The notes below the pieces were generated by a model that was not told the DNA's origin, searched no databases, and saw only the letters and a list, made by a program, of their open reading frames with translations. Below, piece after piece: positions 1 to 64,000 of a stretch of DNA of 64,000 nt. The stretch lies in assembly GCA_947462335.1 (NCBI GenBank), contig OX381721.1:34708303-34772302 (forward strand), given 5' to 3'. The position numbers were made by a program, and so were the translations under genes. The stretch's first letter is position 1; the number at the start of each line of letters is the position of its first letter. Source of the stretch: Harmothoe impar (taxonomy: Eukaryota; Annelida; Polychaeta; Phyllodocida; Polynoidae).

Positions 1-71
1 GATGCCCTCCTTAAAGGGTTAAATCCAAACCCACCAACACTGCAATTTACAGGGGAACATCTTTGGCGGCG

Positions 72-370
72 GTGTCTCATGCGATCGGGCCAATTGAAAC
101 GTCTTTGACTGGCTGCCAGCTTTGACCGGGTGATGTCTTTGACCGGCTGCCAGCTATGACCGGCTGATATAAAACGGTTTATTTAGGGCAGGCAAAGCCA
201 TATATGAAGATACAACCACTGCCATTTTCTTTATTTTATCACTTACATGTCAAAGAAGAAATTTATTTTTCTTAAATACTTCTTTTTTATGGTGGCCTGT
301 CAAAGCCGGCAACCAGTCAAAGCTGGCACCCGGTCAAAGACGATTCAATTGGCCAGATCTCATGAGACAC
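72..370. mobile_element. Small foldback/TIR element, family 1 (GTGTCTCATG ends)
   Basis: About 38-bp inverted ends: GTGTCTCATGCGATC at 72 is mirrored by GATCTCATGAGACAC ending at 370. Just inside each end are short tandem units related to CTTTGACCGGSTGCCAGC, pointing inward from both sides. The centre is AT-rich and has no coding potential. Related copies in this window lie at 28411-28668 (full) and 3405-3500 (partial). This looks like a non-autonomous DNA element; no target duplication was resolved. Confidence 0.65.
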
Positions 371-510
371 AGCCTGGCAGTGATACTATAAATTCTCGAG
401 TCAAACAAACCTAATTTTAAGACAATTATTTTCTTTAATCAATTAACCTTTAACCCTGTAAGAGCCTCACCAGAGTGGAAATGTTTTCCTTTTAAAATTT
501 ATGTTCTTAC

Positions 511-756
511 CATAGTACAAACAATCGGAGCTATCTGATTTGGGAATGTAGCAAAATGCGGTATTGAAAGGTCATATCCATCATCACCAATTGTTTGCAG
601 AAACCCATTTTCTTCCATCGTTCTAACAAGCTTTTGTACTAAAGGAAAGAAATCCATGGAAAACATTACAGCGCAGTGTCGGTAAGTTGTATGTATTGAA
701 GCATCTACTACACCCGCTAATAGACATTTCGCCCCCAGTCCTGACTTGAATGCCAT
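511..756 (-). CDS. Possible internal coding exon, unknown protein
   Basis: The minus strand reads an open, non-repetitive protein segment of about 82 residues with ordinary composition (for example FSMDFFPLVQKLV followed by NGFLQTIGDDGYDLSIPHF). It ends at a good splice donor, ACTATG|GTAAGA, at 511/510. The upstream acceptor is not clear: an ATG lies at 756, but the sequence before it lacks a pyrimidine tract. I do not recognise the family. It could be an isolated exon of a host gene whose other exons lie beyond the window, or a remnant. Support comes only from composition plus the donor site. Confidence 0.35.
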
Positions 757-864
757 ACATTACTTACATACCTTCCTCCTACTCCACGCTCTCCACTTTG
801 TCTACCCCGACAAAATCCTTTAACCCTTTAAGGACAGATGTCGCTAAAAGATGAAATTTGTCGT

Positions 865-1090
865 CATGATGCACCAATGCAGCTCTGCTGAGTAACTTGC
901 CAGTGCTGCATCGGTGCATCATGCCGACCCTATGGGAGTGTCTTAACCCTATAGGGTCGTCATGATGCTTGGATGCAGCACCGGCGAGTTACTCACCAAT
1001 GTATTCATGCATCATGACGACAAAGGGTATGATGCATGAATGCAGCCCTGGCGAGTAGACTAGCCAGGGCTGCATTCATGCATCATGACG
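865..1090. repeat. Cluster of three GATGCATGAATGCAGC hairpins
   Basis: Three consecutive inverted repeats lie at about 865-922, 959-1020 and 1029-1086. The third has perfect 24-bp arms (1029-1052 and 1063-1086) around a 10-nt loop. Degraded relatives continue to about 1260 and recur at 19054-19113, 23748-23807, about 27466-27547, about 28285-28420, 36937-36989 and 57471-57530. They look like a dispersed short hairpin family or the ends of a larger MITE. Confidence 0.7.
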
Positions 1091-1525
1091 ACAAAGGATA
1101 TGATGCATTATTGCATTATGCCGTCCTCTGCCGCTGTGCTGAGTCGCAGGAACCAAAAGATCATGCCGAACCTTCACGATGGTTGATACTATATGGGTGG
1201 GTTGATACTCACAAGTGCTTCATGCATCATGATCTTAACACTTTAAAGGCCCAGATCTCGGTACCCCTCCAGCAACAGTCAGAGTCGGGCCGGGACAGGC
1301 ACTCAGCCCTATTTACAAGGGCGCTGTGGGTAGCACAAAACGTTATGCTTTACTGTGCTTTACCCTTATAGTCATTATGTATTTGTAAATGCATCCCTGG
1401 TGATTCTACTCCGCAGGGTTGCATGCATGCGTCATTCTGCCCCTTTCAGCATGTATCAACCATATCATGGAATGCCACATCAACACGGCCTAAGCGGGCC
1501 AAATCACCATGGCTGCATCCATGCA

Positions 1526-1954
1526 TACCCAGTAAACCAAAAAAAAACATAATACAGCATTTTGTAACATCAAATAACGTTTTATCCTTAGCACTTCCAT
1601 AGCGGGCCAATGTGTATAGTAAAAGGGGCCCCCTGAAAGCCTAGATTTTGCGTTTGCATTGGAGACAATACGCTATGGCAGTGCGCCTCCAGAACGTACC
1701 GGCAGTCCTAAGGATATAACGTTTCTCTAAGACTCCTTACAATGGCATACCCAGTAAACGAATAACGTCATACACCATTTCATAACGCTATATAACGCTA
1801 TATGTCAACGTTTTTCTAAGACTCTTTAGTATGACATAACATATGTAAAGTTTAAAACATTATTTTGACGTAAAATAACGTTTGTTTGTTAGCTGGGTAA
1901 CGTTATATGAAGGTTTAAAACGTTATTTTTACGGGTTTTTTTGTTAGCTGGGTA
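1526..1954. mobile_element. MITE with TACCCAGY(T/A)AAC ends and AACGTTAT-rich interior
   Basis: It begins TACCCAGTAAAC and ends GTTAGCTGGGTA. The interior repeats TAACGTTATATAACG-like palindromes. Internal copies of the ends at about 1746 (forward) and 1901 (reverse) suggest one copy nested in or next to another. This matches a widespread class of metazoan MITEs with CCCAG ends and ACGTT-rich interiors. It is non-coding. Confidence 0.55.
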
Positions 1955-2128
1955 GAGACAACAAAAGCCACGATGCATTAGAGAGTGCTGCTGCATGTAC
2001 AGGGTTACCTGATGTGTCGGAAGTCGGCTATCAGGCAGCACAGCGACATGCCGATAACCGGCATAGCGCCCTCTGCAGGTTACACTGGTACCATACCCCA
2101 TTCTGACGCAGAATGGCCCTTGTAATAC

Positions 2129-2493
2129 CAGTCTTTGCTATAATTTCTTCATCCCACAGGACATTTGGTCTGGCAAATTTTTAATGTTGCAGGACCGACT
2201 GCATTTTCGGAGGACCGGATAGCCACACATCTAATGGCTTATGCATTTAAGTATAAAATAGTACTTTCCATTAAAAGTACATTACATTTGTAATCATTTA
2301 TTGCCAAATCAGGATGGATATATAGTTGAACACAGTATATGGACAGACATATCTCAGCTTTAGAAGCCCAACTGAATTGTTTTAGTACAGAAAAGCCTAA
2401 CATGTGACTGGACATTCGGTCCTGCTACACTTGTAAATCTGCTGGCATTTTAGGAGGACATTGCCATTGCCCTGCATGTTTTCGCAAAGACTG
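2129..2493. mobile_element. TIR element with CAGTCTTTGC ends, copy 1
   Basis: The ends are CAGTCTTTGC at 2129 and GCAAAGACTG at 2484-2493. The body contains the phrases GCAGGACCGA and GAGGACATT. It matches the inverted sequence at 3516-3866, so these are two copies of one family in opposite orientation about 1 kb apart. No clean target duplication was found. Confidence 0.6.
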
Positions 2494-2846
2494 CTGTAAA
2501 CATCACTAGCACCTTGGACTTGAATTTTTGCTAGGTTTGGGCAATCCTTGTTGCTAGCTTGGAACAAGGGTACAAGGGAACAGGAACTGAAACTATAACC
2601 AGAACGTGTGGTGGGAAAACCCCCATACTACGTTCTGGTTCCTGTTTAACTTTTTCAAGCTACCAGCAGGGTTTGCCCAAACTGCACAAAATCCAAGGTC
2701 AATGTCAAAGTTGTTGTTACCAGAGCCGTCCTGTGGAAGGGTCTGTGGACGAGGGTATCTGTAGGTGAGCACTGAGCTGTGGGCATGCGCAGTGGGAGAA
2801 CTCTGCCACCTTCCTGCCAATCAGTTTATCCTGTAGGTTGGGTGTG

Positions 2847-3128
2847 CACAGAGAAAAGAAACAAAAGGGAGTCTAGGCTGCCTCCAGAATGACTCCCTGT
2901 TTAGGGGAGTCCAGGTCGCCTAAGGGAACCTAGGTGACTCTCTGGCTGATCTAAGGGAGTCACCTGGGGGAATCCTATAGCTCTCTGGGTCATATGACTC
3001 CCCCAGGTGACTCCCTTAGGTCAGCCGGATAGTCACCTAGGCTCCCTTAAGCTACCTGAACCCCCCTAAACAGCAGAGCCATTCTGGAGGCAGCCTGGAC
3101 TCCCTTTTGACGCTGTTTCTTCTGTGTG
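2847..3128. repeat. Long foldback element, arms about 130 bp
   Basis: The left arm, starting CACAGAGAAAAGAAAC, and the right arm, ending CTGTTTCTTCTGTG, are reverse complements along almost the whole 282 bp. Both contain a GGGAGTC...GCTGCCTCCAGAATG block. A third, single-arm copy is at about 3272-3335. It is followed by a short TG/G microsatellite. It is probably a non-autonomous foldback transposon and has no coding capacity. Confidence 0.65.
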
Positions 3129-3404
3129 TGTGTGTGGGGGGGGGGGGCGGTTGGTAGGGTGCAGTCTGCAAGTTGTTAGCAATACATAAACTGAGGTTCC
3201 GGAGAAGCTGGCCACATTGACGCTTCTATTTTCACGAGTTGAGCAGCAAATGTATCACAGTGTCATACACATCACAGAGAAAAGAAAAAGCGTCAAAAGG
3301 GAGTCCAGGTTGCCTCCAGAATGACTCCCCTCTCTAAATCTGTTCCTATACTAAGGCATCGAGAAAAAAAATTAAAGGCGAATATTCATCCAGCATAGGG
3401 CAGT

Positions 3405-3500
3405 AGGCTGTGTCTCATGAGATTGTAACAATTCAAACGTCTTTGACCAGGCGTAGTCTTTGACCAGGCGTAGTCTTTGACCAGCAAGCTTCAAAACAGC
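3405..3500. mobile_element. Partial copy of family-1 foldback element
   Basis: It starts GGCTGTGTCTCATGAGAT and continues into CAATTCAAACGTCTTTGACC with two more CTTTGACCAGGCGTAGT units, like the left end of the element at 72-370. The opposite end is not visible, so this is a one-ended remnant. Confidence 0.5.
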
Positions 3501-3515
3501 TGAAATGGGAGCTAT

Positions 3516-3866
3516 TAGTCTTTGCTAAAACATGCAGGACCGTGGCAATGTCCTCCTAATTTGCCACCGGTCCAGCAGATTGACAAGTGTAGCAGGACCG
3601 AGTGTCCTCCCACTTGTTGGGCTGAAATATGTATGTCAATATACTGTTTAAATCTATGCATTTATCTCGATTTAGCCATAGATGATTACAAATTAAATGT
3701 ATTTTCAATGGACAAAAATATTTCATATTTAAAGCACATAAATTGTCAGAGATGTGGCTATCAGGCCCCGGGTATCAGGCCCTTCAAAAATGTAGCCGGT
3801 CCTGCAACATTAAAAATTTGCAGGACCGAATGTCCTGTGGGATGGAAACGTTTTTGCAAAGACTGA
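3516..3866. mobile_element. TIR element with TAGTCTTTGC ends, copy 2
   Basis: The ends are TAGTCTTTGC and GCAAAGACTGA. The interior is the reverse complement of the element at 2129-2493 (GCAGGACCG, TGTCCTCC and the terminal region GATGGAAACGTTTTTGC). Short open frames inside it are incidental. Confidence 0.6.
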
Positions 3867-4170
3867 CGGCTATGTTCACAGAAACGTAGGGAAATTTGTG
3901 AGATATAGTGTTAAGATATCCATTAACTTTTTCCCTGCATTTTGTGGGCTTTCGGCAATTGTGGGTGAGTGGGGGTAGGGGTGGTTAGTGTGTTTCCCTG
4001 CTATAGATAAACTTATATACATGATATAGAGAAAGTTAAGAAGATTTTTAGACCATGGAACCTGGTACACACCTTTCTCTTTTTTGGCCTGAGAACAAGA
4101 TGGCCAAGTATTTGTTCAAGCACCCTGACGACCCGGCTGAGCCGATACACTCCCAAAGGTCTGATACATG

Positions 4171-4607
4171 TGTAGGGGCTAGGGTTATACGGGTATGTTA
4201 TATGACGAGTGCTGTTGGATGTTGTGTTGCGAGCTCAGTCCGAACCCTTCAGTCCGACGGTAGGTGGCAGCACCTACCCCGGGCTTGGGGTATGGACAGA
4301 GGTCGCTATAGGCTTCCGGTCTGCGTGTGCGCGCGCAGGCTGGCTGCCTATATATACCCAGCATCTGACGGTACTCGTCGGTTACTCTGAGCCACGCTGG
4401 TAAGGAGACCCCGTGATCATTACGGCTGATTCGCCTACTGACCCGTTCCGAACTCTATAGGGAGTTCGCACACATAGATACTGCTTGTCTAGGTTTTCTG
4501 AATAAACCCGATTTGCAACCTGTAACACTTGATCCGAACTGTGTCGACTTTGTTCTTTAATTGATACTCTACCAATATCATAAAGAGACAAAGTATCGTT
4601 TATTACA
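4171..4607 (+). repeat. 5' LTR
   Basis: 437 bp with TG...CA ends. A TATA box (CTATATATA, about 4349-4356) predicts transcription starting near 4380. AATAAA at 4501-4506 predicts the R/U5 border near 4520. This gives U3 of about 210 bp, R of about 140 bp and U5 of about 85 bp. The GC-rich stretch CGTGTGCGCGCGC precedes the TATA box. The sequence matches the 3' LTR. Confidence 0.95.
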
Positions 4608-4608
4608 C

Positions 4609-4620
4609 TGGTGCCGTGAC
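4609..4620 (+). promoter_or_regulatory. Primer-binding site, tRNA-His type
   Basis: TGGTGCCGTGAC starts one base after the LTR. It is complementary to the 3' end of animal tRNA-His (GTCACGGCA plus CCA) over 12 nt. Priming by tRNA-His is inferred from my knowledge of the tRNA sequence and was not tested against this genome. Confidence 0.75.
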
Positions 4621-4931
4621 CAGTTCTGAGTGAAAACGCAGGTTAGCCTGTGCAGTAGCGCAGACCTCCTGCTCTGGACGGAGCAGCGAGGTCTCCCGAT
4701 GAGGCGCCAGCCTTATCACCGGAGGGGTTAGATGCCGTCAAGGAGGCAGATACCCGCAGGAGTGCGAAGGTTCCATCCAGAACAAGCGCATTTTTGGGAT
4801 ACAAAGGTCCCGAAATAATGAATTGCTCATTAGATGAAATGAGCCTGTCAATGTTCAACGTTGGTGGGTCAAGATCAGCCGCTCCGAATCCACGGAGGGC
4901 TACCATCTTGGAGGAACGTCGTTTCTGAGAC

Positions 4932-7391
4932 ATGAGAGAGGCCAGAATACAGGAGCGTGTGCAAATGGCCCAAATGGAGTTGTTGACCATTCAGAAACAG
5001 TCGAATGAATGGAAAAGCAGTCTGATTGCATTGGAAGGTGCAGTCACACATAGAGCTTCCAAAATCAAGGAGAAAGACGCAAGGCTTTCAACTTTGTTGG
5101 AGGAGAACGAAAAGCTGGTGCAATCCCTTAGCAGGGTTCGAGTGGAGTTCGATCAGAAACAGGCTGATCTACAGGGACTCCGTTCCGACTTTGTCCAGGC
5201 AAACACTGAGCTGAATCAGATTTGTGCGGCCCGAGATGCCGTCATCCATGAAGCAGAAGGGACCCGGGCAGAACTTGTTCGGGACACTGAAGACTTACGG
5301 GAGGTTCGCCGAAGTCTAGTGTCGGAATGTGACATTCTGAAGGCAAAAAGAACTTCTTTGGAGCAGTTTTTGTCAGAGACCAGGGAGAGTATACAGGATA
5401 GCAGTACCTCGTACGCTTCCGCTGATAATGACAGTCCGAAAGGTCCTCATTACAGGAGTTTTACAGACACCCCAAATCTTCCTATGGGACGTGGGATGAC
5501 TGTAGAAGGTGCCTTGTCTACTTCAACGCCAGGACGACCACTAAAGGTTGGCCGGGCAAGGGGTAGAGGTAGGGCGAGTGATTACTCACCTAGGGTGGGT
5601 ATCAGTGGTATCCGTCCAATTCCGAAGCAGGTCTTTTCGGCTCCGACATGTGTAAACACGGCGGGCAGGGGAAGGTCATTATCGGAGTTGGTGCGGAGTC
5701 CACGTTCTCAGTTGAAACTGGATGAGCAGCAACTGGATTCGGAACGCTTGAAGAAAGCATCCGAACAAGATAAGGCGGCCAAGACCGACTTAACTCCCTC
5801 GAGTTTGTCGCAATGGCGAGAATGCCAAGCAAACATACTGTTCCATGAACAGAAAAACTTGGAATTGGAGAGGCGAGATGTGTATCGCAAACAGCAGGCT
5901 GCTCTTGAGCAGCAACAAGAACGCATGAAGGAAAATGCAGCCCTCGCTGAGGAATTAGCAGAGCAGGAGGCGGCGGTTTTGAGAGCTCGACAAGAAGGGC
6001 TCCGAGCGGCCGGTGAAGCTGCGAAAGCCAAATTGGCGGAGGCACAGCAAGAGGAGGAGGCTGAGAGACAGGCCAAGGAACTGGAAAAAGAGAAAGCGGC
6101 GCATCAGCGATTGCTTGCTCTGGCCCAGCAGTGTCAGTATATGACTGACCAGGAGAAAAATTGGTGGTTCAGTCAAGGTGTGGACCCCACTAAGGATTTG
6201 GTGTCGTATGGTACCTACCAGACCTATCTGGAGAGACAGAATAACTTGCCTACCAGAGGCGCTACTCCGGGGACGACTCCGGGCGCAAAGAGTCCGAGGA
6301 GGGCTCCAAGGAGAACAATTCTGAGTACAGAATTGCAAGAGTTGTACGATACAAACCCAGCAATAGCTGGGATCGGATTGCACAACGTGGGTACAGAAAA
6401 GGACGCCTCGGCTTCCATTTCTAAATGCCTGGCGATAACCTCTAAAATTAGGGGGTCATCCAACGCTGCTAGACGCATTGCTAGCGAGCCTTTTCCCTAC
6501 TGGCAGAAAAACTCTTGGGAAGATTGGTTGGGAGCCACCGTTGAGGACATCAACCTCAGTGGGTGGGATCAACAGGATGCAATTCCGTACGTCTGTAAGG
6601 GATTGCGCTTGGGGGATGGCCTGATGGCCGTGGAGCAGTGGAAAGATGAATGCGGACCCCGCGGCACTTTCAAACAACTGGTAGAGATCGGAACTATCCT
6701 ATACGGAGACTCCGCTCGGATTGACCCGATGGTCGCTTTTAAGAAGCGAGTGCAAGGCAAGAACGAGGCCCCGAGGGTTTTCGGACTTGCACTGATGAGA
6801 CTCCTGAAGAAGGTACATCCAGCTTCAGGAATCCATGATGCCTTATTCTCTAAGGAATTGTTCTCTCAGTTTGTTGCTGGACTGAGGGACCCAGAAATAC
6901 AACATGTGGTGTATGATACCTGGAGAGCAGATACGTCATTAGATGACCTTTTTAAGGCCATCGACATACATGCTCTCAAGAAGTCACTGTTAGGGGACCG
7001 GGTGCCCACCCGGGCCTCGGCCATTATAGAGTGTTCTCCGGAGCAGTCTGATGGTTCGGGCAGTGAGGAAGAGGGAGCGATAGCTTCTGCAGCTCAGTTT
7101 AAGAGGAATGGGAATTCCTCTAAAACGCCGTGGAAAAATAGGAAGCCGGAAGGGGGTGGAAACCCTCCTCCGAAGAAGGAATCATCGGACCCAAAAGCTC
7201 CGATAATGGACGCAGCGTTTTTCACATCGCTGTTTGAGAAGATGACGACTTCCATTCAGGGGGCTACACAGCCTAACCGGAGGAAGATCAATCGGCGGAC
7301 CGCCAAGTGCTATAGGTGCCTGGAGATCGGTCACTTTGCTGCGGAGTGTACGGCTCCGACTCCGAAAGTTCCCGGAAAGGAGGGAAACTAG
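4932..7391 (+). CDS. gag: Gag polyprotein (ORF1)
   Basis: 819 aa. The ATG at 4932 directly follows an in-frame TGA (4926-4928), so the start is firm; short upstream ORFs begin at 4699 and 4732. Residues about 1-165 and 250-400 are charged coiled coil (the second ends in Glu/Lys/Gln-rich helix), with an Arg-Gly-rich stretch near 205-220 between them. Residues about 470-700 form the helical capsid-like region. The C-terminus is basic and carries one zinc knuckle, CYRCLEIGHFAAEC (C-x2-C-x4-H-x4-C), at about 796-809. It should form the cytoplasmic particle and package the RNA. Its last sense codons make the frameshift heptamer into pol. The coiled-coil N-terminus makes it longer than a typical gypsy Gag. 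No disruptions are seen. Confidence 0.95.
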   Translation: MREARIQERVQMAQMELLTIQKQSNEWKSSLIALEGAVTHRASKIKEKDARLSTLLEENEKLVQSLSRVRVEFDQKQADLQGLRSDFVQANTELNQICAARDAVIHEAEGTRAELVRDTEDLREVRRSLVSECDILKAKRTSLEQFLSETRESIQDSSTSYASADNDSPKGPHYRSFTDTPNLPMGRGMTVEGALSTSTPGRPLKVGRARGRGRASDYSPRVGISGIRPIPKQVFSAPTCVNTAGRGRSLSELVRSPRSQLKLDEQQLDSERLKKASEQDKAAKTDLTPSSLSQWRECQANILFHEQKNLELERRDVYRKQQAALEQQQERMKENAALAEELAEQEAAVLRARQEGLRAAGEAAKAKLAEAQQEEEAERQAKELEKEKAAHQRLLALAQQCQYMTDQEKNWWFSQGVDPTKDLVSYGTYQTYLERQNNLPTRGATPGTTPGAKSPRRAPRRTILSTELQELYDTNPAIAGIGLHNVGTEKDASASISKCLAITSKIRGSSNAARRIASEPFPYWQKNSWEDWLGATVEDINLSGWDQQDAIPYVCKGLRLGDGLMAVEQWKDECGPRGTFKQLVEIGTILYGDSARIDPMVAFKKRVQGKNEAPRVFGLALMRLLKKVHPASGIHDALFSKELFSQFVAGLRDPEIQHVVYDTWRADTSLDDLFKAIDIHALKKSLLGDRVPTRASAIIECSPEQSDGSGSEEEGAIASAAQFKRNGNSSKTPWKNRKPEGGGNPPPKKESSDPKAPIMDAAFFTSLFEKMTTSIQGATQPNRRKINRRTAKCYRCLEIGHFAAECTAPTPKVPGKEGN

Positions 7392-10300
7392 AGGGGGTGG
7401 TCCGAGAAGGCGAGCGGACGACCCCTGTATATGATGTACGCCAACATACCAGAGAGGTAGAGCCTAGTGAAATTCCGAAGGCAGGAAGGGAATCAGGGGT
7501 GGCTTCGAGCTTGAGGGGCTCGGATGCCGGCCTGGTTAACATTCCAGTCCAACAGTTGCCCGGCAATGAGGCAGGGAGGCCCATTACGGATAGGAACGAG
7601 GAAGTTGCGGCTGTCACAGACACCGTGTGGGTAGGGAGTACCCAGCTTTCCCCGGATCATCCATGTTTCGACCATTTGAAGAAACATGGCCTTGATTTGG
7701 CTGCTCCGAAGGATTTTAAACGCTTTACTGTAAACCCGTCTCCGCTGGGGGGAAGGCGGTGGTATGTGTCTGTTACTGTGGCCGGTAGAGCGGGCGAATT
7801 TTTAGTAGATACGGGAGCTAGCCACTCCTTTATCTCCTCTAACTTCTATGCTCTTATGCCGGATAGTCGTGATAACTTCAAAACGAGGGTAAACGCCTGT
7901 TCGGCCGATGGGTCAAGTATGCAGACGTATGGGCGCGCGTTCATACCGCTCCGAATTGGAGGGAAGGAGTATGTGGCTTCTCCCACCATTGCGGATATTG
8001 CAGACGACGGTATACTCGGATTGGATTTTTCGGCGTTGTATGACGCGGTCCTGAATCCGGGTACAGGGGTACTCCTGATAGAGCACCCGTACCGTGCGGT
8101 AGAGCAATGTGTGCTCCGACAAGTGTCGACAGTGGCAACGGTGGTCCAAACTGTAAAGATTCCTCCCGGACAGACGTGTGACGTGCTGGTCCGAAGCAAG
8201 GGGCTTAGGAGAGAGGAAGAGGCAGTTGTGGAGCCGGATGTGGCCATGTTGGGTAATATCGGTTTGACGGGCATGGACACCCTAGTGGGTGATGGTGCTT
8301 GGACCGTAGTGCCGGTTTCTAACCCCGGGTTGGAACCGAAGTATCTAAGGAAAGATACAATACTGGGGAAGGTGTTCACCAGTGAGGCAGTGATGCCTGC
8401 TGGACAGGTGAGCATGAAGGGTGACCCTTCTCCGACCGCTCTGAGTGAGGGACTTGAGAAAATGATCTCCGAAACGGATTTGACGGATCGGAGGGATCTC
8501 GACTCCCTAAGGAGGCTGGTAGTGAAGTATCAGGATGCATGGCAGGTGGAGGGGGAGCCTTTGGGCCGAACCGACAAAGTGTTGCATTCTATCAATACGG
8601 GTGATGCACAGCCTTTCAAGATGCCTTACCGACGCTTGCCTTTGGGTAAGAAAGCGGTGGTAGAGGAACAAGTGAAGACCATGTTGGAACAGAAGGTGAT
8701 CGTGCCTAGCACTAGCCCCTGGTCCAGCCCGGTCCAGATGGTTACTAAGAAGGACGGGTCTATCCGATTTTGTATCGACTATAGGCGCCTGAATGGGGTA
8801 ACCAAGAAAAATGCATATCCTCTCCCCCGGATTGATGAGACTCTGGACTCTTTGGGTGGGAACCAATGGTTCTGCACCCTTGATTTGCAGTCCAGATATT
8901 GGCAGATCGGGATGAAGGAGGAGGATAAAGAGAAAACGGCTTTTACCAGTCACATTGGACTGTATCAGTTTGAGCTGATGCCCTTCGGGTTGTGCAACGC
9001 CCCGGCCACTTTTGAGGCTATGATGGAAACTCTTCTGAGTGATCTGTTGTGGCGCAAATGTTTGGTATACTTGGATGATGTCATTGTCTTTGGCAAGACT
9101 TTTGAAGAGTGTGCGTTGAACCTCGGAGAGGTTTTGGAACGAATTCGGTCCAATGGCTTGACATTAAAGCCGAAGAAATGTGAACTTTTTCGGAAGTCCA
9201 TGGTCTATTTGGGCCGGATCATCTCCACCGAGGGTGTGCAGGCTGATCCGGCTAAATTGGAGACTGTGGAGACTTGGGAAGTTCCAAAAGGACCAAAGGA
9301 TATCAGATCCTTTTTAGGGTTCTGTTCCTATTACAGGGACTTCATCCCCGGATTCTCTAGGGTGTCTCAGCCATTACAACGGTTGAGCCATTGGACTCCG
9401 GGGAGAAAAAAAGAACCCTTCCCATGGGGGATGGAACAGAATGAAGCCTTCAAAGAGATAAAGGCGTTGTTCCGAACCACCCCGGTGCTGAGATACCCTA
9501 CGGAGAAGGGGCAATTCATCCTTGACACTGATGCGAGCAATGAGAGCATCGGGGCCGCATTGTCCCAAATCCAGGACGGAGTAGAGGTCCCGCTGGCGTT
9601 CGCTAGTAACAGTATGAACAAGGCACAGAGAAATTATTGTACTACCAAGCGAGAGCTGCTCGCAGTAGTGGTGTACACGAAGAAGTTTCGGCACTTCTTA
9701 TATGGAGGGAATTTCACACTCCGTACCGATCATTCGGCCTTGAGGTGGCTCCTTAATTTTAAGGACGCCGAGGGAATGATTGGTCGATGGTTGAATCATC
9801 TCAGCGAGTTCGGACTGGAAAACTCTCATATCCAGCACCGAGCAGGCACGAAGCATATTAATGCTGACTGCCTGAGTAGACGTCCGGTACGCCGTTGTGT
9901 GCGTCCGGAGTGTGGGGATTGTGGTGCTCACAATGCTGTGGTAGCGAGTGTGCGTTTGCCTTATGATGGGTTGTTGCAAAACCTGTTGGATTGGTCCACC
10001 GACACTATAAGGACGTACCAGATGGCCGATCCTACCATAGCACGACTGAGGGAGCTTGTCCCTACTGGGGTCTGTCCAGTGAGACCCGAAATATCACTGG
10101 AAAACCGTGAAATGCGACGTTTCTTGGCTCAGTTCCACGAACTGGAGGTCCGAGACTCGTTGTTGTGCAGGTGGAAGACTTGTCCCGGAAAGCGGAGGGT
10201 GTTACAAATGGTAATCCCTGCTGCTATGAGGAAAGACATCCTGTACTACTGCCACGGCCATTCCACTAGTGGGCATTTCGGAAAGAAACGCTCGTTGGAA

Positions 10301-11560
10301 AGGCTGAGTCGGAGATACTACTGGCCCGGCATGTCAGGCGACCTTTTAAGGTGGATCGAGACCTGTCCGGCCTGTTGTTTAGGCAAACCTGGTCCTGGAT
10401 TAGGAAAATTGCCACTGCAACAAGAGCTATTCGGAGTGAGATTTGCTTTCCCATTAGCTGTGGACATTATCAGTGGAGTTAAACCCACTCCAAAAGGTAA
10501 TACGTGTATGATGGTGGTCTCGGACTACTATACGAAATACACCCGAGTGTACCCACTCGAGGATCATACCGCTGCTACTTGTGCGGAAGCATTGGTGAAG
10601 GGGTGGATCCTCCATCTGGGGGCTCCCTTGATGTTACATAGCGATCAAGGGAGAGAATTTGAGTCCAAACTATGGACAGCTATGTGCCATCAGTTGGCTA
10701 TATGCAAAACTCGGACCAATCCGTACCGACCACAGTCCGACGGGCAGGTGGAGCGGTTCAATCGGACCTTGATCCAGGTTTTGAAGCCATTAGTGAACTC
10801 CCATATGGATGATTGGGATGATCAATGCGAATTTGTGGTGCATGCGTATAACAATACGGTCCACACTTCGACAAATTGCACACCGAACCTCTTGGTGTTC
10901 GGAGAGGACTTGATCATGCCGGCGGATTTAGTATTCGGGGTGGTAGGGATCAGTCCGGAAGCACCATGTACGGTGCTGTTTGTGGAATCTCTACGAGAGA
11001 GGTTCAAATTTGCCTACGAAACAGTTAGGGCTCATTTGCTCAAAGCTGCGAATTGGCAGAAGGTGGGTTACGACACCGGATTGAAGTTGCGACGATTCGT
11101 AGTGGGGGATAGAGTGATCCGCCTACACGAACCGCTCTGCAACGTCAAGCTGGCGAATAACTGGGATGGACCACACACTGTGGTTAAATGTATCAGTCAA
11201 ACGACTGTGTTGATTCAGTCCGAAGCAGGACGCATCCGGACGAGCCATGTGGCTCGGTTGCGTGCTTGGGCTGGAAGGGAGCTCACCCCGGAAACGGAGG
11301 TGGAGAAGGGAACTTCGGAGGCTAAATTTGTACCTTTGGAAGGGGTGTCAGTGGATACCCCTAAGAGAGTGGTACGAAAGAAGCTCCGGAAGACCGTGAA
11401 AAAGAAAGTCTCGGCAGGCGAAGGAAGAAGGGCACGGAAAACTAAAATCAAGGCTGGAGTTTTAGTTAAGAACGAGTGTCCTTCGGCCAGGTTACGAGAG
11501 GTGGACGGGAAACCCGTTCGGCGAAGCCCAAGGCTGGTGGCTAGAGGGGCTGTAACCTAG
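7316..11560 (+). CDS. pol: Pol polyprotein: protease, RT, RNase H, integrase (ORF2)
   Basis: The frame is open from 7316 to 11560 (1414 codons) with no credible ATG at its start, and is entered by -1 frameshift at 7385-7388. Numbering from 7316: aspartic protease DTGAS at 165; reverse transcriptase with YLDD at 585-588; RNase H with LDTDAS at about 736-741 and TDHSALRWL; integrase zinc region (HGHSTSGHFG ... CPAC); catalytic D1050, D1110 and E1146 (D-x35-E). A GPY/F-like WDGPH lies at 1283-1287, and the C-terminal tail is Lys/Arg-rich. No chromodomain is recognised. Every catalytic motif is intact and there are no stops, so the copy may be active. The Pro-RT-RH-Int order places it in Ty3/gypsy (Metaviridae). 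Confidence 0.96.
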   Translation: MPGDRSLCCGVYGSDSESSRKGGKLEGVVREGERTTPVYDVRQHTREVEPSEIPKAGRESGVASSLRGSDAGLVNIPVQQLPGNEAGRPITDRNEEVAAVTDTVWVGSTQLSPDHPCFDHLKKHGLDLAAPKDFKRFTVNPSPLGGRRWYVSVTVAGRAGEFLVDTGASHSFISSNFYALMPDSRDNFKTRVNACSADGSSMQTYGRAFIPLRIGGKEYVASPTIADIADDGILGLDFSALYDAVLNPGTGVLLIEHPYRAVEQCVLRQVSTVATVVQTVKIPPGQTCDVLVRSKGLRREEEAVVEPDVAMLGNIGLTGMDTLVGDGAWTVVPVSNPGLEPKYLRKDTILGKVFTSEAVMPAGQVSMKGDPSPTALSEGLEKMISETDLTDRRDLDSLRRLVVKYQDAWQVEGEPLGRTDKVLHSINTGDAQPFKMPYRRLPLGKKAVVEEQVKTMLEQKVIVPSTSPWSSPVQMVTKKDGSIRFCIDYRRLNGVTKKNAYPLPRIDETLDSLGGNQWFCTLDLQSRYWQIGMKEEDKEKTAFTSHIGLYQFELMPFGLCNAPATFEAMMETLLSDLLWRKCLVYLDDVIVFGKTFEECALNLGEVLERIRSNGLTLKPKKCELFRKSMVYLGRIISTEGVQADPAKLETVETWEVPKGPKDIRSFLGFCSYYRDFIPGFSRVSQPLQRLSHWTPGRKKEPFPWGMEQNEAFKEIKALFRTTPVLRYPTEKGQFILDTDASNESIGAALSQIQDGVEVPLAFASNSMNKAQRNYCTTKRELLAVVVYTKKFRHFLYGGNFTLRTDHSALRWLLNFKDAEGMIGRWLNHLSEFGLENSHIQHRAGTKHINADCLSRRPVRRCVRPECGDCGAHNAVVASVRLPYDGLLQNLLDWSTDTIRTYQMADPTIARLRELVPTGVCPVRPEISLENREMRRFLAQFHELEVRDSLLCRWKTCPGKRRVLQMVIPAAMRKDILYYCHGHSTSGHFGKKRSLERLSRRYYWPGMSGDLLRWIETCPACCLGKPGPGLGKLPLQQELFGVRFAFPLAVDIISGVKPTPKGNTCMMVVSDYYTKYTRVYPLEDHTAATCAEALVKGWILHLGAPLMLHSDQGREFESKLWTAMCHQLAICKTRTNPYRPQSDGQVERFNRTLIQVLKPLVNSHMDDWDDQCEFVVHAYNNTVHTSTNCTPNLLVFGEDLIMPADLVFGVVGISPEAPCTVLFVESLRERFKFAYETVRAHLLKAANWQKVGYDTGLKLRRFVVGDRVIRLHEPLCNVKLANNWDGPHTVVKCISQTTVLIQSEAGRIRTSHVARLRAWAGRELTPETEVEKGTSEAKFVPLEGVSVDTPKRVVRKKLRKTVKKKVSAGEGRRARKTKIKAGVLVKNECPSARLREVDGKPVRRSPRLVARGAVT
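7382..7425 (+). promoter_or_regulatory. -1 programmed frameshift signal (GGGAAAC + stem-loop)
   Basis: The gag frame reads G GGA AAC UAG at 7382-7391. This is a canonical X XXY YYZ heptamer in the correct phase, immediately before the gag stop. Five nucleotides downstream, 7394-7404 can pair with 7415-7425 (11 pairs with one G-G mismatch) around a 10-nt loop. Slipping back one base enters the pol frame exactly (AAA CTA GAG). GGGAAAC is an established retroviral slippery site. Confidence 0.85.
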
Positions 11561-12145
11561 CTTGTTTACACAACGAGTGTGGTGTCCTGTGTTGTCCTAT
11601 ATGTTATATGTATGTTACCAACAGGGGCGCTCAGAGTCAAGAGGAAAAGAATGTAAGAGTGCTCCCCGAAGGTGGTGGACGGATAATCCGGTGGGGTAAT
11701 CTTCGATTTCCCATAAATATCCACTAATACTCCTGATGAGCTCTTTATTCGAAGTATATTTTGACTTTTGTGAGCCGCCTACGTAGCAGTGTGATCCCCC
11801 GAGCCCGAGCTGCGGGCGGGAAAGGTCGTGACCTGATTAAACAGTAATTGGGTCACACCGGGTAACGGGATCGCGTCCAATCACGCGAGACGCTGCGCAT
11901 GCGCTTTGTTTTAAAAACAAAAGCGAGGGAACGCCATATTGATTTTGGGCTCGCCCCGGTCAATAGCGGTGTTGGTCGGCAGCGGGGAAGTTGGTGTTTT
12001 GGACGGCTAGAAGAGGAGAAAAGTCAGTAAAAGAGTTGTAAGCAGTGAGTACTCTTTCCTGGTGCGTCTGAGACAAAGAGGGAGACGGGGAACTAGTGTT
12101 TTCCCCGTCAAAACTCCCGTCGAAAGACACTTTGCCGTAGTGAGG
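11561..12145 (+). promoter_or_regulatory. Pol-ORF3 intergenic region, candidate internal promoter
   Basis: 585 bp without coding potential. GC-rich from about 11780, it holds a perfect GCGCATGCGC palindrome (11895-11904, NRF-1-like) and GCCATATT (11933-11940, YY1-like) upstream of ORF3, with no TATA box. Such sites typify TATA-less animal promoters. It could drive ORF3 separately. Alternatively ORF3 is made from a spliced RNA: GTAAGC at about 12029 and GTGAGT at about 12045 are possible donors. Confidence 0.35.
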
Positions 12146-15100
12146 ATGGCCGAGCAACAGCTCCGTCAATCCGAACTCACCGGAGCCCTAGTGGTGATGA
12201 GTTGAGCCAGACACTAGCGGATCTCCGTGTAGATCCGGCCTTGTCCCCGATCCGAAAGTCCCCGTCGCCGGACGGCAGCGAGGACTCCGGAGTGCTGCAA
12301 GGACTCGCCTACACCCAGGTAGCGGCGGATCCTTCCGAGACGACTGCACGTCCCTCCCGGATATGCAGTCTCAGCATATCACCAAACCTCCAGAAGACGG
12401 TTGCTCGCAAACTGTCTATGGGGAGTGGGAGTGATTCCGACACTTCACGTCCGAGGACGCGCGGTGGGAAGGGTGCTACCCGAGATCGGTCCAAGTCGGC
12501 CGATACTAAGGCTAGTACCAAGGCTATCAAACACACTGGTGTTGGGAAGAAGCCTCCGGGAAAGGACGAGCCTAAAAAGCCCGCTCCGAAGAAGGAAAGT
12601 ACTACGAGTACGAAGAAGCCGGGTTCTAAGGCTGCCACTGCAGCGGCCTCCAAGGATCCGAAGACGGTTGACCCCAAGGCTCCTACTACGAAGGTGCCTA
12701 AGGGTCAAAAGAAAGCTGATCCGAAGCCTGGTGCTAAGGACCAGCCGGGGAAGGGGCCGACGTCCGACAGCACTAAAACTGTCAAGACTCCGGGCCCCAG
12801 TAAGTCCAACCTACCGATCCCTGCCAAGGGGAAAGGTAGTGGGAAGGCAGTTGTAACAACAGCTGCTCCGACCCCAGCCGTTGACGTGTTGTCCTTCTCG
12901 CGAGGGCTGGACAATAGCTCAGCAGTAGCTGCTACAGCCGCTGCGATGGCTGGTACTAAAGGACATGGGGGAGCCCGTCCAAAAACGGTAGTTCCTCCCG
13001 AGGCACCTCGGACCGAGGAAGCTATGGATACATCATCCGCAGCCCATACGGTCCAGGTAGTGCAGGATGTGCTGTCTAGCATCACCTTCAACCTCCCGAC
13101 TCCCCTGGAGCCAAGAAAGGAGGTACCCGTTCGGGTGGAGTTACCTCCTCCAAAAGAGGTACCCGTCCGAGTGGATACTCCTCAACAGTCTACCGAGCCT
13201 GCTCTGGAACCATCCAATACCATGGATATTTCAGAGGAAGCCGGGAAACTGGACCAGGCTGCAGGTGGTGGTCCGACTGGATCGGGGGTGCAAATCCTCG
13301 CTCCACACCAGCATGACGCATGGGAGAAGGAGGACGCCGACGTCCCATCCCTGCTCCGAGGTGCTATCATCGATCAGATGAGCGCAACAGAGGTCAGGTC
13401 CTTCGATCTGATCCAAATGCGAACCTTCCGGGGGCTAGACGAGTTGTCTGCCAGGTTCCCGGCTTGGTTCCCAGATCGCTTAACGGCGGCCATGAACGAT
13501 CTCAGCAAAAAGTCAGAGACAGCTCGCTTAGTTGCTGAGACCGAGGGACGTCCCGAACTTATCGCGGCCTTGGAGTACGACCTGCAAACTGCAGCGGAAT
13601 TCCAGACCGTGCATAACCGGCGGGAGAAGAGGAGACATCTGACGCCAGCAATGAAGCTGGCTCGGAGTATGGAGCAGAAGACCAAAGAGTCCATTCTGGA
13701 TACTACTCTGGAGGATGAAATGATCCAACAGAACACGGCCGCGGCTAGGTCTGCAGACACTAGTCGCATGGAAAAGGCCAATCGTAGGGACCAATACCTA
13801 CGAGAGACCATCAAGGTAACCTCTCGGAAGGGGGGTCGATCCGACGAGGAGGTAGAAGCGGTTCTGAAGGGATTGGATGAAAATACAATCCCGGACGACG
13901 AACTTCAGGTTCTGGTCCGGAATGCACTCCGAGCCAATGCTGCAAGTGGGTTTAAGTACTTTAAACCCATGTGTGTGAACGACTGCGTCAAGGACAAGCG
14001 GGCCTCACACATTCCGGAGGAGGTGGGTCCTGACGGTCTCTCCGATGACGAGGAGTGGATTAAGACTGATCCACTCGATAAGTCGGTACAGTTGTACCAC
14101 TTTGAGCTCCTGGACAAGGTCCAAAATGGTAGTACCAAATACCATTCGCCTTTCCAGAAAGCTAAGTTGGCATGGGCTATGGCTAGATGGCATCCATTTA
14201 GCAAGTGCCCCTTTGAGCCTTGTCTGAACATCGACGAGACACTGGAAACGCCCCGAACTTGGCCTAGCAAGGTTCGGTACGCAAGGCATATTACCCGCTA
14301 TCATTTGCGTCACTACATGCGGTATGACTGCTTGAGTGTGGGTACAAAGCAGAGCAAGGGTTGTCCGAATGGTGGCTGGTTCTACACTAGAGCCGATATC
14401 ATCAGGCATCTTGCTAAGCAGCACGGCTTGGCTCTGGAGATCGCGGCGGAACGCATCCAGACAGCCCATCAGGAAGTCTACTCCCATTTCGGGGTAGTGG
14501 GCCGAAATGAGAATCTCGAGGTGGATTTTGGCACCAACGAGAGAGGAAAGGTCCGGGTCTTTTACAAGGTAAACCCGGACGGCAACTACAACCGGGTTCC
14601 GGAAGGTGAGCTCTTCGATGAATTCGAGGAGTACCAGAAGCGTACCAGTACGCGAAAGGTGCGGCGCGCTCAGAAGAGACCTAGTGGGTCTTCGGAGCAG
14701 GCCGACTCTAAAAAGGCCAAAACGGATGAAAGGAAATCCGTTATGGAGAAGGCGGATCCGGGCTATAAAGGGCCGGCATTCACCTCTCATACGACCGACT
14801 GGAAGAAGGGTCCCCAGGGCAGGCCACCTCGGTCTGTTCCGGAGGATCCAAACTCCAGCACGATGGGGTCCTTCGCAGAGGAGTTCCCCGAAAATGAGAT
14901 GGTTCCGGGTGATGAGTCGCAGACTCTAACCCAGACCGGTAAGACGAAGGCTCCAGCAAAGAAAACGCCGAAGCCAGTTCAGACCCCGGATCTCCCACCC
15001 GAGACCGCAGAGGAGGGGCGTCTAGTCTTGCGACTGAAGAGCCCTCCTTCGTTCCCTCCCGCCGACTTCACTTCCTATGAAGCCGGACAGGAGGCCTTCG

Positions 15101-15279
15101 GTCAATGGCAAGACAACTTTCATCGGTTGCTTGCTGGCCTGAGTCAGGAGGTGGCGATGTTGTCCTTAAACACGGTGCATCATCTCCATCAGAGGGAGGT
15201 CGCTACCCAGAAGGCAGCGGCTACGGAGTCCGTACAGGAAGAGCGTGAAAACGCTCGGACTGAACGATGTGCTGCTTAA
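12097..15279 (+). CDS. ORF3: large Lys/Pro-rich, zinc-finger-like protein
   Basis: The frame is open from 12097 to the TAA at 15277. The first in-frame ATG is at 12418. A well-placed ATG at 12146 is one frame away and stops after 19 codons, so the true start is unresolved (indel, splicing or non-AUG). Numbering from 12202: about 70-215 is Lys/Pro/Ala/Thr-rich and disordered; about 270-380 is Pro/Glu-rich; about 390-620 is helical. Then two C2H2-like motifs follow: C669-x4-C674 with H696-x4-H701, and C710/C721 with H736-x4-H741. The rest is acidic/basic linker and a terminal coiled coil. No signal peptide or transmembrane helix is seen, so it is not an envelope protein. The family is not recognised. 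A nucleic-acid- or chromatin-binding accessory protein is inferred from the motifs. Confidence 0.8.
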   Translation, partial: CFPRQNSRRKTLCRSEDGRATAPSIRTHRSPSGDELSQTLADLRVDPALSPIRKSPSPDGSEDSGVLQGLAYTQVAADPSETTARPSRICSLSISPNLQKTVARKLSMGSGSDSDTSRPRTRGGKGATRDRSKSADTKASTKAIKHTGVGKKPPGKDEPKKPAPKKESTTSTKKPGSKAATAAASKDPKTVDPKAPTTKVPKGQKKADPKPGAKDQPGKGPTSDSTKTVKTPGPSKSNLPIPAKGKGSGKAVVTTAAPTPAVDVLSFSRGLDNSSAVAATAAAMAGTKGHGGARPKTVVPPEAPRTEEAMDTSSAAHTVQVVQDVLSSITFNLPTPLEPRKEVPVRVELPPPKEVPVRVDTPQQSTEPALEPSNTMDISEEAGKLDQAAGGGPTGSGVQILAPHQHDAWEKEDADVPSLLRGAIIDQMSATEVRSFDLIQMRTFRGLDELSARFPAWFPDRLTAAMNDLSKKSETARLVAETEGRPELIAALEYDLQTAAEFQTVHNRREKRRHLTPAMKLARSMEQKTKESILDTTLEDEMIQQNTAAARSADTSRMEKANRRDQYLRETIKVTSRKGGRSDEEVEAVLKGLDENTIPDDELQVLVRNALRANAASGFKYFKPMCVNDCVKDKRASHIPEEVGPDGLSDDEEWIKTDPLDKSVQLYHFELLDKVQNGSTKYHSPFQKAKLAWAMARWHPFSKCPFEPCLNIDETLETPRTWPSKVRYARHITRYHLRHYMRYDCLSVGTKQSKGCPNGGWFYTRADIIRHLAKQHGLALEIAAERIQTAHQEVYSHFGVVGRNENLEVDFGTNERGKVRVFYKVNPDGNYNRVPEGELFDEFEEYQKRTSTRKVRRAQKRPSGSSEQADSKKAKTDERKSVMEKADPGYKGPAFTSHTTDWKKGPQGRPPRSVPEDPNSSTMGSFAEEFPENEMVPGDESQTLTQTGKTKAPAKKTPKPVQTPDLPPETAEEGRLVLRLKSPPSFPPADFTSYEAGQEAFGQWQDNFHRLLAGLSQEVAMLSLNTVHHLHQREVATQKAAATESVQEERENARTERCAA

Positions 15280-15510
15280 ACCGAAAGGAAGAAGCAAAAG
15301 TTGGCAGTTAAGAACGCCGAGGAGAAGCTGGACCACGAACGTCGTCGGTTCCGAGACTGCTTCGCGCATGAAATGCACGAGTGGGATGGAACTCGGGCTC
15401 AAATCGAGCTCTGGCTCCAGGAGCTGACTCTGGCGGAAGCTGCGTCGGACTCTGAGGAGGAAGAGGAGCCGGCTAAACCCGGTTCCGAAGACGAGTCGGA
15501 CTCCGGATAG
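15280..15510 (+). pseudogene. ORF3 C-terminal extension after an in-frame TAA
   Basis: After the TAA at 15277-15279 the same frame stays open for 76 codons to a TAG at 15508. It continues the charged coiled coil (Lys/Glu/Arg-rich, with EEKLDHERRRFRDCF) and ends in a Ser/Glu/Asp-rich acidic tail. The continuity of composition suggests the TAA is either a recent nonsense change in this copy or a readthrough site. It is not an independent gene, since it lacks an early ATG. Confidence 0.55.
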
Positions 15511-16376
15511 GATTATCCTATTCTAGGAGCCGATTAGGAGAAAGGGGGGGTATTCTAAGTATACCAACCCTACAAGCAAAACCCTTAGAAAGGGTTTAGG
15601 AGTGTCCGGACAGAGAAACGCGGCAGGCTGGCTACGCAAGGATCCAGTCTGCCAGGTGGTACTGACGGGGGAGGACAAGGAGATCCGGAGGGGACGCTGA
15701 ACTCGGGACTGGAGCACTTTACCAACATGGATCCGATACACGATGTTTTTTTTATATAAACTCTGGATATCAGGACCGAGTGCTCCTAATTATAAGTCCG
15801 AAGATCGCCTGGAGGCAGGACTATTTTTTTCTCTATTTATCACCTAAAAAGCTCCCGAGCATGAGCTATGAACTTTCTCGTTCCGGTGAGTAAGAGCTGA
15901 ACGAAGTAGGTTCTGAAAGCCGGGCGGAATGCAACACCATCAACAGAGGATCCGGATCTTCGCTACAAAACCACGTATGATGTCTTTTTGTAATAATACT
16001 TTAATATGTCTTTAAACCCTTAAAAGAAGTGATATTGTTTATCACTTATAAGTGTTATTCGTTACGAGTTTAATTAGCTCGGGGTCCTGAAGGGACGAAA
16101 TTTTTTTACTGTGATATTGTACTTTTTCAAGTGTTTGTATACTATATGTATAGATTAACTCCATCTAACCTAGGGAATGGGGCGTAATTGTCATTACGGT
16201 CTATATATGTAGAAATGTGTGTAATTAATACCTTTTTTGTGTTCAACAGTATACGTCATATTGTTTGTAAGGTATAACTTTAATAAACCCCTAAGGTGGT
16301 ATTTATAAGATAATGCCAGTCCGAAGTGTTTTCGGACTTTAACCTTAATTAATTTTTTACCTCCCGGTTATTATCT
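15511..16376 (+). other. Non-coding 3' region of the retrotransposon
   Basis: About 870 bp, AT-rich in its second half and without open frames of note. An AATAAA occurs at 16282-16287. TTCGGAC/GTCCGAA motifs continue here. No envelope-like ORF is present. Confidence 0.6.
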
Positions 16377-16388
16377 GGTAGGGGGTAG
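16377..16388 (+). promoter_or_regulatory. Polypurine tract (interrupted)
   Basis: GGTAGGGGGTAG directly abuts the 3' LTR and is the expected plus-strand primer. Two T residues interrupt it, so it is imperfect. Confidence 0.6.
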
Positions 16389-16825
16389 TGTAGGGGCTAG
16401 GGTTATACGGGTATGTTATATGACGAGTGCTGTTGGATGTTGTGTTGCGAGCTCAGTCCGAACCCTTCAGTCCGACGGTAGGTGGCAGCACCTACCCCGG
16501 GCTTGGGGTATGGACAGAGGTCGCTATAGGCTTCCGGTCTGCGTGTGCGCGCGCAGGCTGGCTGCCTATATATACCCAGCATCTGACGGTACTCGTCGGT
16601 TACTCTGAGCCACGCTGGTAAGGAGACCCCGTGATCATTACGGCTGATTCGCCTACTGACCCGTTCCGAACTCTATAGGGAGTTCGCACACATAGATACT
16701 GCTTGTCTAGGTTTTCTGAATAAACCCGATTTGCAACCTGTAACACTTGATCCGAACTGTGTCGACTTTGTTCTTTAATTGATACTCTACCAATATCATA
16801 AAGAGACAAAGTATCGTTTATTACA
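16389..16825 (+). repeat. 3' LTR
   Basis: 437 bp, apparently identical to 4171-4607, with AATAAA at 16719-16724 as the likely element poly(A) signal. It is followed by CATG, matching the four bases before the 5' LTR. Confidence 0.95.
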
Positions 16826-17284
16826 CATGTATTATCAACCAATGCAGGGAGAGTTACGCAGTGTGTCGAGGCATGTCGTCATGACCAATATTGCCCTGAG
16901 GCAATATGACATGTATGACATGTTTTAAAGGGTAAAATCAAGTCAAAATAGGCATAGTCAATTAATCCCTTTTTTTGCACCAAATTCACCCTCTTTGATG
17001 TATAAAATTGACTCTTAAACTAGGAAAGGAGAGTTTTACAATAACGCTCTGACCCCAGCTTTATGAGAAGTCTGTATCAGGCACTGAAGGTGGAAGGGGG
17101 TTCTAACAGTGAGCTGTAAGAACCCACATGTGTGTGATGGGGGTCAGGCCCTCCTTGACCCTCCTCCTTAACCCGTCCCCGCCCCCGGCAGGATTAACCG
17201 TTCAGGACAGCCTGGTGGTGTGTCAGCCTCACACCAGCAGGCACTGCTGCTGCTGTGTAAGGCATAGGGCTGGGTCTCACCACA

Positions 17285-17875
17285 GCGATACAGGTTGATA
17301 GTCTACGATGGGGTGACTTAGAATCTATGACTGGGTGATCTCCACAACTGGGTGGCCTCTACACCTGTGTGACCTCTATGACCGGGTGACCTCTTTGAAT
17401 AGGTGACCTCTATGACCGGGTGACCTCTTTGACCGGTTGACTTCCATGACTGAGTGACTTCTTTGACTGGGTGACCTCTTTGAATAGGTGACCTCTATGA
17501 CCGGGTGACCTCTTTGACCGGTTGACTTCCATGACTGGGTGACTTCTTTGACTGGGTGACCTCTTTGAATAGGTGACCTCTATGACCGGGTGACCTCTTT
17601 GACCGGTTGACTTCTATGACTGGTGATCTCTTTGACCAGGTGACCTCGATGACTGGGTGCCCTCTTAAACTGGGTGACCTCTATGAACGGGTGATCTCTT
17701 TAACTCGGTGACCTCTAGGACTGGGTGACCTTGACTGGGTGATCTCTTTAACCAGGTGACCTCTATGACTGGGTGACTTCTTTGACCGGGTGATCTCTAT
17801 AACTGGGTGACCCCTATGACTGGGTGACCTCTTTGACCGCGTGACCTAGTCTGGGTGACCTCTTGGACCGACAAG
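17285..17875. repeat. Minisatellite, GGTGACCTCTATGACTG units (copy A)
   Basis: More than 30 degenerate units of about 17 bp (GGTGACCTCTATGACTG, GGTGACCTCTTTGACCG and similar), with a higher-order 34-bp alternation and a local three-fold repeat near 17390-17600. They lie inside an element whose left end contains GATACAGGTTGATAGTCTA. The matching right end is truncated in this copy (about 17965-17995). Confidence 0.8.
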
Positions 17876-18050
17876 CGTGAAAAGGGCTTTGATGGGGAAT
17901 ATGCAGAAAGAAATGGCATGAAAAGGTTAATGCACATTTGTGCACTTTTAATATGTTACTAATTACTAATTTGTGTCAATCTAGTGAGACTTAGCCATAG
18001 ACTTTATACTCCATGAATGTTTGGCATTAAGCAAATATAACAACCCTTAA

Positions 18051-18765
18051 AGGGTATCGCTACCTGTTCGATGGTCTAGATATTCTATTGATTTCTGCAT
18101 ATAACTTAGTATAATATTAGTTCGATACATTAGGAACTAGAAAAAGTAAAGAAAATGGCATGGTACCGTGCTCAATTCTATGGGAAAGTCACTTAAAAAA
18201 GCTAGTTCTTAACTAAGCTAAAAGAGCATTTTTATTTTGTGGTCAGATGACCATGTTCTTCTATTGCTATCTTCGAATCACTTTGGATTAGATTAGTTGG
18301 CAGCATAATCAAATAGAAAATGGAAAAAAAATTACATGTTGTGGTGCTCATTTTTCTGTAATGCCCATTTAAAGAAAAAGTACTTCCTTTGTGAGGCAAT
18401 CTAGCCCTATAGCCCATGAAATCGACGTTGCTCCTTAGATACTCTCTATGTGAAAATTAGACTATAATGCAAGATTCCTTCCCCCTTTATTTTACCCCCC
18501 CCCCCCAAAAAAAAGAATAACTATACCTCTTTTTGAGAAAAGGTCATGGCACCTTCTGGGATAGAACTCCTGATCCCCTGATTGCAAAGCAGGCATCATA
18601 ACCACTACACTACAGATTCTGGTGGAGATCCGAAGAACTGTTGTGCTATTATTCCATATATCTCTTATTGACATATGCCACGAGAGGGCAGCACTAGCTA
18701 CATAGTACAATGTCGTTTCTCTGACATCCACAGGGTTCCAGCACCTACTTTTGTAGCGATACCCT
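18051..18765 (-). mobile_element. 715-bp TTAA-flanked element with tRNA-like head, copy 1
   Basis: Inverted ends AGGGTATCGCTAC / GTAGCGATACCCT, bounded by TTAA on both sides (18047-18050, 18766-18769). The same locus in copy B (about 23460) lacks the element, confirming insertion. It is non-coding. A tRNA-like A/B-box region lies at about 18552-18618 on the minus strand. The other copy at 26318-27032 is also 715 bp, in opposite orientation. TTAA suggests piggyBac-type mobilisation, though TA alone cannot be excluded. Confidence 0.8.
18552..18618 (-). other. tRNA-derived Pol III promoter-like region
   Basis: On the minus strand: A box TAGTGTAGTGG, then GTTATGATGCC, an anticodon-stem-like stretch, and a B-box-like AGTTCTATCCC. 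It resembles a tRNA-SINE head. It is not a functional tRNA (the acceptor stem is missing). Confidence 0.5.
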
Positions 18766-21359
18766 TTAAAGGAACACTCTAAGCGCCTTCAAGTTCAGTA
18801 TGCCATGTAAATGTCTCAGAGAGGTCATGACGGTATTAAAGTGGCATTCACTTGATAAAATATGCTTGAACTGATTCTTTAGCCAAATTACATGTCCAAA
18901 TTGGCTATAGGAAAATGGAAGGTCATGGCACCGAAAGGACCTTCACCGAGTATCAAATGGAGTGCGGGTAGGATTATACAAGAGGAGGTAGGAAGAATGG
19001 AATGCTGCCTGCCACTTTACCCTTTAGGCCCAAAGCACTGTATCCTTCTGTCAGTATGATTCATGAATGCAGCCCTTGCAAGTATCCTACCATTGCTGCA
19101 TTCATGCATCATTCTGACCCACCAGAGTTGTTGGAGCGTTAGCGAGATGCAATAATGCAGCAAGTCGTTGGTCAACACTGCGCTAAAGAACATGATAGCA
19201 AATGCACATGCCACCTTGGGGTATGATGTCTTCCTTAAAGAGTCCATGTACCATAATGTGCCATTTGTTGTTGGGAATAGGCCGAGGTATTGAGGGAACA
19301 GTAGCAGTAGCAAGGTGTCCTTGTCACTGGTGGTATGCAGGTGAAGGTATCAAGGAGCAGACATGTATTTTATCTTATGCCAATAGCTAAACTATAGACA
19401 TCTCATATTCATCACAGCCCTAAAATAGCCCTGGTCAGTATTTCATGACCCAGTACTTAATTATGTTCAAAAACGTCCATTATTATTTTTGTTATCTGAG
19501 GTAGTTCCCTTCCCTAGCTCCTATAGTATTTTTTTGATAGGCATTTTGCTTAATGGTGCAAGCGCAGCTAAATTTAAACAATTTTGGAACCTCGAAATCT
19601 ATGAAAATTGAATAAAATTTGATCATTTGAATAACTGTCCGGCGGACTTAAATGCTCCTGGCCATACTGTAGCATATAGGACAGGTGGACCAGCCCTTTA
19701 AGTGGGCATAATTAAGTGCTTAATAGGCGTAATTGGAAGGGTCAATGTAAACACGTTCAGGAGGGTCATATACCACTCTAGCCTGGGTATCTGGCAGCTT
19801 TTCTCTCCTGCGACAGTGAATTATAGCCTTCTTGTTATTTTCTATAACAGCAGCATTCTGTATCAAATGAAATAGGTTGAAGAACTGGAAATCAGATGAT
19901 TCTTATCATGTATGCAAATATAATATTATTGTTTCCTGGGCTGTGTTTGGTGAAATGCCATCTTAAAGGACGAGCTCTTCGGATATGGAATAGTTGCTAT
20001 GACAACAGCAAAATTGCAAACATGTTCTTATTTTGTTATCTTTCATTCTTTAGGCAACATTCTGACGCCAATAAGCCAAGTTGAATACCTGGAAACAGGT
20101 AAGGGTGACACTCTAGAGAAAAATACCCCTCAAGTATTTGTCAGGCTGTAAGGAAGCTGACATTCTAACTTTAGAAAAAACGTAAAATGAATTCAGGATG
20201 ATAACAATGGTCTCCATGTTAACAAGAATGTCAGAAATATGTGTGTTATTGTGTCAATAAAAATCAACACTCCGCATGTGAACTGTGTTAATAAGATGCA
20301 TCCATGGCTACCCGATTTGCCAATTTTACGCATATATATATTCTTCTGAACAGATATACTGCAAATGTAATTGATTTCAGAATTATACTGCTTTCATAGA
20401 AAGCACATCAGAGGCTTCATTTTAATTTTTAATTCACTAAGTTAAAGTTCCTGGCAGTGGTAATATGCTTTTAAGTCCCAGTTCTGACTCATGTGATAAC
20501 AATGGTCTTAACCATTAATAAGGTTGTCAGAACTATGTGTGTTATTATACCAACGAGAAAAACTTTCGTTGTGGCCAATAGATGAAGGCTGGCCACCACG
20601 TGCTGGTGACATCACTATTATTATATGTTTGCTGAAATCAAGTACATTAAATAGCATCGGCTCATTATTCCATAGCAATAGATCCATTCTATGTATGTGT
20701 ACATGTGCTATATGTATTGTGCATATTGTGGAGGGGAGGGGGTGTGTGCAACATATTTATTTGTCTTAGGGTCAATTTCTACGATACAAAGGAAAGCTAA
20801 TGTCCTATGTCAATTTTAAGAAAATGGTATGTCCAATAGACCTATTTGTCAAGTTCATTTGTTCCCAAGTCAGTCCCTGGAAAACACCAAGTACTATAGT
20901 TTGTCCACAGAAACCATCATAGGAGAGTATGAGGTCAGGTTAATAGATCTAAACTTATTTCAGAATCAAATATGGAGCTGACACTCTTTACCATTATAGC
21001 AAGGATTCTATATTGACTAGGATGTCTCACTCGGTAGACTCCAATGTTATAGCCCCCCCCCCTCTACCCCCCCCCCCCCCCATGACAGTGGGCGACTTTG
21101 TAAGCTCTGTATTGAAAACTATGAAGAATAGGGGGTTTTAGGTGGCCCTCTTGTGTCCTTATCAGAGTGATACCAAATGGAAAGAAGGGATTTTCTAGAC
21201 CGAAAAATCCTGCTGAATCCAAATATTGTGGTCTTAATTTTCAAAACCTGACCAAGACCACTCAAAAATGAACTTTGATGATGCAAAGTATTTTAAAATG
21301 TACAAAAAGATGTTGAAAAATCTGGAACATTATCTAGATATAAACTTGTCAATCAAAAT

Positions 21360-22240
21360 CAGTATCTCAATCTACCTATTCAACATTGACCTATCCCTCA
21401 ATCTGACAGGCACTCTTCCCATGTATCACACTACCTATCCTGCACACTGCCTATCCCTCAGCCTACCTATCCCTCAAGTTACCTATCCCTTGAATTAGAA
21501 CCTTCTTCTAAATTGGCTTAGCTCTCCAAAAGCTTAAAGGCTAAAGCTTACCCCTCTCCTTGCTACTCTTGCCCACTTTCTATGCCTACTTATCCCTGAG
21601 TCCACCTATCCCCAATCTGCCTATCACCCAGCCTACCTATCCCTCATAATGACTATCTCTCACTCTGCCTATGTGTCATGATTAAATCAGCATTATCCAT
21701 CATTTTAACTATGCCCATCTGCTTGACATAACATTCCTCACAATGTCCACTATAATTTGTATCTATCCTATTATTTCTATGGATGAATTGATTTGCCTTT
21801 CATCCAGTTTACCTATCCTTCATTGTGCCTATCCTGGCATATCCCTCATGCTTAACCTGCACATCCCTCAGACTTCCTACCCCGGGCTTTTACATATCTC
21901 CATCTTGCAAGGTACCTTCCATACCTATCTCTCCAAACTGCCTATCAATGTCATACTACCTATCCCTCTCGCAATTCATCTTCCCGAATACCCATCCCCC
22001 ATGCTCTGTATGACTATCCCTTATTTTGCCTATCCCTCTTGCTCCCTACAACCTTTCACCCATCTCTCAGACTTCCTGTACCTATGATGACCATATCTTA
22101 GTTTACATACCCCTAAGGTACCTATCTTACAGTGTACATGCACATGTACCTCCATCTACCCATCATTCATGCTTCATATCATTCAGCCTACCTATCCCTC
22201 ATGATGCCTATTCTTCATGCTGCTGCTGTATATTCTTCAG
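21360..22240. repeat. CTATCCCTCA minisatellite
   Basis: Pyrimidine-rich degenerate repeats of CTACCTATCCCTCA (about 14-16 bp) fill the spacer between duplication copies A and B. Long open frames here are a by-product of the repeat. Just upstream, 21050-21082 is a poly(C) tract. Confidence 0.7.
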
Positions 22241-22593
22241 TGTGCCTAGCCTGTCTTAAACATATCCCTCACCTTATGTTCTCTTCTTTCTATTTATTTC
22301 TAAGTCCGACTCTTATGAATATTTTTGGTACCCTTCATACAGAAAATGGCCTATAGCTCCTGGACCACAACCCCAACTTTATAAGAAAAGTCTGTATCAG
22401 GCACTCAAGGTGGAAGGGCGTCCTAACAGTGAGCTGTAAGAACCCCCCTGTGTGTGATGGAGGTCAGGGCCTCCTTGACCCTCCTCCTTAACCAGTCCCC
22501 GCCCCCGGCAGGATTTACCGTTCAGGACAGCGTGGTGATGTGTCAGCCTCACACCAGGAGGCACTGGTGCTGCTGTGTTAGGCATAGGGCTAG

Positions 22594-23405
22594 ATCTCAC
22601 CAAAGCGATACAGGTTGATAGTCTAAGACAGGGGGACTTCTACAACTAGGTGATCTCTATGATGGGTGACCTCCACAACTGGGTGACCTCTTTCACCGGA
22701 TGACCTCTATGACCAGGTGACAAATATGACTTGGTGACCTCTTTGACAGGGTGACCTCTATGAATGGGTGATCTCTTTGACTGGGTGACCTCTATGACTG
22801 GGTGACCTTGACCAGGTAACCTCTATGAATGGGTGACTCCTTTGACTGGGTGACCTCTTGGACCGGGTGACCTCTTGGACCGGGTGACCTCTATGACTGG
22901 GTGACTTCTATGACCGGGTGACCTATTTGTATGGGTGACTTCTTTGACCGGGTGATCTCTATGACTGGGTGATCTCTTTAAATGGGTGTCCTCTATGACT
23001 GGGTGGCCTCTATGACTTGGTGATCTTTTTGATTGGGTGACCTCTATGAATGGCTGACCTTGACCAGGTAACCTCTTTGACCGGGTGACCTCTATGACTG
23101 GGTGATGTCTTTCACTGGGTGACCTCTATGACTAGGTGACCTATTTGACCGCGTGACCTAGTCTGGGTGACCTGTTGGACCGGCAAGCATGAAAAGGGAT
23201 TTAATGGGGCATATGTAGAAAGAAATGGCAGGGAAAAGTTAATGCAAGTTTTTACACTTTATCTTACTAATTGTATTTCAATTTGGTTATAATCATGTGC
23301 CTTTTCTTGCTTGCAGGTCATAGAGGTTACCCGGTCATGGAGTTCACCCAGTCAAAGAGGTCACCTGGGCTTAGACTATCAACTTGTGTCGATCTGGTGA
23401 GACTT
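22594..23405. mobile_element. TIR element carrying an internal minisatellite
   Basis: The left end reads CTCACCAAAGCGATACAGG then TTGATAGTCTAAG. The right end is the reverse of TCTCACCAGATCGACACAAG then TTGATAGTCTAAG. Inside, units of GGTGACCTCTATGACTGG run inward from the left (22640-23175), and a few inverted units occur at the right (23320-23375). Copy A has lost its right internal units. It seems to be a non-autonomous foldback element whose subterminal repeats have expanded. Confidence 0.65.
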
Positions 23406-24244
23406 AGCCATAGACGTTATACTGCATGAATGTTCGGCATTAAGCAAATATAAGATGCCCTAAAGGAAAACTCTAAGCACCTTTAAGTTCAGTATGTCAT
23501 GTAAATGTCTCAGAGAGGTCATAACGGTATTAAAGTGGCATTACTTGATGAAATATGCTTGAAGTGTTTCTTTAGCCAAATTAGATGTCCAAATTGCCTA
23601 AAGGAAAATGGAAGGTCATGGCACCAAAAGGACCTTCACCGAGTATCAAATTGAGTCCGGGTAGGGTTATACAAGAGTGGGTAGGAAGAATGGAATGCTG
23701 CCTGCCAGTTTACCCTTTAGGCCCAAAGCACTGTATCCTACTGTCAGTATGATTCATGAATGCAGCCCTTGCAAGTATCCTACCATTGCTGCATTCATGC
23801 ATCATGCTGACCCACCAGGGTTGATACACTGTTGGAGGGTTAGCGAGATGTGACAATGCAGCAAGTCGTTGGTCAACACTGCGCTAAAGAACATGATAGC
23901 AAATGAACATGGCACCTTGGGGTATGATGTCTTCCTTAAAGAGTCCATGTACCATAATGTGCCATTTGTTGTTGGGAATAGGCCGAGGTATTGAGGGAAC
24001 AGTAGCAGCCTGAGCAAGGTGTCCTTGTCACTGGTGGTATGCAGGTGAAGGTATCAAGGAGAAGAAATGTATTTTATCTTATATTATCTTATTATTTTAT
24101 CCAATAGCTAAACTATAGACATCTTATATTCATCACAGCCCTAAAATAGCCCTGGTCAGTATTTCATGACCCAGTACGTGATAATGTTTAAAAACGTCCA
24201 TTATTATTATTATTATTAGAGGTAGTTCCCTTTTATAGCTCCTA

Positions 24245-24354
24245 TCCCAGTGGGCACAAAATGCAGTTCAACATTGAATCGATGTTGAATCAACATTGAA
24301 TCAACATCGACAACCATTTATCAATGTTGATTCAATGTTCTGTGCCCACTGGGA
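24245..24354. mobile_element. 110-bp MITE, TCCCAGTGGGCACA ends
   Basis: A 14-bp perfect TIR (TCCCAGTGGGCACA / TGTGCCCACTGGGA), an interior of CAACATTGAATC-type repeats, and TA on both sides. Copy A has the empty site near 19526. Similar CCCAGTGGGCAC MITEs are widespread in animals; TA suggests Tc1/mariner-type insertion. Confidence 0.85.
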
Positions 24355-25542
24355 TATTATTTTTTTGATAGGCATTTTGCTTAAAGGTGCAAGCGCAGCT
24401 AAATTTAAACAATTTTGGAACCTCAAAATCTATGAAAATTGAATAAAATTTGATCATTTGAATAACTGTCTGGCAGACTTAAATGCTCCTGGCCATACTG
24501 TAGCAAATAGGACAGGTGGACCAGCCCTTTAAGTGGGCATAAGCATGATTAATAGGCGTAATTGGAAGGGTCAATGTAAACACGTTCAGTAGGGTCATAT
24601 ACCACTCTAGCCCGGGTATCTGGCAGCTTTTCTCTCCTGCCACAGTGAATTATAGCCTTCTTGTTATTTTCTATAACAGCAGCATTCTGTATCAAATGAA
24701 ATAGGTTGAACAACTGGAAATCAGATGATTCTTATCATGTATGCAAATATAATATTATTGTTTCCTGGGCTGTGTTTGGTGAAATGCCATTTTAAAGGAT
24801 GAGCTCTTCGGATATGGAATAGTTGCTATGACAATAGCAAAATTGCAAACATATTCTTATTTTGTTATCTTTCAATCTTTAGGCAACATTCTGACGGTAA
24901 TAAGCCAAGTTGAATACTTGGAAACAGGTAAGGGTGACACTCTGGTGACAAATACCCCTCAAGTATTTGTTAGGCTGTGAGGAAGCTGACATTCTAACTT
25001 TAGAAAAACGTAGAATGAATTCAGGATGATAACAATGGTCTCCATGTTAACAAGAATGTCAGAAATATGTGTGTTATCGTGTCAATAAAAATCAACACTC
25101 CACATGTGAACCGTGTTAATAAGATGCATCCATGGCTACCCGATTTGCCAATTTTACGCATATATTCTTCTGAACAGATATACTGCAAATGTAATTGATT
25201 TCAGAATTATACTGCTTTCATAGAAAGCACATCAGAGGCTTCATTTTAATTTTTAATTCACTAAGTTAAAGTTCCTGGCAGTGGTAATATGCTTTTAAGT
25301 CCCAGTTCTGACTCATGTGATAACAATGGTCTTAACCATTAATGAGGTTGTCAGAACTATGTGTGTTATTATACCAATGAAAATAAACTTTCATTGTGGC
25401 CAATAGATGAAGGCTGACTACAAGTGTTGCTGACATCACTATTCTTAGGTGTTTGCTGAAATCAAGTACATTAAATAGCATCGGCTCATTATTCCATAGA
25501 AATAGATCTATTCTACACCCGGGCAATTTGAGCGTCAGCCAA

Positions 25543-25892
25543 TGCAAGGGTCAGGCACTGCTGGAGTATAATAGATGAGTCAAGGGCCATTCTAGTGAGG
25601 GTCAGGCTATGTTGGACCTTCATCTAGAGCTTCTACTCACCCAGAATGTCTTGAGAGTCTGTCTATCCTGGATCCTCATGCCAGGGTCTGACAATGCTGG
25701 ACTCATGGGATAGTCTCCTTCAGCCTGCAAGAGTCCAGCATTGTCAGACTCTGGCATGAAGATCCAGCATGGCCAGACTTTATAGCGATTTTGCAAAAGT
25801 CCAGCCTGCTATTGAAGGTCCAGCATAGCCTGACCCTCACTAGAATGGCCCTTGACCCATCTATTATAGTCCAGCAGTGCCTGACCCTTGTA
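25543..25892. mobile_element. 350-bp foldback element, near-complete palindrome
   Basis: Outer arms of about 78 bp match at roughly 74 of 78 positions (CAAGGGTCAGGCACTGCTGG at the left). A second inner inverted pair (GTCTGACAATGCTGGACT) lies around a short centre, so almost the entire element can fold. It is absent from copy A, where unrelated sequence (about 20690-20730) sits at this point. Confidence 0.75.
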
Positions 25893-26317
25893 TAAGAGTG
25901 CTGTTGGCGACATTGGATGACGCTGATATTTGCCTGTGTGTGAATTGTGGAGGGGAGGGGGTGTGTGCAACATATTTATTTGTCTTAGGGTCAATTTCTA
26001 CGATACAATGTAAATTTTAAGAAATCGGTATGTCCAATAGACCCATTTGTCAAGTTAATTCGTTTCCAAGTCAGGCCCTGGAAAACACCAGGTACTATAG
26101 TTTGTCCACGGAAACCATAATGGGAGGGTATGAGGTCAGGTTAATAGATCTATACTTATTTCCGAATCAAATGTGGAGCTGCCACTCTTTACCATTATAG
26201 GGAGTTCAATGCCGGTCCAGTAAGTGTTGGAATTTAGTGAGAACAGACCTGTACTCGTGCCCTTTGTACCTTGCATACAACTCTAAAGATGGCATGACGC
26301 CATGATCAGCGTTTTAA

Positions 26318-27032
26318 AGGGTATCGCTACAAAAGTAGGTGCTGGAACCCTGTGGATGTCAGAGAAACGACATTGTACTATGTAGCTAGTGCTGCCCTCT
26401 CGTGGCAAATGTCAATAAGAGATGTATGGAATAATAGCACAACAGTTCTTCAGATCACCACCAGAATCTGTAGTGTAGTGGTTATGATGCCTGCTTTGCA
26501 ATCAGAGGATCAGGAGTTCTATCCCAGAAGGTGCCATGACCTTTTCTCAAAAAAAAGGTATAATTATTCTTTTCTTTTGGGGGGGGGTAAAATAAAGGGG
26601 GGAAGGAATCTTGCATTATAGTCTAATTTTCACATAGAGAGTATATAAGCAGCAATGTCCATTGCATGGGCTATAGGGCTAGATTGCCTCACAAAGGCCG
26701 TATTTTTTCTTTAAATGGGCATTACAGAAAAATGAGCACCACAACATGTAATTTTTTTTCCATTTTCTATTTGATTATTTTGCCAACTAATCTAATCCGA
26801 AGTGATTCGAAGATAGCAAAAGAAGAACATGGTCATCTGACCACAAAATAAAAATGCTCTTTTAGCTTAGTTAAGAACTAGCTTTTTCAAGTGGCTTTCC
26901 CATAGAATTGAGCACTGTACCATGCCATTTTCTTTACTTTTTCTAGTTCCTAATGTATTGAACTAATATCATACTAAGTTATATGCAGAAATCAATAGAA
27001 TATCTAGATCATCGAACAGGTAGCGATACCCT
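26318..27032 (+). mobile_element. 715-bp TTAA-flanked element with tRNA-like head, copy 2
   Basis: AGGGTATCGCTAC / GTAGCGATACCCT ends, with TTAA at 26314-26317 and 27033-27036. Collinear over its whole length with the reverse complement of 18051-18765, with few differences. Contains a T-run/G-run pair near 26575 and the tRNA-like head at about 26464-26535. Non-coding. Confidence 0.8.
26464..26535 (+). other. tRNA-derived Pol III promoter-like region
   Basis: A box TAGTGTAGTGG at 26471-26481 and B-box-like AGTTCTATCCC ending at 26525, about 33 bp apart as in tRNAs and tRNA-SINEs. Same module as in the first copy. Confidence 0.5.
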
Positions 27033-27759
27033 TTAAACAGACAGCATTGGTCCCTTTGGGCCCCATATGTGTTTTACTATGGCCAGCTGGGCTTGCCCAT
27101 ATCTGGGTTATGGTCCCTTTTGTCCAGGGCTAGAAGAGGGAGCCCAGATTCATTGTAAATATTTCAAAACATGCTGCCATCTGATTTTCCACCATTTATT
27201 GTACTTATTTTTAGAGTTAAATGAATCCGGGCTTGAGCTGGGCACTTTGAATCTGGGCTGACCCATCTGGGCTCCCACCTATAACCCCTTACAAAAGGGA
27301 CCATAACCCAGATACATGTGAATATATGGGCAAATCAGCTTGCCCAATTAAAACCCTGTATGGGTCCAACTCAGCAATGTTGGCTGGGTACCGCGCAGGT
27401 ACTATATTGGCACATCAGGCCAGCCTTTTCACCAGTGTCTCACGAGTGTCTCAGTATCGGGTCGGCACTCTGCATAGATGCCGCCCTAGTGAGCTACTCA
27501 CTATGACATTTATGCATCATGACATGCATTATCAAAATGGCATAATGCATTAAAAACCTTTTTGTCCTTTAATGAGATAATAGAGTCTTTGTACCTGGTG
27601 ATAGTGGTGGGTGTAGTACAAGGTGAAGCCACGGTGTGCTGATATCACGATACACGAATATTGATGTCATTACATTTGTCTATTGACCTTAATATGGTCT
27701 TACTAATGATGCATGTATCATTTATCAAAGTGGTAATTGTCTGTGACGCATGCCGCGAT

Positions 27760-28140
27760 GCCTTTGTGTCATCTACAGGAATAACTACACTGAAATAGTA
27801 AACTTGTCTCCGGACTATTCTAAGTGACTGTCATAAAATAAACGAGTTAAAGGTTGTCTAACTTATCAGGTTACCATCCCACAAACCTGTCTCCTGACTC
27901 ATATAAGTGACAAGGAAGTGGGTCTTCGAGCTTGAGTTGTCAGATAGAAGACCCACTTAGCATGTTAAAGCCAGCCCAAAACCAACATTTGCCAGCTCCA
28001 GATTCTATTTGTTGAATGGTCACTTTATAGGGTAGACAACCTTTAAATCGTTATTTTATGACAGTCACTTAGACGAGTCTGGAGACAAGCTTTAAAGTTT
28101 ACTTCTTCAGTGCAGTTATTCCTGTAAATAATACAAAGGC
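27760..28140. mobile_element. Long-TIR MITE (GTAAACTTGTCTCC family), copy 1
   Basis: The inverted arms extend at least from GCCTTTGTGTCATCTACAGG inward through CACTGAAATAGTAAAC, TTGTCTCC and GTGACTGTCATAAAATAAAC, with the mirror ending at 28140. A central inverted pair, GTGGGTCTTC/GAAGACCCAC, closes the foldback. A related element is at 33812-34075. Confidence 0.7.
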
Positions 28141-28410
28141 AAATACAAAGATATTAAAGCCTGCTCTTCTCCCTTATGATAGGCTATGCTTTACTAAATG
28201 TTTCAAAATATTGTTAATTTGTACCACGACTATCAATTGAATTCAGCACACAAAATAAGAGTGGCGTTTTCTTTTAAATCTTATATCGCATGATACATTC
28301 ATGATAACAGCCCTACTGAGTTACTCACCAGTGATACACTCATGCCTCATGTTGGTGCTAAGGTCGGTATGGATGACCAACTTTAGTAACTTACTAGGGC
28401 TGCATTTATG

Positions 28411-28668
28411 GCTGTGTCACATGAGATCAGGCCAATTTAATCGTCTTTTACCAAGTGCCATCTTTGACTGGGTGCCATCTTTGACTGGGTGCCATCTCTG
28501 ACCCCCTGACAGAACATTGTTTATCTAGGGCAGGTGAAGCTATATATGGAGATATTATCACCGCCATTTTCTTTATTTTATCTCTCACAGATCATTATTT
28601 TATGGTGGCCACTCAAAGTTGGCACCCGGTCAAAGACGCTCACATTGGCTCAAGCTCTTAAGACAGCC
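28411..28668. mobile_element. Family-1 foldback element, copy 2
   Basis: It starts GCTGTGTCACATGAGATC. TCTTTGACTGGGTGCCA units follow, the centre is ATATATGGAGATATTATCACC, and the right arm has GGCACCCGGTCAAAGACG. Order and centre match 72-370, allowing divergence of the right terminus. Confidence 0.6.
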
Positions 28669-28959
28669 TTCTGCGTCATGCCAACAAATAAAGCGGTGAT
28701 GCATCATCCCATCCATAAAGGGTCAGGCCTTGATTCTTACCATCGGCATCCATAGGAGTACACCCTTGTTCTGGTTCTGAAAAATACACATATTTCTCCT
28801 CTTTTAGATTTTTCTTTGATCCTATTATTGTTTTAGGCAAGGCAAGGAACCAAGCCTAGGTTAATCCTCTCACCTAAATCTCCTCTCGGATTAAACATGA
28901 GGTCAACTACATAATACAATACAGATGGTTTGTATTACACTGTATGCCGTCATTACATA

Positions 28960-28991
28960 TAATTATTATTATTATTATTATTATTATTATC
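28960..28991. repeat. (ATT)n microsatellite
   Basis: About ten ATT units. Confidence 0.9.
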
Positions 28992-29169
28992 ATAGCCAGA
29001 CAGGCGGATCAGCGTGTTACCGTATTCCAGTATACGGCTGTCAAGTTCAGGTTAGTTCAAGTTCAAGATATTTTAACCGCTGACTTCAATTACATGTTCT
29101 TTAGTTGCAATATTGGGCCGACCAGCCCTCAGTGATATTATTACGCCTCGTTCAAAATTGACCGTGACT

Positions 29170-29702
29170 ATTGACAGTTCGAACTGTCAATAACAGAACA
29201 AAATTCCCTTATTGACAGTTCAAACTGTCAATACCAGGATATAATTCTCTATTGACAGTTTGAACTGTCAATAAGGGAAAAAATATTCTCTTATTGACAC
29301 TTCCAAAAAGGAACTGTCAATAAGAGAAAAATATCCCACTATTGACAGTGTGAACTGTCAATAAGGGAATTCTATCCTGGTATTGACAGTTCAAACTGTC
29401 AATAAGGGAATTCTATTCTGTTATTGACAGTTCAAACTGTCAATAAGACAATTGATTTCTACTATTGACAGTTCAAACTGTCAATAGCCGGCCCACCTTG
29501 GTTTAGCTATTGACAGTTCAAACTGTCCATAGTGGAAAACTTTCCTCTTATTGACAGTTCACACTGTCAATAGTAGGATATTTTTCTCTTATTGACAGTT
29601 CAAACTGTCAATAGTGGTAAATTATAGGGCCACTGACAGTTCTTCACTGAACTGTCAATAGTGGGAATTTCCTCTCTTATTGACAGTTCCTTATCTGTCA
29701 TA
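29170..29702. repeat. Array of about 13 palindromes at 41-bp period
   Basis: Units of ATTGACAGTT-NN-AACTGTCAAT (22 bp) start at 29170, 29211, 29251, 29293, 29341, 29382, 29423, 29464, 29509, 29550, 29591, about 29631 and 29679. Spacing is mostly 40-42 bp. Spacers of 18-21 bp are A/T-rich and related to each other (AGGGAATTCTATYCTG and its reverse). The first seven units form a larger inverted repeat centred near 29309. The centre-point dinucleotide varies (CG, CA, TG). Confidence 0.9.
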
Positions 29703-29710
29703 ACCCTGAG

Positions 29711-30240
29711 ATCGATTTTGGTGGAAAAGTTGATTTTGGTGGAAAAGTCGATTTTGGTGGAAAAGTCGATTTGGTGGAAAAGTCGATTTTGGTGGAAAAG
29801 TCGATTTTGGTGGAAAAGTCGATTTTGGTGGAAAAGTCGATTTTGGTGGTAAAGTAGATCTTGGTGGAAAAGTCGATTTTGGTGGAAAAGTCGATTTTGG
29901 TGGTAAAGTCGATTTTGGTGGTAAAGTCGATTTTGGTAGAAAAGTCGATCTTGGTGGAAAAGTCGATCTTGGTGGAAAAGTCGATCTTGGTGGAAAAGTC
30001 GATTTTGGTGGAAAAGTCGATTTTGGTGGAAAACCGATTTTGACCGATTTTGGAGACAAAACCGATTTTGACCGATTTGGAGACAAAACCGATTTTGACC
30101 GATTTTGGAGACAAAACAGGTTTTGACCGATTTTGAGACAAAACCGATTTTGACCGATTTTGGAGACAAAACCGATTTTGGGTCTAAAACCGTTTTCGGG
30201 TTCCAAACCGATTTTGGGTCCAAAACCGATTTTGGTGAAA
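29711..30240. repeat. 18-bp minisatellite GTCGATTTTGGTGGAAAA grading into a 28-bp one
   Basis: About 18 copies of GTCGATTTTGGTGGAAAA (with GTAAA, GATCTT variants) to 30033. Then units of ACCGATTTTGACCGATTTTG + GAGACAAA to about 30180, then longer CCGATTTTGGGTC units. Because 18 bp is six codons, both strands stay open in several frames; these are not taken as genes. It lies between the two palindrome blocks. Confidence 0.9.
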
Positions 30241-30319
30241 AAAACACTTTTGCCAAAGAAAAAACACCTTTTGACTCCAAAGTCAATGGGAAGTGTCAAT
30301 AAGACAGAAATATTCCACT

Positions 30320-30430
30320 ATTGACAGTTCGCATGAGGAACTGTCAATAACAGGAATTATTTCCACTGTTGACAGTGTGAACTGTCAATAAGAGAAATAT
30401 TTTCCACTATTGACAGTTCGAACTGTCAAT
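30320..30430. repeat. Second palindrome block closing the composite element
   Basis: Three more units (30320-30349 with a longer loop, 30368-30389, 30409-30430) of the same ATTGACAGTT/AACTGTCAAT palindrome. Together with 29170-30240 it gives a composite of palindromes, minisatellite and palindromes of about 1.26 kb. Confidence 0.85.
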
Positions 30431-30447
30431 AGCGTTTTTGTTCAAAA

Positions 30448-30757
30448 TTACGTAAACAATGAATATATAAAAGATGATTATGATGAATGTATGTTGGATG
30501 TGTGATCTACAGTATAAATTTGATTGTATTCAATCATGTTTGTTCAAATAAAAAATATTCAGTTCGATTGCTTGCTTCAGTCCAATGCATAGCTTTTGTT
30601 ATTAATTATCCCTCTTCTAGGTATCACATACCAGAGATTTTAGTTAACTTGTTGACTCAGACATGTGGGTCTATGTACATAGCTGTATGCTATTGAGCAT
30701 ACTATGATGTACATTACCCTAATAAAGAATCTTTAAAAATAAAAATAAAAATAAAAC
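30448..30757 (+). mobile_element. Possible retroposon 3' end
   Basis: AT-rich sequence ending CTAATAAAGAATCTTTAAAA then (AAAAT)n, a form common at LINE/SINE 3' ends. No coding region or 5' end is seen. Confidence 0.3.
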
Positions 30758-31573
30758 TGTATGTGTGGTGTATTGTCTGGGTGACTACCTATCCCACATA
30801 CCATTGTCCAAACTCACCGCGTAACATGAGACCTGTTTGAAAGTAAACAAAAATCAAGCCTCAGTGCAGAAACTATAAATGCTGCCGGTAATCTGTGGCA
30901 TGAAAAAACGGTTTTTATTAAACCATGAGCCATAGAGTTCCACAACAACAAAAGAAACCTGCAATACGCACAGTCTCTGCATTCGAAATATAAAAAAGGG
31001 TGCAAGAGTTATAACCCCTTTTTCATGTTTTAGGGAATGCAGGTGACAAAGGAGCAGTCATCTTTTAACAATAGAGAAGGGTGTGAGAAGGATGATATCT
31101 AATAATATAATAATACTTTGTCAGGGTGTTGTATCAGGGTATTCTGAGGGTCCGGATCTGCCATGTATAAAATTGGTCATCACACTACCCCCCCCCCCCC
31201 TTTACATTGTTAGCCTGGCCCACCAAATTATAGAGCCTCAGGGGTTAATATCATTGCCCCCCCACACCTCCCTGCTCAAGAGAAAAAGGAGAAATCATTC
31301 ACCACACCTCCCCCTGTTGTTAACAAATGCCCCCTCCCTAAGTGCAGGAACAGGCCTGTAGGTGTGTAGCCTGTATGCTGGTAACCCAAGCTGGCACCAC
31401 TCTGCCCACTTCCTCCACTAATGGTACCAGCACCCTCTGTGCACACAACCCCTACACCAACACCAGATCAGCTCTCACCTCCTCAACCCGCCAATATATT
31501 AGTATTCTACACATCACTATTTTTTAACAGAAATATGTATGTTTAAAGGGGGTCTTCCATATGTATATTTGTA

Positions 31574-31750
31574 TACCCTATTCGAGGTAATAAGCGCCCC
31601 CATAACAAGCTCCCCCCCCCCTTTAGAGAACCTTTAGGACTAGAATAAAGCCTTAATTTAAACAATTTAGGAGATAATTAAACTCCTAGGTATTAAAACG
31701 CCATAAAAGTAATTTTTTCAACGCCCAGAGCGCTTATTACATCAAGAGCG
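31574..31750. mobile_element. Degenerate TACCGTATTCGACGTAATAA MITE, copy 1
   Basis: The left end TACCCTATTCGAGGTAATAA and the right end GCGCTTATTACATCAAGAGC are diverged versions of the TIR at 39832-40016. The interior contains a poly(C) tract. Confidence 0.45.
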
Positions 31751-32009
31751 ATATGCAGGATTCTTTTCGTCAGATGAAATTTGTTTGGTTACATAAGATA
31801 CAACCACGTATTGCAGGTTACTCCAAAATATAATGCCAGCCATTGATTCTTTACCAGATTGATAAATGGATAAAGAGATGAACGTCAGATTAGTTCGACA
31901 ATTTTTATAGTATAAAGGAACTTAAGAAAAACAGTTACGATTGACTCTGGCTTTTTGTGCTGGAATAACTGTTTTGAACTTAAAAATCCACTAGAAAGGT
32001 GGGCAATAT

Positions 32010-32422
32010 TAGGGAGTGGTCATTTTTTAACAAAGGGAGGGGGGGGGCGGGGGTCGGTGGATTTTTGCCCGAGTGGGTCGAAAATATCTGGTCCCTCCAC
32101 CGGAGGGGTCAACATTTTTTTGGTTCACCCCCCCCCCCCCCCCTCAGGCAAGTTGAAATTTAGTGTGGCTGACCCCTGTGAGGTATAGTCATGTGCTGGG
32201 TTTTTTTTACTAAAAAGGGGTGCAATTTTTTTGGCATTATGATGAAAAAGTTTTTATGTAAACAATTCTCTTGCCAAATAAAAATAACCAACCAACCAAC
32301 CAAACCCCCCTCAAGAGGGGTCCACATTTTATTGGTCCCCCTCACCTTGAAGGGGTCATAAGTTTTTTGGTCACCCCCCTAATTTCACCCCCCCCCCTGG
32401 TAAAAAAATGACCACTCCCTTA
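32010..32422. mobile_element. TAGGGAGTGGTCATTTTTT TIR element
   Basis: Ends TAGGGAGTGGTCATTTTTTA and AAAAAATGACCACTCCCTTA. The interior has G-runs in the left half and C-runs in the right half, making an imperfect giant hairpin. A sister element with TAGGGATTGTTCATTTATTA ends is at 39206-39504. Confidence 0.7.
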
Positions 32423-33277
32423 GCAGAACAGAGCAAATGTAAAGTAAGGGTCATCAGTATTTTTCTACTTCAAAACATTCAAGAGACTTGCAATGAATTC
32501 GGCACAAATGTGGCTTATAACAAAGATTATGGGAGGAAGTGCACAATCATATTGCAGAAAACCGGATCCATCAGCATCAGAGGGTAACCTCGATTCAAAA
32601 TCGGGAGAATTTCATGGAATCGACCTAGGTTAGTTCATACTGTCAGACTGGTTAGTACTGACCATATCACTTTAATCTTCTCCATTTCACTGAGTATCAG
32701 GCCTTTTGAGTAAGGCATTAGTCATGTGTTGTTTTGCCTCAGCCATTCTTTGATACCAGTTTGTCATGCCTGACCAATGGACCTATGACTAACTTGGGAT
32801 AGTTACTTCAGGGCCGGGGCATTTAGATTCACTGTGTTATTGAATTTTACCAGGAGGCTCAGCCAGAACAAGTGCCTAATTTGCGGGACAAAAGTCGCGA
32901 GTGGTTTTGGGTGCCCATCAAAATTCTTTCACAAGAATTCCCATGAAAAACCTATCCAACAACATGTAAATACCACCTATTAACGACCACGTACCCCTAT
33001 CTTAACCCCCTCCCCATTGTCGCTGGTGTGAAATCAGGAGATTAGCCTGAGTGTCATATCCAGATAAGAAATTACCCGGAAACCAAGGGGCCAGTGGGGG
33101 TCTTATGCCAAATAATATAACAACCGGTCTCAGCCCTTGATTAGTCCAGTGTCGTTTTACATACCAGGTTTCAAGACAATGATAGCACAGGCCCATGACA
33201 TTACTCCCAAGTCATGGATAGATTAATCTATTCTACACACGTTTGATTACTTGAACAGTGTCAGGGTATGATCCATT

Positions 33278-33291
33278 AATATATATATATA

Positions 33292-33379
<88 letters not shown>

Positions 33380-33408
33380 TAATATAATTATATATATATA
33401 TATATAAT
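33278..33408. repeat. (AT)n microsatellite
   Basis: About 130 bp of AT dinucleotides with a few interruptions. Confidence 0.95.
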
Positions 33409-33811
33409 GTATTCTATTTAGGACAATTGTGTGCGTGAGACAGTGTGTGGCTTAAGTTCTGGATGTTGCACTATTTTAATAGCAGGCAGAAATATAGAAG
33501 GAAATGGAGAGAAAAGTTTATATTTGCTTGGCAGTTTAGTGTAGGAGATCCAGTGCTGCTATGCAGAGCGTGAGCTCAGCCCAACCCCCGCACTTTAGGG
33601 TACTTTCTAGTATCGCGAAATCGTATGTAAAACCTTCGGGACTTCTTATATGTCATCTGCAACATATATTCATTGTCCAACCCAAATATGGAAGTCATTG
33701 ACCCGGCCATATTGATACTGCAGCAAACCTGTGCAGCTCACAACAGTATGTGCATCTTTACATTGTGAATGGCAGAGGTCTGTCCTAATAACATGACATT
33801 TGTTACGAATG

Positions 33812-34075
33812 CACTGAAAAAGTAAACTCGTCTCCAGACTCGTCGAAGTGACTGTCATAAAATAAACGAGTCAAAAGTTGTCTAACGTATCAGGTTACCA
33901 TCCCACAAATAGAATCTGGAGCTGGCAAATGTCGGGTTTTGGGCTGGCACATACCAAGTGGGTCTTCTATCTCCAGTTAGAAGACCCACTTCCTTGTCAC
34001 TTAGACAAGTTTTATACTCGTTTATTTTATGACCATCACTTTGAAGAGTCAGGAGACAAGTTTATTTTTTGAGTG
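33812..34075. mobile_element. Long-TIR MITE (GTAAACTTGTCTCC family), copy 2
   Basis: It starts CACTGAAAAAGTAAACTCGT and ends GACAAGTTTATTTTTTGAGTG. The interior includes GTGACTGTCATAAAATAAAC and the GTGGGTCTTCTA/TAGAAGACCCAC centre, matching 27788-28112. Confidence 0.7.
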
Positions 34076-34448
34076 TGGTCTATGGACTCCTCACCAGACT
34101 TTGGCAAAGGTTGGGGACATATCCATACTGTAATGTATCAAAATATCAGAGCAGGTTAAAGTTATTAAAACAAGTGTTTATAGATATCATGCAAAAAAGG
34201 TTTTAGTGATTTTATGCAACTCCTGTTCTTCAAATGGCATTGTACCTTTCATACAGAGCTAGAAAATATATATTTCTACCTATATGTTACTTTAGATCCT
34301 CAAATACCAGTGTAGGGCACCTATTACAATCATTGCTGTGATGAAATTTTCATCAAAATCCTAAGATGATTGACAGGTGTGACCCCAGGTCAGCGGATGA
34401 CCTGAGGTCTCGCCTGTCAATCACCCAAAAGTACAATTGCCCTAATGG

Positions 34449-34886
34449 GGCACAATAAGTGGGAATAGAAGGTATTTGACCATACCTACCCCCAGTAAAC
34501 AAGCCCTAGGGATTCTAATGGAACTATAGTCATGTTGCTAGGACCACTCTGTTATCTAGCAACAGCAATTCCAAACATTCCATGCCTAGCAACCGGCACA
34601 ATAGGTGGGAATAGAAGGTATTTGACCATACCTACCCCCAGTAAACAAGCCCTGGGGATTCTAATGGAACTATAGTCATGTTGCTAGGACCACTCTGTTA
34701 CCTAGCAACAGCAATTCCAAACATTCCATGCCTAGCAACCGGCACAATAGGTGGGAATAGAAGGTATTTGACCATACCTACCCCCAGTAAACAAGCCCTG
34801 GGGATTCTAATGGAACTATAGTCATGTTGCTAGGACCACTCTGTTACCTAGCAACAGCAATTCCAAACATTCCATGCCTAGCAACT
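34449..34886 (+). repeat. Three tandem copies of a 146-bp unit
   Basis: GGCACAATAGGTGGGAATAG recurs at 34449, 34595 and 34741, each 146 bp apart; a fourth start is cut off at 34887. Copies are nearly identical. Each contains an inverted pair GTTGCTAGG / CCTAGCAAC. The period is close to nucleosomal DNA length. Confidence 0.95.
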
Positions 34887-34992
34887 GGCACAATATCTGA
34901 CCAACTGCCCTAACTTATTTGTCATCCCCCACTACCGTGGATGCCTTTAATTTCAGTTGATCATCATAATCTAAAGATTTATATGGAGAGAT

Positions 34993-35030
34993 CAAGCCAG
35001 AACCGAACACTTGTGTTTGGTTCTGGCTTG
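34993..35030. repeat. Short perfect-type hairpin
   Basis: CAAGCCAGAACCGAACAC and GTGTTTGGTTCTGGCTTG pair over 18 bp with one mismatch-type (G-T) position and a 2-nt loop. Too short and too tight for a standard pre-miRNA. Confidence 0.6.
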
Positions 35031-36936
35031 TAATTCCTATGATAATTTTGGAAATTAATAGCCAACAGATCATGTTGAAATAGTGTCTTTTGGAGCCCCT
35101 ATGTGTAAAGTAATCCACGCTCATGGATGATAGTAGTATGGTCACCATTTAATATGATACTGATACTGATGTTTATCAATTGGACATCGACATTGAAAGC
35201 TCGAGACAGATAAAACGGATGTACAAACTTATTCTCTCTATGGTGAAATAAAGACATTGCAAACTAAAAAGAAATCATTGAAATGAAACACTCTCAGCTA
35301 TAGTCATGGAACATTGACTACTTTATCAGAATTATCCTTAAATTCAAAATGAGACGTTAACTGTAGGCCCTACTCTCCGTCTTTAACAATACCTCAATCC
35401 TTATCTCAGATTCTGAGTTGGTAAAACATTCCTTTTTGTTGCAAAAGGCTGATTTCTGTAGTCCAAAAACACCCCTTATTATAGAAATCAGGGATACAGT
35501 CTTGAGATATAAAGATAAAACACCCCCTTTTTTTAGAAAATCTTGAACATTGAAAATATTTATTATTGTGAAATCCAAAAAGCATTACAAGTGTCAAATA
35601 GTCTCAAATAAAGTGAACGGACTCTAGGGACTCTTCTGTAGAAGGTAGTAGGAGAGAAGGGGTATTACTTGTCTTATCCCCATCACACACTGCAGTACCC
35701 ATACAATCTCATCAGAAATAGTTCCGAGGAATGTGTTCCATTTTCGACAGCAAAACAATTTTAAACCTTTGTTTTTCATACCTTCCTTTAAAAAAAGAGA
35801 CATCGTTAAAACCTCTGAGAAATGATTATAGTAGCAATGATGTAATATTTGTATAGCTGAATAGCATATTTTGTCATAAAATATCATAATTATGCAGATG
35901 TAAAAATTATCGAAATGAAAAGTACAATACAACAATACAACACAAATATTTGAATCTACTCATAGTTGTGAATCTTTTTTTTCAAAGAAGAGGTGAGGTT
36001 GCAAGGTGGTCCACCACGTTTTGGCAGAAAAAAAGAAGTAGTGCCAGAACAAACGGGTGGGAGAATCTGCTAGGAGATTGGGGCCCGCCCCGCCTTGGTG
36101 GTCTCAGACAGGGAAATGAATTTTCACTATAGTTTAATGTTATGTAGCATGCGATAAAAAATTCCCAGCCGGTTATTGAGGGAAAATCTCTTAGGAATGA
36201 AAAGGAAAACCTTTTATACACTATATATATATAAATTAGAACCGGCTGTTTATCACCGAAATCTGAAATACTGGTTCCTAACATGAATGAACCACCATAA
36301 TTGACCATATATGCAGTGAATAAATTCATTTCAGACCAAACCTAAATGAACATTGAAATATAGGCCTATCCCTTCAATAATCATATATCTTGAGGTGCCA
36401 TCTCAATCATGATATGCTGGGGGCCATTTCTGTCAGGCGTCAAGCCGTCGAAGGACCGGCGATGCTAGGCCAGCGGCCACTATTTTGATCTTTTGACTAG
36501 TTTACAAGAGGATAAAATTTATTCACTCTTAATCTGGAAGATGCTAGACTGATTTGTGATTTTTTTACAGAGTTTTAGCAAATTTTCCAAACTATTTTAA
36601 CCACCCAAAACTGATCTAGTATTTACTGCAGAGTTCATCTTCAGAGTGACCCTGGGATTCCCTAGCTGAGACCTGGTTTGCTGATGCTGGAGCGTCGACC
36701 CGCCCCCTGGTGTGTGCTGTGTGTACTAGTAATGACGGCCGGCAGGGGGCGGCAGGGGGCGCGGCACAGACTCCCCATGTTCTGTAAATAAGATAATATT
36801 TGTGACGAAACTCTCACTCATTAGGGCCGAGGGTAGAGGTTAGAATGGATACTTCATACATTATCTTACACTGTAGGGGCCGCATGGTGCTGTAATACAT
36901 GTCTATGCTGTGGTGTACCCTGCTCTTTATCTATAT
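35031..36936. other. No gene or repeat recognised
   Basis: AT-rich sequence with scattered short open frames on both strands, none with domain-like composition or splice context. A GC-rich patch near 36700-36770 (GGCAGGGGGCGGCAGGGGGC) stands out, but I see no function for it. Confidence 0.5.
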
Positions 36937-36989
36937 CATGCATCATGTAGTCTTGGTGAGTAACCAGGGCTGCATTGAAGCATCATGAC

Positions 36990-38335
36990 CATCCCACATG
37001 TTTGATACATTGCCAAAGGATCGCGCTTGGTTTGCATCATTGGCGAGACAATACAGAAAATAGCACATTAGGGCAGTATGCGGCCCTCAAGGTTATCGCT
37101 ACTCTTAACTTTGTATCTGTGAAATGTCCTGTTTTTTCCCCCAAAGGTAGCTTATATCATTTAGAAATTAAAAATGTAAAAAAAATGGGGGGGGTCCCGA
37201 GCTACTTTTTTTATTACAGATTTTTGAAAAAAAAAGTATTGTCAATTTTTGCCAAAAATTACAAAAAAATGGGAAATTTTCATGATTTTTTTTCTTAGTG
37301 AACCAATGCCCACATTAATTTTGTATTGCACATGAATAATCCTAGGTCATGTCTTTTAATGGGAAAAATAAATCATGGTCCAAAAAGGTACTTTTGTATG
37401 AGAAAACGGGGGTGGTTTTACGACGATTATTCAAATTTAATGCATAATTCTTCAGCAATATCTAAATATCACTGAAAAAAATCCATGAACTTTTTTTTTT
37501 AATTTTTTCAAAAAATTGTTTAGATCAATAGCTAACATTTTAAAGGACTTTTGATAGGTGGTCCTGGGCATATTTTTATGTTCTTTGGCCTTTGAACTTA
37601 AAAAATAATGCAAAACTGGACTAAATTTCATATTTAAAGCCTAAAATAATGGGTAAAATGGCAAAATTCGGGGTATAAAATGGTCTATATCCTACCCTTG
37701 GTTATTTTAAAGAACCTGATGAGATCTATATCCATCTAGATAATGATTTATTGATTAATAAGTCCAATATTCTAACTTATATTGAAAATAGCAAATATTA
37801 TTGGCTATAAATGTATCAAATTTTCAAAGTCCAATAAAATGCTCAATTTGCTCAAAATTAGTTCATCTTGTATATGTATCTAGTTTTCTAATATTAGCTC
37901 AATCTGATACATTTAAGCTATATGCGCAGAGACCTGCGCAGTGCTCCATTTTCAATGAGTAGCGATCAACCTAAAGGTTAACAAGCTGAGTGCTGCCAGC
38001 GCCACTAGTGGGAGGGGCAGGAACTAATATGCCGCCCACGCTGACACAGGGAAGGCTTGGGGTGTGTTATCACTAATGTTTGTGAATATACATGGGTGCC
38101 TAGATTTTTTACAGTGTCGCCATGTCGATTTTTAGCAAAAGTGCCATGTCGCTGTGTCGAGTTTTATCTTTTATCTTATACACACTGCCGTGTTGATGTT
38201 TAGCAAAGGTGCCGTGTCGCCGTGTCGATTTTTATCCAATACTACATTTTGTATAATTAATCTAAATCTTTGCGTCCGTCGATTTTTTAAAGTGCCGTGT
38301 CGCTGTTTTAAAGGCCCGTGTCGATAGTCACATAC
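36990..38335. other. AT-rich non-coding stretch ending in ATGTCG repeats
   Basis: Poly(A/T)-rich to about 37900. At about 38100-38330, degenerate repeats of GCCGTGTCGATTTTTAGCAA occur, related to the termini of the elements at 40020-40713 and 50526-50922. No gene seen. Confidence 0.45.
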
Positions 38336-38694
38336 TACTTTAAATGATTGTGTCTAGTAGTAGACGACCCAGCTGGGAAGTCGATACAAGGCGTTTAGGG
38401 TACCACCAGAGAGCAATAATAACTATTATTATACGATCTTGGCTCTGATCGTGCTTTTTAGGTGATATTCCCGTTCTGATATTCCTGCATACCGCACACT
38501 TGGCAAGGTGAAATCGTGCTGATATTCTGGATATCAGAACGATTTGGAATGAGTTACCGGATATCAGAACGATTCTGTCGGAACTCTCGACAGCCATAAA
38601 ATCCGAGGATTCATGGAGACTCATACGCTTATCCTCCTTCGTCTTTAGTACCACACTCTACTGTATGACAAACAAGTCAGGGGCACCTACCTTT

Positions 38695-38790
38695 TCAAAG
38701 GGGCATTCTCACCATTCGCACTTACCACATGGCAGACTAGAACAGTACTAGAATTGTGAGTGGGAAACGCTCGGTGAGAATGCCACTTTA
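38695..38790. mobile_element. Tiny hairpin MITE
   Basis: The ends AAAGGGGCATTCTCACC and GGTGAGAATGCCACTTT are inverted with one difference, enclosing about 60 bp. Confidence 0.5.
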
Positions 38791-39205
38791 AATGATTGTC
38801 ACATGAAAGGGATGACCAGAACCATGCAGAGGAGGAGTGGTCTAAAGCATTATTTACCATACTTTATAACTGTGCTTGATGCTTAGCCTTCATGATGGGT
38901 TGGGGCGGGGGTACACCAGTAATCTTTTAGAGAAAGGGGGTGCAAGGGGGTGGGGGGGCTCAGGAAATGTATGTATACTTGAGGGGGGGGCACTCAAATG
39001 CGGATATGATGCAACACATGGGGGTGGGGGTGTATTTTCTGGGGAAAAAATGCGCACATACTTTATGGAAGCCCCCAAACTGATGCACATATATACTGGA
39101 TAAAAATAATTAGAAATATAGACATATCTTTTTGAATGAGCTTAGCGCCCCCCCCCCTCCCCCCGGTTAAGGGGTCGAAAATGCCCCCCCCTTTCTCCTA
39201 AGACT

Positions 39206-39504
39206 TAGGGATTGTTCATTTATTAGGTACAGGGGGGGGTCGGTTTCGGGGGGGGGCGTAAAAATTTCTGACCCCTCTTGAGGGGGGGGGCGCAAGAATT
39301 AAAGCCCCTTTTTAGCAAAAAAGCCTGCGCATTACTATAGTTCAAAGGGGGGGCGAAAAATTGTCCCCACCTTCGGCGATGTGGGGGGGGGGGCACGAAA
39401 CGTTCCAAGCACTCTCGAGGGGGGGGGGCGTAGAAAAATGTTGCCCCTCCCCGCAAAATCTCACCACCCCCCCCCCCTGTAAATAATAAATGAACACTCC
39501 CTTA
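39206..39504. mobile_element. TAGGGATTGTTCATTTATTA TIR element with G/C-run arms
   Basis: Ends TAGGGATTGTTCATTTATTA / TAATAAATGAACACTCCCTTA (with one internal difference). Repeated G-runs, such as GGGGGGGCG, on one side mirror C-runs on the other. Related to 32010-32422. The long open frames here come from the G/C runs. Confidence 0.65.
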
Positions 39505-39831
39505 CACATCGTCACATGCAGGAGCAGGAGGGTTATGGTACTGAAGACTGCCACTAGGTGGGGTGCAGAGCGCCTCCTGTTAGTTCCTGTATTCCCCACA
39601 CGGCGGCAGCACCACACATATAACGTCGAGGCATATTGGCTGCTCTATTTGGATGACAGGTTGGATTATAATGCTTTAACCTATTGTAGAAATACTACGC
39701 CAAACTACTCTGGTAATTTGACGTGTTACAATTAAGATATTCCACAAACTTGTGACTAGGTTTGGTGAAGAGTCCTTTGCGAATATCATGTTCTAGGACA
39801 GAGCACTGTACCGATTCACATTTAATGGGGG

Positions 39832-40016
39832 TACCGTATTCGACGTAATAAGCGCACAGTGCACTTAAAAAATGATTATGGACACCTTTTAGTAGTTAAG
39901 AGTCTAATTAGGGTAAAAAATTGAGATACTTTTGGCTATTTCTAGCATAAGAATCAGCCAAACACGGGGGGTGTGCGCTTATTAGGGGGTGTGCGCTTAT
40001 TACGTCGAATACGGTA
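39832..40016. mobile_element. MITE, TACCGTATTCGACGTAATAA ends, copy 2
   Basis: A perfect 26-bp TIR beginning TACCGTATTCGACGTAATAA. The right end has a partial duplication of GTGTGCGCTTATTA. About 185 bp, TA at the ends, in line with Tc1/mariner-like MITEs found in many animals. Near-identical copy at 47628-47814. Confidence 0.85.
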
Positions 40017-40019
40017 TAG

Positions 40020-40713
40020 ATGGGGGTCCCCATGTCACATGTTCATTTTAATGGCAATGTTGCACGTCAATGTCGCTAAATAACGCTAATGCCCCATGTC
40101 GATTTTAAGAAAGGTCCATGTCCCATGATGATGTCACTAAGCTTTTAAGCCAGGGGGGGAGTCAAGTGCCATGGTGCCCTCTATACCGCGGAGCATATAT
40201 GCTGTTGCATCGGCCTAGTAGCGGCAGTCTCTAACAGGGCAGTGAACAGGCAACACTGTACATTCCAGTGTGGTCCAAACTTGTTGGAAGGGCTTTAGTA
40301 TACATGATTAGCATGAGGTGGCACCACTGTACTGAAGGAGGGCCATGGTCATATAGCCTACCCTCAGTACATTTGCATTGCATTGAGAGAGCATGAATGA
40401 AACCCTCATATTGAGATAACGACAGAAGCTTTATAATGCTACATTGAAATATAACTTGCAAAAGGGTAAATCTTCCCAGGAAAAAATACAACAGAAATTA
40501 AGCTTGGATAGCTTTTGTGTAATAACTGCTTAAAATATGGTTAAAAGTGACTGTGTGTAGTTCCCACTTTAGCCACTCAATGCGGATGGCACTGCGGCAC
40601 TTGATTCCCCCCCTTCTTTGAAGCCTTCTGTCACATGTCACTAAGCCCCATGTCGCAATTCGATTTTAAGAATAGGCCATGTCGCCGTGTCGAATTTAGG
40701 GGTCTTCCCCCAT
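40020..40713. mobile_element. TIR element, ATGGGGGTCCCCATGTC ends
   Basis: The left end ATGGGGGTCCCCATGTCACA is mirrored by a right end GTCGAATTTAGGGGTCTTCC + CCCAT. Both arms hold repeats of CCATGTCGATTTTAAGAA. It shares termini with 50526-50922. The interior is not coding. Confidence 0.5.
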
Positions 40714-41218
40714 TTTAATAGAAAGATGTAGTTTCAGCATGGCACGGTCAACAACTTCTATATTTGATATATCATAGGTAGTAGGTGAACTGTACGAACT
40801 CTCACTATTTTTGTTAATTTACGTTTATTCTAAAGATAGGTAACAGAAAAGGCAGTTTATTTTTATGGAATACAGCAGCCCTATCAAAAGGTTTAACCAA
40901 AGAAGGCAGTATTTCACACACGGTGACACCCCGTGAAATCACCCATGCTCGTAATAAAGCTATTTCAGGCTTTATCATAATTTTGGTAATTCGAAACGAA
41001 AAACATAAAGGCAAACGTGTGTTAAATCTGTGTATAGAGTCATTTCACTTGTTCAAGGTGGGGCCGCAGTTCACTATCTTCTCTTAGAATACACCCTGTG
41101 GAGTACTCTCCGTTTCGTCCACAGGCAACAAAGTGTCCACAGGTCAAGGAAAGACATTACTAGGTGCTGTTAAAATTGATTTTGTTTTTACTTGGAGTAT
41201 AATTTCTTTGTCACATTA

Positions 41219-41466
41219 ATAGGTTTCCCACAAAAAAAATCAGATTGAATTCCATGACAAAAATCTCAATTTTCCATGACATTTTTGTGGAGGTCGGGGC
41301 TTGGTCCCCGAGAAAATGTCTAAAATCTAGAAAGCAAATGGTACATTCTAGGAGATTTTGTCATATTTATTCCATTTTTTTCAAATTCCATGACATTCCA
41401 TGAATTTCCAGACAACTTTCAAATTCCATGACATTCCATGACTTTCCATGACACGTGGGAACCCTG
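41219..41466. mobile_element. hAT-type MITE remnant (TTCCATGACAT repeats)
   Basis: The right end GACACGTGGGAACCCTG matches the CAGGGTTCCCAC-type terminus of metazoan hAT MITEs. The left end, GGTTTCCCACAA, is worn. Interior is repeated AATTCCATGACATT. Confidence 0.5.
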
Positions 41467-42333
41467 CATTAATGTTTTCACCATACAGGCAACTTTAGTA
41501 CCCATCAGACAAGAAATATCAGTTAGTTAATTGTAGGCTACATCTTATTCTATTGTGTATCATATATTGCCAGGCTGGGAGATTCGGTTATCTAATGATA
41601 TCATTTTTAATGTACTTATAATGGACCTTGCTAATTTCTCATCTGAAGAAGTAAATTAATGTTTATATAAAGGATTTGATAATGGGTGTGAACACTTTGT
41701 GGCATGTGGACAAAACGCGACTCCACACACTCCACCTTCAACTCGTGAAATAACTTTTCAACAGGCTGATACTTGTGAACCTTTATGTATATATCGAATC
41801 TTGCGTGATGATGTTATGATGGTATAGAATGTCTAAAAGAAAAGAGCACCTTTAATATAGATAGTCTCAGTATCGATTCGGACATACTTTATAAATCATA
41901 TATGTATTATCAGAAGTTGGAAGTACCATACTGCCTTTGAGCAGTTGACGAATTGAATGTACCCGGTATGTATGAAAATGATGTGCATTTGAGTACTACT
42001 TTTCTAAGCTTTATTCAATGAAACTTATCAATATACATGGGCATTTTTTTGCGAATGCCAAATGATTTGATTTAAGTAAATGTTATCACACACAACTTGA
42101 ACATAAAGCTATATTGACCAACATAAACAATGCATGGTCAAACCAAGTTGCTTTTGGATCTCTACTAACTATTGATGCTGGACTTTTAGATAAACCAGAA
42201 TCCACAAAATCCAACCTGTAAGGTCTATGCGCTTCACAAAGATGATTATTTTTTTACTTTGGCAATCTTCAGTTTCATTTTCACATTTAATATGGTGCGT
42301 GTTTGCACATGTCCTTCTCATGTTTTTGTTCAG

Positions 42334-43149
42334 TACACTGTAAAAAATGTGTGTTGCGGGAACATGGATAAAGCGTAACACACATATATATTCAACACAC
42401 TTGAGCGTGAACACACTTTTCTCAACACACTTACACACTTTTTTGTCAAATGTGTGTAGGGAATAAAAGCGTGTACGATTTACACACATTTCTATTGACA
42501 CCAGATGGCACCACAAGCACTGTTTTAAAAATTTCAGTCACACTTCAAGATTGCAATTACACTTTTGATCTTGTTTAATGATTTGATATCAAATTTTAAA
42601 CATGTAATCAAGTGTAACTTCAATGGATGCATGAATCTAAGAAGTAATACTCCCTTTAAAGACTGAATATCCTGTCCTATGGAGGTCTAACAAATGTGGG
42701 AGGAATAGGACACCTTTCCTGTGTGTTCAACTATAATATAAGTCAATGTGTAATTGAAACCTGCATAAGGTCATTCTGTACAAGGCCTTGCTATGTAGGA
42801 TGACTGCCACAATTAGTCACCATTGCACAGGTGGCTATACATGCTGTGGTTAATGAAATTTTGCCTGTTGGTGCACTAGGGGTATTCCGTCAGCAGCCAG
42901 TGCCAGGGAATGTTGAATAACACACTTAATATATCTAAACACTTTATAAAGCAACACACATATTTATCTCTTACACACTTTCTCCTACACACTTTACGTT
43001 TTACACACTTTTTATCTCAACACACTTTTAAGATTAACACACTTTTGACAAAAGTGTGTAGTGTGTTAAAAAAAAGGGTGTGTAAAATAAGTATACAAAA
43101 AAGTGTGTTACAAAAGTGTGTTAAGTTAACACACATTTTTTAGAGTGTA
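42334..43149. mobile_element. 816-bp TIR element with ACACACTTTT repeats
   Basis: TACACTGTAAAAAATGTGTG at the left and CACACATTTTTTAGAGTGTA at the right are inverted. Both subterminal regions are dense in TTACACACTTTT / AAAAGTGTGTAA units facing each other. Flanked by TA-containing ends. Interior 42540-42900 is unique and non-coding. Confidence 0.7.
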
Positions 43150-43969
43150 CTCAGCATACCGACCGAGGTAAGAATAATAGTTGGAACAACTGTCCTCATA
43201 ATCATCATATGGCCAAAAGAAAAAAAAACGTTTGTTTCAGGAAACATGGTCCAAAGAGGGTTGGCAGGTTGATTTATATATTTTTTTATTAATTGTTGGA
43301 AGTACCTGGAATGTATCGCAAATCGTTAAATCAACTCCCGGGTCATCAGGATGACTCGCTTATTCTTACAGTGACTAGGAATATCATGACATTGTTGGAT
43401 ATTCTTGTTAAGGCGGTTTTATTCTAATAACTTGGATTACAGATCCGCGGCTGAGATTATTGGCATTTTGCAAAAAAAGAAGTTATCATTGTTATTTCTT
43501 TTACCTCATCCTGCTAGTATATGTTGACCAGCAAGAAGGCAACACGATGCCTTTCAGATTAAAGGTATTTTTCATCTAAAGGTCTATCTTCATTTAATCG
43601 TCCAAAGGGGGGCTTTCCATGTTGTGTTTTTGTGGCTTGTTTTTTTACTTTGGCCGCTGGGAAATTTCGGTACTCAGGGGGGGGGGGCTGAGTATTCCCG
43701 TCCCCTCCCCCCTTCTGCCCACCCAAAATATCTCCTGTAAAATCCTGTAATCCAAGTACATGTATTAAAATAAGGTGGCCTAAAATTTTCTGAAGTCAGC
43801 AATTAATTATAGATGGAAACTTCCTAACTATGATATGTTAAGTTTTGAAAAATATGAATACTTTACAACAAAATTCCCAAAAACTTGGTGAAAAATACTA
43901 GGATCTTTGAATCTTTGAGTCGGTGGCCTGAAACACACCTTTTCTTATTAGGCCTAATCATCATAGCCA
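43150..43969. other. Downstream flank of the kelch gene
   Basis: About 820 bp with no gene. It likely contains the 3' UTR and poly(A) site of the minus-strand kelch gene, but I could not fix the site. A G-run sits near 43680. Confidence 0.4.
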
Positions 43970-45748
43970 TCATGCCTGACTGTCATCAGGACTGTTTGGT
44001 TGCAAAATGTCTGTCCATTCATGACTCGGAATGGAGAGCAGTGCTGTGAAGTATGCCTTGCTCACCACAGTTTTCAGATAGTTACCACAAGAGATGATTT
44101 CGACATTTATTTTCTTCTTTCCCTTATCCATGGGGAACTCCACAGATGCAATATTGGAGATGCCCAGGTGGGAATTGAAATGAAGGAAGAGCCTCCTGCT
44201 ATGAACTAGCACACAGAGCTGATAACGATTGAAAGTAAAATCTACAGGACTGCCAAATTCAGCCATAAAGTCCCACTGTGACCACTGGTCAGCTGACGGA
44301 GTGTAGTAGTGAAGTAGACCCTCATCACTAACACAGAACAGGACCTCCTCACCCCACAGCTCCATGACGTGAAACTGACATCCTACAGCTTTAGGGTCAG
44401 GGATGGGGGCTCTGCTTTGCCAAGCATAGGTGGAGAGATCAAGACAATCCAGTCTCTCGTCATTTGATCCCTGAGAGGAAGTGTCACCGCCAACTACATA
44501 AATACAGTCACCGATTACACATGCACTGTGGTCTGTATTAGCATTAGGCAGCTTGGTGGGCAGAATTTCCCAGCTGTTGGTTTGAAAATCATATCTTTCA
44601 ATTACATCAGTATGCTTACCGTAGTAGTCAGTAGCATATATAGAAGCGTCATCAGTCTCTCCCGCTAAGGCATACAGGTATTGTTTGTGATGGACTACAG
44701 CAAAGGCAATTCGTGGACTAGCCATGCCTGCCATCTCTGACCATGTCATGGTGCGAGGGTTGAATATGTGCCAGCCCTGTGGTATGGAGTCGCTTTTAAA
44801 ATCTTCACAGGCAATTAGAAAGTTGTTGACCACAAGAAATTCTCCATAAGGCCTATGGTGTATGGCAGGATCTATTGGAACCTCAAGGTATTTCCGAGAC
44901 GCATTAGGAAGTAATAAACCCGAGGAACCTTCATACTCAATGTAACAGATAGGTTCAGGGTCCCCTCTCACCTGGCTTTGTTCTGATTCATCCAGTACCT
45001 TTTGGTGAGTCGGCAGTTTCTGGTATTCCTCAGCTTTATCTACAAGGTCCTGCCATGAGCCCTCAGAATCTGAGTAGATGTCCTTGTCTTTGATGATTTT
45101 CAGTTGTTCAGATGTCATCAGAGCAAATCGGACATGACCCATCAGGTCATTCAAGTGGGATTTACGATTCTCAGAATCCGCCTGAACCCATTCTTTGACC
45201 CTCTGGAAGAGATCAAACTCAGACTTCTGCCATATTTCAGAAAGAGTGAGAAATACTTCATAGGATATTGTAGGTTCACAGATTTCCAAGACTTCTTCAA
45301 AATGTGTCTTTATATACTCCCTTGTTTTCCCAATACCATGTTGCAGATAGTGTGTTTTGAAGAGCTGAAGAGTATGTAGACAGTTCTGGTTGTTGAGTTT
45401 GTCCAGGAGTAGCTCGGTGGATGTGTCAATAGCTGCTGTTACCTGCAGGTACACCGCACAGGACAGGAGCTCCTCCGGGCTTCCTTTGGGAGAGACAAAC
45501 TGCCCCGTATAGATGAACTCTATCATATCAGAGACTACGAGCGGATCCAGTCCCACAAGTCTCACCCTGTCAGTCTGACTTTCTGCCATACCTCCCATCA
45601 GCATGGCCTTGAAGTAGTCACTGACAGAGGCCATAATGACTTTGTGCACTTTGAACTCTTTATCCTCGACTTCTATGGTGTAGTCCATTAACATCTGTTC
45701 CTCCCAGAGGGTGCGGACACCCTTAACCAGGCCTGCATTTGTCGTCAT
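43970..45748 (-). CDS. BTB-BACK-Kelch protein (kelch-like)
   Basis: 592 aa in one uninterrupted exon. The ATG at 45748 is the first Met, and 41 nt upstream there is a good splice acceptor (TTTAATTTCAG| at 45790), so the 5' UTR is probably spliced. BTB spans about 14-120 (DYTIEVEDKEF, HKVIMASVSDYFKAML). BACK spans about 125-235 (HVRFALMTSEQL). Divergent kelch repeats from about 290 include YVVGGDTSSQ and repeated YxFxTxxW-type strands. Proteins of this architecture usually bind Cullin-3 through BTB/BACK and hold substrate with the propeller, acting as ubiquitin-ligase adaptors. That role is inferred from the family. Length is typical of KLHL proteins. The orthologue within KLHL cannot be named. 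A same-strand paralogue starts at the right edge of the window. Confidence 0.95.
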   Translation of the reverse strand: MTTNAGLVKGVRTLWEEQMLMDYTIEVEDKEFKVHKVIMASVSDYFKAMLMGGMAESQTDRVRLVGLDPLVVSDMIEFIYTGQFVSPKGSPEELLSCAVYLQVTAAIDTSTELLLDKLNNQNCLHTLQLFKTHYLQHGIGKTREYIKTHFEEVLEICEPTISYEVFLTLSEIWQKSEFDLFQRVKEWVQADSENRKSHLNDLMGHVRFALMTSEQLKIIKDKDIYSDSEGSWQDLVDKAEEYQKLPTHQKVLDESEQSQVRGDPEPICYIEYEGSSGLLLPNASRKYLEVPIDPAIHHRPYGEFLVVNNFLIACEDFKSDSIPQGWHIFNPRTMTWSEMAGMASPRIAFAVVHHKQYLYALAGETDDASIYATDYYGKHTDVIERYDFQTNSWEILPTKLPNANTDHSACVIGDCIYVVGGDTSSQGSNDERLDCLDLSTYAWQSRAPIPDPKAVGCQFHVMELWGEEVLFCVSDEGLLHYYTPSADQWSQWDFMAEFGSPVDFTFNRYQLCVLVHSRRLFLHFNSHLGISNIASVEFPMDKGKKKINVEIISCGNYLKTVVSKAYFTALLSIPSHEWTDILQPNSPDDSQA

Positions 45749-45789
45749 GACAGAAGGGTTATTGAGTTGTACTCACTTCACTGGATTTT
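45749..45789 (-). other. 5' UTR part of the kelch exon
   Basis: From the acceptor TTTAATTTCAG to the ATG there are 41 nt with no other ATG. The acceptor has a plausible pyrimidine tract. The non-coding first exon is not located. Confidence 0.5.
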
Positions 45790-46035
45790 CTGAAATTAAA
45801 TGAAATAGTTTTATTGTAGTTAAATCATAAATCCTTCCTACAAATTATAATCATTCCTACATTTATAGGCCACACTTTTTTTTATTCTTTAGGTTAGGGA
45901 AACCTTAAAAATTGTCTTAGGTACGGAGGATGTAATAAAAGAGAATTAAAATAAAATAAAATTTCGTCTTTCAAGTTTTACTCCCTAAAAACCTTAATAA
46001 TGGTTTACATGCCGTAAAGACTGACAAATAACAAT

Positions 46036-46385
46036 GGTCGTGATTATTGACCGTTCCAACTGTCAATAGCAGAATAAATTCCCTTATTGACAATTCGCAC
46101 TGTCAATAATCTCTTATTGCCAGTGTGAACTGTCATTAAGAGAATTATATCCTGGTATTGACAGTTCTAACTGATCTAGTTCAAACTCTATTTTGATGGG
46201 AAATTATATTTTGATGGAGAAGTCTATTTTGATGGAGAAGTCTGTTTTGATGGAAAAGTCTATTTTGATGGAGAAGACAGTTTTGATGGAAAAGTCTTAT
46301 TTTGATGGAAAAGTCGATGTTGATGGAAAAGTCTATTTTGATGGGAAGTCAGTTTTGATGGGAAAGTCTATTTAGATTGAAAAGT
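46036..46385. repeat. Second member of the palindrome/18-bp-minisatellite family
   Basis: The left end GTGATTATTGACCGTTCC and following units (CTGTCAATAGCAGAATAAAT) align with the left end at 29160-29220. Four degraded palindromes are followed at about 46185 by roughly ten 18-bp units GTCTATTTTGATGGAGAA. The same modular order at a second locus shows this is a real repeat family. No closing palindrome block was seen. Confidence 0.8.
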
Positions 46386-46989
46386 AAGAAAGGGTGGTCA
46401 TGCCTCCAGTCTCTGAGAAACAATTTTCCCAATCTTCTCTTCACATTAACTCTAAACATATCCTTGTCTACAATCCATCTGACTGCCGGGGACAGCGCGT
46501 TCCAGTGGGAACACGCTTGATATGTTGGGACTGTTTATCAGACCAGTCAACTTATGTCTGGGCATTGTAATGCTTGGTGCATGAGTGGTCCTAAGTACAA
46601 TCTGCGTAAATCCAGAGGCAATATTTTTGCATCTTTGTACAGTTTCTTCACCGGGCAGTCCTGTGGATCACCCACCCTAAAACACACTCTGAGCGCACCA
46701 TTCCGTCTCATCTAGGGTGAATTTGGCCTCAGCCCAGTTGGACAGGGGGCTGTTGGCACTCATAAACCCTACCCCTTTGGGAGTTTCCTTCGTGAAAGCG
46801 TCCTGGGTGTTCAACTCGTCCGGCAAGAGATGTGTTCTGTCCCTTTCATATTTGTACCCATTTAGTACTATACCATCACCATATATGTCCGCCTTGTAGC
46901 CCTTTTCAATACTTTGAGAGATCGCCGCAAAATTGATATCGACAGAGACGTGTCAAGTTTAAGTTCAAGACCAAGGGTTGAGCTTGAGC

Positions 46990-47530
46990 TGCTGATAAGA
47001 AATGTGTTGAATATTGAGAAATATTGTCATATTTGGTACCAAATTAAAGCTTATACTGTCAGTAATGCAGTGGTCTAGGAATATCTTATATTTTCCAACA
47101 TATATAAATCAATAAACGCTTAGATACTAAAGTGTGAAATTTGTCCGCAAAAAGTCTACATTTTCCTATACATTTTGGCCCCTCAGTAAAAAAAAAAATC
47201 AAATAAAAACGCCCTCAGATTTTTTTTGAGTGGCCTAATGTGGCATATAAAAGGTAAGTAAGGCCACTCAAAAAAAAAGTTGTTTCTCATCACCGGGCGG
47301 TCAAAAATGTGAGGAGGGTGTTTCTTATTTTAATTCTTTTATATAGGGAAATTAAAAGTTTTTGCCCGCGATATTCACATTTTAATAGTTTATTGATCCA
47401 CCAAAGTTGTTATAATGCAAGTTATTCCTAGCTGTATGCATTACTGACAATATAAGCTTTAATTTGATACCAAATATGTGTATATTTGTTCACTTTTTAA
47501 CAAATCTAAAAAGAAAAAAAAAGTTTTCCC
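46990..47530. repeat. Foldback/TIR element, TTTGGTACCAAATTAAAGC arms
   Basis: Left: CATATTTGGTACCAAATTAA, GTCAGTAATGCA and CTAGGAATA. Right, in reverse: ATTTGGTATCAAATTAAAGC, GTCAGTAATGCA and CTAGGAATA. An inner inverted pair GAGTGGCCT / AGGCCACTC is also present. Outer ends were not resolved. Confidence 0.5.
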
Positions 47531-47627
47531 ATATCATGATTTATATGATGCGCGCAGGTTTTTTTTTGGAGTGGCCTAAAGGTGAGTTAGGACATATACA
47601 ACAAGAGAAATATGCTTTTATCATGAT

Positions 47628-47814
47628 TACCGTATTCGACGTAATAAGCGCACAGTGCGCTTAAAGAATTATTATAGACACATTTTAGTAGTTAAGAGTC
47701 TAATTGGGGTCAAAATTTGAGAATTTTTTGGTTATTTGTAGTATAAAAATCGGCCATAAACGGGGGGGGTGTGCGCTTATTAGGGGGTGTGCGCTTATTA
47801 CATCGAATACGGTA
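47628..47814. mobile_element. MITE, TACCGTATTCGACGTAATAA ends, copy 3
   Basis: Collinear with 39832-40016, including the duplicated GTGTGCGCTTATTA at the right end and the interior TTTTAGTAGTTAAGAGTCTA. TIR differs at one position. Confidence 0.85.
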
Positions 47815-48240
47815 TAGGTAGTTTCATTTTTTTGTCACCAGATGCCGCATGTGTAGACCCTGGCTTCTAAGAAATGACCATTTTTGGCTGTGTAGGTGAA
47901 ATCTACAACTCCTGCTATAAGTGTACAACCAGTGATCACCATTCAGAACCAGGTGCCACGAGGTAAGTTCGGGACTAGGTTTTTATTTACAGGATCTACC
48001 AGCATGTCCCCCGGGGGGGGGGGGGGGGGGGGGGTAACGACACTTCCTTAGTTTTATAATGATGTGTGAACACAATTTGGGCCATGGACACGGAGGGCCC
48101 TTGAAAATGGATGCTTTTTGGGTCATTTTGGAGGGAAAGGGATTCAGTTTCAAGCCTACCTGGAAAAAGCTTTCATCAATTTTTTCGATATTAAGGACAC
48201 CAGTGGGCACATTTTATGTGCCATATTCATCGAGATAGGT

Positions 48241-48850
48241 ATACACTACTTGCACGCTAGGGGGGCGCTGCGATCGTTTTAAATGTACCCGTAGTAAACT
48301 ATACAACGCCGGGAACAGTCCAGCCAGAGTTGCGCAACTTTTACCATTTTCACAGCGTCTTCCCGAGGCTTCTGCTGCGACTTTTGAATCGAGCAGTGAC
48401 CAAACTCAATGGATCTACCATCAGCCATTAATAACAGTAAGATATTTGCCGAAAATTGAGGTGTATTGATGGCCTAGCTCGATATTGACCATTAATGGTT
48501 TTGAAAACATTATATTTTGGCTGAAATAGACTTCTATGGACGCGATAGCGCCCCCCATTATCGCTCATAGCGATTTCGGAGGCTAAAATCTTGTATAACT
48601 AGGCTCAAAACTTCCCAAAACATCCGGTATGATGAGGAACTCACTTACAACCACTTACCCATGGTCTAATTAGGGTCAGGGAGCCATAGATAATTTGTTT
48701 AAGGCCCAGAAAGTTCGCTCCCAATGCTAAACAATAGGCATTTGCGTTTTCTAGAGCAGTAGCCTCGTTTTCATAATGGCTTCAAATGGTAAAGGTGCGC
48801 GATTTTCCAACTAAAATAAACAAAATGGCGAGTTCGTGAAAGTAGTGTAT
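48241..48850. mobile_element. TIR element, ATACACTACTTGCACG ends
   Basis: ATACACTACTTGCACG at the left and CGTGAAAGTAGTGTAT at the right are inverted with one mismatch, with TA at each border. The roughly 580-bp interior carries no ORF of interest. A 24-base G-run lies upstream at 48011-48034. Confidence 0.5.
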
Positions 48851-50525
48851 TAGGGGAAGTGCTAGATACATATTTCTTCTAGTTTTTCATTGATCACTCT
48901 TGGTAAAGGTATATTTCTTGTTCTCCCGTGAATAGGGTATACATCCTTCTTAGCTCAATTCCTCTTGAAAAGGGTGTTATTCTGTAAAATTGCCTCCCGT
49001 GATAAGGGTACCAAATTTGAGCTGATGCTCACACATAGTTACTATAGAGACGATAGGGAGTGCCCCCCCCCCCCCCCCCGGGCAGGGTACGCAGGAGCAG
49101 GCTGGGCCAGTCTAGCCCCTCCCCCCCTCCCAATAATACCCGGTATATATGTAGGCCTAGGCGTACTTGTATTGCACCTGCACTGTGTAAGCCAGCAACC
49201 TGTATCGTGATTCGTGTACTTATTGCACCACCTGTACACTAAGTAACACTAACAGTAACACTGTAGACAGTGTAGTCGCATGTACTATAAAATAATAGTG
49301 AGTGCGTGACTAGCATGTGGGTGTGGCGAAGTAAACATGGCAGCCATGAAGGCCGAGTTGGAGCTGTCAGACTGAATTATTGCTGATATATTCTATATCC
49401 CGGTCAATTACTTAAATTTAAGTAGGCACAGTGATAGATAATAACTATTTTTATTCAATGCAGCACTGTTTTGGAGGGAAACATGTTGTAGTGTGCCAAA
49501 ATGACCGCTAGTCTATATCCCATAAAAACTGAGATTTAAATCTTATATTTTTTTCTAGAAAAAATGCAACCAAAAATCAAGTTTTGTAGTTATCGACTAA
49601 GGAATTGCTTATTTGGGTTACTGTTTTTCTCCGCTTTCCGATGAGGCATGTTACATAATTCTAGCGTTTCCCCTTCAAAATCACTTGTAGGCCTAGACTG
49701 AGTATCGTCTGTATCCGGAGGGATTTACAGACTGACTGCATCATAGCTAAATTTTGCGGGCACTGGCTCTATATTACCATGACAACATGGTACGTCAGAT
49801 AGACGTCAAAATGGCGGCTGCTACTTTTTGTACCTGATACCAAGTTGGAATGAAGCCTATACTAATTATATAAGGCTATAATCACATCTAAATTGGTGCA
49901 GGCCGCATAGAGGAGACTCAGATCTTTCTAAATATGTGTCAAATTATGGCCACAGACAATGTTTTCAATGCAGGCCACCCTTTTGAAAATTTGGCCCACA
50001 AATTGAATGGGGGTCGCCCAGTAGCCCTACTGACGTGAGAGGATCGGGAGGCTTAGTAGGGGTACGAGAGTGGCTATTGTAGGCCCTGATGTAGGAGGGA
50101 AATCATTGTCACATCACTCACCAAAACCGGCACTGTAAAACGCTGACAAGCACTGAATTACACTTCACAGCAAAGCACAATCGTAGATTCGTCTATCCCG
50201 TCGCTATTTTATGTATCTAGTATGTGTAGAACATGTAAAAAGTGTAGTTATTGATAGAGGAACTCAGAATACGATGTAGATCGTTCGTAGACCGGAAGTC
50301 AAGTCCCCGCGCTTATTACCGCTTTTATTCACCAACGAACCAGCGAGAGTGCCCCGGGCAGCTGACGGATTACTGCGGCCACTGTAGTCCTAAGGACTAT
50401 GCCTTGACGCGCGCATTATCTGCGCGTCGGAACCGCGCCACCAAGACACCTACGCTGGGGGGCATGGTGGATTTCCCGAAAATAGCCCCCAATCTCCTAC
50501 ATAGCCTGACACCATCGGGGGTCTA
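48851..50525. other. No gene recognised; simple repeats
   Basis: It contains a poly(C) run (about 49063-49079) and unique sequence with short open frames that lack splice context. CAAAATGGCGGCTGC near 49806 is YY1-like. Confidence 0.4.
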
Positions 50526-50922
50526 GATGGGGGGTCCCCAGTCCATTTTAAGAAATGGCCATGTCTCTTGTCACTATCTTTCTATTCCTCCTGTCGTAGA
50601 CCATTGTACAGTCCACTGCTCTGGCTAGGCCTATCGGCTGGAGCTGGGGACCATTACAGAGTAACCTCTGTACAGCCCATGATTGGTCCGAAATTTTGGC
50701 GCCATTATGACGTCACTTAAGAAACGTATGGCGCGCAGGGTACCCTGGGTAAACTAAGACCGTAAACTTTCCCCGGGCTGTAATGGGCCCTCGCTCCAAT
50801 CAGATATCGAGAGGGCCGACTTCTATGGGCTACCTCCTGTCGATTTAAAGAAATGCCCATGTCGCCTGTTGAGTTTAAGAAACAGCCATGTCGCCCTGTC
50901 GATTTTAGGGGTCTACCCCCAT
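50526..50922. mobile_element. TIR element, ATGGGGGGTCCCC ends
   Basis: The left end has ATGGGGGGTCCCCAGTCC then ATTTTAAGAAATGGCCATGT. The right end has ATGTCGCCCTGTCGATTTTA then GGGGTCTACCCCCAT. Same family as 40020-40713. Confidence 0.5.
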
Positions 50923-51904
50923 ACCATCATCGTGGGAGGAAATGAAATGTACCCTTTGTCCACACATTTCTCGGTGAAAAGGACCCTGTTATTTTTTTTA
51001 GTATTTTTGGGGCCTAAAAAGAACCCAATATTTTTAGAAAACGTAAACGTCTTTAGAAACTTCGCCCTTTGATTAAAAACATAGAACATTATCACCAACT
51101 AAAAACTATAGACATACCAATGGTTATCATCTATGTGTATATTCATTCTTGAAATCCCATTCAATCTACATGTATATGTTACTGTCAGGCTATTCTGAAT
51201 AACTTTTCTGAATTTCCATGATTTCTCAGTACAGAAAACACCCAATATTTTCAATGTTCACGAACATTTCATTGTAAAAAGTACCCCTGGCAACAGACCT
51301 AAATGAGTGAACCTTTTTGTTTATTGACCCAGGGCCCCTGGGCTCTGGTCTTATTCGTCGGGTAGACGTTTCGCTGGCAGCTTTTTTGTAATTTTCAAAC
51401 AATTTTTCTTGTATTAACGTCCTTCTTTTCAGGTGTCATTATCAAGTTCTATATCTAAACTTAAAGTATTGTTCAAATAAACAAAAAAATATTCATGTAA
51501 AGTCATTCAAAAAGCTCTTGCAATATAAGCCAAAATGTACAATTTATGGCATCTCAGTACAGCCATAGGACACAATGTTGAAGAGAAGCCTCTCGATACT
51601 CGTCCGTACCAAGATAGTCATGGGCTGCAACGCTAAAGAAAAGTCACAATCAGAGCATCCAAATTTCAGTGAGAAGTGGAGGTAGTAAATTGAAAAAAAA
51701 AGACAAAAAACACCTGAAATTTTACCAGAGACAAGTTATATGACATGTAATATGTGGCATTTCCCTATTTCCTTTCTATTACTGGAAAAAAAAGTTGAGA
51801 AGGGAGGGCCTGCAGACTGTACTGAGAATGTGATCTATCTTATTTTTTTTTTCTGTCCAACCCTATTCTGGTCACCCAATCAGCACAATCCCAAATCCTC
51901 CTAT

Positions 51905-54900
51905 TAGCCCAGGCGATATGCGCAAGATTCAGGTGGAATCGTGCAAACTCGTCGTAAAAGCATGAAATCGGATTGGCTTAAAGTTCATGTTCATAGGATC
52001 AATTTCAGAGTTGGAGCCAGCCAGAAAAACCATTATTCCTAGCAGAGCGGCCATTTTGTTTTGGCATCACTAAATCAGACTTTTCCTGCAATAACTCCAT
52101 ATTTAGGTGTGTTACAGTGACAAATAGTTGAACCAGTCATGTCATACTTGAAGTCCATGTCCATCATAATCAATTTCAGAGTTGAAGCCATCTGAAAAAA
52201 ACATTATATCACCCATGGCAGCCATTTTCTATCGCCATCACCAAAACATACCAATATACACATGACCTTCATTTTGACAATCAAAAAGTTATAAGATTGG
52301 GAAAAATAGGTGTGTCACTCATGTCATGCTTGAAGTCCGTGTCCATATGATGAATCTCAGAGTTGGAGCCACCCAGAAAACTCATTATTAGAGTCATAGC
52401 AGCCATTTTCTCTTATCCATCATTGAAACATACCAAAATACATGTTTACTCAATTTATTTCAAATGCTGGCCTATTATTGGGACAAATCATCCAGTTGGA
52501 CATGTCATGCTTGAAGTCCATGACATCATGATAAATCTGAGGGTTGGAACCAGCGAACAGATTCATCAATACAGCCATGGCAGCCATTTTGTTCTATCAT
52601 CATAAAAACCCACATTTCGTTCAATTATCCACAAAATAAACTTATTAAGGGGACAAATTATTCTGTCTGTCATGGTGTGCCCAATGTCAGTGTCCATATT
52701 ATGAATCCCAGTCACCCAGAAAAGCCATTGTTACAGTCATGGCAGCCATTTTGTTCTCCAATCGCTAAAGCATACCAATATACACATGCCCTTCATCGGA
52801 CATTCAAAGAGGTATAAAATTGAGATAAATACTTCAGTCAAGCATGTCATGCTTAATGTTCATGTCAATGTGATGAATCTCAGAGTTGGAGCCACCCAGA
52901 AAACTCATTATTAGAGTCATAGCAGCCATTTTCTTTTACCCATCATTGAAACATACTGAAATACATGTTAACTCAATTTATTTCAAATGCTTGCCTATTA
53001 TTGGAACAAATCATCCAGTTGGACATGTCATGCTTGAAGTCCATGACATCATGATAAATCTGAGGGTTGGAACCAGCGAACAGACTCATCAATACAGCCA
53101 TGACAGCCATTTTGTTCTATCATCATAAAAACCCACATTTCGTTCAATTATCCAAAAAATAAACTTATTAAGGGGACAAATTATTCTGTCTGTCATGGTG
53201 TGCCCAATGTCAGTGTCCATATTATGAATCCCAGTCACCCAGAAAAGCCATTGTTACAGTCATGGCAGCCATTTTGTTCTCCAATCGCTAAAGCATACCA
53301 ATATACTCATACCCTTCATCGGACATTCAAAGAGGTATAAAATTGAGATAAATACTTCAGTCAAGCATGTTATGCTTAAAGTTCATGTCAATGTGATGCT
53401 TCTCAGAGTTTGACCCACCCAGAAAGTCCATTATTACAGGACAGGCAGCAATTTTGTTTTGGCATAACTAACTCAAATATTTCCTACAGTAATCCCACAT
53501 CAAGGTGTATTATAGTTGCAAATAGTCATGTGCACCTTTAAGTCAATGTGAAAATGACAAATGTAAGACCTGGAGTTATCCTGAAAACCCATTATTATGA
53601 CCATGCTAGCCATTTTGTTCTCACATCCCCAAAAACATACCAATATACAAATACTTAATCTGACATACAAAAGGGTATTGAGATAAACAGTCATGTCATA
53701 CTTAAAGTCTATGTGCATATGATGAATCTCAGAGTTGTGGCCATCCTAAAAATACATTGTTACAGCCATGGCAGCCATTTTGTTTTACCATCAAGTAACC
53801 CAAGAAATAAGCAAATTATGTAGAAAGTTGTTCTATGACTCATGTCATGGTCAAAGTCTGTGTCAGTATGATAAGCCTCAGAATCGCAGCCCCGGAGAAT
53901 GCCCCTTATTACAGAATTGGCAGCCATTTTGTTCTCCCATCTCCCAAAACATACCCACATGCACATGACCTTCATCAGACCTATAAAATAGTACGATATG
54001 GTGACAATTAGGCCAGTCAGTGATAGATTTATTAAGGTCCATGTCCATATAACTGATCACAGAGTTGGAGCAACCCAGCAATCCCATAATTACAGCCATA
54101 GCAGACATTTTTTTTCTAACATTATGTGATATTATGAAGACTTGACCGCTAATAATTACCATTCTTGTGAAATGCTGTGATGCATGGCATTGCTCTAATA
54201 AAGATTTGGCTTCGGTAAAGATAATGTGTACGTTGCAATGATGCCAAATGAAAATGGGTGCCATGGCTGTAAAAATGGGTTTTCTGGCTGGCTCCGACTC
54301 TGGGACTCATCATAAGTACATGGTCTTTAAGCATGACATCACTTACAGAACAAATTTTACACACATGATATACTAACTTGTTGGGTAAATTTAAAAAATG
54401 GGAGTTTTAATACTGGTAGAACAAAATGGCTGCCATGGCTGTAATAATAGTTTTTTTGGGCGGCTCCAACTCTGTGATTCATTATATGGACATGGGCTAT
54501 GAGTAGGACATGAGTGACTGACCTATTTGTCCCAATATTATACCTCTTTGTAGGACTGAGAAAGGTCATGTGTATATTGTTATATTCACGATTGGAGAGC
54601 ATAATGGCTGATGGGGCTGTAAAAATAGGTTTTCTGGGTCACTGGAGGTCTGAGATTCATCATATGGACATGAACTTTAGGCATGACATGACTGACAGAA
54701 CAGTTGTGTCAGCTTAATTATATTTAATTGTTAGATTATTGAGGCATATAATGGTTATAATGATGGTAGCACAAAATGGCTGCCATGGCTGTGATAATAG
54801 TTTTTCAGCGTGGCTCCAACTCTGGGATTCATTATATGGACATGGACAATGAGTATGACATGACTGACTGACCTATTTTTCTAAATATGATACCTCTTTC

Positions 54901-55796
54901 TAGGTCCGATGAAGGTCATGTGTATATTGGAATGTATTGGTGATGGGAGAACAAAATGGCTGCAAGTGGCCTAATAATGGGTTTTATGGGTGACTGCAAG
55001 TCTGACATTCATTATATGGACATGGACTTTAACCATGACATGATTGACAGAACAGTTTGTCCACATAATAGACCAAAATGTTGAACAATTAAAGCAAGAA
55101 AGGGATTTCATTATGGTAGAACAAAATGGCTGCCATGGCTTTGATAATCAATTCACGGGGTAGCTCCAATGCTCAGATTCATGGTAATGCTATGGGCTTT
55201 GAACATGACATGTCAAACTGAAGTATTTTTCCTAATCATACACCTACATTTACCTTCAATTAAGATAATGTGTTTGCGGATACAGTTTTAATGATGGCAA
55301 AATGAAATGGCTGCCATGGCTTTAATAATGGGTTTTCCAGGTGGCTTCAACTCTTGCAGTCATCATATGGACATGGACTTTAAGCATGACATGAGTAACT
55401 GACCTTTTTGGCCCTATTCTATAACTTTTTGTAGGTCAGATGAAGGTTATGTGTATATTGGTATGGTTTGGTGATGGCAGAAGAAAATGGCCGCCGTGCC
55501 TGATATTGTGGGTTTTTCGGATGGCTCAAAGTGTGAGGTTCATCATATGGACATGGACTTTACGCTTGACATGATCAATTGACCCATTTCTCACAGTTAT
55601 GCACCGAAAATATGGGGTTATTGTGACAATTTACAGATTCTGTGAAGCTAAAACAAAATGGCCACCCCACATTCAATAATGCTTATTTTGGGTGGCTCTA
55701 ACTCTGAAATTCATCTTATACATGTGGACTTCAAGCGTGTCTGATTTCACGCTTCTAGGACCATTTGCACGATTATTTCACATATCGCCTGGGCTA
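51905..55796. mobile_element. 3.9-kb foldback element of opposed tandem arrays
   Basis: The ends TAGCCCAGGCGATATG and CATATCGCCTGGGCTA are inverted and bounded by TA. The left arm (51905 to about 54125) has about 13 units of 160-180 bp with the phrases TCATGCTTGAAGTCCATG, CAGAGTTGGAGCC and GCAGCCATTTTGTTCT. The right arm has about 9 of the same units reversed (AACAAAATGGCTGCC). Within the left arm a three-unit block of about 523 bp is duplicated (about 52320-52845 and 52845-53365). Open frames in it are repeat artefacts. It resembles Foldback-type transposons; no transposase is encoded. Confidence 0.8.
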
Positions 55797-55908
55797 TATT
55801 GAGAGACAATATAAGTCGGACATGTCTAATGCTATATATTTGAAAAAAAAACACTGATCAAACACATGAAAACACTTTTCTCACCCTCAAACACTCCTTT
55901 AGCGCCTG

Positions 55909-56355
55909 CTATGGCTCCCTGGTACGCAGACATAGCCTGTTTGTCTCCTTCTCAATCAGGTTATTGCCCGCACGTAGGCCTGCTAACTCCATCTCAGCCT
56001 CCTTCAGCCTTTGATCCCTCTTCAATTCAGCCTCTCTGGCCTTCTCCTGCATGGTAAGCGCCTGAATACTGTCCAATTGTCGTTGTAGGTCCACTTCTGG
56101 ATCTGTGCTCTCCCGCCCGGGCCGCCCGCTCTCCCGCCCGGCCTCTCCTTGCTGTTGGTTGGATGCCCCGCCAGTAGACCCCGGCGAAGCCGTATTCCCG
56201 TGTACGGCTTCCTGGGAGCCGTGGGAGTCGCCATTGGCCATACCCGCTGGTGCTGGGGTTTTCTTAGGTGTCCCCTTGTCCGGGTTTGGAGTGTCAGATT
56301 GTGGACATTTAGACCTATTGCCATGATACTCCAATCCGCAAAAACATATGGTCAT
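55909..56355 (-). CDS. Unknown 148-aa protein with Cys motif and coiled coil
   Basis: The ATG at 56355 opens a frame that is GC-rich compared with its AT-rich surroundings. The N-terminus has a CFCG...C pattern within the first 20 residues. Residues about 20-90 are Pro/Gly/Ser-rich and disordered. Residues 90-140 are a charged helix (MQEKAREAELKRDQRLKEAE). It ends RTREP. The Cys-start plus coiled coil could be the N-terminal part of a retroelement Gag or a short host gene. Neither is proven, and I see no pol nearby. It could also be the first exon of a longer transcript: a GTGAGA occurs just after the stop. Confidence 0.45.
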   Translation of the reverse strand: MTICFCGLEYHGNRSKCPQSDTPNPDKGTPKKTPAPAGMANGDSHGSQEAVHGNTASPGSTGGASNQQQGEAGRESGRPGRESTDPEVDLQRQLDSIQALTMQEKAREAELKRDQRLKEAEMELAGLRAGNNLIEKETNRLCLRTREP

Positions 56356-57470
56356 CTTGAAGGCGATATAAATATCTAGAAATTGTATCTGCCCATTTTC
56401 GCCAAGAAAAAAACAAGTTGCTGTTGCTCTGCTTGCTTGCTTGCTTGCTTGCTGCCTAGTGAGTTGCCCCCCTCCTAAGGTGGAGAGTTCCCAAGCCTCT
56501 GAGGATAAGCACCAGGGGGCACTGTCAGCATCTTCTAATATCAGAATAACTTCCCCGATGGAAGTTATGCCTACACATCAATGGACCAATTTAAATCGCA
56601 GGATGTTCACTAAGCTATGCACTTAATATTAATTCAATTTTCATGATTAAGCTAATGTTATGGACGCGAAATGATAAGTGAAAAATGATCCTATTTTGTT
56701 TCTGAATGCAAAAGTTCTCTTTATTCAAAAGCAAAACAATATGAGATAAAACTGCAGATATGGCCAAAAACAACAAAATGTGTTTTTAAGTCTTTTTTTA
56801 AACATTGGCCTGAAAAGAAGCCAAAAATTGACGCACAAAATTCAGTGTCACCTTGCGGAACACACTGCTGACTCATCCACTATCAAATTGACTCTCAAAA
56901 AGCCCAAAAATTACTAATTATTAAACATTATTTTCTTTTCAAAATTGGATAAGAAATGTCTGGGGTCGGCCCTAGGTAGGGTGGGATAACTTGAAACACA
57001 ACTTTTTATTGATCCAGTGTATGTGTTACATATTAATATTAACTCTACCCGAATGTGCGTCTTCGCATTACATAATACAAAGTCCTGGAAAGGACTCAAG
57101 ACACCCTTCACATTATTGTGAAACTGAAAAACCTGGAGTGCAAACACCAAAATCATATACCTTAATCAGTAGATGAATACATACAATTTTGTAATAGAAA
57201 CTTCAAACTTGTTAAAGTATGACACTTTCAAGAACACTACAACTCAATTTTTCTGACATGTGTGAACCGAAATCATATCAAGCTGACTAATGGTCAGTAG
57301 AGTCATTACACACTAACAGTTCTATTTGCAATGCCAAATCAGCTTAATAGGAATATAATAATGGTGGGCAAACTAAACACAACTCCTGTTCAATGGTAGA
57401 AGCCAAACGTTGGCGAGTAAAAATGACAAAACTCTTTTAAGCGTTGTACTACACTTCAAGGTAGCATCAA
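56356..57470. other. No gene recognised
   Basis: AT-rich. A (GCTT)n microsatellite of about six units lies near 56426-56451. Short open frames have no supporting context. Confidence 0.4.
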
Positions 57471-58074
57471 TCATGATGAACCAATGCAGTACAGGCAAGC
57501 AACTCGTTGCACTGCATTTATGCATCATGCTGAACCTTTGGGAGTGAATCAACTCATATCAAATCCTCATTCCTTCTTAAACTAATCTTAAAGAGAACAA
57601 AATATAAGGAATCTGACTTTCTGACAAAAACAGCCCACTTTGTACATAGAAGTTTGTCAACACCGCAGGGATTATCTAAACAGTTAAGGTGGCCGGCGGG
57701 TATAGGCTAGAAGTAACTACGATTTCACCACACTTATACCACATGTTCCAAATGATCTATACTGTCAGAAAATAAGAAAAAAATAGGGGTGTCCCGAGCT
57801 TGTTTCTGAGATATTTAACCACAAAACTTGAGTGACCTGTAATAAGATTATATAGTGCTCTCTTACATATGTTGATGAAATATCATTAAAAAGTAACTAC
57901 AGTACCTTTAAACATCAACACAATATTCTGCATAATATTATCTGTCCAGTAAATGTGTTTTGTACATATAGTCCCGGGTATGGTTGTTGTGCTTTGAAAT
58001 AAAAAAGTTAATGGAATATGATCTGGGCACAGGAAAGCAATATAGAGTCTTCAATGGGACCTGTACATCATCAA

Positions 58075-58140
58075 GCTCTGTGGCCTCTCTGTCTAGGGCG
58101 TAGGGAATGTAATCACAAGGTTGTGAGTTCAATCCTGATC
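58075..58140 (+). other. tRNA-derived Pol III-like region
   Basis: TGGCCTCTCTGTCTAGGGCG, then AATGTAATCACAAGG and TTGTGAGTTCAATCCTG, matching the general pattern of tRNA-SINE heads (A box, anticodon arm, B box). Not an intact tRNA. Confidence 0.45.
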
Positions 58141-58260
58141 AAATACCACCATCAAAATATTTTGGGATTTTCGTTAATATGTATTGCATATATATGTAGA
58201 GTAGTAATCAGAGGGTAGGGAGGGGGGTTCTAACACTAGGTAGTAAAAAACATGAATATG

Positions 58261-58335
58261 TCCGAGGTTAGCCTTGAACCACCAACCCTCTGATCTTGAG
58301 ACATGCATGGAACACTTGGGCCATGAAGGCTCTGT
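58261..58335 (-). other. tRNA-derived region, opposite strand
   Basis: On the minus strand: TGGCCCAAGTGTTCCATGCA, then CAAGATCAGAGGGTTGGTGG and TTCAAGGC. Same layout as the plus-strand module, more diverged B box. Confidence 0.4.
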
Positions 58336-58760
58336 CAAACTGCATGCCTATTTTCTTCTTACATATAGCATAATATCTGACTTAAACTGCGCACAAAGCT
58401 GCGCAATGAACGTGTTTTCTATCCCCGCCGGCCACCTTAAGAAGTAGTACTTACTAGAAATGCAGGAAGTTGTAACCTGTTCTGCATATTTCAAATTCCC
58501 TTCTTTGCCCTGAGTATAGACACACCTGCAGTGATGACTGTATATTTAATGACATAGTAGATAGCTAATAAGCCAACTGAGCTAAATTAGTAGGTAACAA
58601 TGAACGCACAATCATTTCCTGAGCATCATTTCTTACAACAAACAATTGGAATATGAGAAAATGTGGGAAATATTGTCCTTATCCTAAACTTTTTAGCTAG
58701 TAAGCACAGCAACCAAATGGCTGGCCACATTTCAGCTTCATGCCTTTGGTCATCATCACC

Positions 58761-58768
58761 TATAAAAG
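58761..58768 (+). promoter_or_regulatory. TATA box of the left mini-gene
   Basis: TATAAAAG, 33 bp before the predicted ATG. The matching place in the right arm reads TATGAAAAG, so only the left copy has a good TATA. Confidence 0.45.
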
Positions 58769-58793
58769 ATTGAATGTGTGAGTGACCTCACAG

Positions 58794-59154
58794 ATGACTC
58801 AGGGTAAGCTGGATTTGTAGCTTATCATGTACTTAGATATACTCCTCCCTTATAATCATTCATTGGTCAATTCTGGCATCAGAAATGAATTCCTTGTTAA
58901 AAAGTACCCTTAAGTCATGTGTAATACATGTATGTTATTCCATATCAGGTCAGCAGTTGGGTGTGGGTGTGCAGGTGGATGTGGGCGACAGCTACAGGCT
59001 GCGGGCGTGTACCGCCTTCTGTCCCTATATAAAAGCGAGTCGATCAGACTATAAACGGCAAAGATATGGGTGGTACAATTTCGCTCTGCACACATTAAGA
59101 TCTAGCGGAGTACGAGAAGTACCAGTGGCGCCACCATGTGCATTACTAGAATAG
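58794..59154 (+). CDS. Predicted two-exon mini-gene, 71-aa peptide (left copy)
   Basis: The ATG at 58794 gives a 10-nt first coding exon ending CAGG|GTAAGC. A 145-bp intron (58804-58948) ends ATATCAG|, and exon 2 (58949-59154) stays open to TAG. The peptide starts MTQGQQLGVGVQVDVGD, then has a Cys/Arg-rich core RACTAFCPY, then SRSDYKRQRYGWYNF. The right copy keeps the ATG, donor, acceptor, 145-bp intron length and frame. Several differences between the copies are silent (GCG/GCA, TCA/TCG, AGA/CGA). No signal peptide and no family recognised. The TATA would leave almost no 5' UTR, so the real first exon may differ. Function unknown. Confidence 0.5.
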
Positions 59155-59536
59155 GAACTATAGTATGCGTGTTCTTTTCCTTTGGTTTTCTCTTGTACAT
59201 GTAAATTTAATTTTAAAAAGCTACATGGGTTTTTTCTGTGTTTATGAGGGTATTTACACTGTAGTAGATGGCATTTCTGAATGAAAAGAGAGAAATACCA
59301 GCCAGAGAAATACCAGCCAGCTTAGGCTAAAACCTCATTTCTATCTTTCGTTTAACAATGTGGTCAATCTAGAGTTCATTTAGAGGGTAGCAATTTAACA
59401 GTACTTAAGAGTTTACGCGAAAGAGAAAAATTCATGTCGAAAGATTGCAGTTCAATATCATATTAAAAAAAGGAGATATTTGATTTCTTTTCGAAGGAAA
59501 CATTTGTCCCCGGATCTTGCCCATCCATTTCTTTGG

Positions 59537-59734
59537 TCATCTCATGTGTACCTGTTGCACAGTGCCCATGGCAGAGTTTCCCGCAGGTAACAAAAACCTC
59601 TTAAACCATGGTTCAAGGCTGATGTACTCGCTTTTGAGTTTACACATATTTCGTTGGTAACCAAACATGACATCTTGAATCAATTTTACATCGTTGAGGA
59701 GCTTGGCCGTACACACAACTAATACCATGTTCAC
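59537..59734 (-). CDS. Possible coding exon, unknown
   Basis: The minus-strand frame of about 65 residues has natural-looking composition (KLLNDVKLIQDVMFGYQ, EPWFKRFLLPAGNSAMGTV). It reaches CAACAG|GTACAC, a weak donor, near 59551. No clear acceptor lies upstream. Not recognised; it could be an exon or a chance frame. Confidence 0.3.
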   Translation of the reverse strand: MNMVLVVCTAKLLNDVKLIQDVMFGYQRNMCKLKSEYISLEPWFKRFLLPAGNSAMGTVQQVHMR

Positions 59735-62189
59735 AGGTAAACAGCAGTCTTAAATCCAACCGACAACATGACAAGAGTTGCATATTAATTTTTTTGGAAT
59801 TTTTCAACAATGACAATGCCCCCCCGGCCCTTTTTTAAAATCCTGTATCCGCCTCTAGCTGCACTGTAGCCCCTCAATTCGTCTTTGCGACATAGCCTAG
59901 GGCTAATTAGGTATTAATTACCTAGGCCTATTGATCTATTCGCAAACACGATAGGCTATATGAGGCCTAGTAGGCCTATATAGGCCCTATATGGGGGTGC
60001 AGAGGGTCCCCCCCCCTCAGGTCGCAAGGTCGTTTTTTTAGACCCTTTATCCTACAATCAATTTTGTGCAAAAGTCGCCAGGTCGCTTAAATTATAGCCC
60101 CAGGTCGAAAAGTCGCCTGGAAAACGGCCGAAAACGGCCCAGGTCGCCAGGTCGCCGAAAACCCCTCTGCAGTCTCCTATATATGCCTAGTGACATCACA
60201 GCCAAAAATAATTATCTCATTTCAAGAAAATAAGATTATTAAACTCGAATTCGTACCAAAACCCTACATCGGTAGGCTACTCTGAGTCACTACCAAGTAA
60301 TAATATACTGCAGGAGAGGGGTAGTATCCTCCTAAATGACCAGAAGATAACCAGCGTTAATAACAAAGTTCTATATATAAATTTTGACAAAATATGGCCT
60401 GGTCGCAAAATAAGAAGAAGGCCATTTTTTCTCATATTCATACGAAGCTAACACAGAATTGAAAGTGAATATGGAAATGACATGAATTTGATACAGACTT
60501 TCATTTTTTTTGAAATACAAGATTTACTATGCTTAACTGTAGGAAGGGCCGTATTCAATGCCCCCCATTGAATACGATGTGGCCATATTCAAGGACAAGG
60601 TAAAGCTGTTTTTCCTTCATTAAATGGCCTCAAATCAAAAAATAAATGCAAATGACAACTACAATGATGCCTCTTTGCTGTATTTCACTCGTGAGGGCTG
60701 GGGCTGGAGCTTCGTGGGATATGGCCCCAGCCCCCACTCTTGAAATTGGGCAGAGACGGTATCAATGGGTGTTGGCATTTGTCTATCTAGCATCTACAAC
60801 ATCTGTACCACACTGGGATGATACTAGGGATGTCATTGACATTTGCTATACTGACGGATCGCTATTATGTCAATATTTCAATATGTATTTTTTTGGCAAT
60901 TTTGATATGTCAATATAATTATGTCGATATTTTTATATGAGAAATTGTTCTCTACCAGGTATGCACTTGTATCATGGTACCTGAATGTGCTTGGGTACTA
61001 TACACCCTCAGAAAGGTGTTCTTTCTCCACTATGTTTAGTAAGAGAAAGGGGTAGACAAAGTGTTCTATCAAGTCCAACAGTTGAGGCCTACAGTTGTGG
61101 TACTTAGGCCTTAGGTCAGATTCCTACCTCCCAGTTATATTTAAGGCTGGGAGTTTTGGCTTTCATATCAATGATTATTCTGAACATTTTCAGTGAAATG
61201 ATAGAACTGGCATTCGGCTACTATTTACCTTTGTTTTTGTTATTTGCCAGCTTATTAAGGCAATAAACAGTATTTCAGATGTTCTTAATCGTTTAAATAT
61301 TATATTGCAATATATTGATATATCAACAACTATATGTCAATAATCGTCATCATAAATTGGATGTCAAAGTTTTTTTATGCAATTTTGAGGAAATTTTCAT
61401 ATTTTCATACTTTGTTGGGGTCAATTTTAGGTTTACAAAATCTTGGGGAAAAAAGGCCCCATCTTAACACTTTTTTGGGTCAATTTTAGAGGGAAAGTAA
61501 AAAAAAAAAGTTAAAAAAAAAAAAAAAAATCCGACCTACCGACCCTAGAGTCTCTTCCCATGTTACCTGAAACAAAACTTTTTTTTATTTGGCCCCATAG
61601 AATACAGCACAAACACTAAGAAACTGTATAACAAATGTTATTTTTATTAATTATGAAATAATAGCACATCCATAAAACATCAGATATAATTCAGTTCATT
61701 ACTGCAACTTTTTAGTAGTACCACATCTATATAACACAAGTTATAATAAAGCAGTATGGTTTGTATAAACACACATATGTATGTTGTGAACAAATGAATG
61801 ATACTGTTATAACATTTTCATCATTCTCTAACTCGAACATTATTCAAGATCTAATATGATCTAGTCTAATTAATAATATATGACCGCAACAGGAACAACT
61901 CACTGTATGTATTGAAGATTGTTTTGTGCCAAATAAAATATACAAATACAAATACATTATCAATGAGTTGCTTATACATGTTGTTGACTCAGGGTAACTG
62001 AGTAATACTAAACGACCCAACCAAGGTTTAAGACGTTTATGTTACATGGGAGAAGTGCTCTCATTTAATGTCCATGGCCCACAGCCATTAAATAAGACCA
62101 TGGAGAGACAGGCAAGATCGGGGGACAAATGTTTCCTTCAAAAAGAAATTTGAAATGTCTTTCCTTCTTGCTGTAATTGGCCTGCGATC
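59735..62189. other. Spacer of the inverted duplication, no gene recognised
   Basis: AT-rich. It contains CAGGTCGC/AGGTCGCC simple repeats (60000-60160), a palindrome AATTAGGTATTAATTACCTA near 59911, a poly(A) run near 61505-61530, and ATATTGATATATC-type repeats. Confidence 0.4.
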
Positions 62190-63195
62190 TTTAGGTTGTG
62201 ATTTCTCTCTTTTCCATAAACTCTTAAGTATTCTTAAATTGCTACCCTCTAAATGAAAGGTACATAGGCTTCAGTGTTAAAGCAAAGATAGAAATGACAA
62301 CTTTTGCCAATCTGTCCCATATTTCTCTTTTCACACGCAGAAATGCCATCTTCTACACCGGAAATACCCTCTAACACACAATAAAAACCATCTAAAACGT
62401 TTAAATTAAATTTAAATGAAAGTTTGCAACACAGAGCATTGCTAGGCTGGACTACCTGCCCTTGCCAGTCCCACTGACGTTCTCACTGTAGCCCTCACCT
62501 CCCCCAACTGCAGGCATGGGGGCAGTGGTGTGTCACCGGCAAGGGAAGGAGGGGATGTGTATATTGAAGATGTGTATTCTTGGAATGTGTATTCCCTATA
62601 CACGGCCATACTGAGCCCGACACACATGACATCCAATGTACGTGGTATCAGGCATGCCAGTCTAGAGCATCACTTACATCACGGACAAATATTTTAGTTC
62701 CTATATCGACCATACAGAAAAGGGTGGCGCCACCCCTACTTCTCATACACTCCGAGAAGTCCACGATACAACACGAGAGTTGGCAACAACAGCGTCAGGA
62801 TAAAAGGAGAGTCCAGAGCAGTTCAAAACTGTACCACCCATATCGTCGCCGTTTATCGTCCGATCGACTGGCTTTTTGATAGGGACAGAAGGCGGTACAT
62901 GCCCGCAGCCTGCAACCGTCGCCCACACCAACCTGCTCTCCCACACCCACCTGCTCACCCACACCCACCTGCTCACCCACACCCACCTGCTGGCCTGAAA
63001 TGGAATAACATACATGTATGACACATAAATTTAGGGAACTTTTTAACAAGGAATTCATTTCTGATGCCAGAATGGACCAATGAATGATTATAACAGAATA
63101 CTATATCTAAGTACATGATAAGCTACAGATCCAGCTTACCCTGAGTCATCTGTGAGGCCACTCACACGTTCAATCTTTTCATATTGGCATTGCCC
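62190..63195 (-). repeat. Inverted duplication, right arm
   Basis: Reverse-complement counterpart of 58735-59430, longer because of extra sequence between the gene end and the distal block (about 62420-62780), which contains unique TGTGTATTC repeats near 62555-62600. Confidence 0.8.
62795..63149 (-). CDS. Predicted two-exon mini-gene, 69-aa peptide (right copy)
   Basis: The ATG at 63149 gives a 10-nt exon to 63140 (CAGG|GTAAGC). The intron is 63139-62995 (145 bp, ending ATTTCAG|), and exon 2 is 62994-62795. The N-terminal part is four copies of the hexapeptide-type unit QVGVGE from an 18-bp repeat, against about one and a half in the left copy. The core CRLRACTAFCPY and SRSDDKRRRYGWYSF is shared. 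The C-termini diverge (LLWTLLLS here). It converges with the left copy. It is either a young duplicated gene or a transcribed repeat; protein evidence is lacking. Confidence 0.5.
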
Positions 63196-63755
63196 CAGCA
63201 CATGTCAAGGCCATTCATTCTGATGGGATACCGCTGTACTGCCAAAGAGATTTTACAGAGGTGTCCTGGGAAGAGGTCTCATTTAATGTGTTGTATGTAG
63301 TTTATTTTAGCATTTTATATGTACTTTAGAAGTTCAGAGACAGTGTCCTCATGCCGGAGTGATATACTGTGATGAATATATGGTTATGTTTTGTTTTGAT
63401 GAGAAAATATGCACATAAAGTGGTATCAATGCAAAGCATAATAGGTGTGAACAGGGAGTAGGTGTTAAACTTGGGGATCAGAACTCCTGTGAATACTTCT
63501 AGTTACATTTTTAACATGCATACTGCAATTAGCTATACATTCCAATGTGAATAAAGAGAATAACTCAGGAACCAGACTTAAGAACCTTCTCGATTATGCA
63601 ATGTAATATTCTGTGCACATTTCCTCGAGATCACCATTTTTCTTGAGTCCTCCTCAAGTTTATTTTTTCAGTATTGAGCAAAATAATCCAAGTCAAAATA
63701 TTGACCATCATCATAACTGTCATTGTAATCATCATATCTGTCATAAGGACTGTCG

Positions 63756-64000
63756 TCAGTCAGAATCCTCAGGACTGTAGCTTCCCTTGCGGGGTAAAAT
63801 GAATAATTCATGGCTTGGAATTGAGAGCAGTGCTTTAAAATACACACATTTGATCCTGTAAAAATACCTGTCGACTTTAATGTTTCTGACATCCGTTATT
63901 TTCTCTCCTTTCTTAATGGGCAACTTTACAAATGCTATATCAATGTTATCGAGGGAGGAGTTGCCAAGGATGAATAGCCTGCTACTATCAACTAGCACCT
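63756..64000 (-). CDS. C-terminal end of a second kelch-like gene (partial)
   Basis: The last roughly 80 residues of a minus-strand gene that enters from beyond the right edge. The pattern SSRLFILGNSSLDNIDIAFV, then YFKALLSIPSHE, aligns with the C-terminus of the 43970-45748 protein (SRRLFLHFNSHLGISNIASV; YFTALLSIPSHE). Both end in a short Ser/Asp/Pro-rich tail. So two related BTB-Kelch genes lie on the same strand about 18 kb apart. The BTB part is outside the window, so its integrity is unknown. Confidence 0.8.
   Translation of the reverse strand, partial: VLVDSSRLFILGNSSLDNIDIAFVKLPIKKGEKITDVRNIKVDRYFYRIKCVYFKALLSIPSHELFILPRKGSYSPEDSD

Follow-up and report, generated by a model that had tools for sequence, protein, structure and literature searches.

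A palindrome array in the annelid Harmothoe impar is one arm of a non-coding DNA transposon, many copies of which carry GGCC on one flank

The window, that is, the whole stretch of 64,000 nucleotides that we analysed (contig OX381721.1 of the Harmothoe impar assembly GCA_947462335.1, positions 34,708,303 to 34,772,302), contains genes and repeats of several kinds. An LTR retroelement at 4932-11560, with frames for zinc knuckle, aspartyl protease, reverse transcriptase, RNase H and integrase, has close protein relatives at ~90%, and is followed by an open frame of 1,025 aa without Pfam match (12202-15279). A BTB-BACK-kelch gene occupies one open frame of 592 aa on the minus strand (43970-45748); eight matches were found for its protein, the best with 26% identity. 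Among the repeats are two 17-bp minisatellites of related sequence, with 32 and 31 units (17324-17863 and 22645-23159), and an 18-bp tandem unit, GGGGGTGTGCGCTTATTA, present in two copies each at 39967-40002 and 47765-47800. A second foldback-like structure, with repeats of ~170-180 and 350 bp in inverted arms, lies at 51946-55766, and 225-nt inverted repeats at 58764-63179, 91% complementary and 4.4 kb apart end to end, are perhaps another TIR element.

Besides these features, the window contains an array of palindromes that is one arm of a larger non-coding DNA transposon (Table 1). Matches to ATTGACAGTTNNAACTGTCAAT with up to three mismatches number 15 in the whole window, against a mean of 0.01 in shuffles; 12 of them fall in 29170-30430 and three in 46046-46137. 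In copy 1 of the transposon the minus strand reads from the A end, at 30440, to the B end, at 29160, which is one base off the common tip. An earlier note, made from the letters alone, had ended the feature at 29702; it instead continues through minisatellites to a second array, and the arrays at both ends form terminal inverted repeats (e.g. arms 29506-29601 and 30338-30433, 85% complementary). The order of palindromes and then 18-bp minisatellite is repeated in copy 2, in which no A end was found.

Table 1. Coordinates of the transposon copies in the window and of their parts
Feature	Position	Strand	Basis or detail
Copy 1 of the transposon, 1,281 bp	29160..30440	-	Ends and flanks common to copies elsewhere in the genome
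9-bp target duplicate TTCAAAATT, B side	29151..29159		Flank comparison
9-bp target duplicate TTCAAAATT, A side, without GGCC in copy 1	30441..30449		Flank comparison
Array at the B end, with 12 complete palindromes, one half-site from a decayed 13th and the inverted repeat centred at 29307	29169..29689		
18-bp minisatellite TCGATTTTGGTGGAAAAG, 18.5 copies	29712..30042		
28-bp and decayed 18-bp minisatellites	30018..30243		
A-end array: one single half-site and three palindromes	30290..30431		
Copy 2, truncated	46036..46386	-	B end with 3 mismatches, 3 palindromes, one half-site, then 18-bp minisatellite

The left array of copy 1 is real and far beyond chance, but the 13 near-identical palindromes first described come down to 12 complete ones and one decayed, at 29678. 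Their centres lie 41, 40, 45.5, 44.5, 41, 41, 41, 45, 41, 41 and 44 bp apart; the larger steps arise because two palindromes have 6-7 extra central bases (29292 and 29631) and one spacer is 21 nt long. Over the whole of copy 1, 11 of 14 spacers measure exactly 17 nt, and the palindrome centre is closed in 12 of 15, with 6-7 extra bases in the remaining three. The 32 half-sites have a mean likeness of 92%, and the eleven 17-nt spacers are 62% alike when the better orientation is taken. The mutual relatedness of the spacers proposed in the earlier note was borne out (mean best identity in either orientation 0.59, against 0.46 in shuffles), and they are also weakly self-symmetric (44/96 dyad positions; shuffles, 24.4, with 0/5000 as high). 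The giant inverted repeat in the first half was likewise found, with arms at 29169-29250 and 29364-29445 that are 91% complementary around a centre at 29307. The proposal that the palindromes lie on one face of the DNA depends on helical pitch: it holds at 10.6 or 10.5 bp per turn (Rayleigh p ~0.003 and 0.016), but not at 10.4 or 10.25 (0.54 and 0.48). The exact palindrome has no match in viral and prokaryote sequence collections, and neither a distant blastn of the array against phages nor an Rfam search gave any match.

A genome-wide search for the palindrome retrieved 11,589 sites with up to two mismatches from the window's own assembly (1.51 Gb, 736 contigs), against 28 for the reversed pattern. 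The copies share fixed ends, A (CAAAAACGCTATTGACAG...) and B (...CTGTCAATAGTCACGGCC), with 355 and 403 exact occurrences, respectively, and the listed ends are found on many contigs and at many positions, with no confinement to special chromosomal sites. This distribution, as scattered elements of ~1.1 kb with target duplications, speaks against the centromere- or origin-type factor that had been suggested to bind the array. On contigs C1 and C3 there are 34 same-strand A-B pairs within 20 kb, of which 31 span 955-1,564 bp and the others 3,479, 10,896 and 13,237 bp. Fifteen regions of C1 were examined in detail. Both flanks were compared in eight copies lacking the GGCC mark described below (the window copy, L005+L006, L007, L009, L010, L012, L015 and L084+L085): six have identical 9-bp flanks, L010 agrees in 8 of 9 bases, and in L015 AGCC replaces the first four bases of the target duplicate. 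As a chance control for these duplicates, 28 of 19,963 random 40-mer pairs shared at least 10 bases. The array layout is inherited among copies, and two subfamilies can be separated, largely by their spacers.

Comparison of the copies reveals that the half-sites vary far less than their surroundings. In 29 copies the mean divergence is 1.6% in the 12-bp half-sites against 9.2% elsewhere in the arrays, with the proviso that half-site columns were picked by likeness to the motif, which somewhat favours a lower value for them. Minor alleles present in at least four of the 29 copies occur in 4/242 half-site columns and 38/211 others, and rarer ones in 53/242 and 86/211. Likewise, among ten copies (13 were aligned, with L005_6, L008 and L015rc left out), variants common to at least two copies occupy 5/307 half-site columns against 35/283 elsewhere in the arrays, and singletons 16/307 against 33/283. 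Low-frequency variants are therefore also rarer in half-sites, for which selection on active copies alone does not account; gene conversion may play a part in this scarcity, as may the way in which half-sites were chosen, by likeness to the motif. Among 315 palindromes of the 29 copies, counted at positions 1-11 with half-sites within three mismatches, there are 187 changes in one arm and three two-arm changes that differ, and none that match; the copies share ancestry, and these changes are not independent events. This contrast indicates that the conserved unit is the half-site and not the hairpin.

These data bear on three other explanations for the array. Folding of the strand, as hairpin RNA or cruciform, had been proposed as the selected feature that keeps the palindromes, and strong folding is possible: the predicted energy is -285.7 kcal/mol against -115.6 in shuffles (z -26.75), and giant inverted repeats are nested in the array. 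However, the absence of any pairing-keeping change, together with the occurrence of partnerless single half-sites (30290), makes this very improbable. We consider it even harder to credit that the array is a functionless, satellite-like expansion of a 41-bp unit carried by the transposon, although Tandem Repeats Finder reports such a unit (10.6 copies, 74% matches) and the spacers are related, because such neutral growth does not agree with the difference in divergence between half-sites and the rest of the array. The earlier note had itself weighed a 41-bp unit in free drift at just two loci, whereas there are thousands of sites genome-wide and their variation is mostly in the spacers. TGACAG is a site for TALE-class homeodomain proteins, and it appears in inverted pairs in the conserved core, so the half-sites might bind a host factor of this kind and serve the transposon as promoter or enhancer; this is unlikely in our view, since the sites occur at both ends of a non-coding element, as would be expected of transposase sites. 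The pattern fits protein-bound half-sites, probably the transposase's, rather than selected hairpins, and to that extent the earlier suggestion that a transposase or similar protein binds the array is indirectly supported, by arrays at both ends and by half-sites more conserved than spacers. A site of the transposase itself is the simplest reading, because the half-site is both conserved and repeated at the two transposon ends. One transposase subunit would then bind each half-site, TATTGACAGTTC, and a palindrome would be occupied by a pair, while the many sites could raise occupancy and help to bring the two ends together.

With a probability of about 0.72, we interpret the element as a non-autonomous Foldback-like transposon that has the array as its long end and generates 9-bp target duplications, and that probably relies for its movement on a transposase of Mutator/Rehavkus type encoded at another place. 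Its long, internally repeated terminal inverted repeats and dispersed copies with target site duplications are those of Foldback-like elements; the 9-bp duplication lies within the range of 8-11 bp given for Mutator-like elements, or MULEs (PMC6446971), and a minisatellite beside the terminal inverted repeat, here at 29712-30243 between the two arrays, is typical of Rehavkus. Structure and duplication thus fit the Mutator/Foldback group, and Rehavkus in particular, in the 9-bp duplication, the internally repeated ends, the unlike tips and the adjoining minisatellite.

A transposase-coding copy with these ends was not found among the copies read, a set that leaves out a 10.9-kb pair on C3 and a 15.4-kb pair on C4. 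The genome contains 46 matches to PF10551, none noted inside long A-B pairs; half-sites are absent within ~1.5 kb of all 30 Mutator-domain loci examined, and from the 4-kb flanks of one such locus on C14. Nine frames from PF10551 loci were scanned, one of which has a PHD finger above cut-off and two FLYWCH above cut-off; the MULE with the PHD finger is L043, L045 has one below cut-off, and there is no linkage to the element's ends. Four loci (L022, L024, L043 and L045) contain frames for Mutator transposases that have FLYWCH or PHD fingers and, within the coding sequence, tandem repeats. Longer copies were rejected as autonomous candidates: those of 8.8 kb (L005+L006) and 10.2 kb (L084+L085) contain nested LINE-type reverse transcriptases, that of 13.2 kb (L086) has an LTR-type integrase in the 5.5 kb examined, and that of 3.5 kb (L083) has no transposase-like frame by eye. 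Upstream of the nested reverse transcriptase of L006 there is a NADAR-domain frame (L005, 1872-3929), which is resembled by a frame of L084 (3154-5100) without Pfam match.

Several known elements share part of this organization. Tm1, a Mutator/Foldback element of root-knot nematodes, also has 9-bp target duplications, terminal repeats made of a variable number of short units and a differing short motif at each tip; unlike here, its units are mostly of 14 bp and are not described as palindromes in the sections cited, some of its copies encode a transposase whereas no copy of our element that was read does, and the account of its TIR motifs describes no GGCC-like mark (PMC3169594). Rehavkus, known from insects and annelids, has the same 9-bp duplication and a minisatellite adjoining one terminal inverted repeat, and has a PHD-finger transposase, which the copies read here lack (PMC6446971). 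The Foldback element Tetris of Drosophila virilis is apparently non-autonomous as well, with tandem repeats in its ends and target duplications of 8-10 bp, although these repeats are of ~220 bp and palindromes go unmentioned in the portion cited (PMC4079207). Galileo, from Drosophila, likewise has long, internally repeated ends, and the THAP domain of its transposase binds several sites in their repeats by experiment, a precedent for the transposase sites that are here predicted from sequence; Galileo belongs to the P superfamily, and the cited part of its description gives one footprinted and two further sites, with no array of inverted half-site pairs (PMC3688188). Among literature titles and the opening lines of abstracts, no match to Foldback ends made of palindrome arrays was recognised. 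In all, the element is of an ordinary class, with an unusual layout of paired half-sites and a surprising GGCC mark.

This mark concerns the target duplicate. Many copies have GGCC-N5 as their A-side flank and M4-N5 on the B side, N5 being common to the two flanks; the A-side duplicate thus opens with GGCC, the element's own B tip, instead of M4. GGCC-N5 directly precedes 179 A ends in the genome, and 48 of 97 A ends on C1 to C4 (17/33, 2/6, 11/23 and 18/35; 95% interval 0.39-0.60), these being 97 of the 100 listed among the 355 exact A ends, with three on C5, one of them with GGCC, left out. By comparison, GGCC occurs 199 times in the 64,000 bases of the window, and among 11 A ends fetched regardless of it (the window and L005-L019), five have GGCC at the mark distance and at most one at any other offset within 200 bases. 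The GGCC copies are separate insertions because their N5 differ (81 distinct among 100 GGCC places listed). We fetched 30 GGCC loci, five of them insertions already examined, and eight lacked a B end within 1,525 bp. Of the 22 with both ends, 17 have the same N5 on the two sides and two agree in four of its five bases; L067 agrees only after a one-base shift, as for an 8-bp duplicate, which L083 also fits by eye, and L058 and L060 do not fit, with one and three of the five bases in agreement. The first four bases agree, position by position, in 1, 0, 8 and 5 of the 22 copies. At one A end (G000, C4:17816699-17816732; 1/45 shown) the A side reads TGGCCGATT, with GGCC four and not five bases from the end, perhaps a variant of the mark.

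Prior presence of GGCC in the target was considered and rejected. The joined flanks of 32 queries (28 insertions) were compared with the fetched loci, and three insertions had matches across the junction, none of which (0/15) contains GGCC. For L063 there are 13 matches at 72-85% identity, which at the place of GGCC in the filled site begin with TT (11), TG (1) or GGCA (1), and these are not independent because several come from one tandem array; the single matches for L065 and L015, whose mark is AGCC, read ACCT and CTAA. The target preference is also shared: position 2 is T in 17 of the 18 B sides of GGCC copies considered (the 22 less L058, L060, L067 and L078) and in 36 of the 45 A sides that lack GGCC, the latter being those with letters shown among 195 places, from a search pattern in which position 1 may not be G. 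The mirror preference, A at position 8, appears in 72 of 100 GGCC places listed and more weakly, in 24 of 45, in A sides without GGCC. Since empty sites lack GGCC and B-side bases follow the usual target preference, one target duplicate carries the element's tip in place of its first four bases. It thus seems that the transposon tip is written into one side of the target, either on insertion or in a later reaction. To our knowledge no such mark has been published, nor do known transposition schemes predict it; our search of the open-licence literature found no description of one.

How the mark might arise can be outlined tentatively. The last four bases at the B end would be linked, in the course of strand transfer, to the target's free 3' end, giving GGCC on one, gap-filled strand and the unchanged target sequence on the other, and replication would then segregate GGCC and the original bases in equal shares. 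A one-strand origin of this kind predicts a share near one half, which 48/97 fits. It is possible, though we hold it at less than even odds, that joining of the B tip writes GGCC into the A side on one strand in this way, leaving it in half of the descendants in place of a plain target duplication. GGCC is its own reverse complement, and its strand of origin is therefore unreadable. The main rival to this heteroduplex reading of the half share, in our opinion rather unlikely, is that GGCC is a later scar: the B tip of a resident copy would attack the flank next to the A end, at a distance of 5 nt from it, and the intermediate would be badly repaired. A comparable attack of one tip near the other end takes place in the circle formation of some bacterial insertion sequences. 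GGCC-N5-A end does resemble a B-to-A junction with a 5-nt gap, and this gap is kept in the two copies (by eye) with an 8-bp fit on the B side, L067 and L083. Nevertheless, the observed share fits one event per insertion with equal segregation, and the simpler outcome of a later attack would be GGCC added beside kept bases, whereas the empty-site matches of L063 show replacement.

An unexplained palindrome array thus becomes the end of a mobile element, with a predicted DNA site for the protein that drives it. The GGCC mark resembles a record of insertion chemistry, in which four base pairs on a single side are overwritten at roughly half of the counted A ends. If heteroduplex joining of the B tip is the true origin of the mark, the integration reaction would include an additional joining step, derived from the transposon and readable in the genome sequence by itself; if confirmed, strand processing in animal transposition would be open to study by counting genomic copies.
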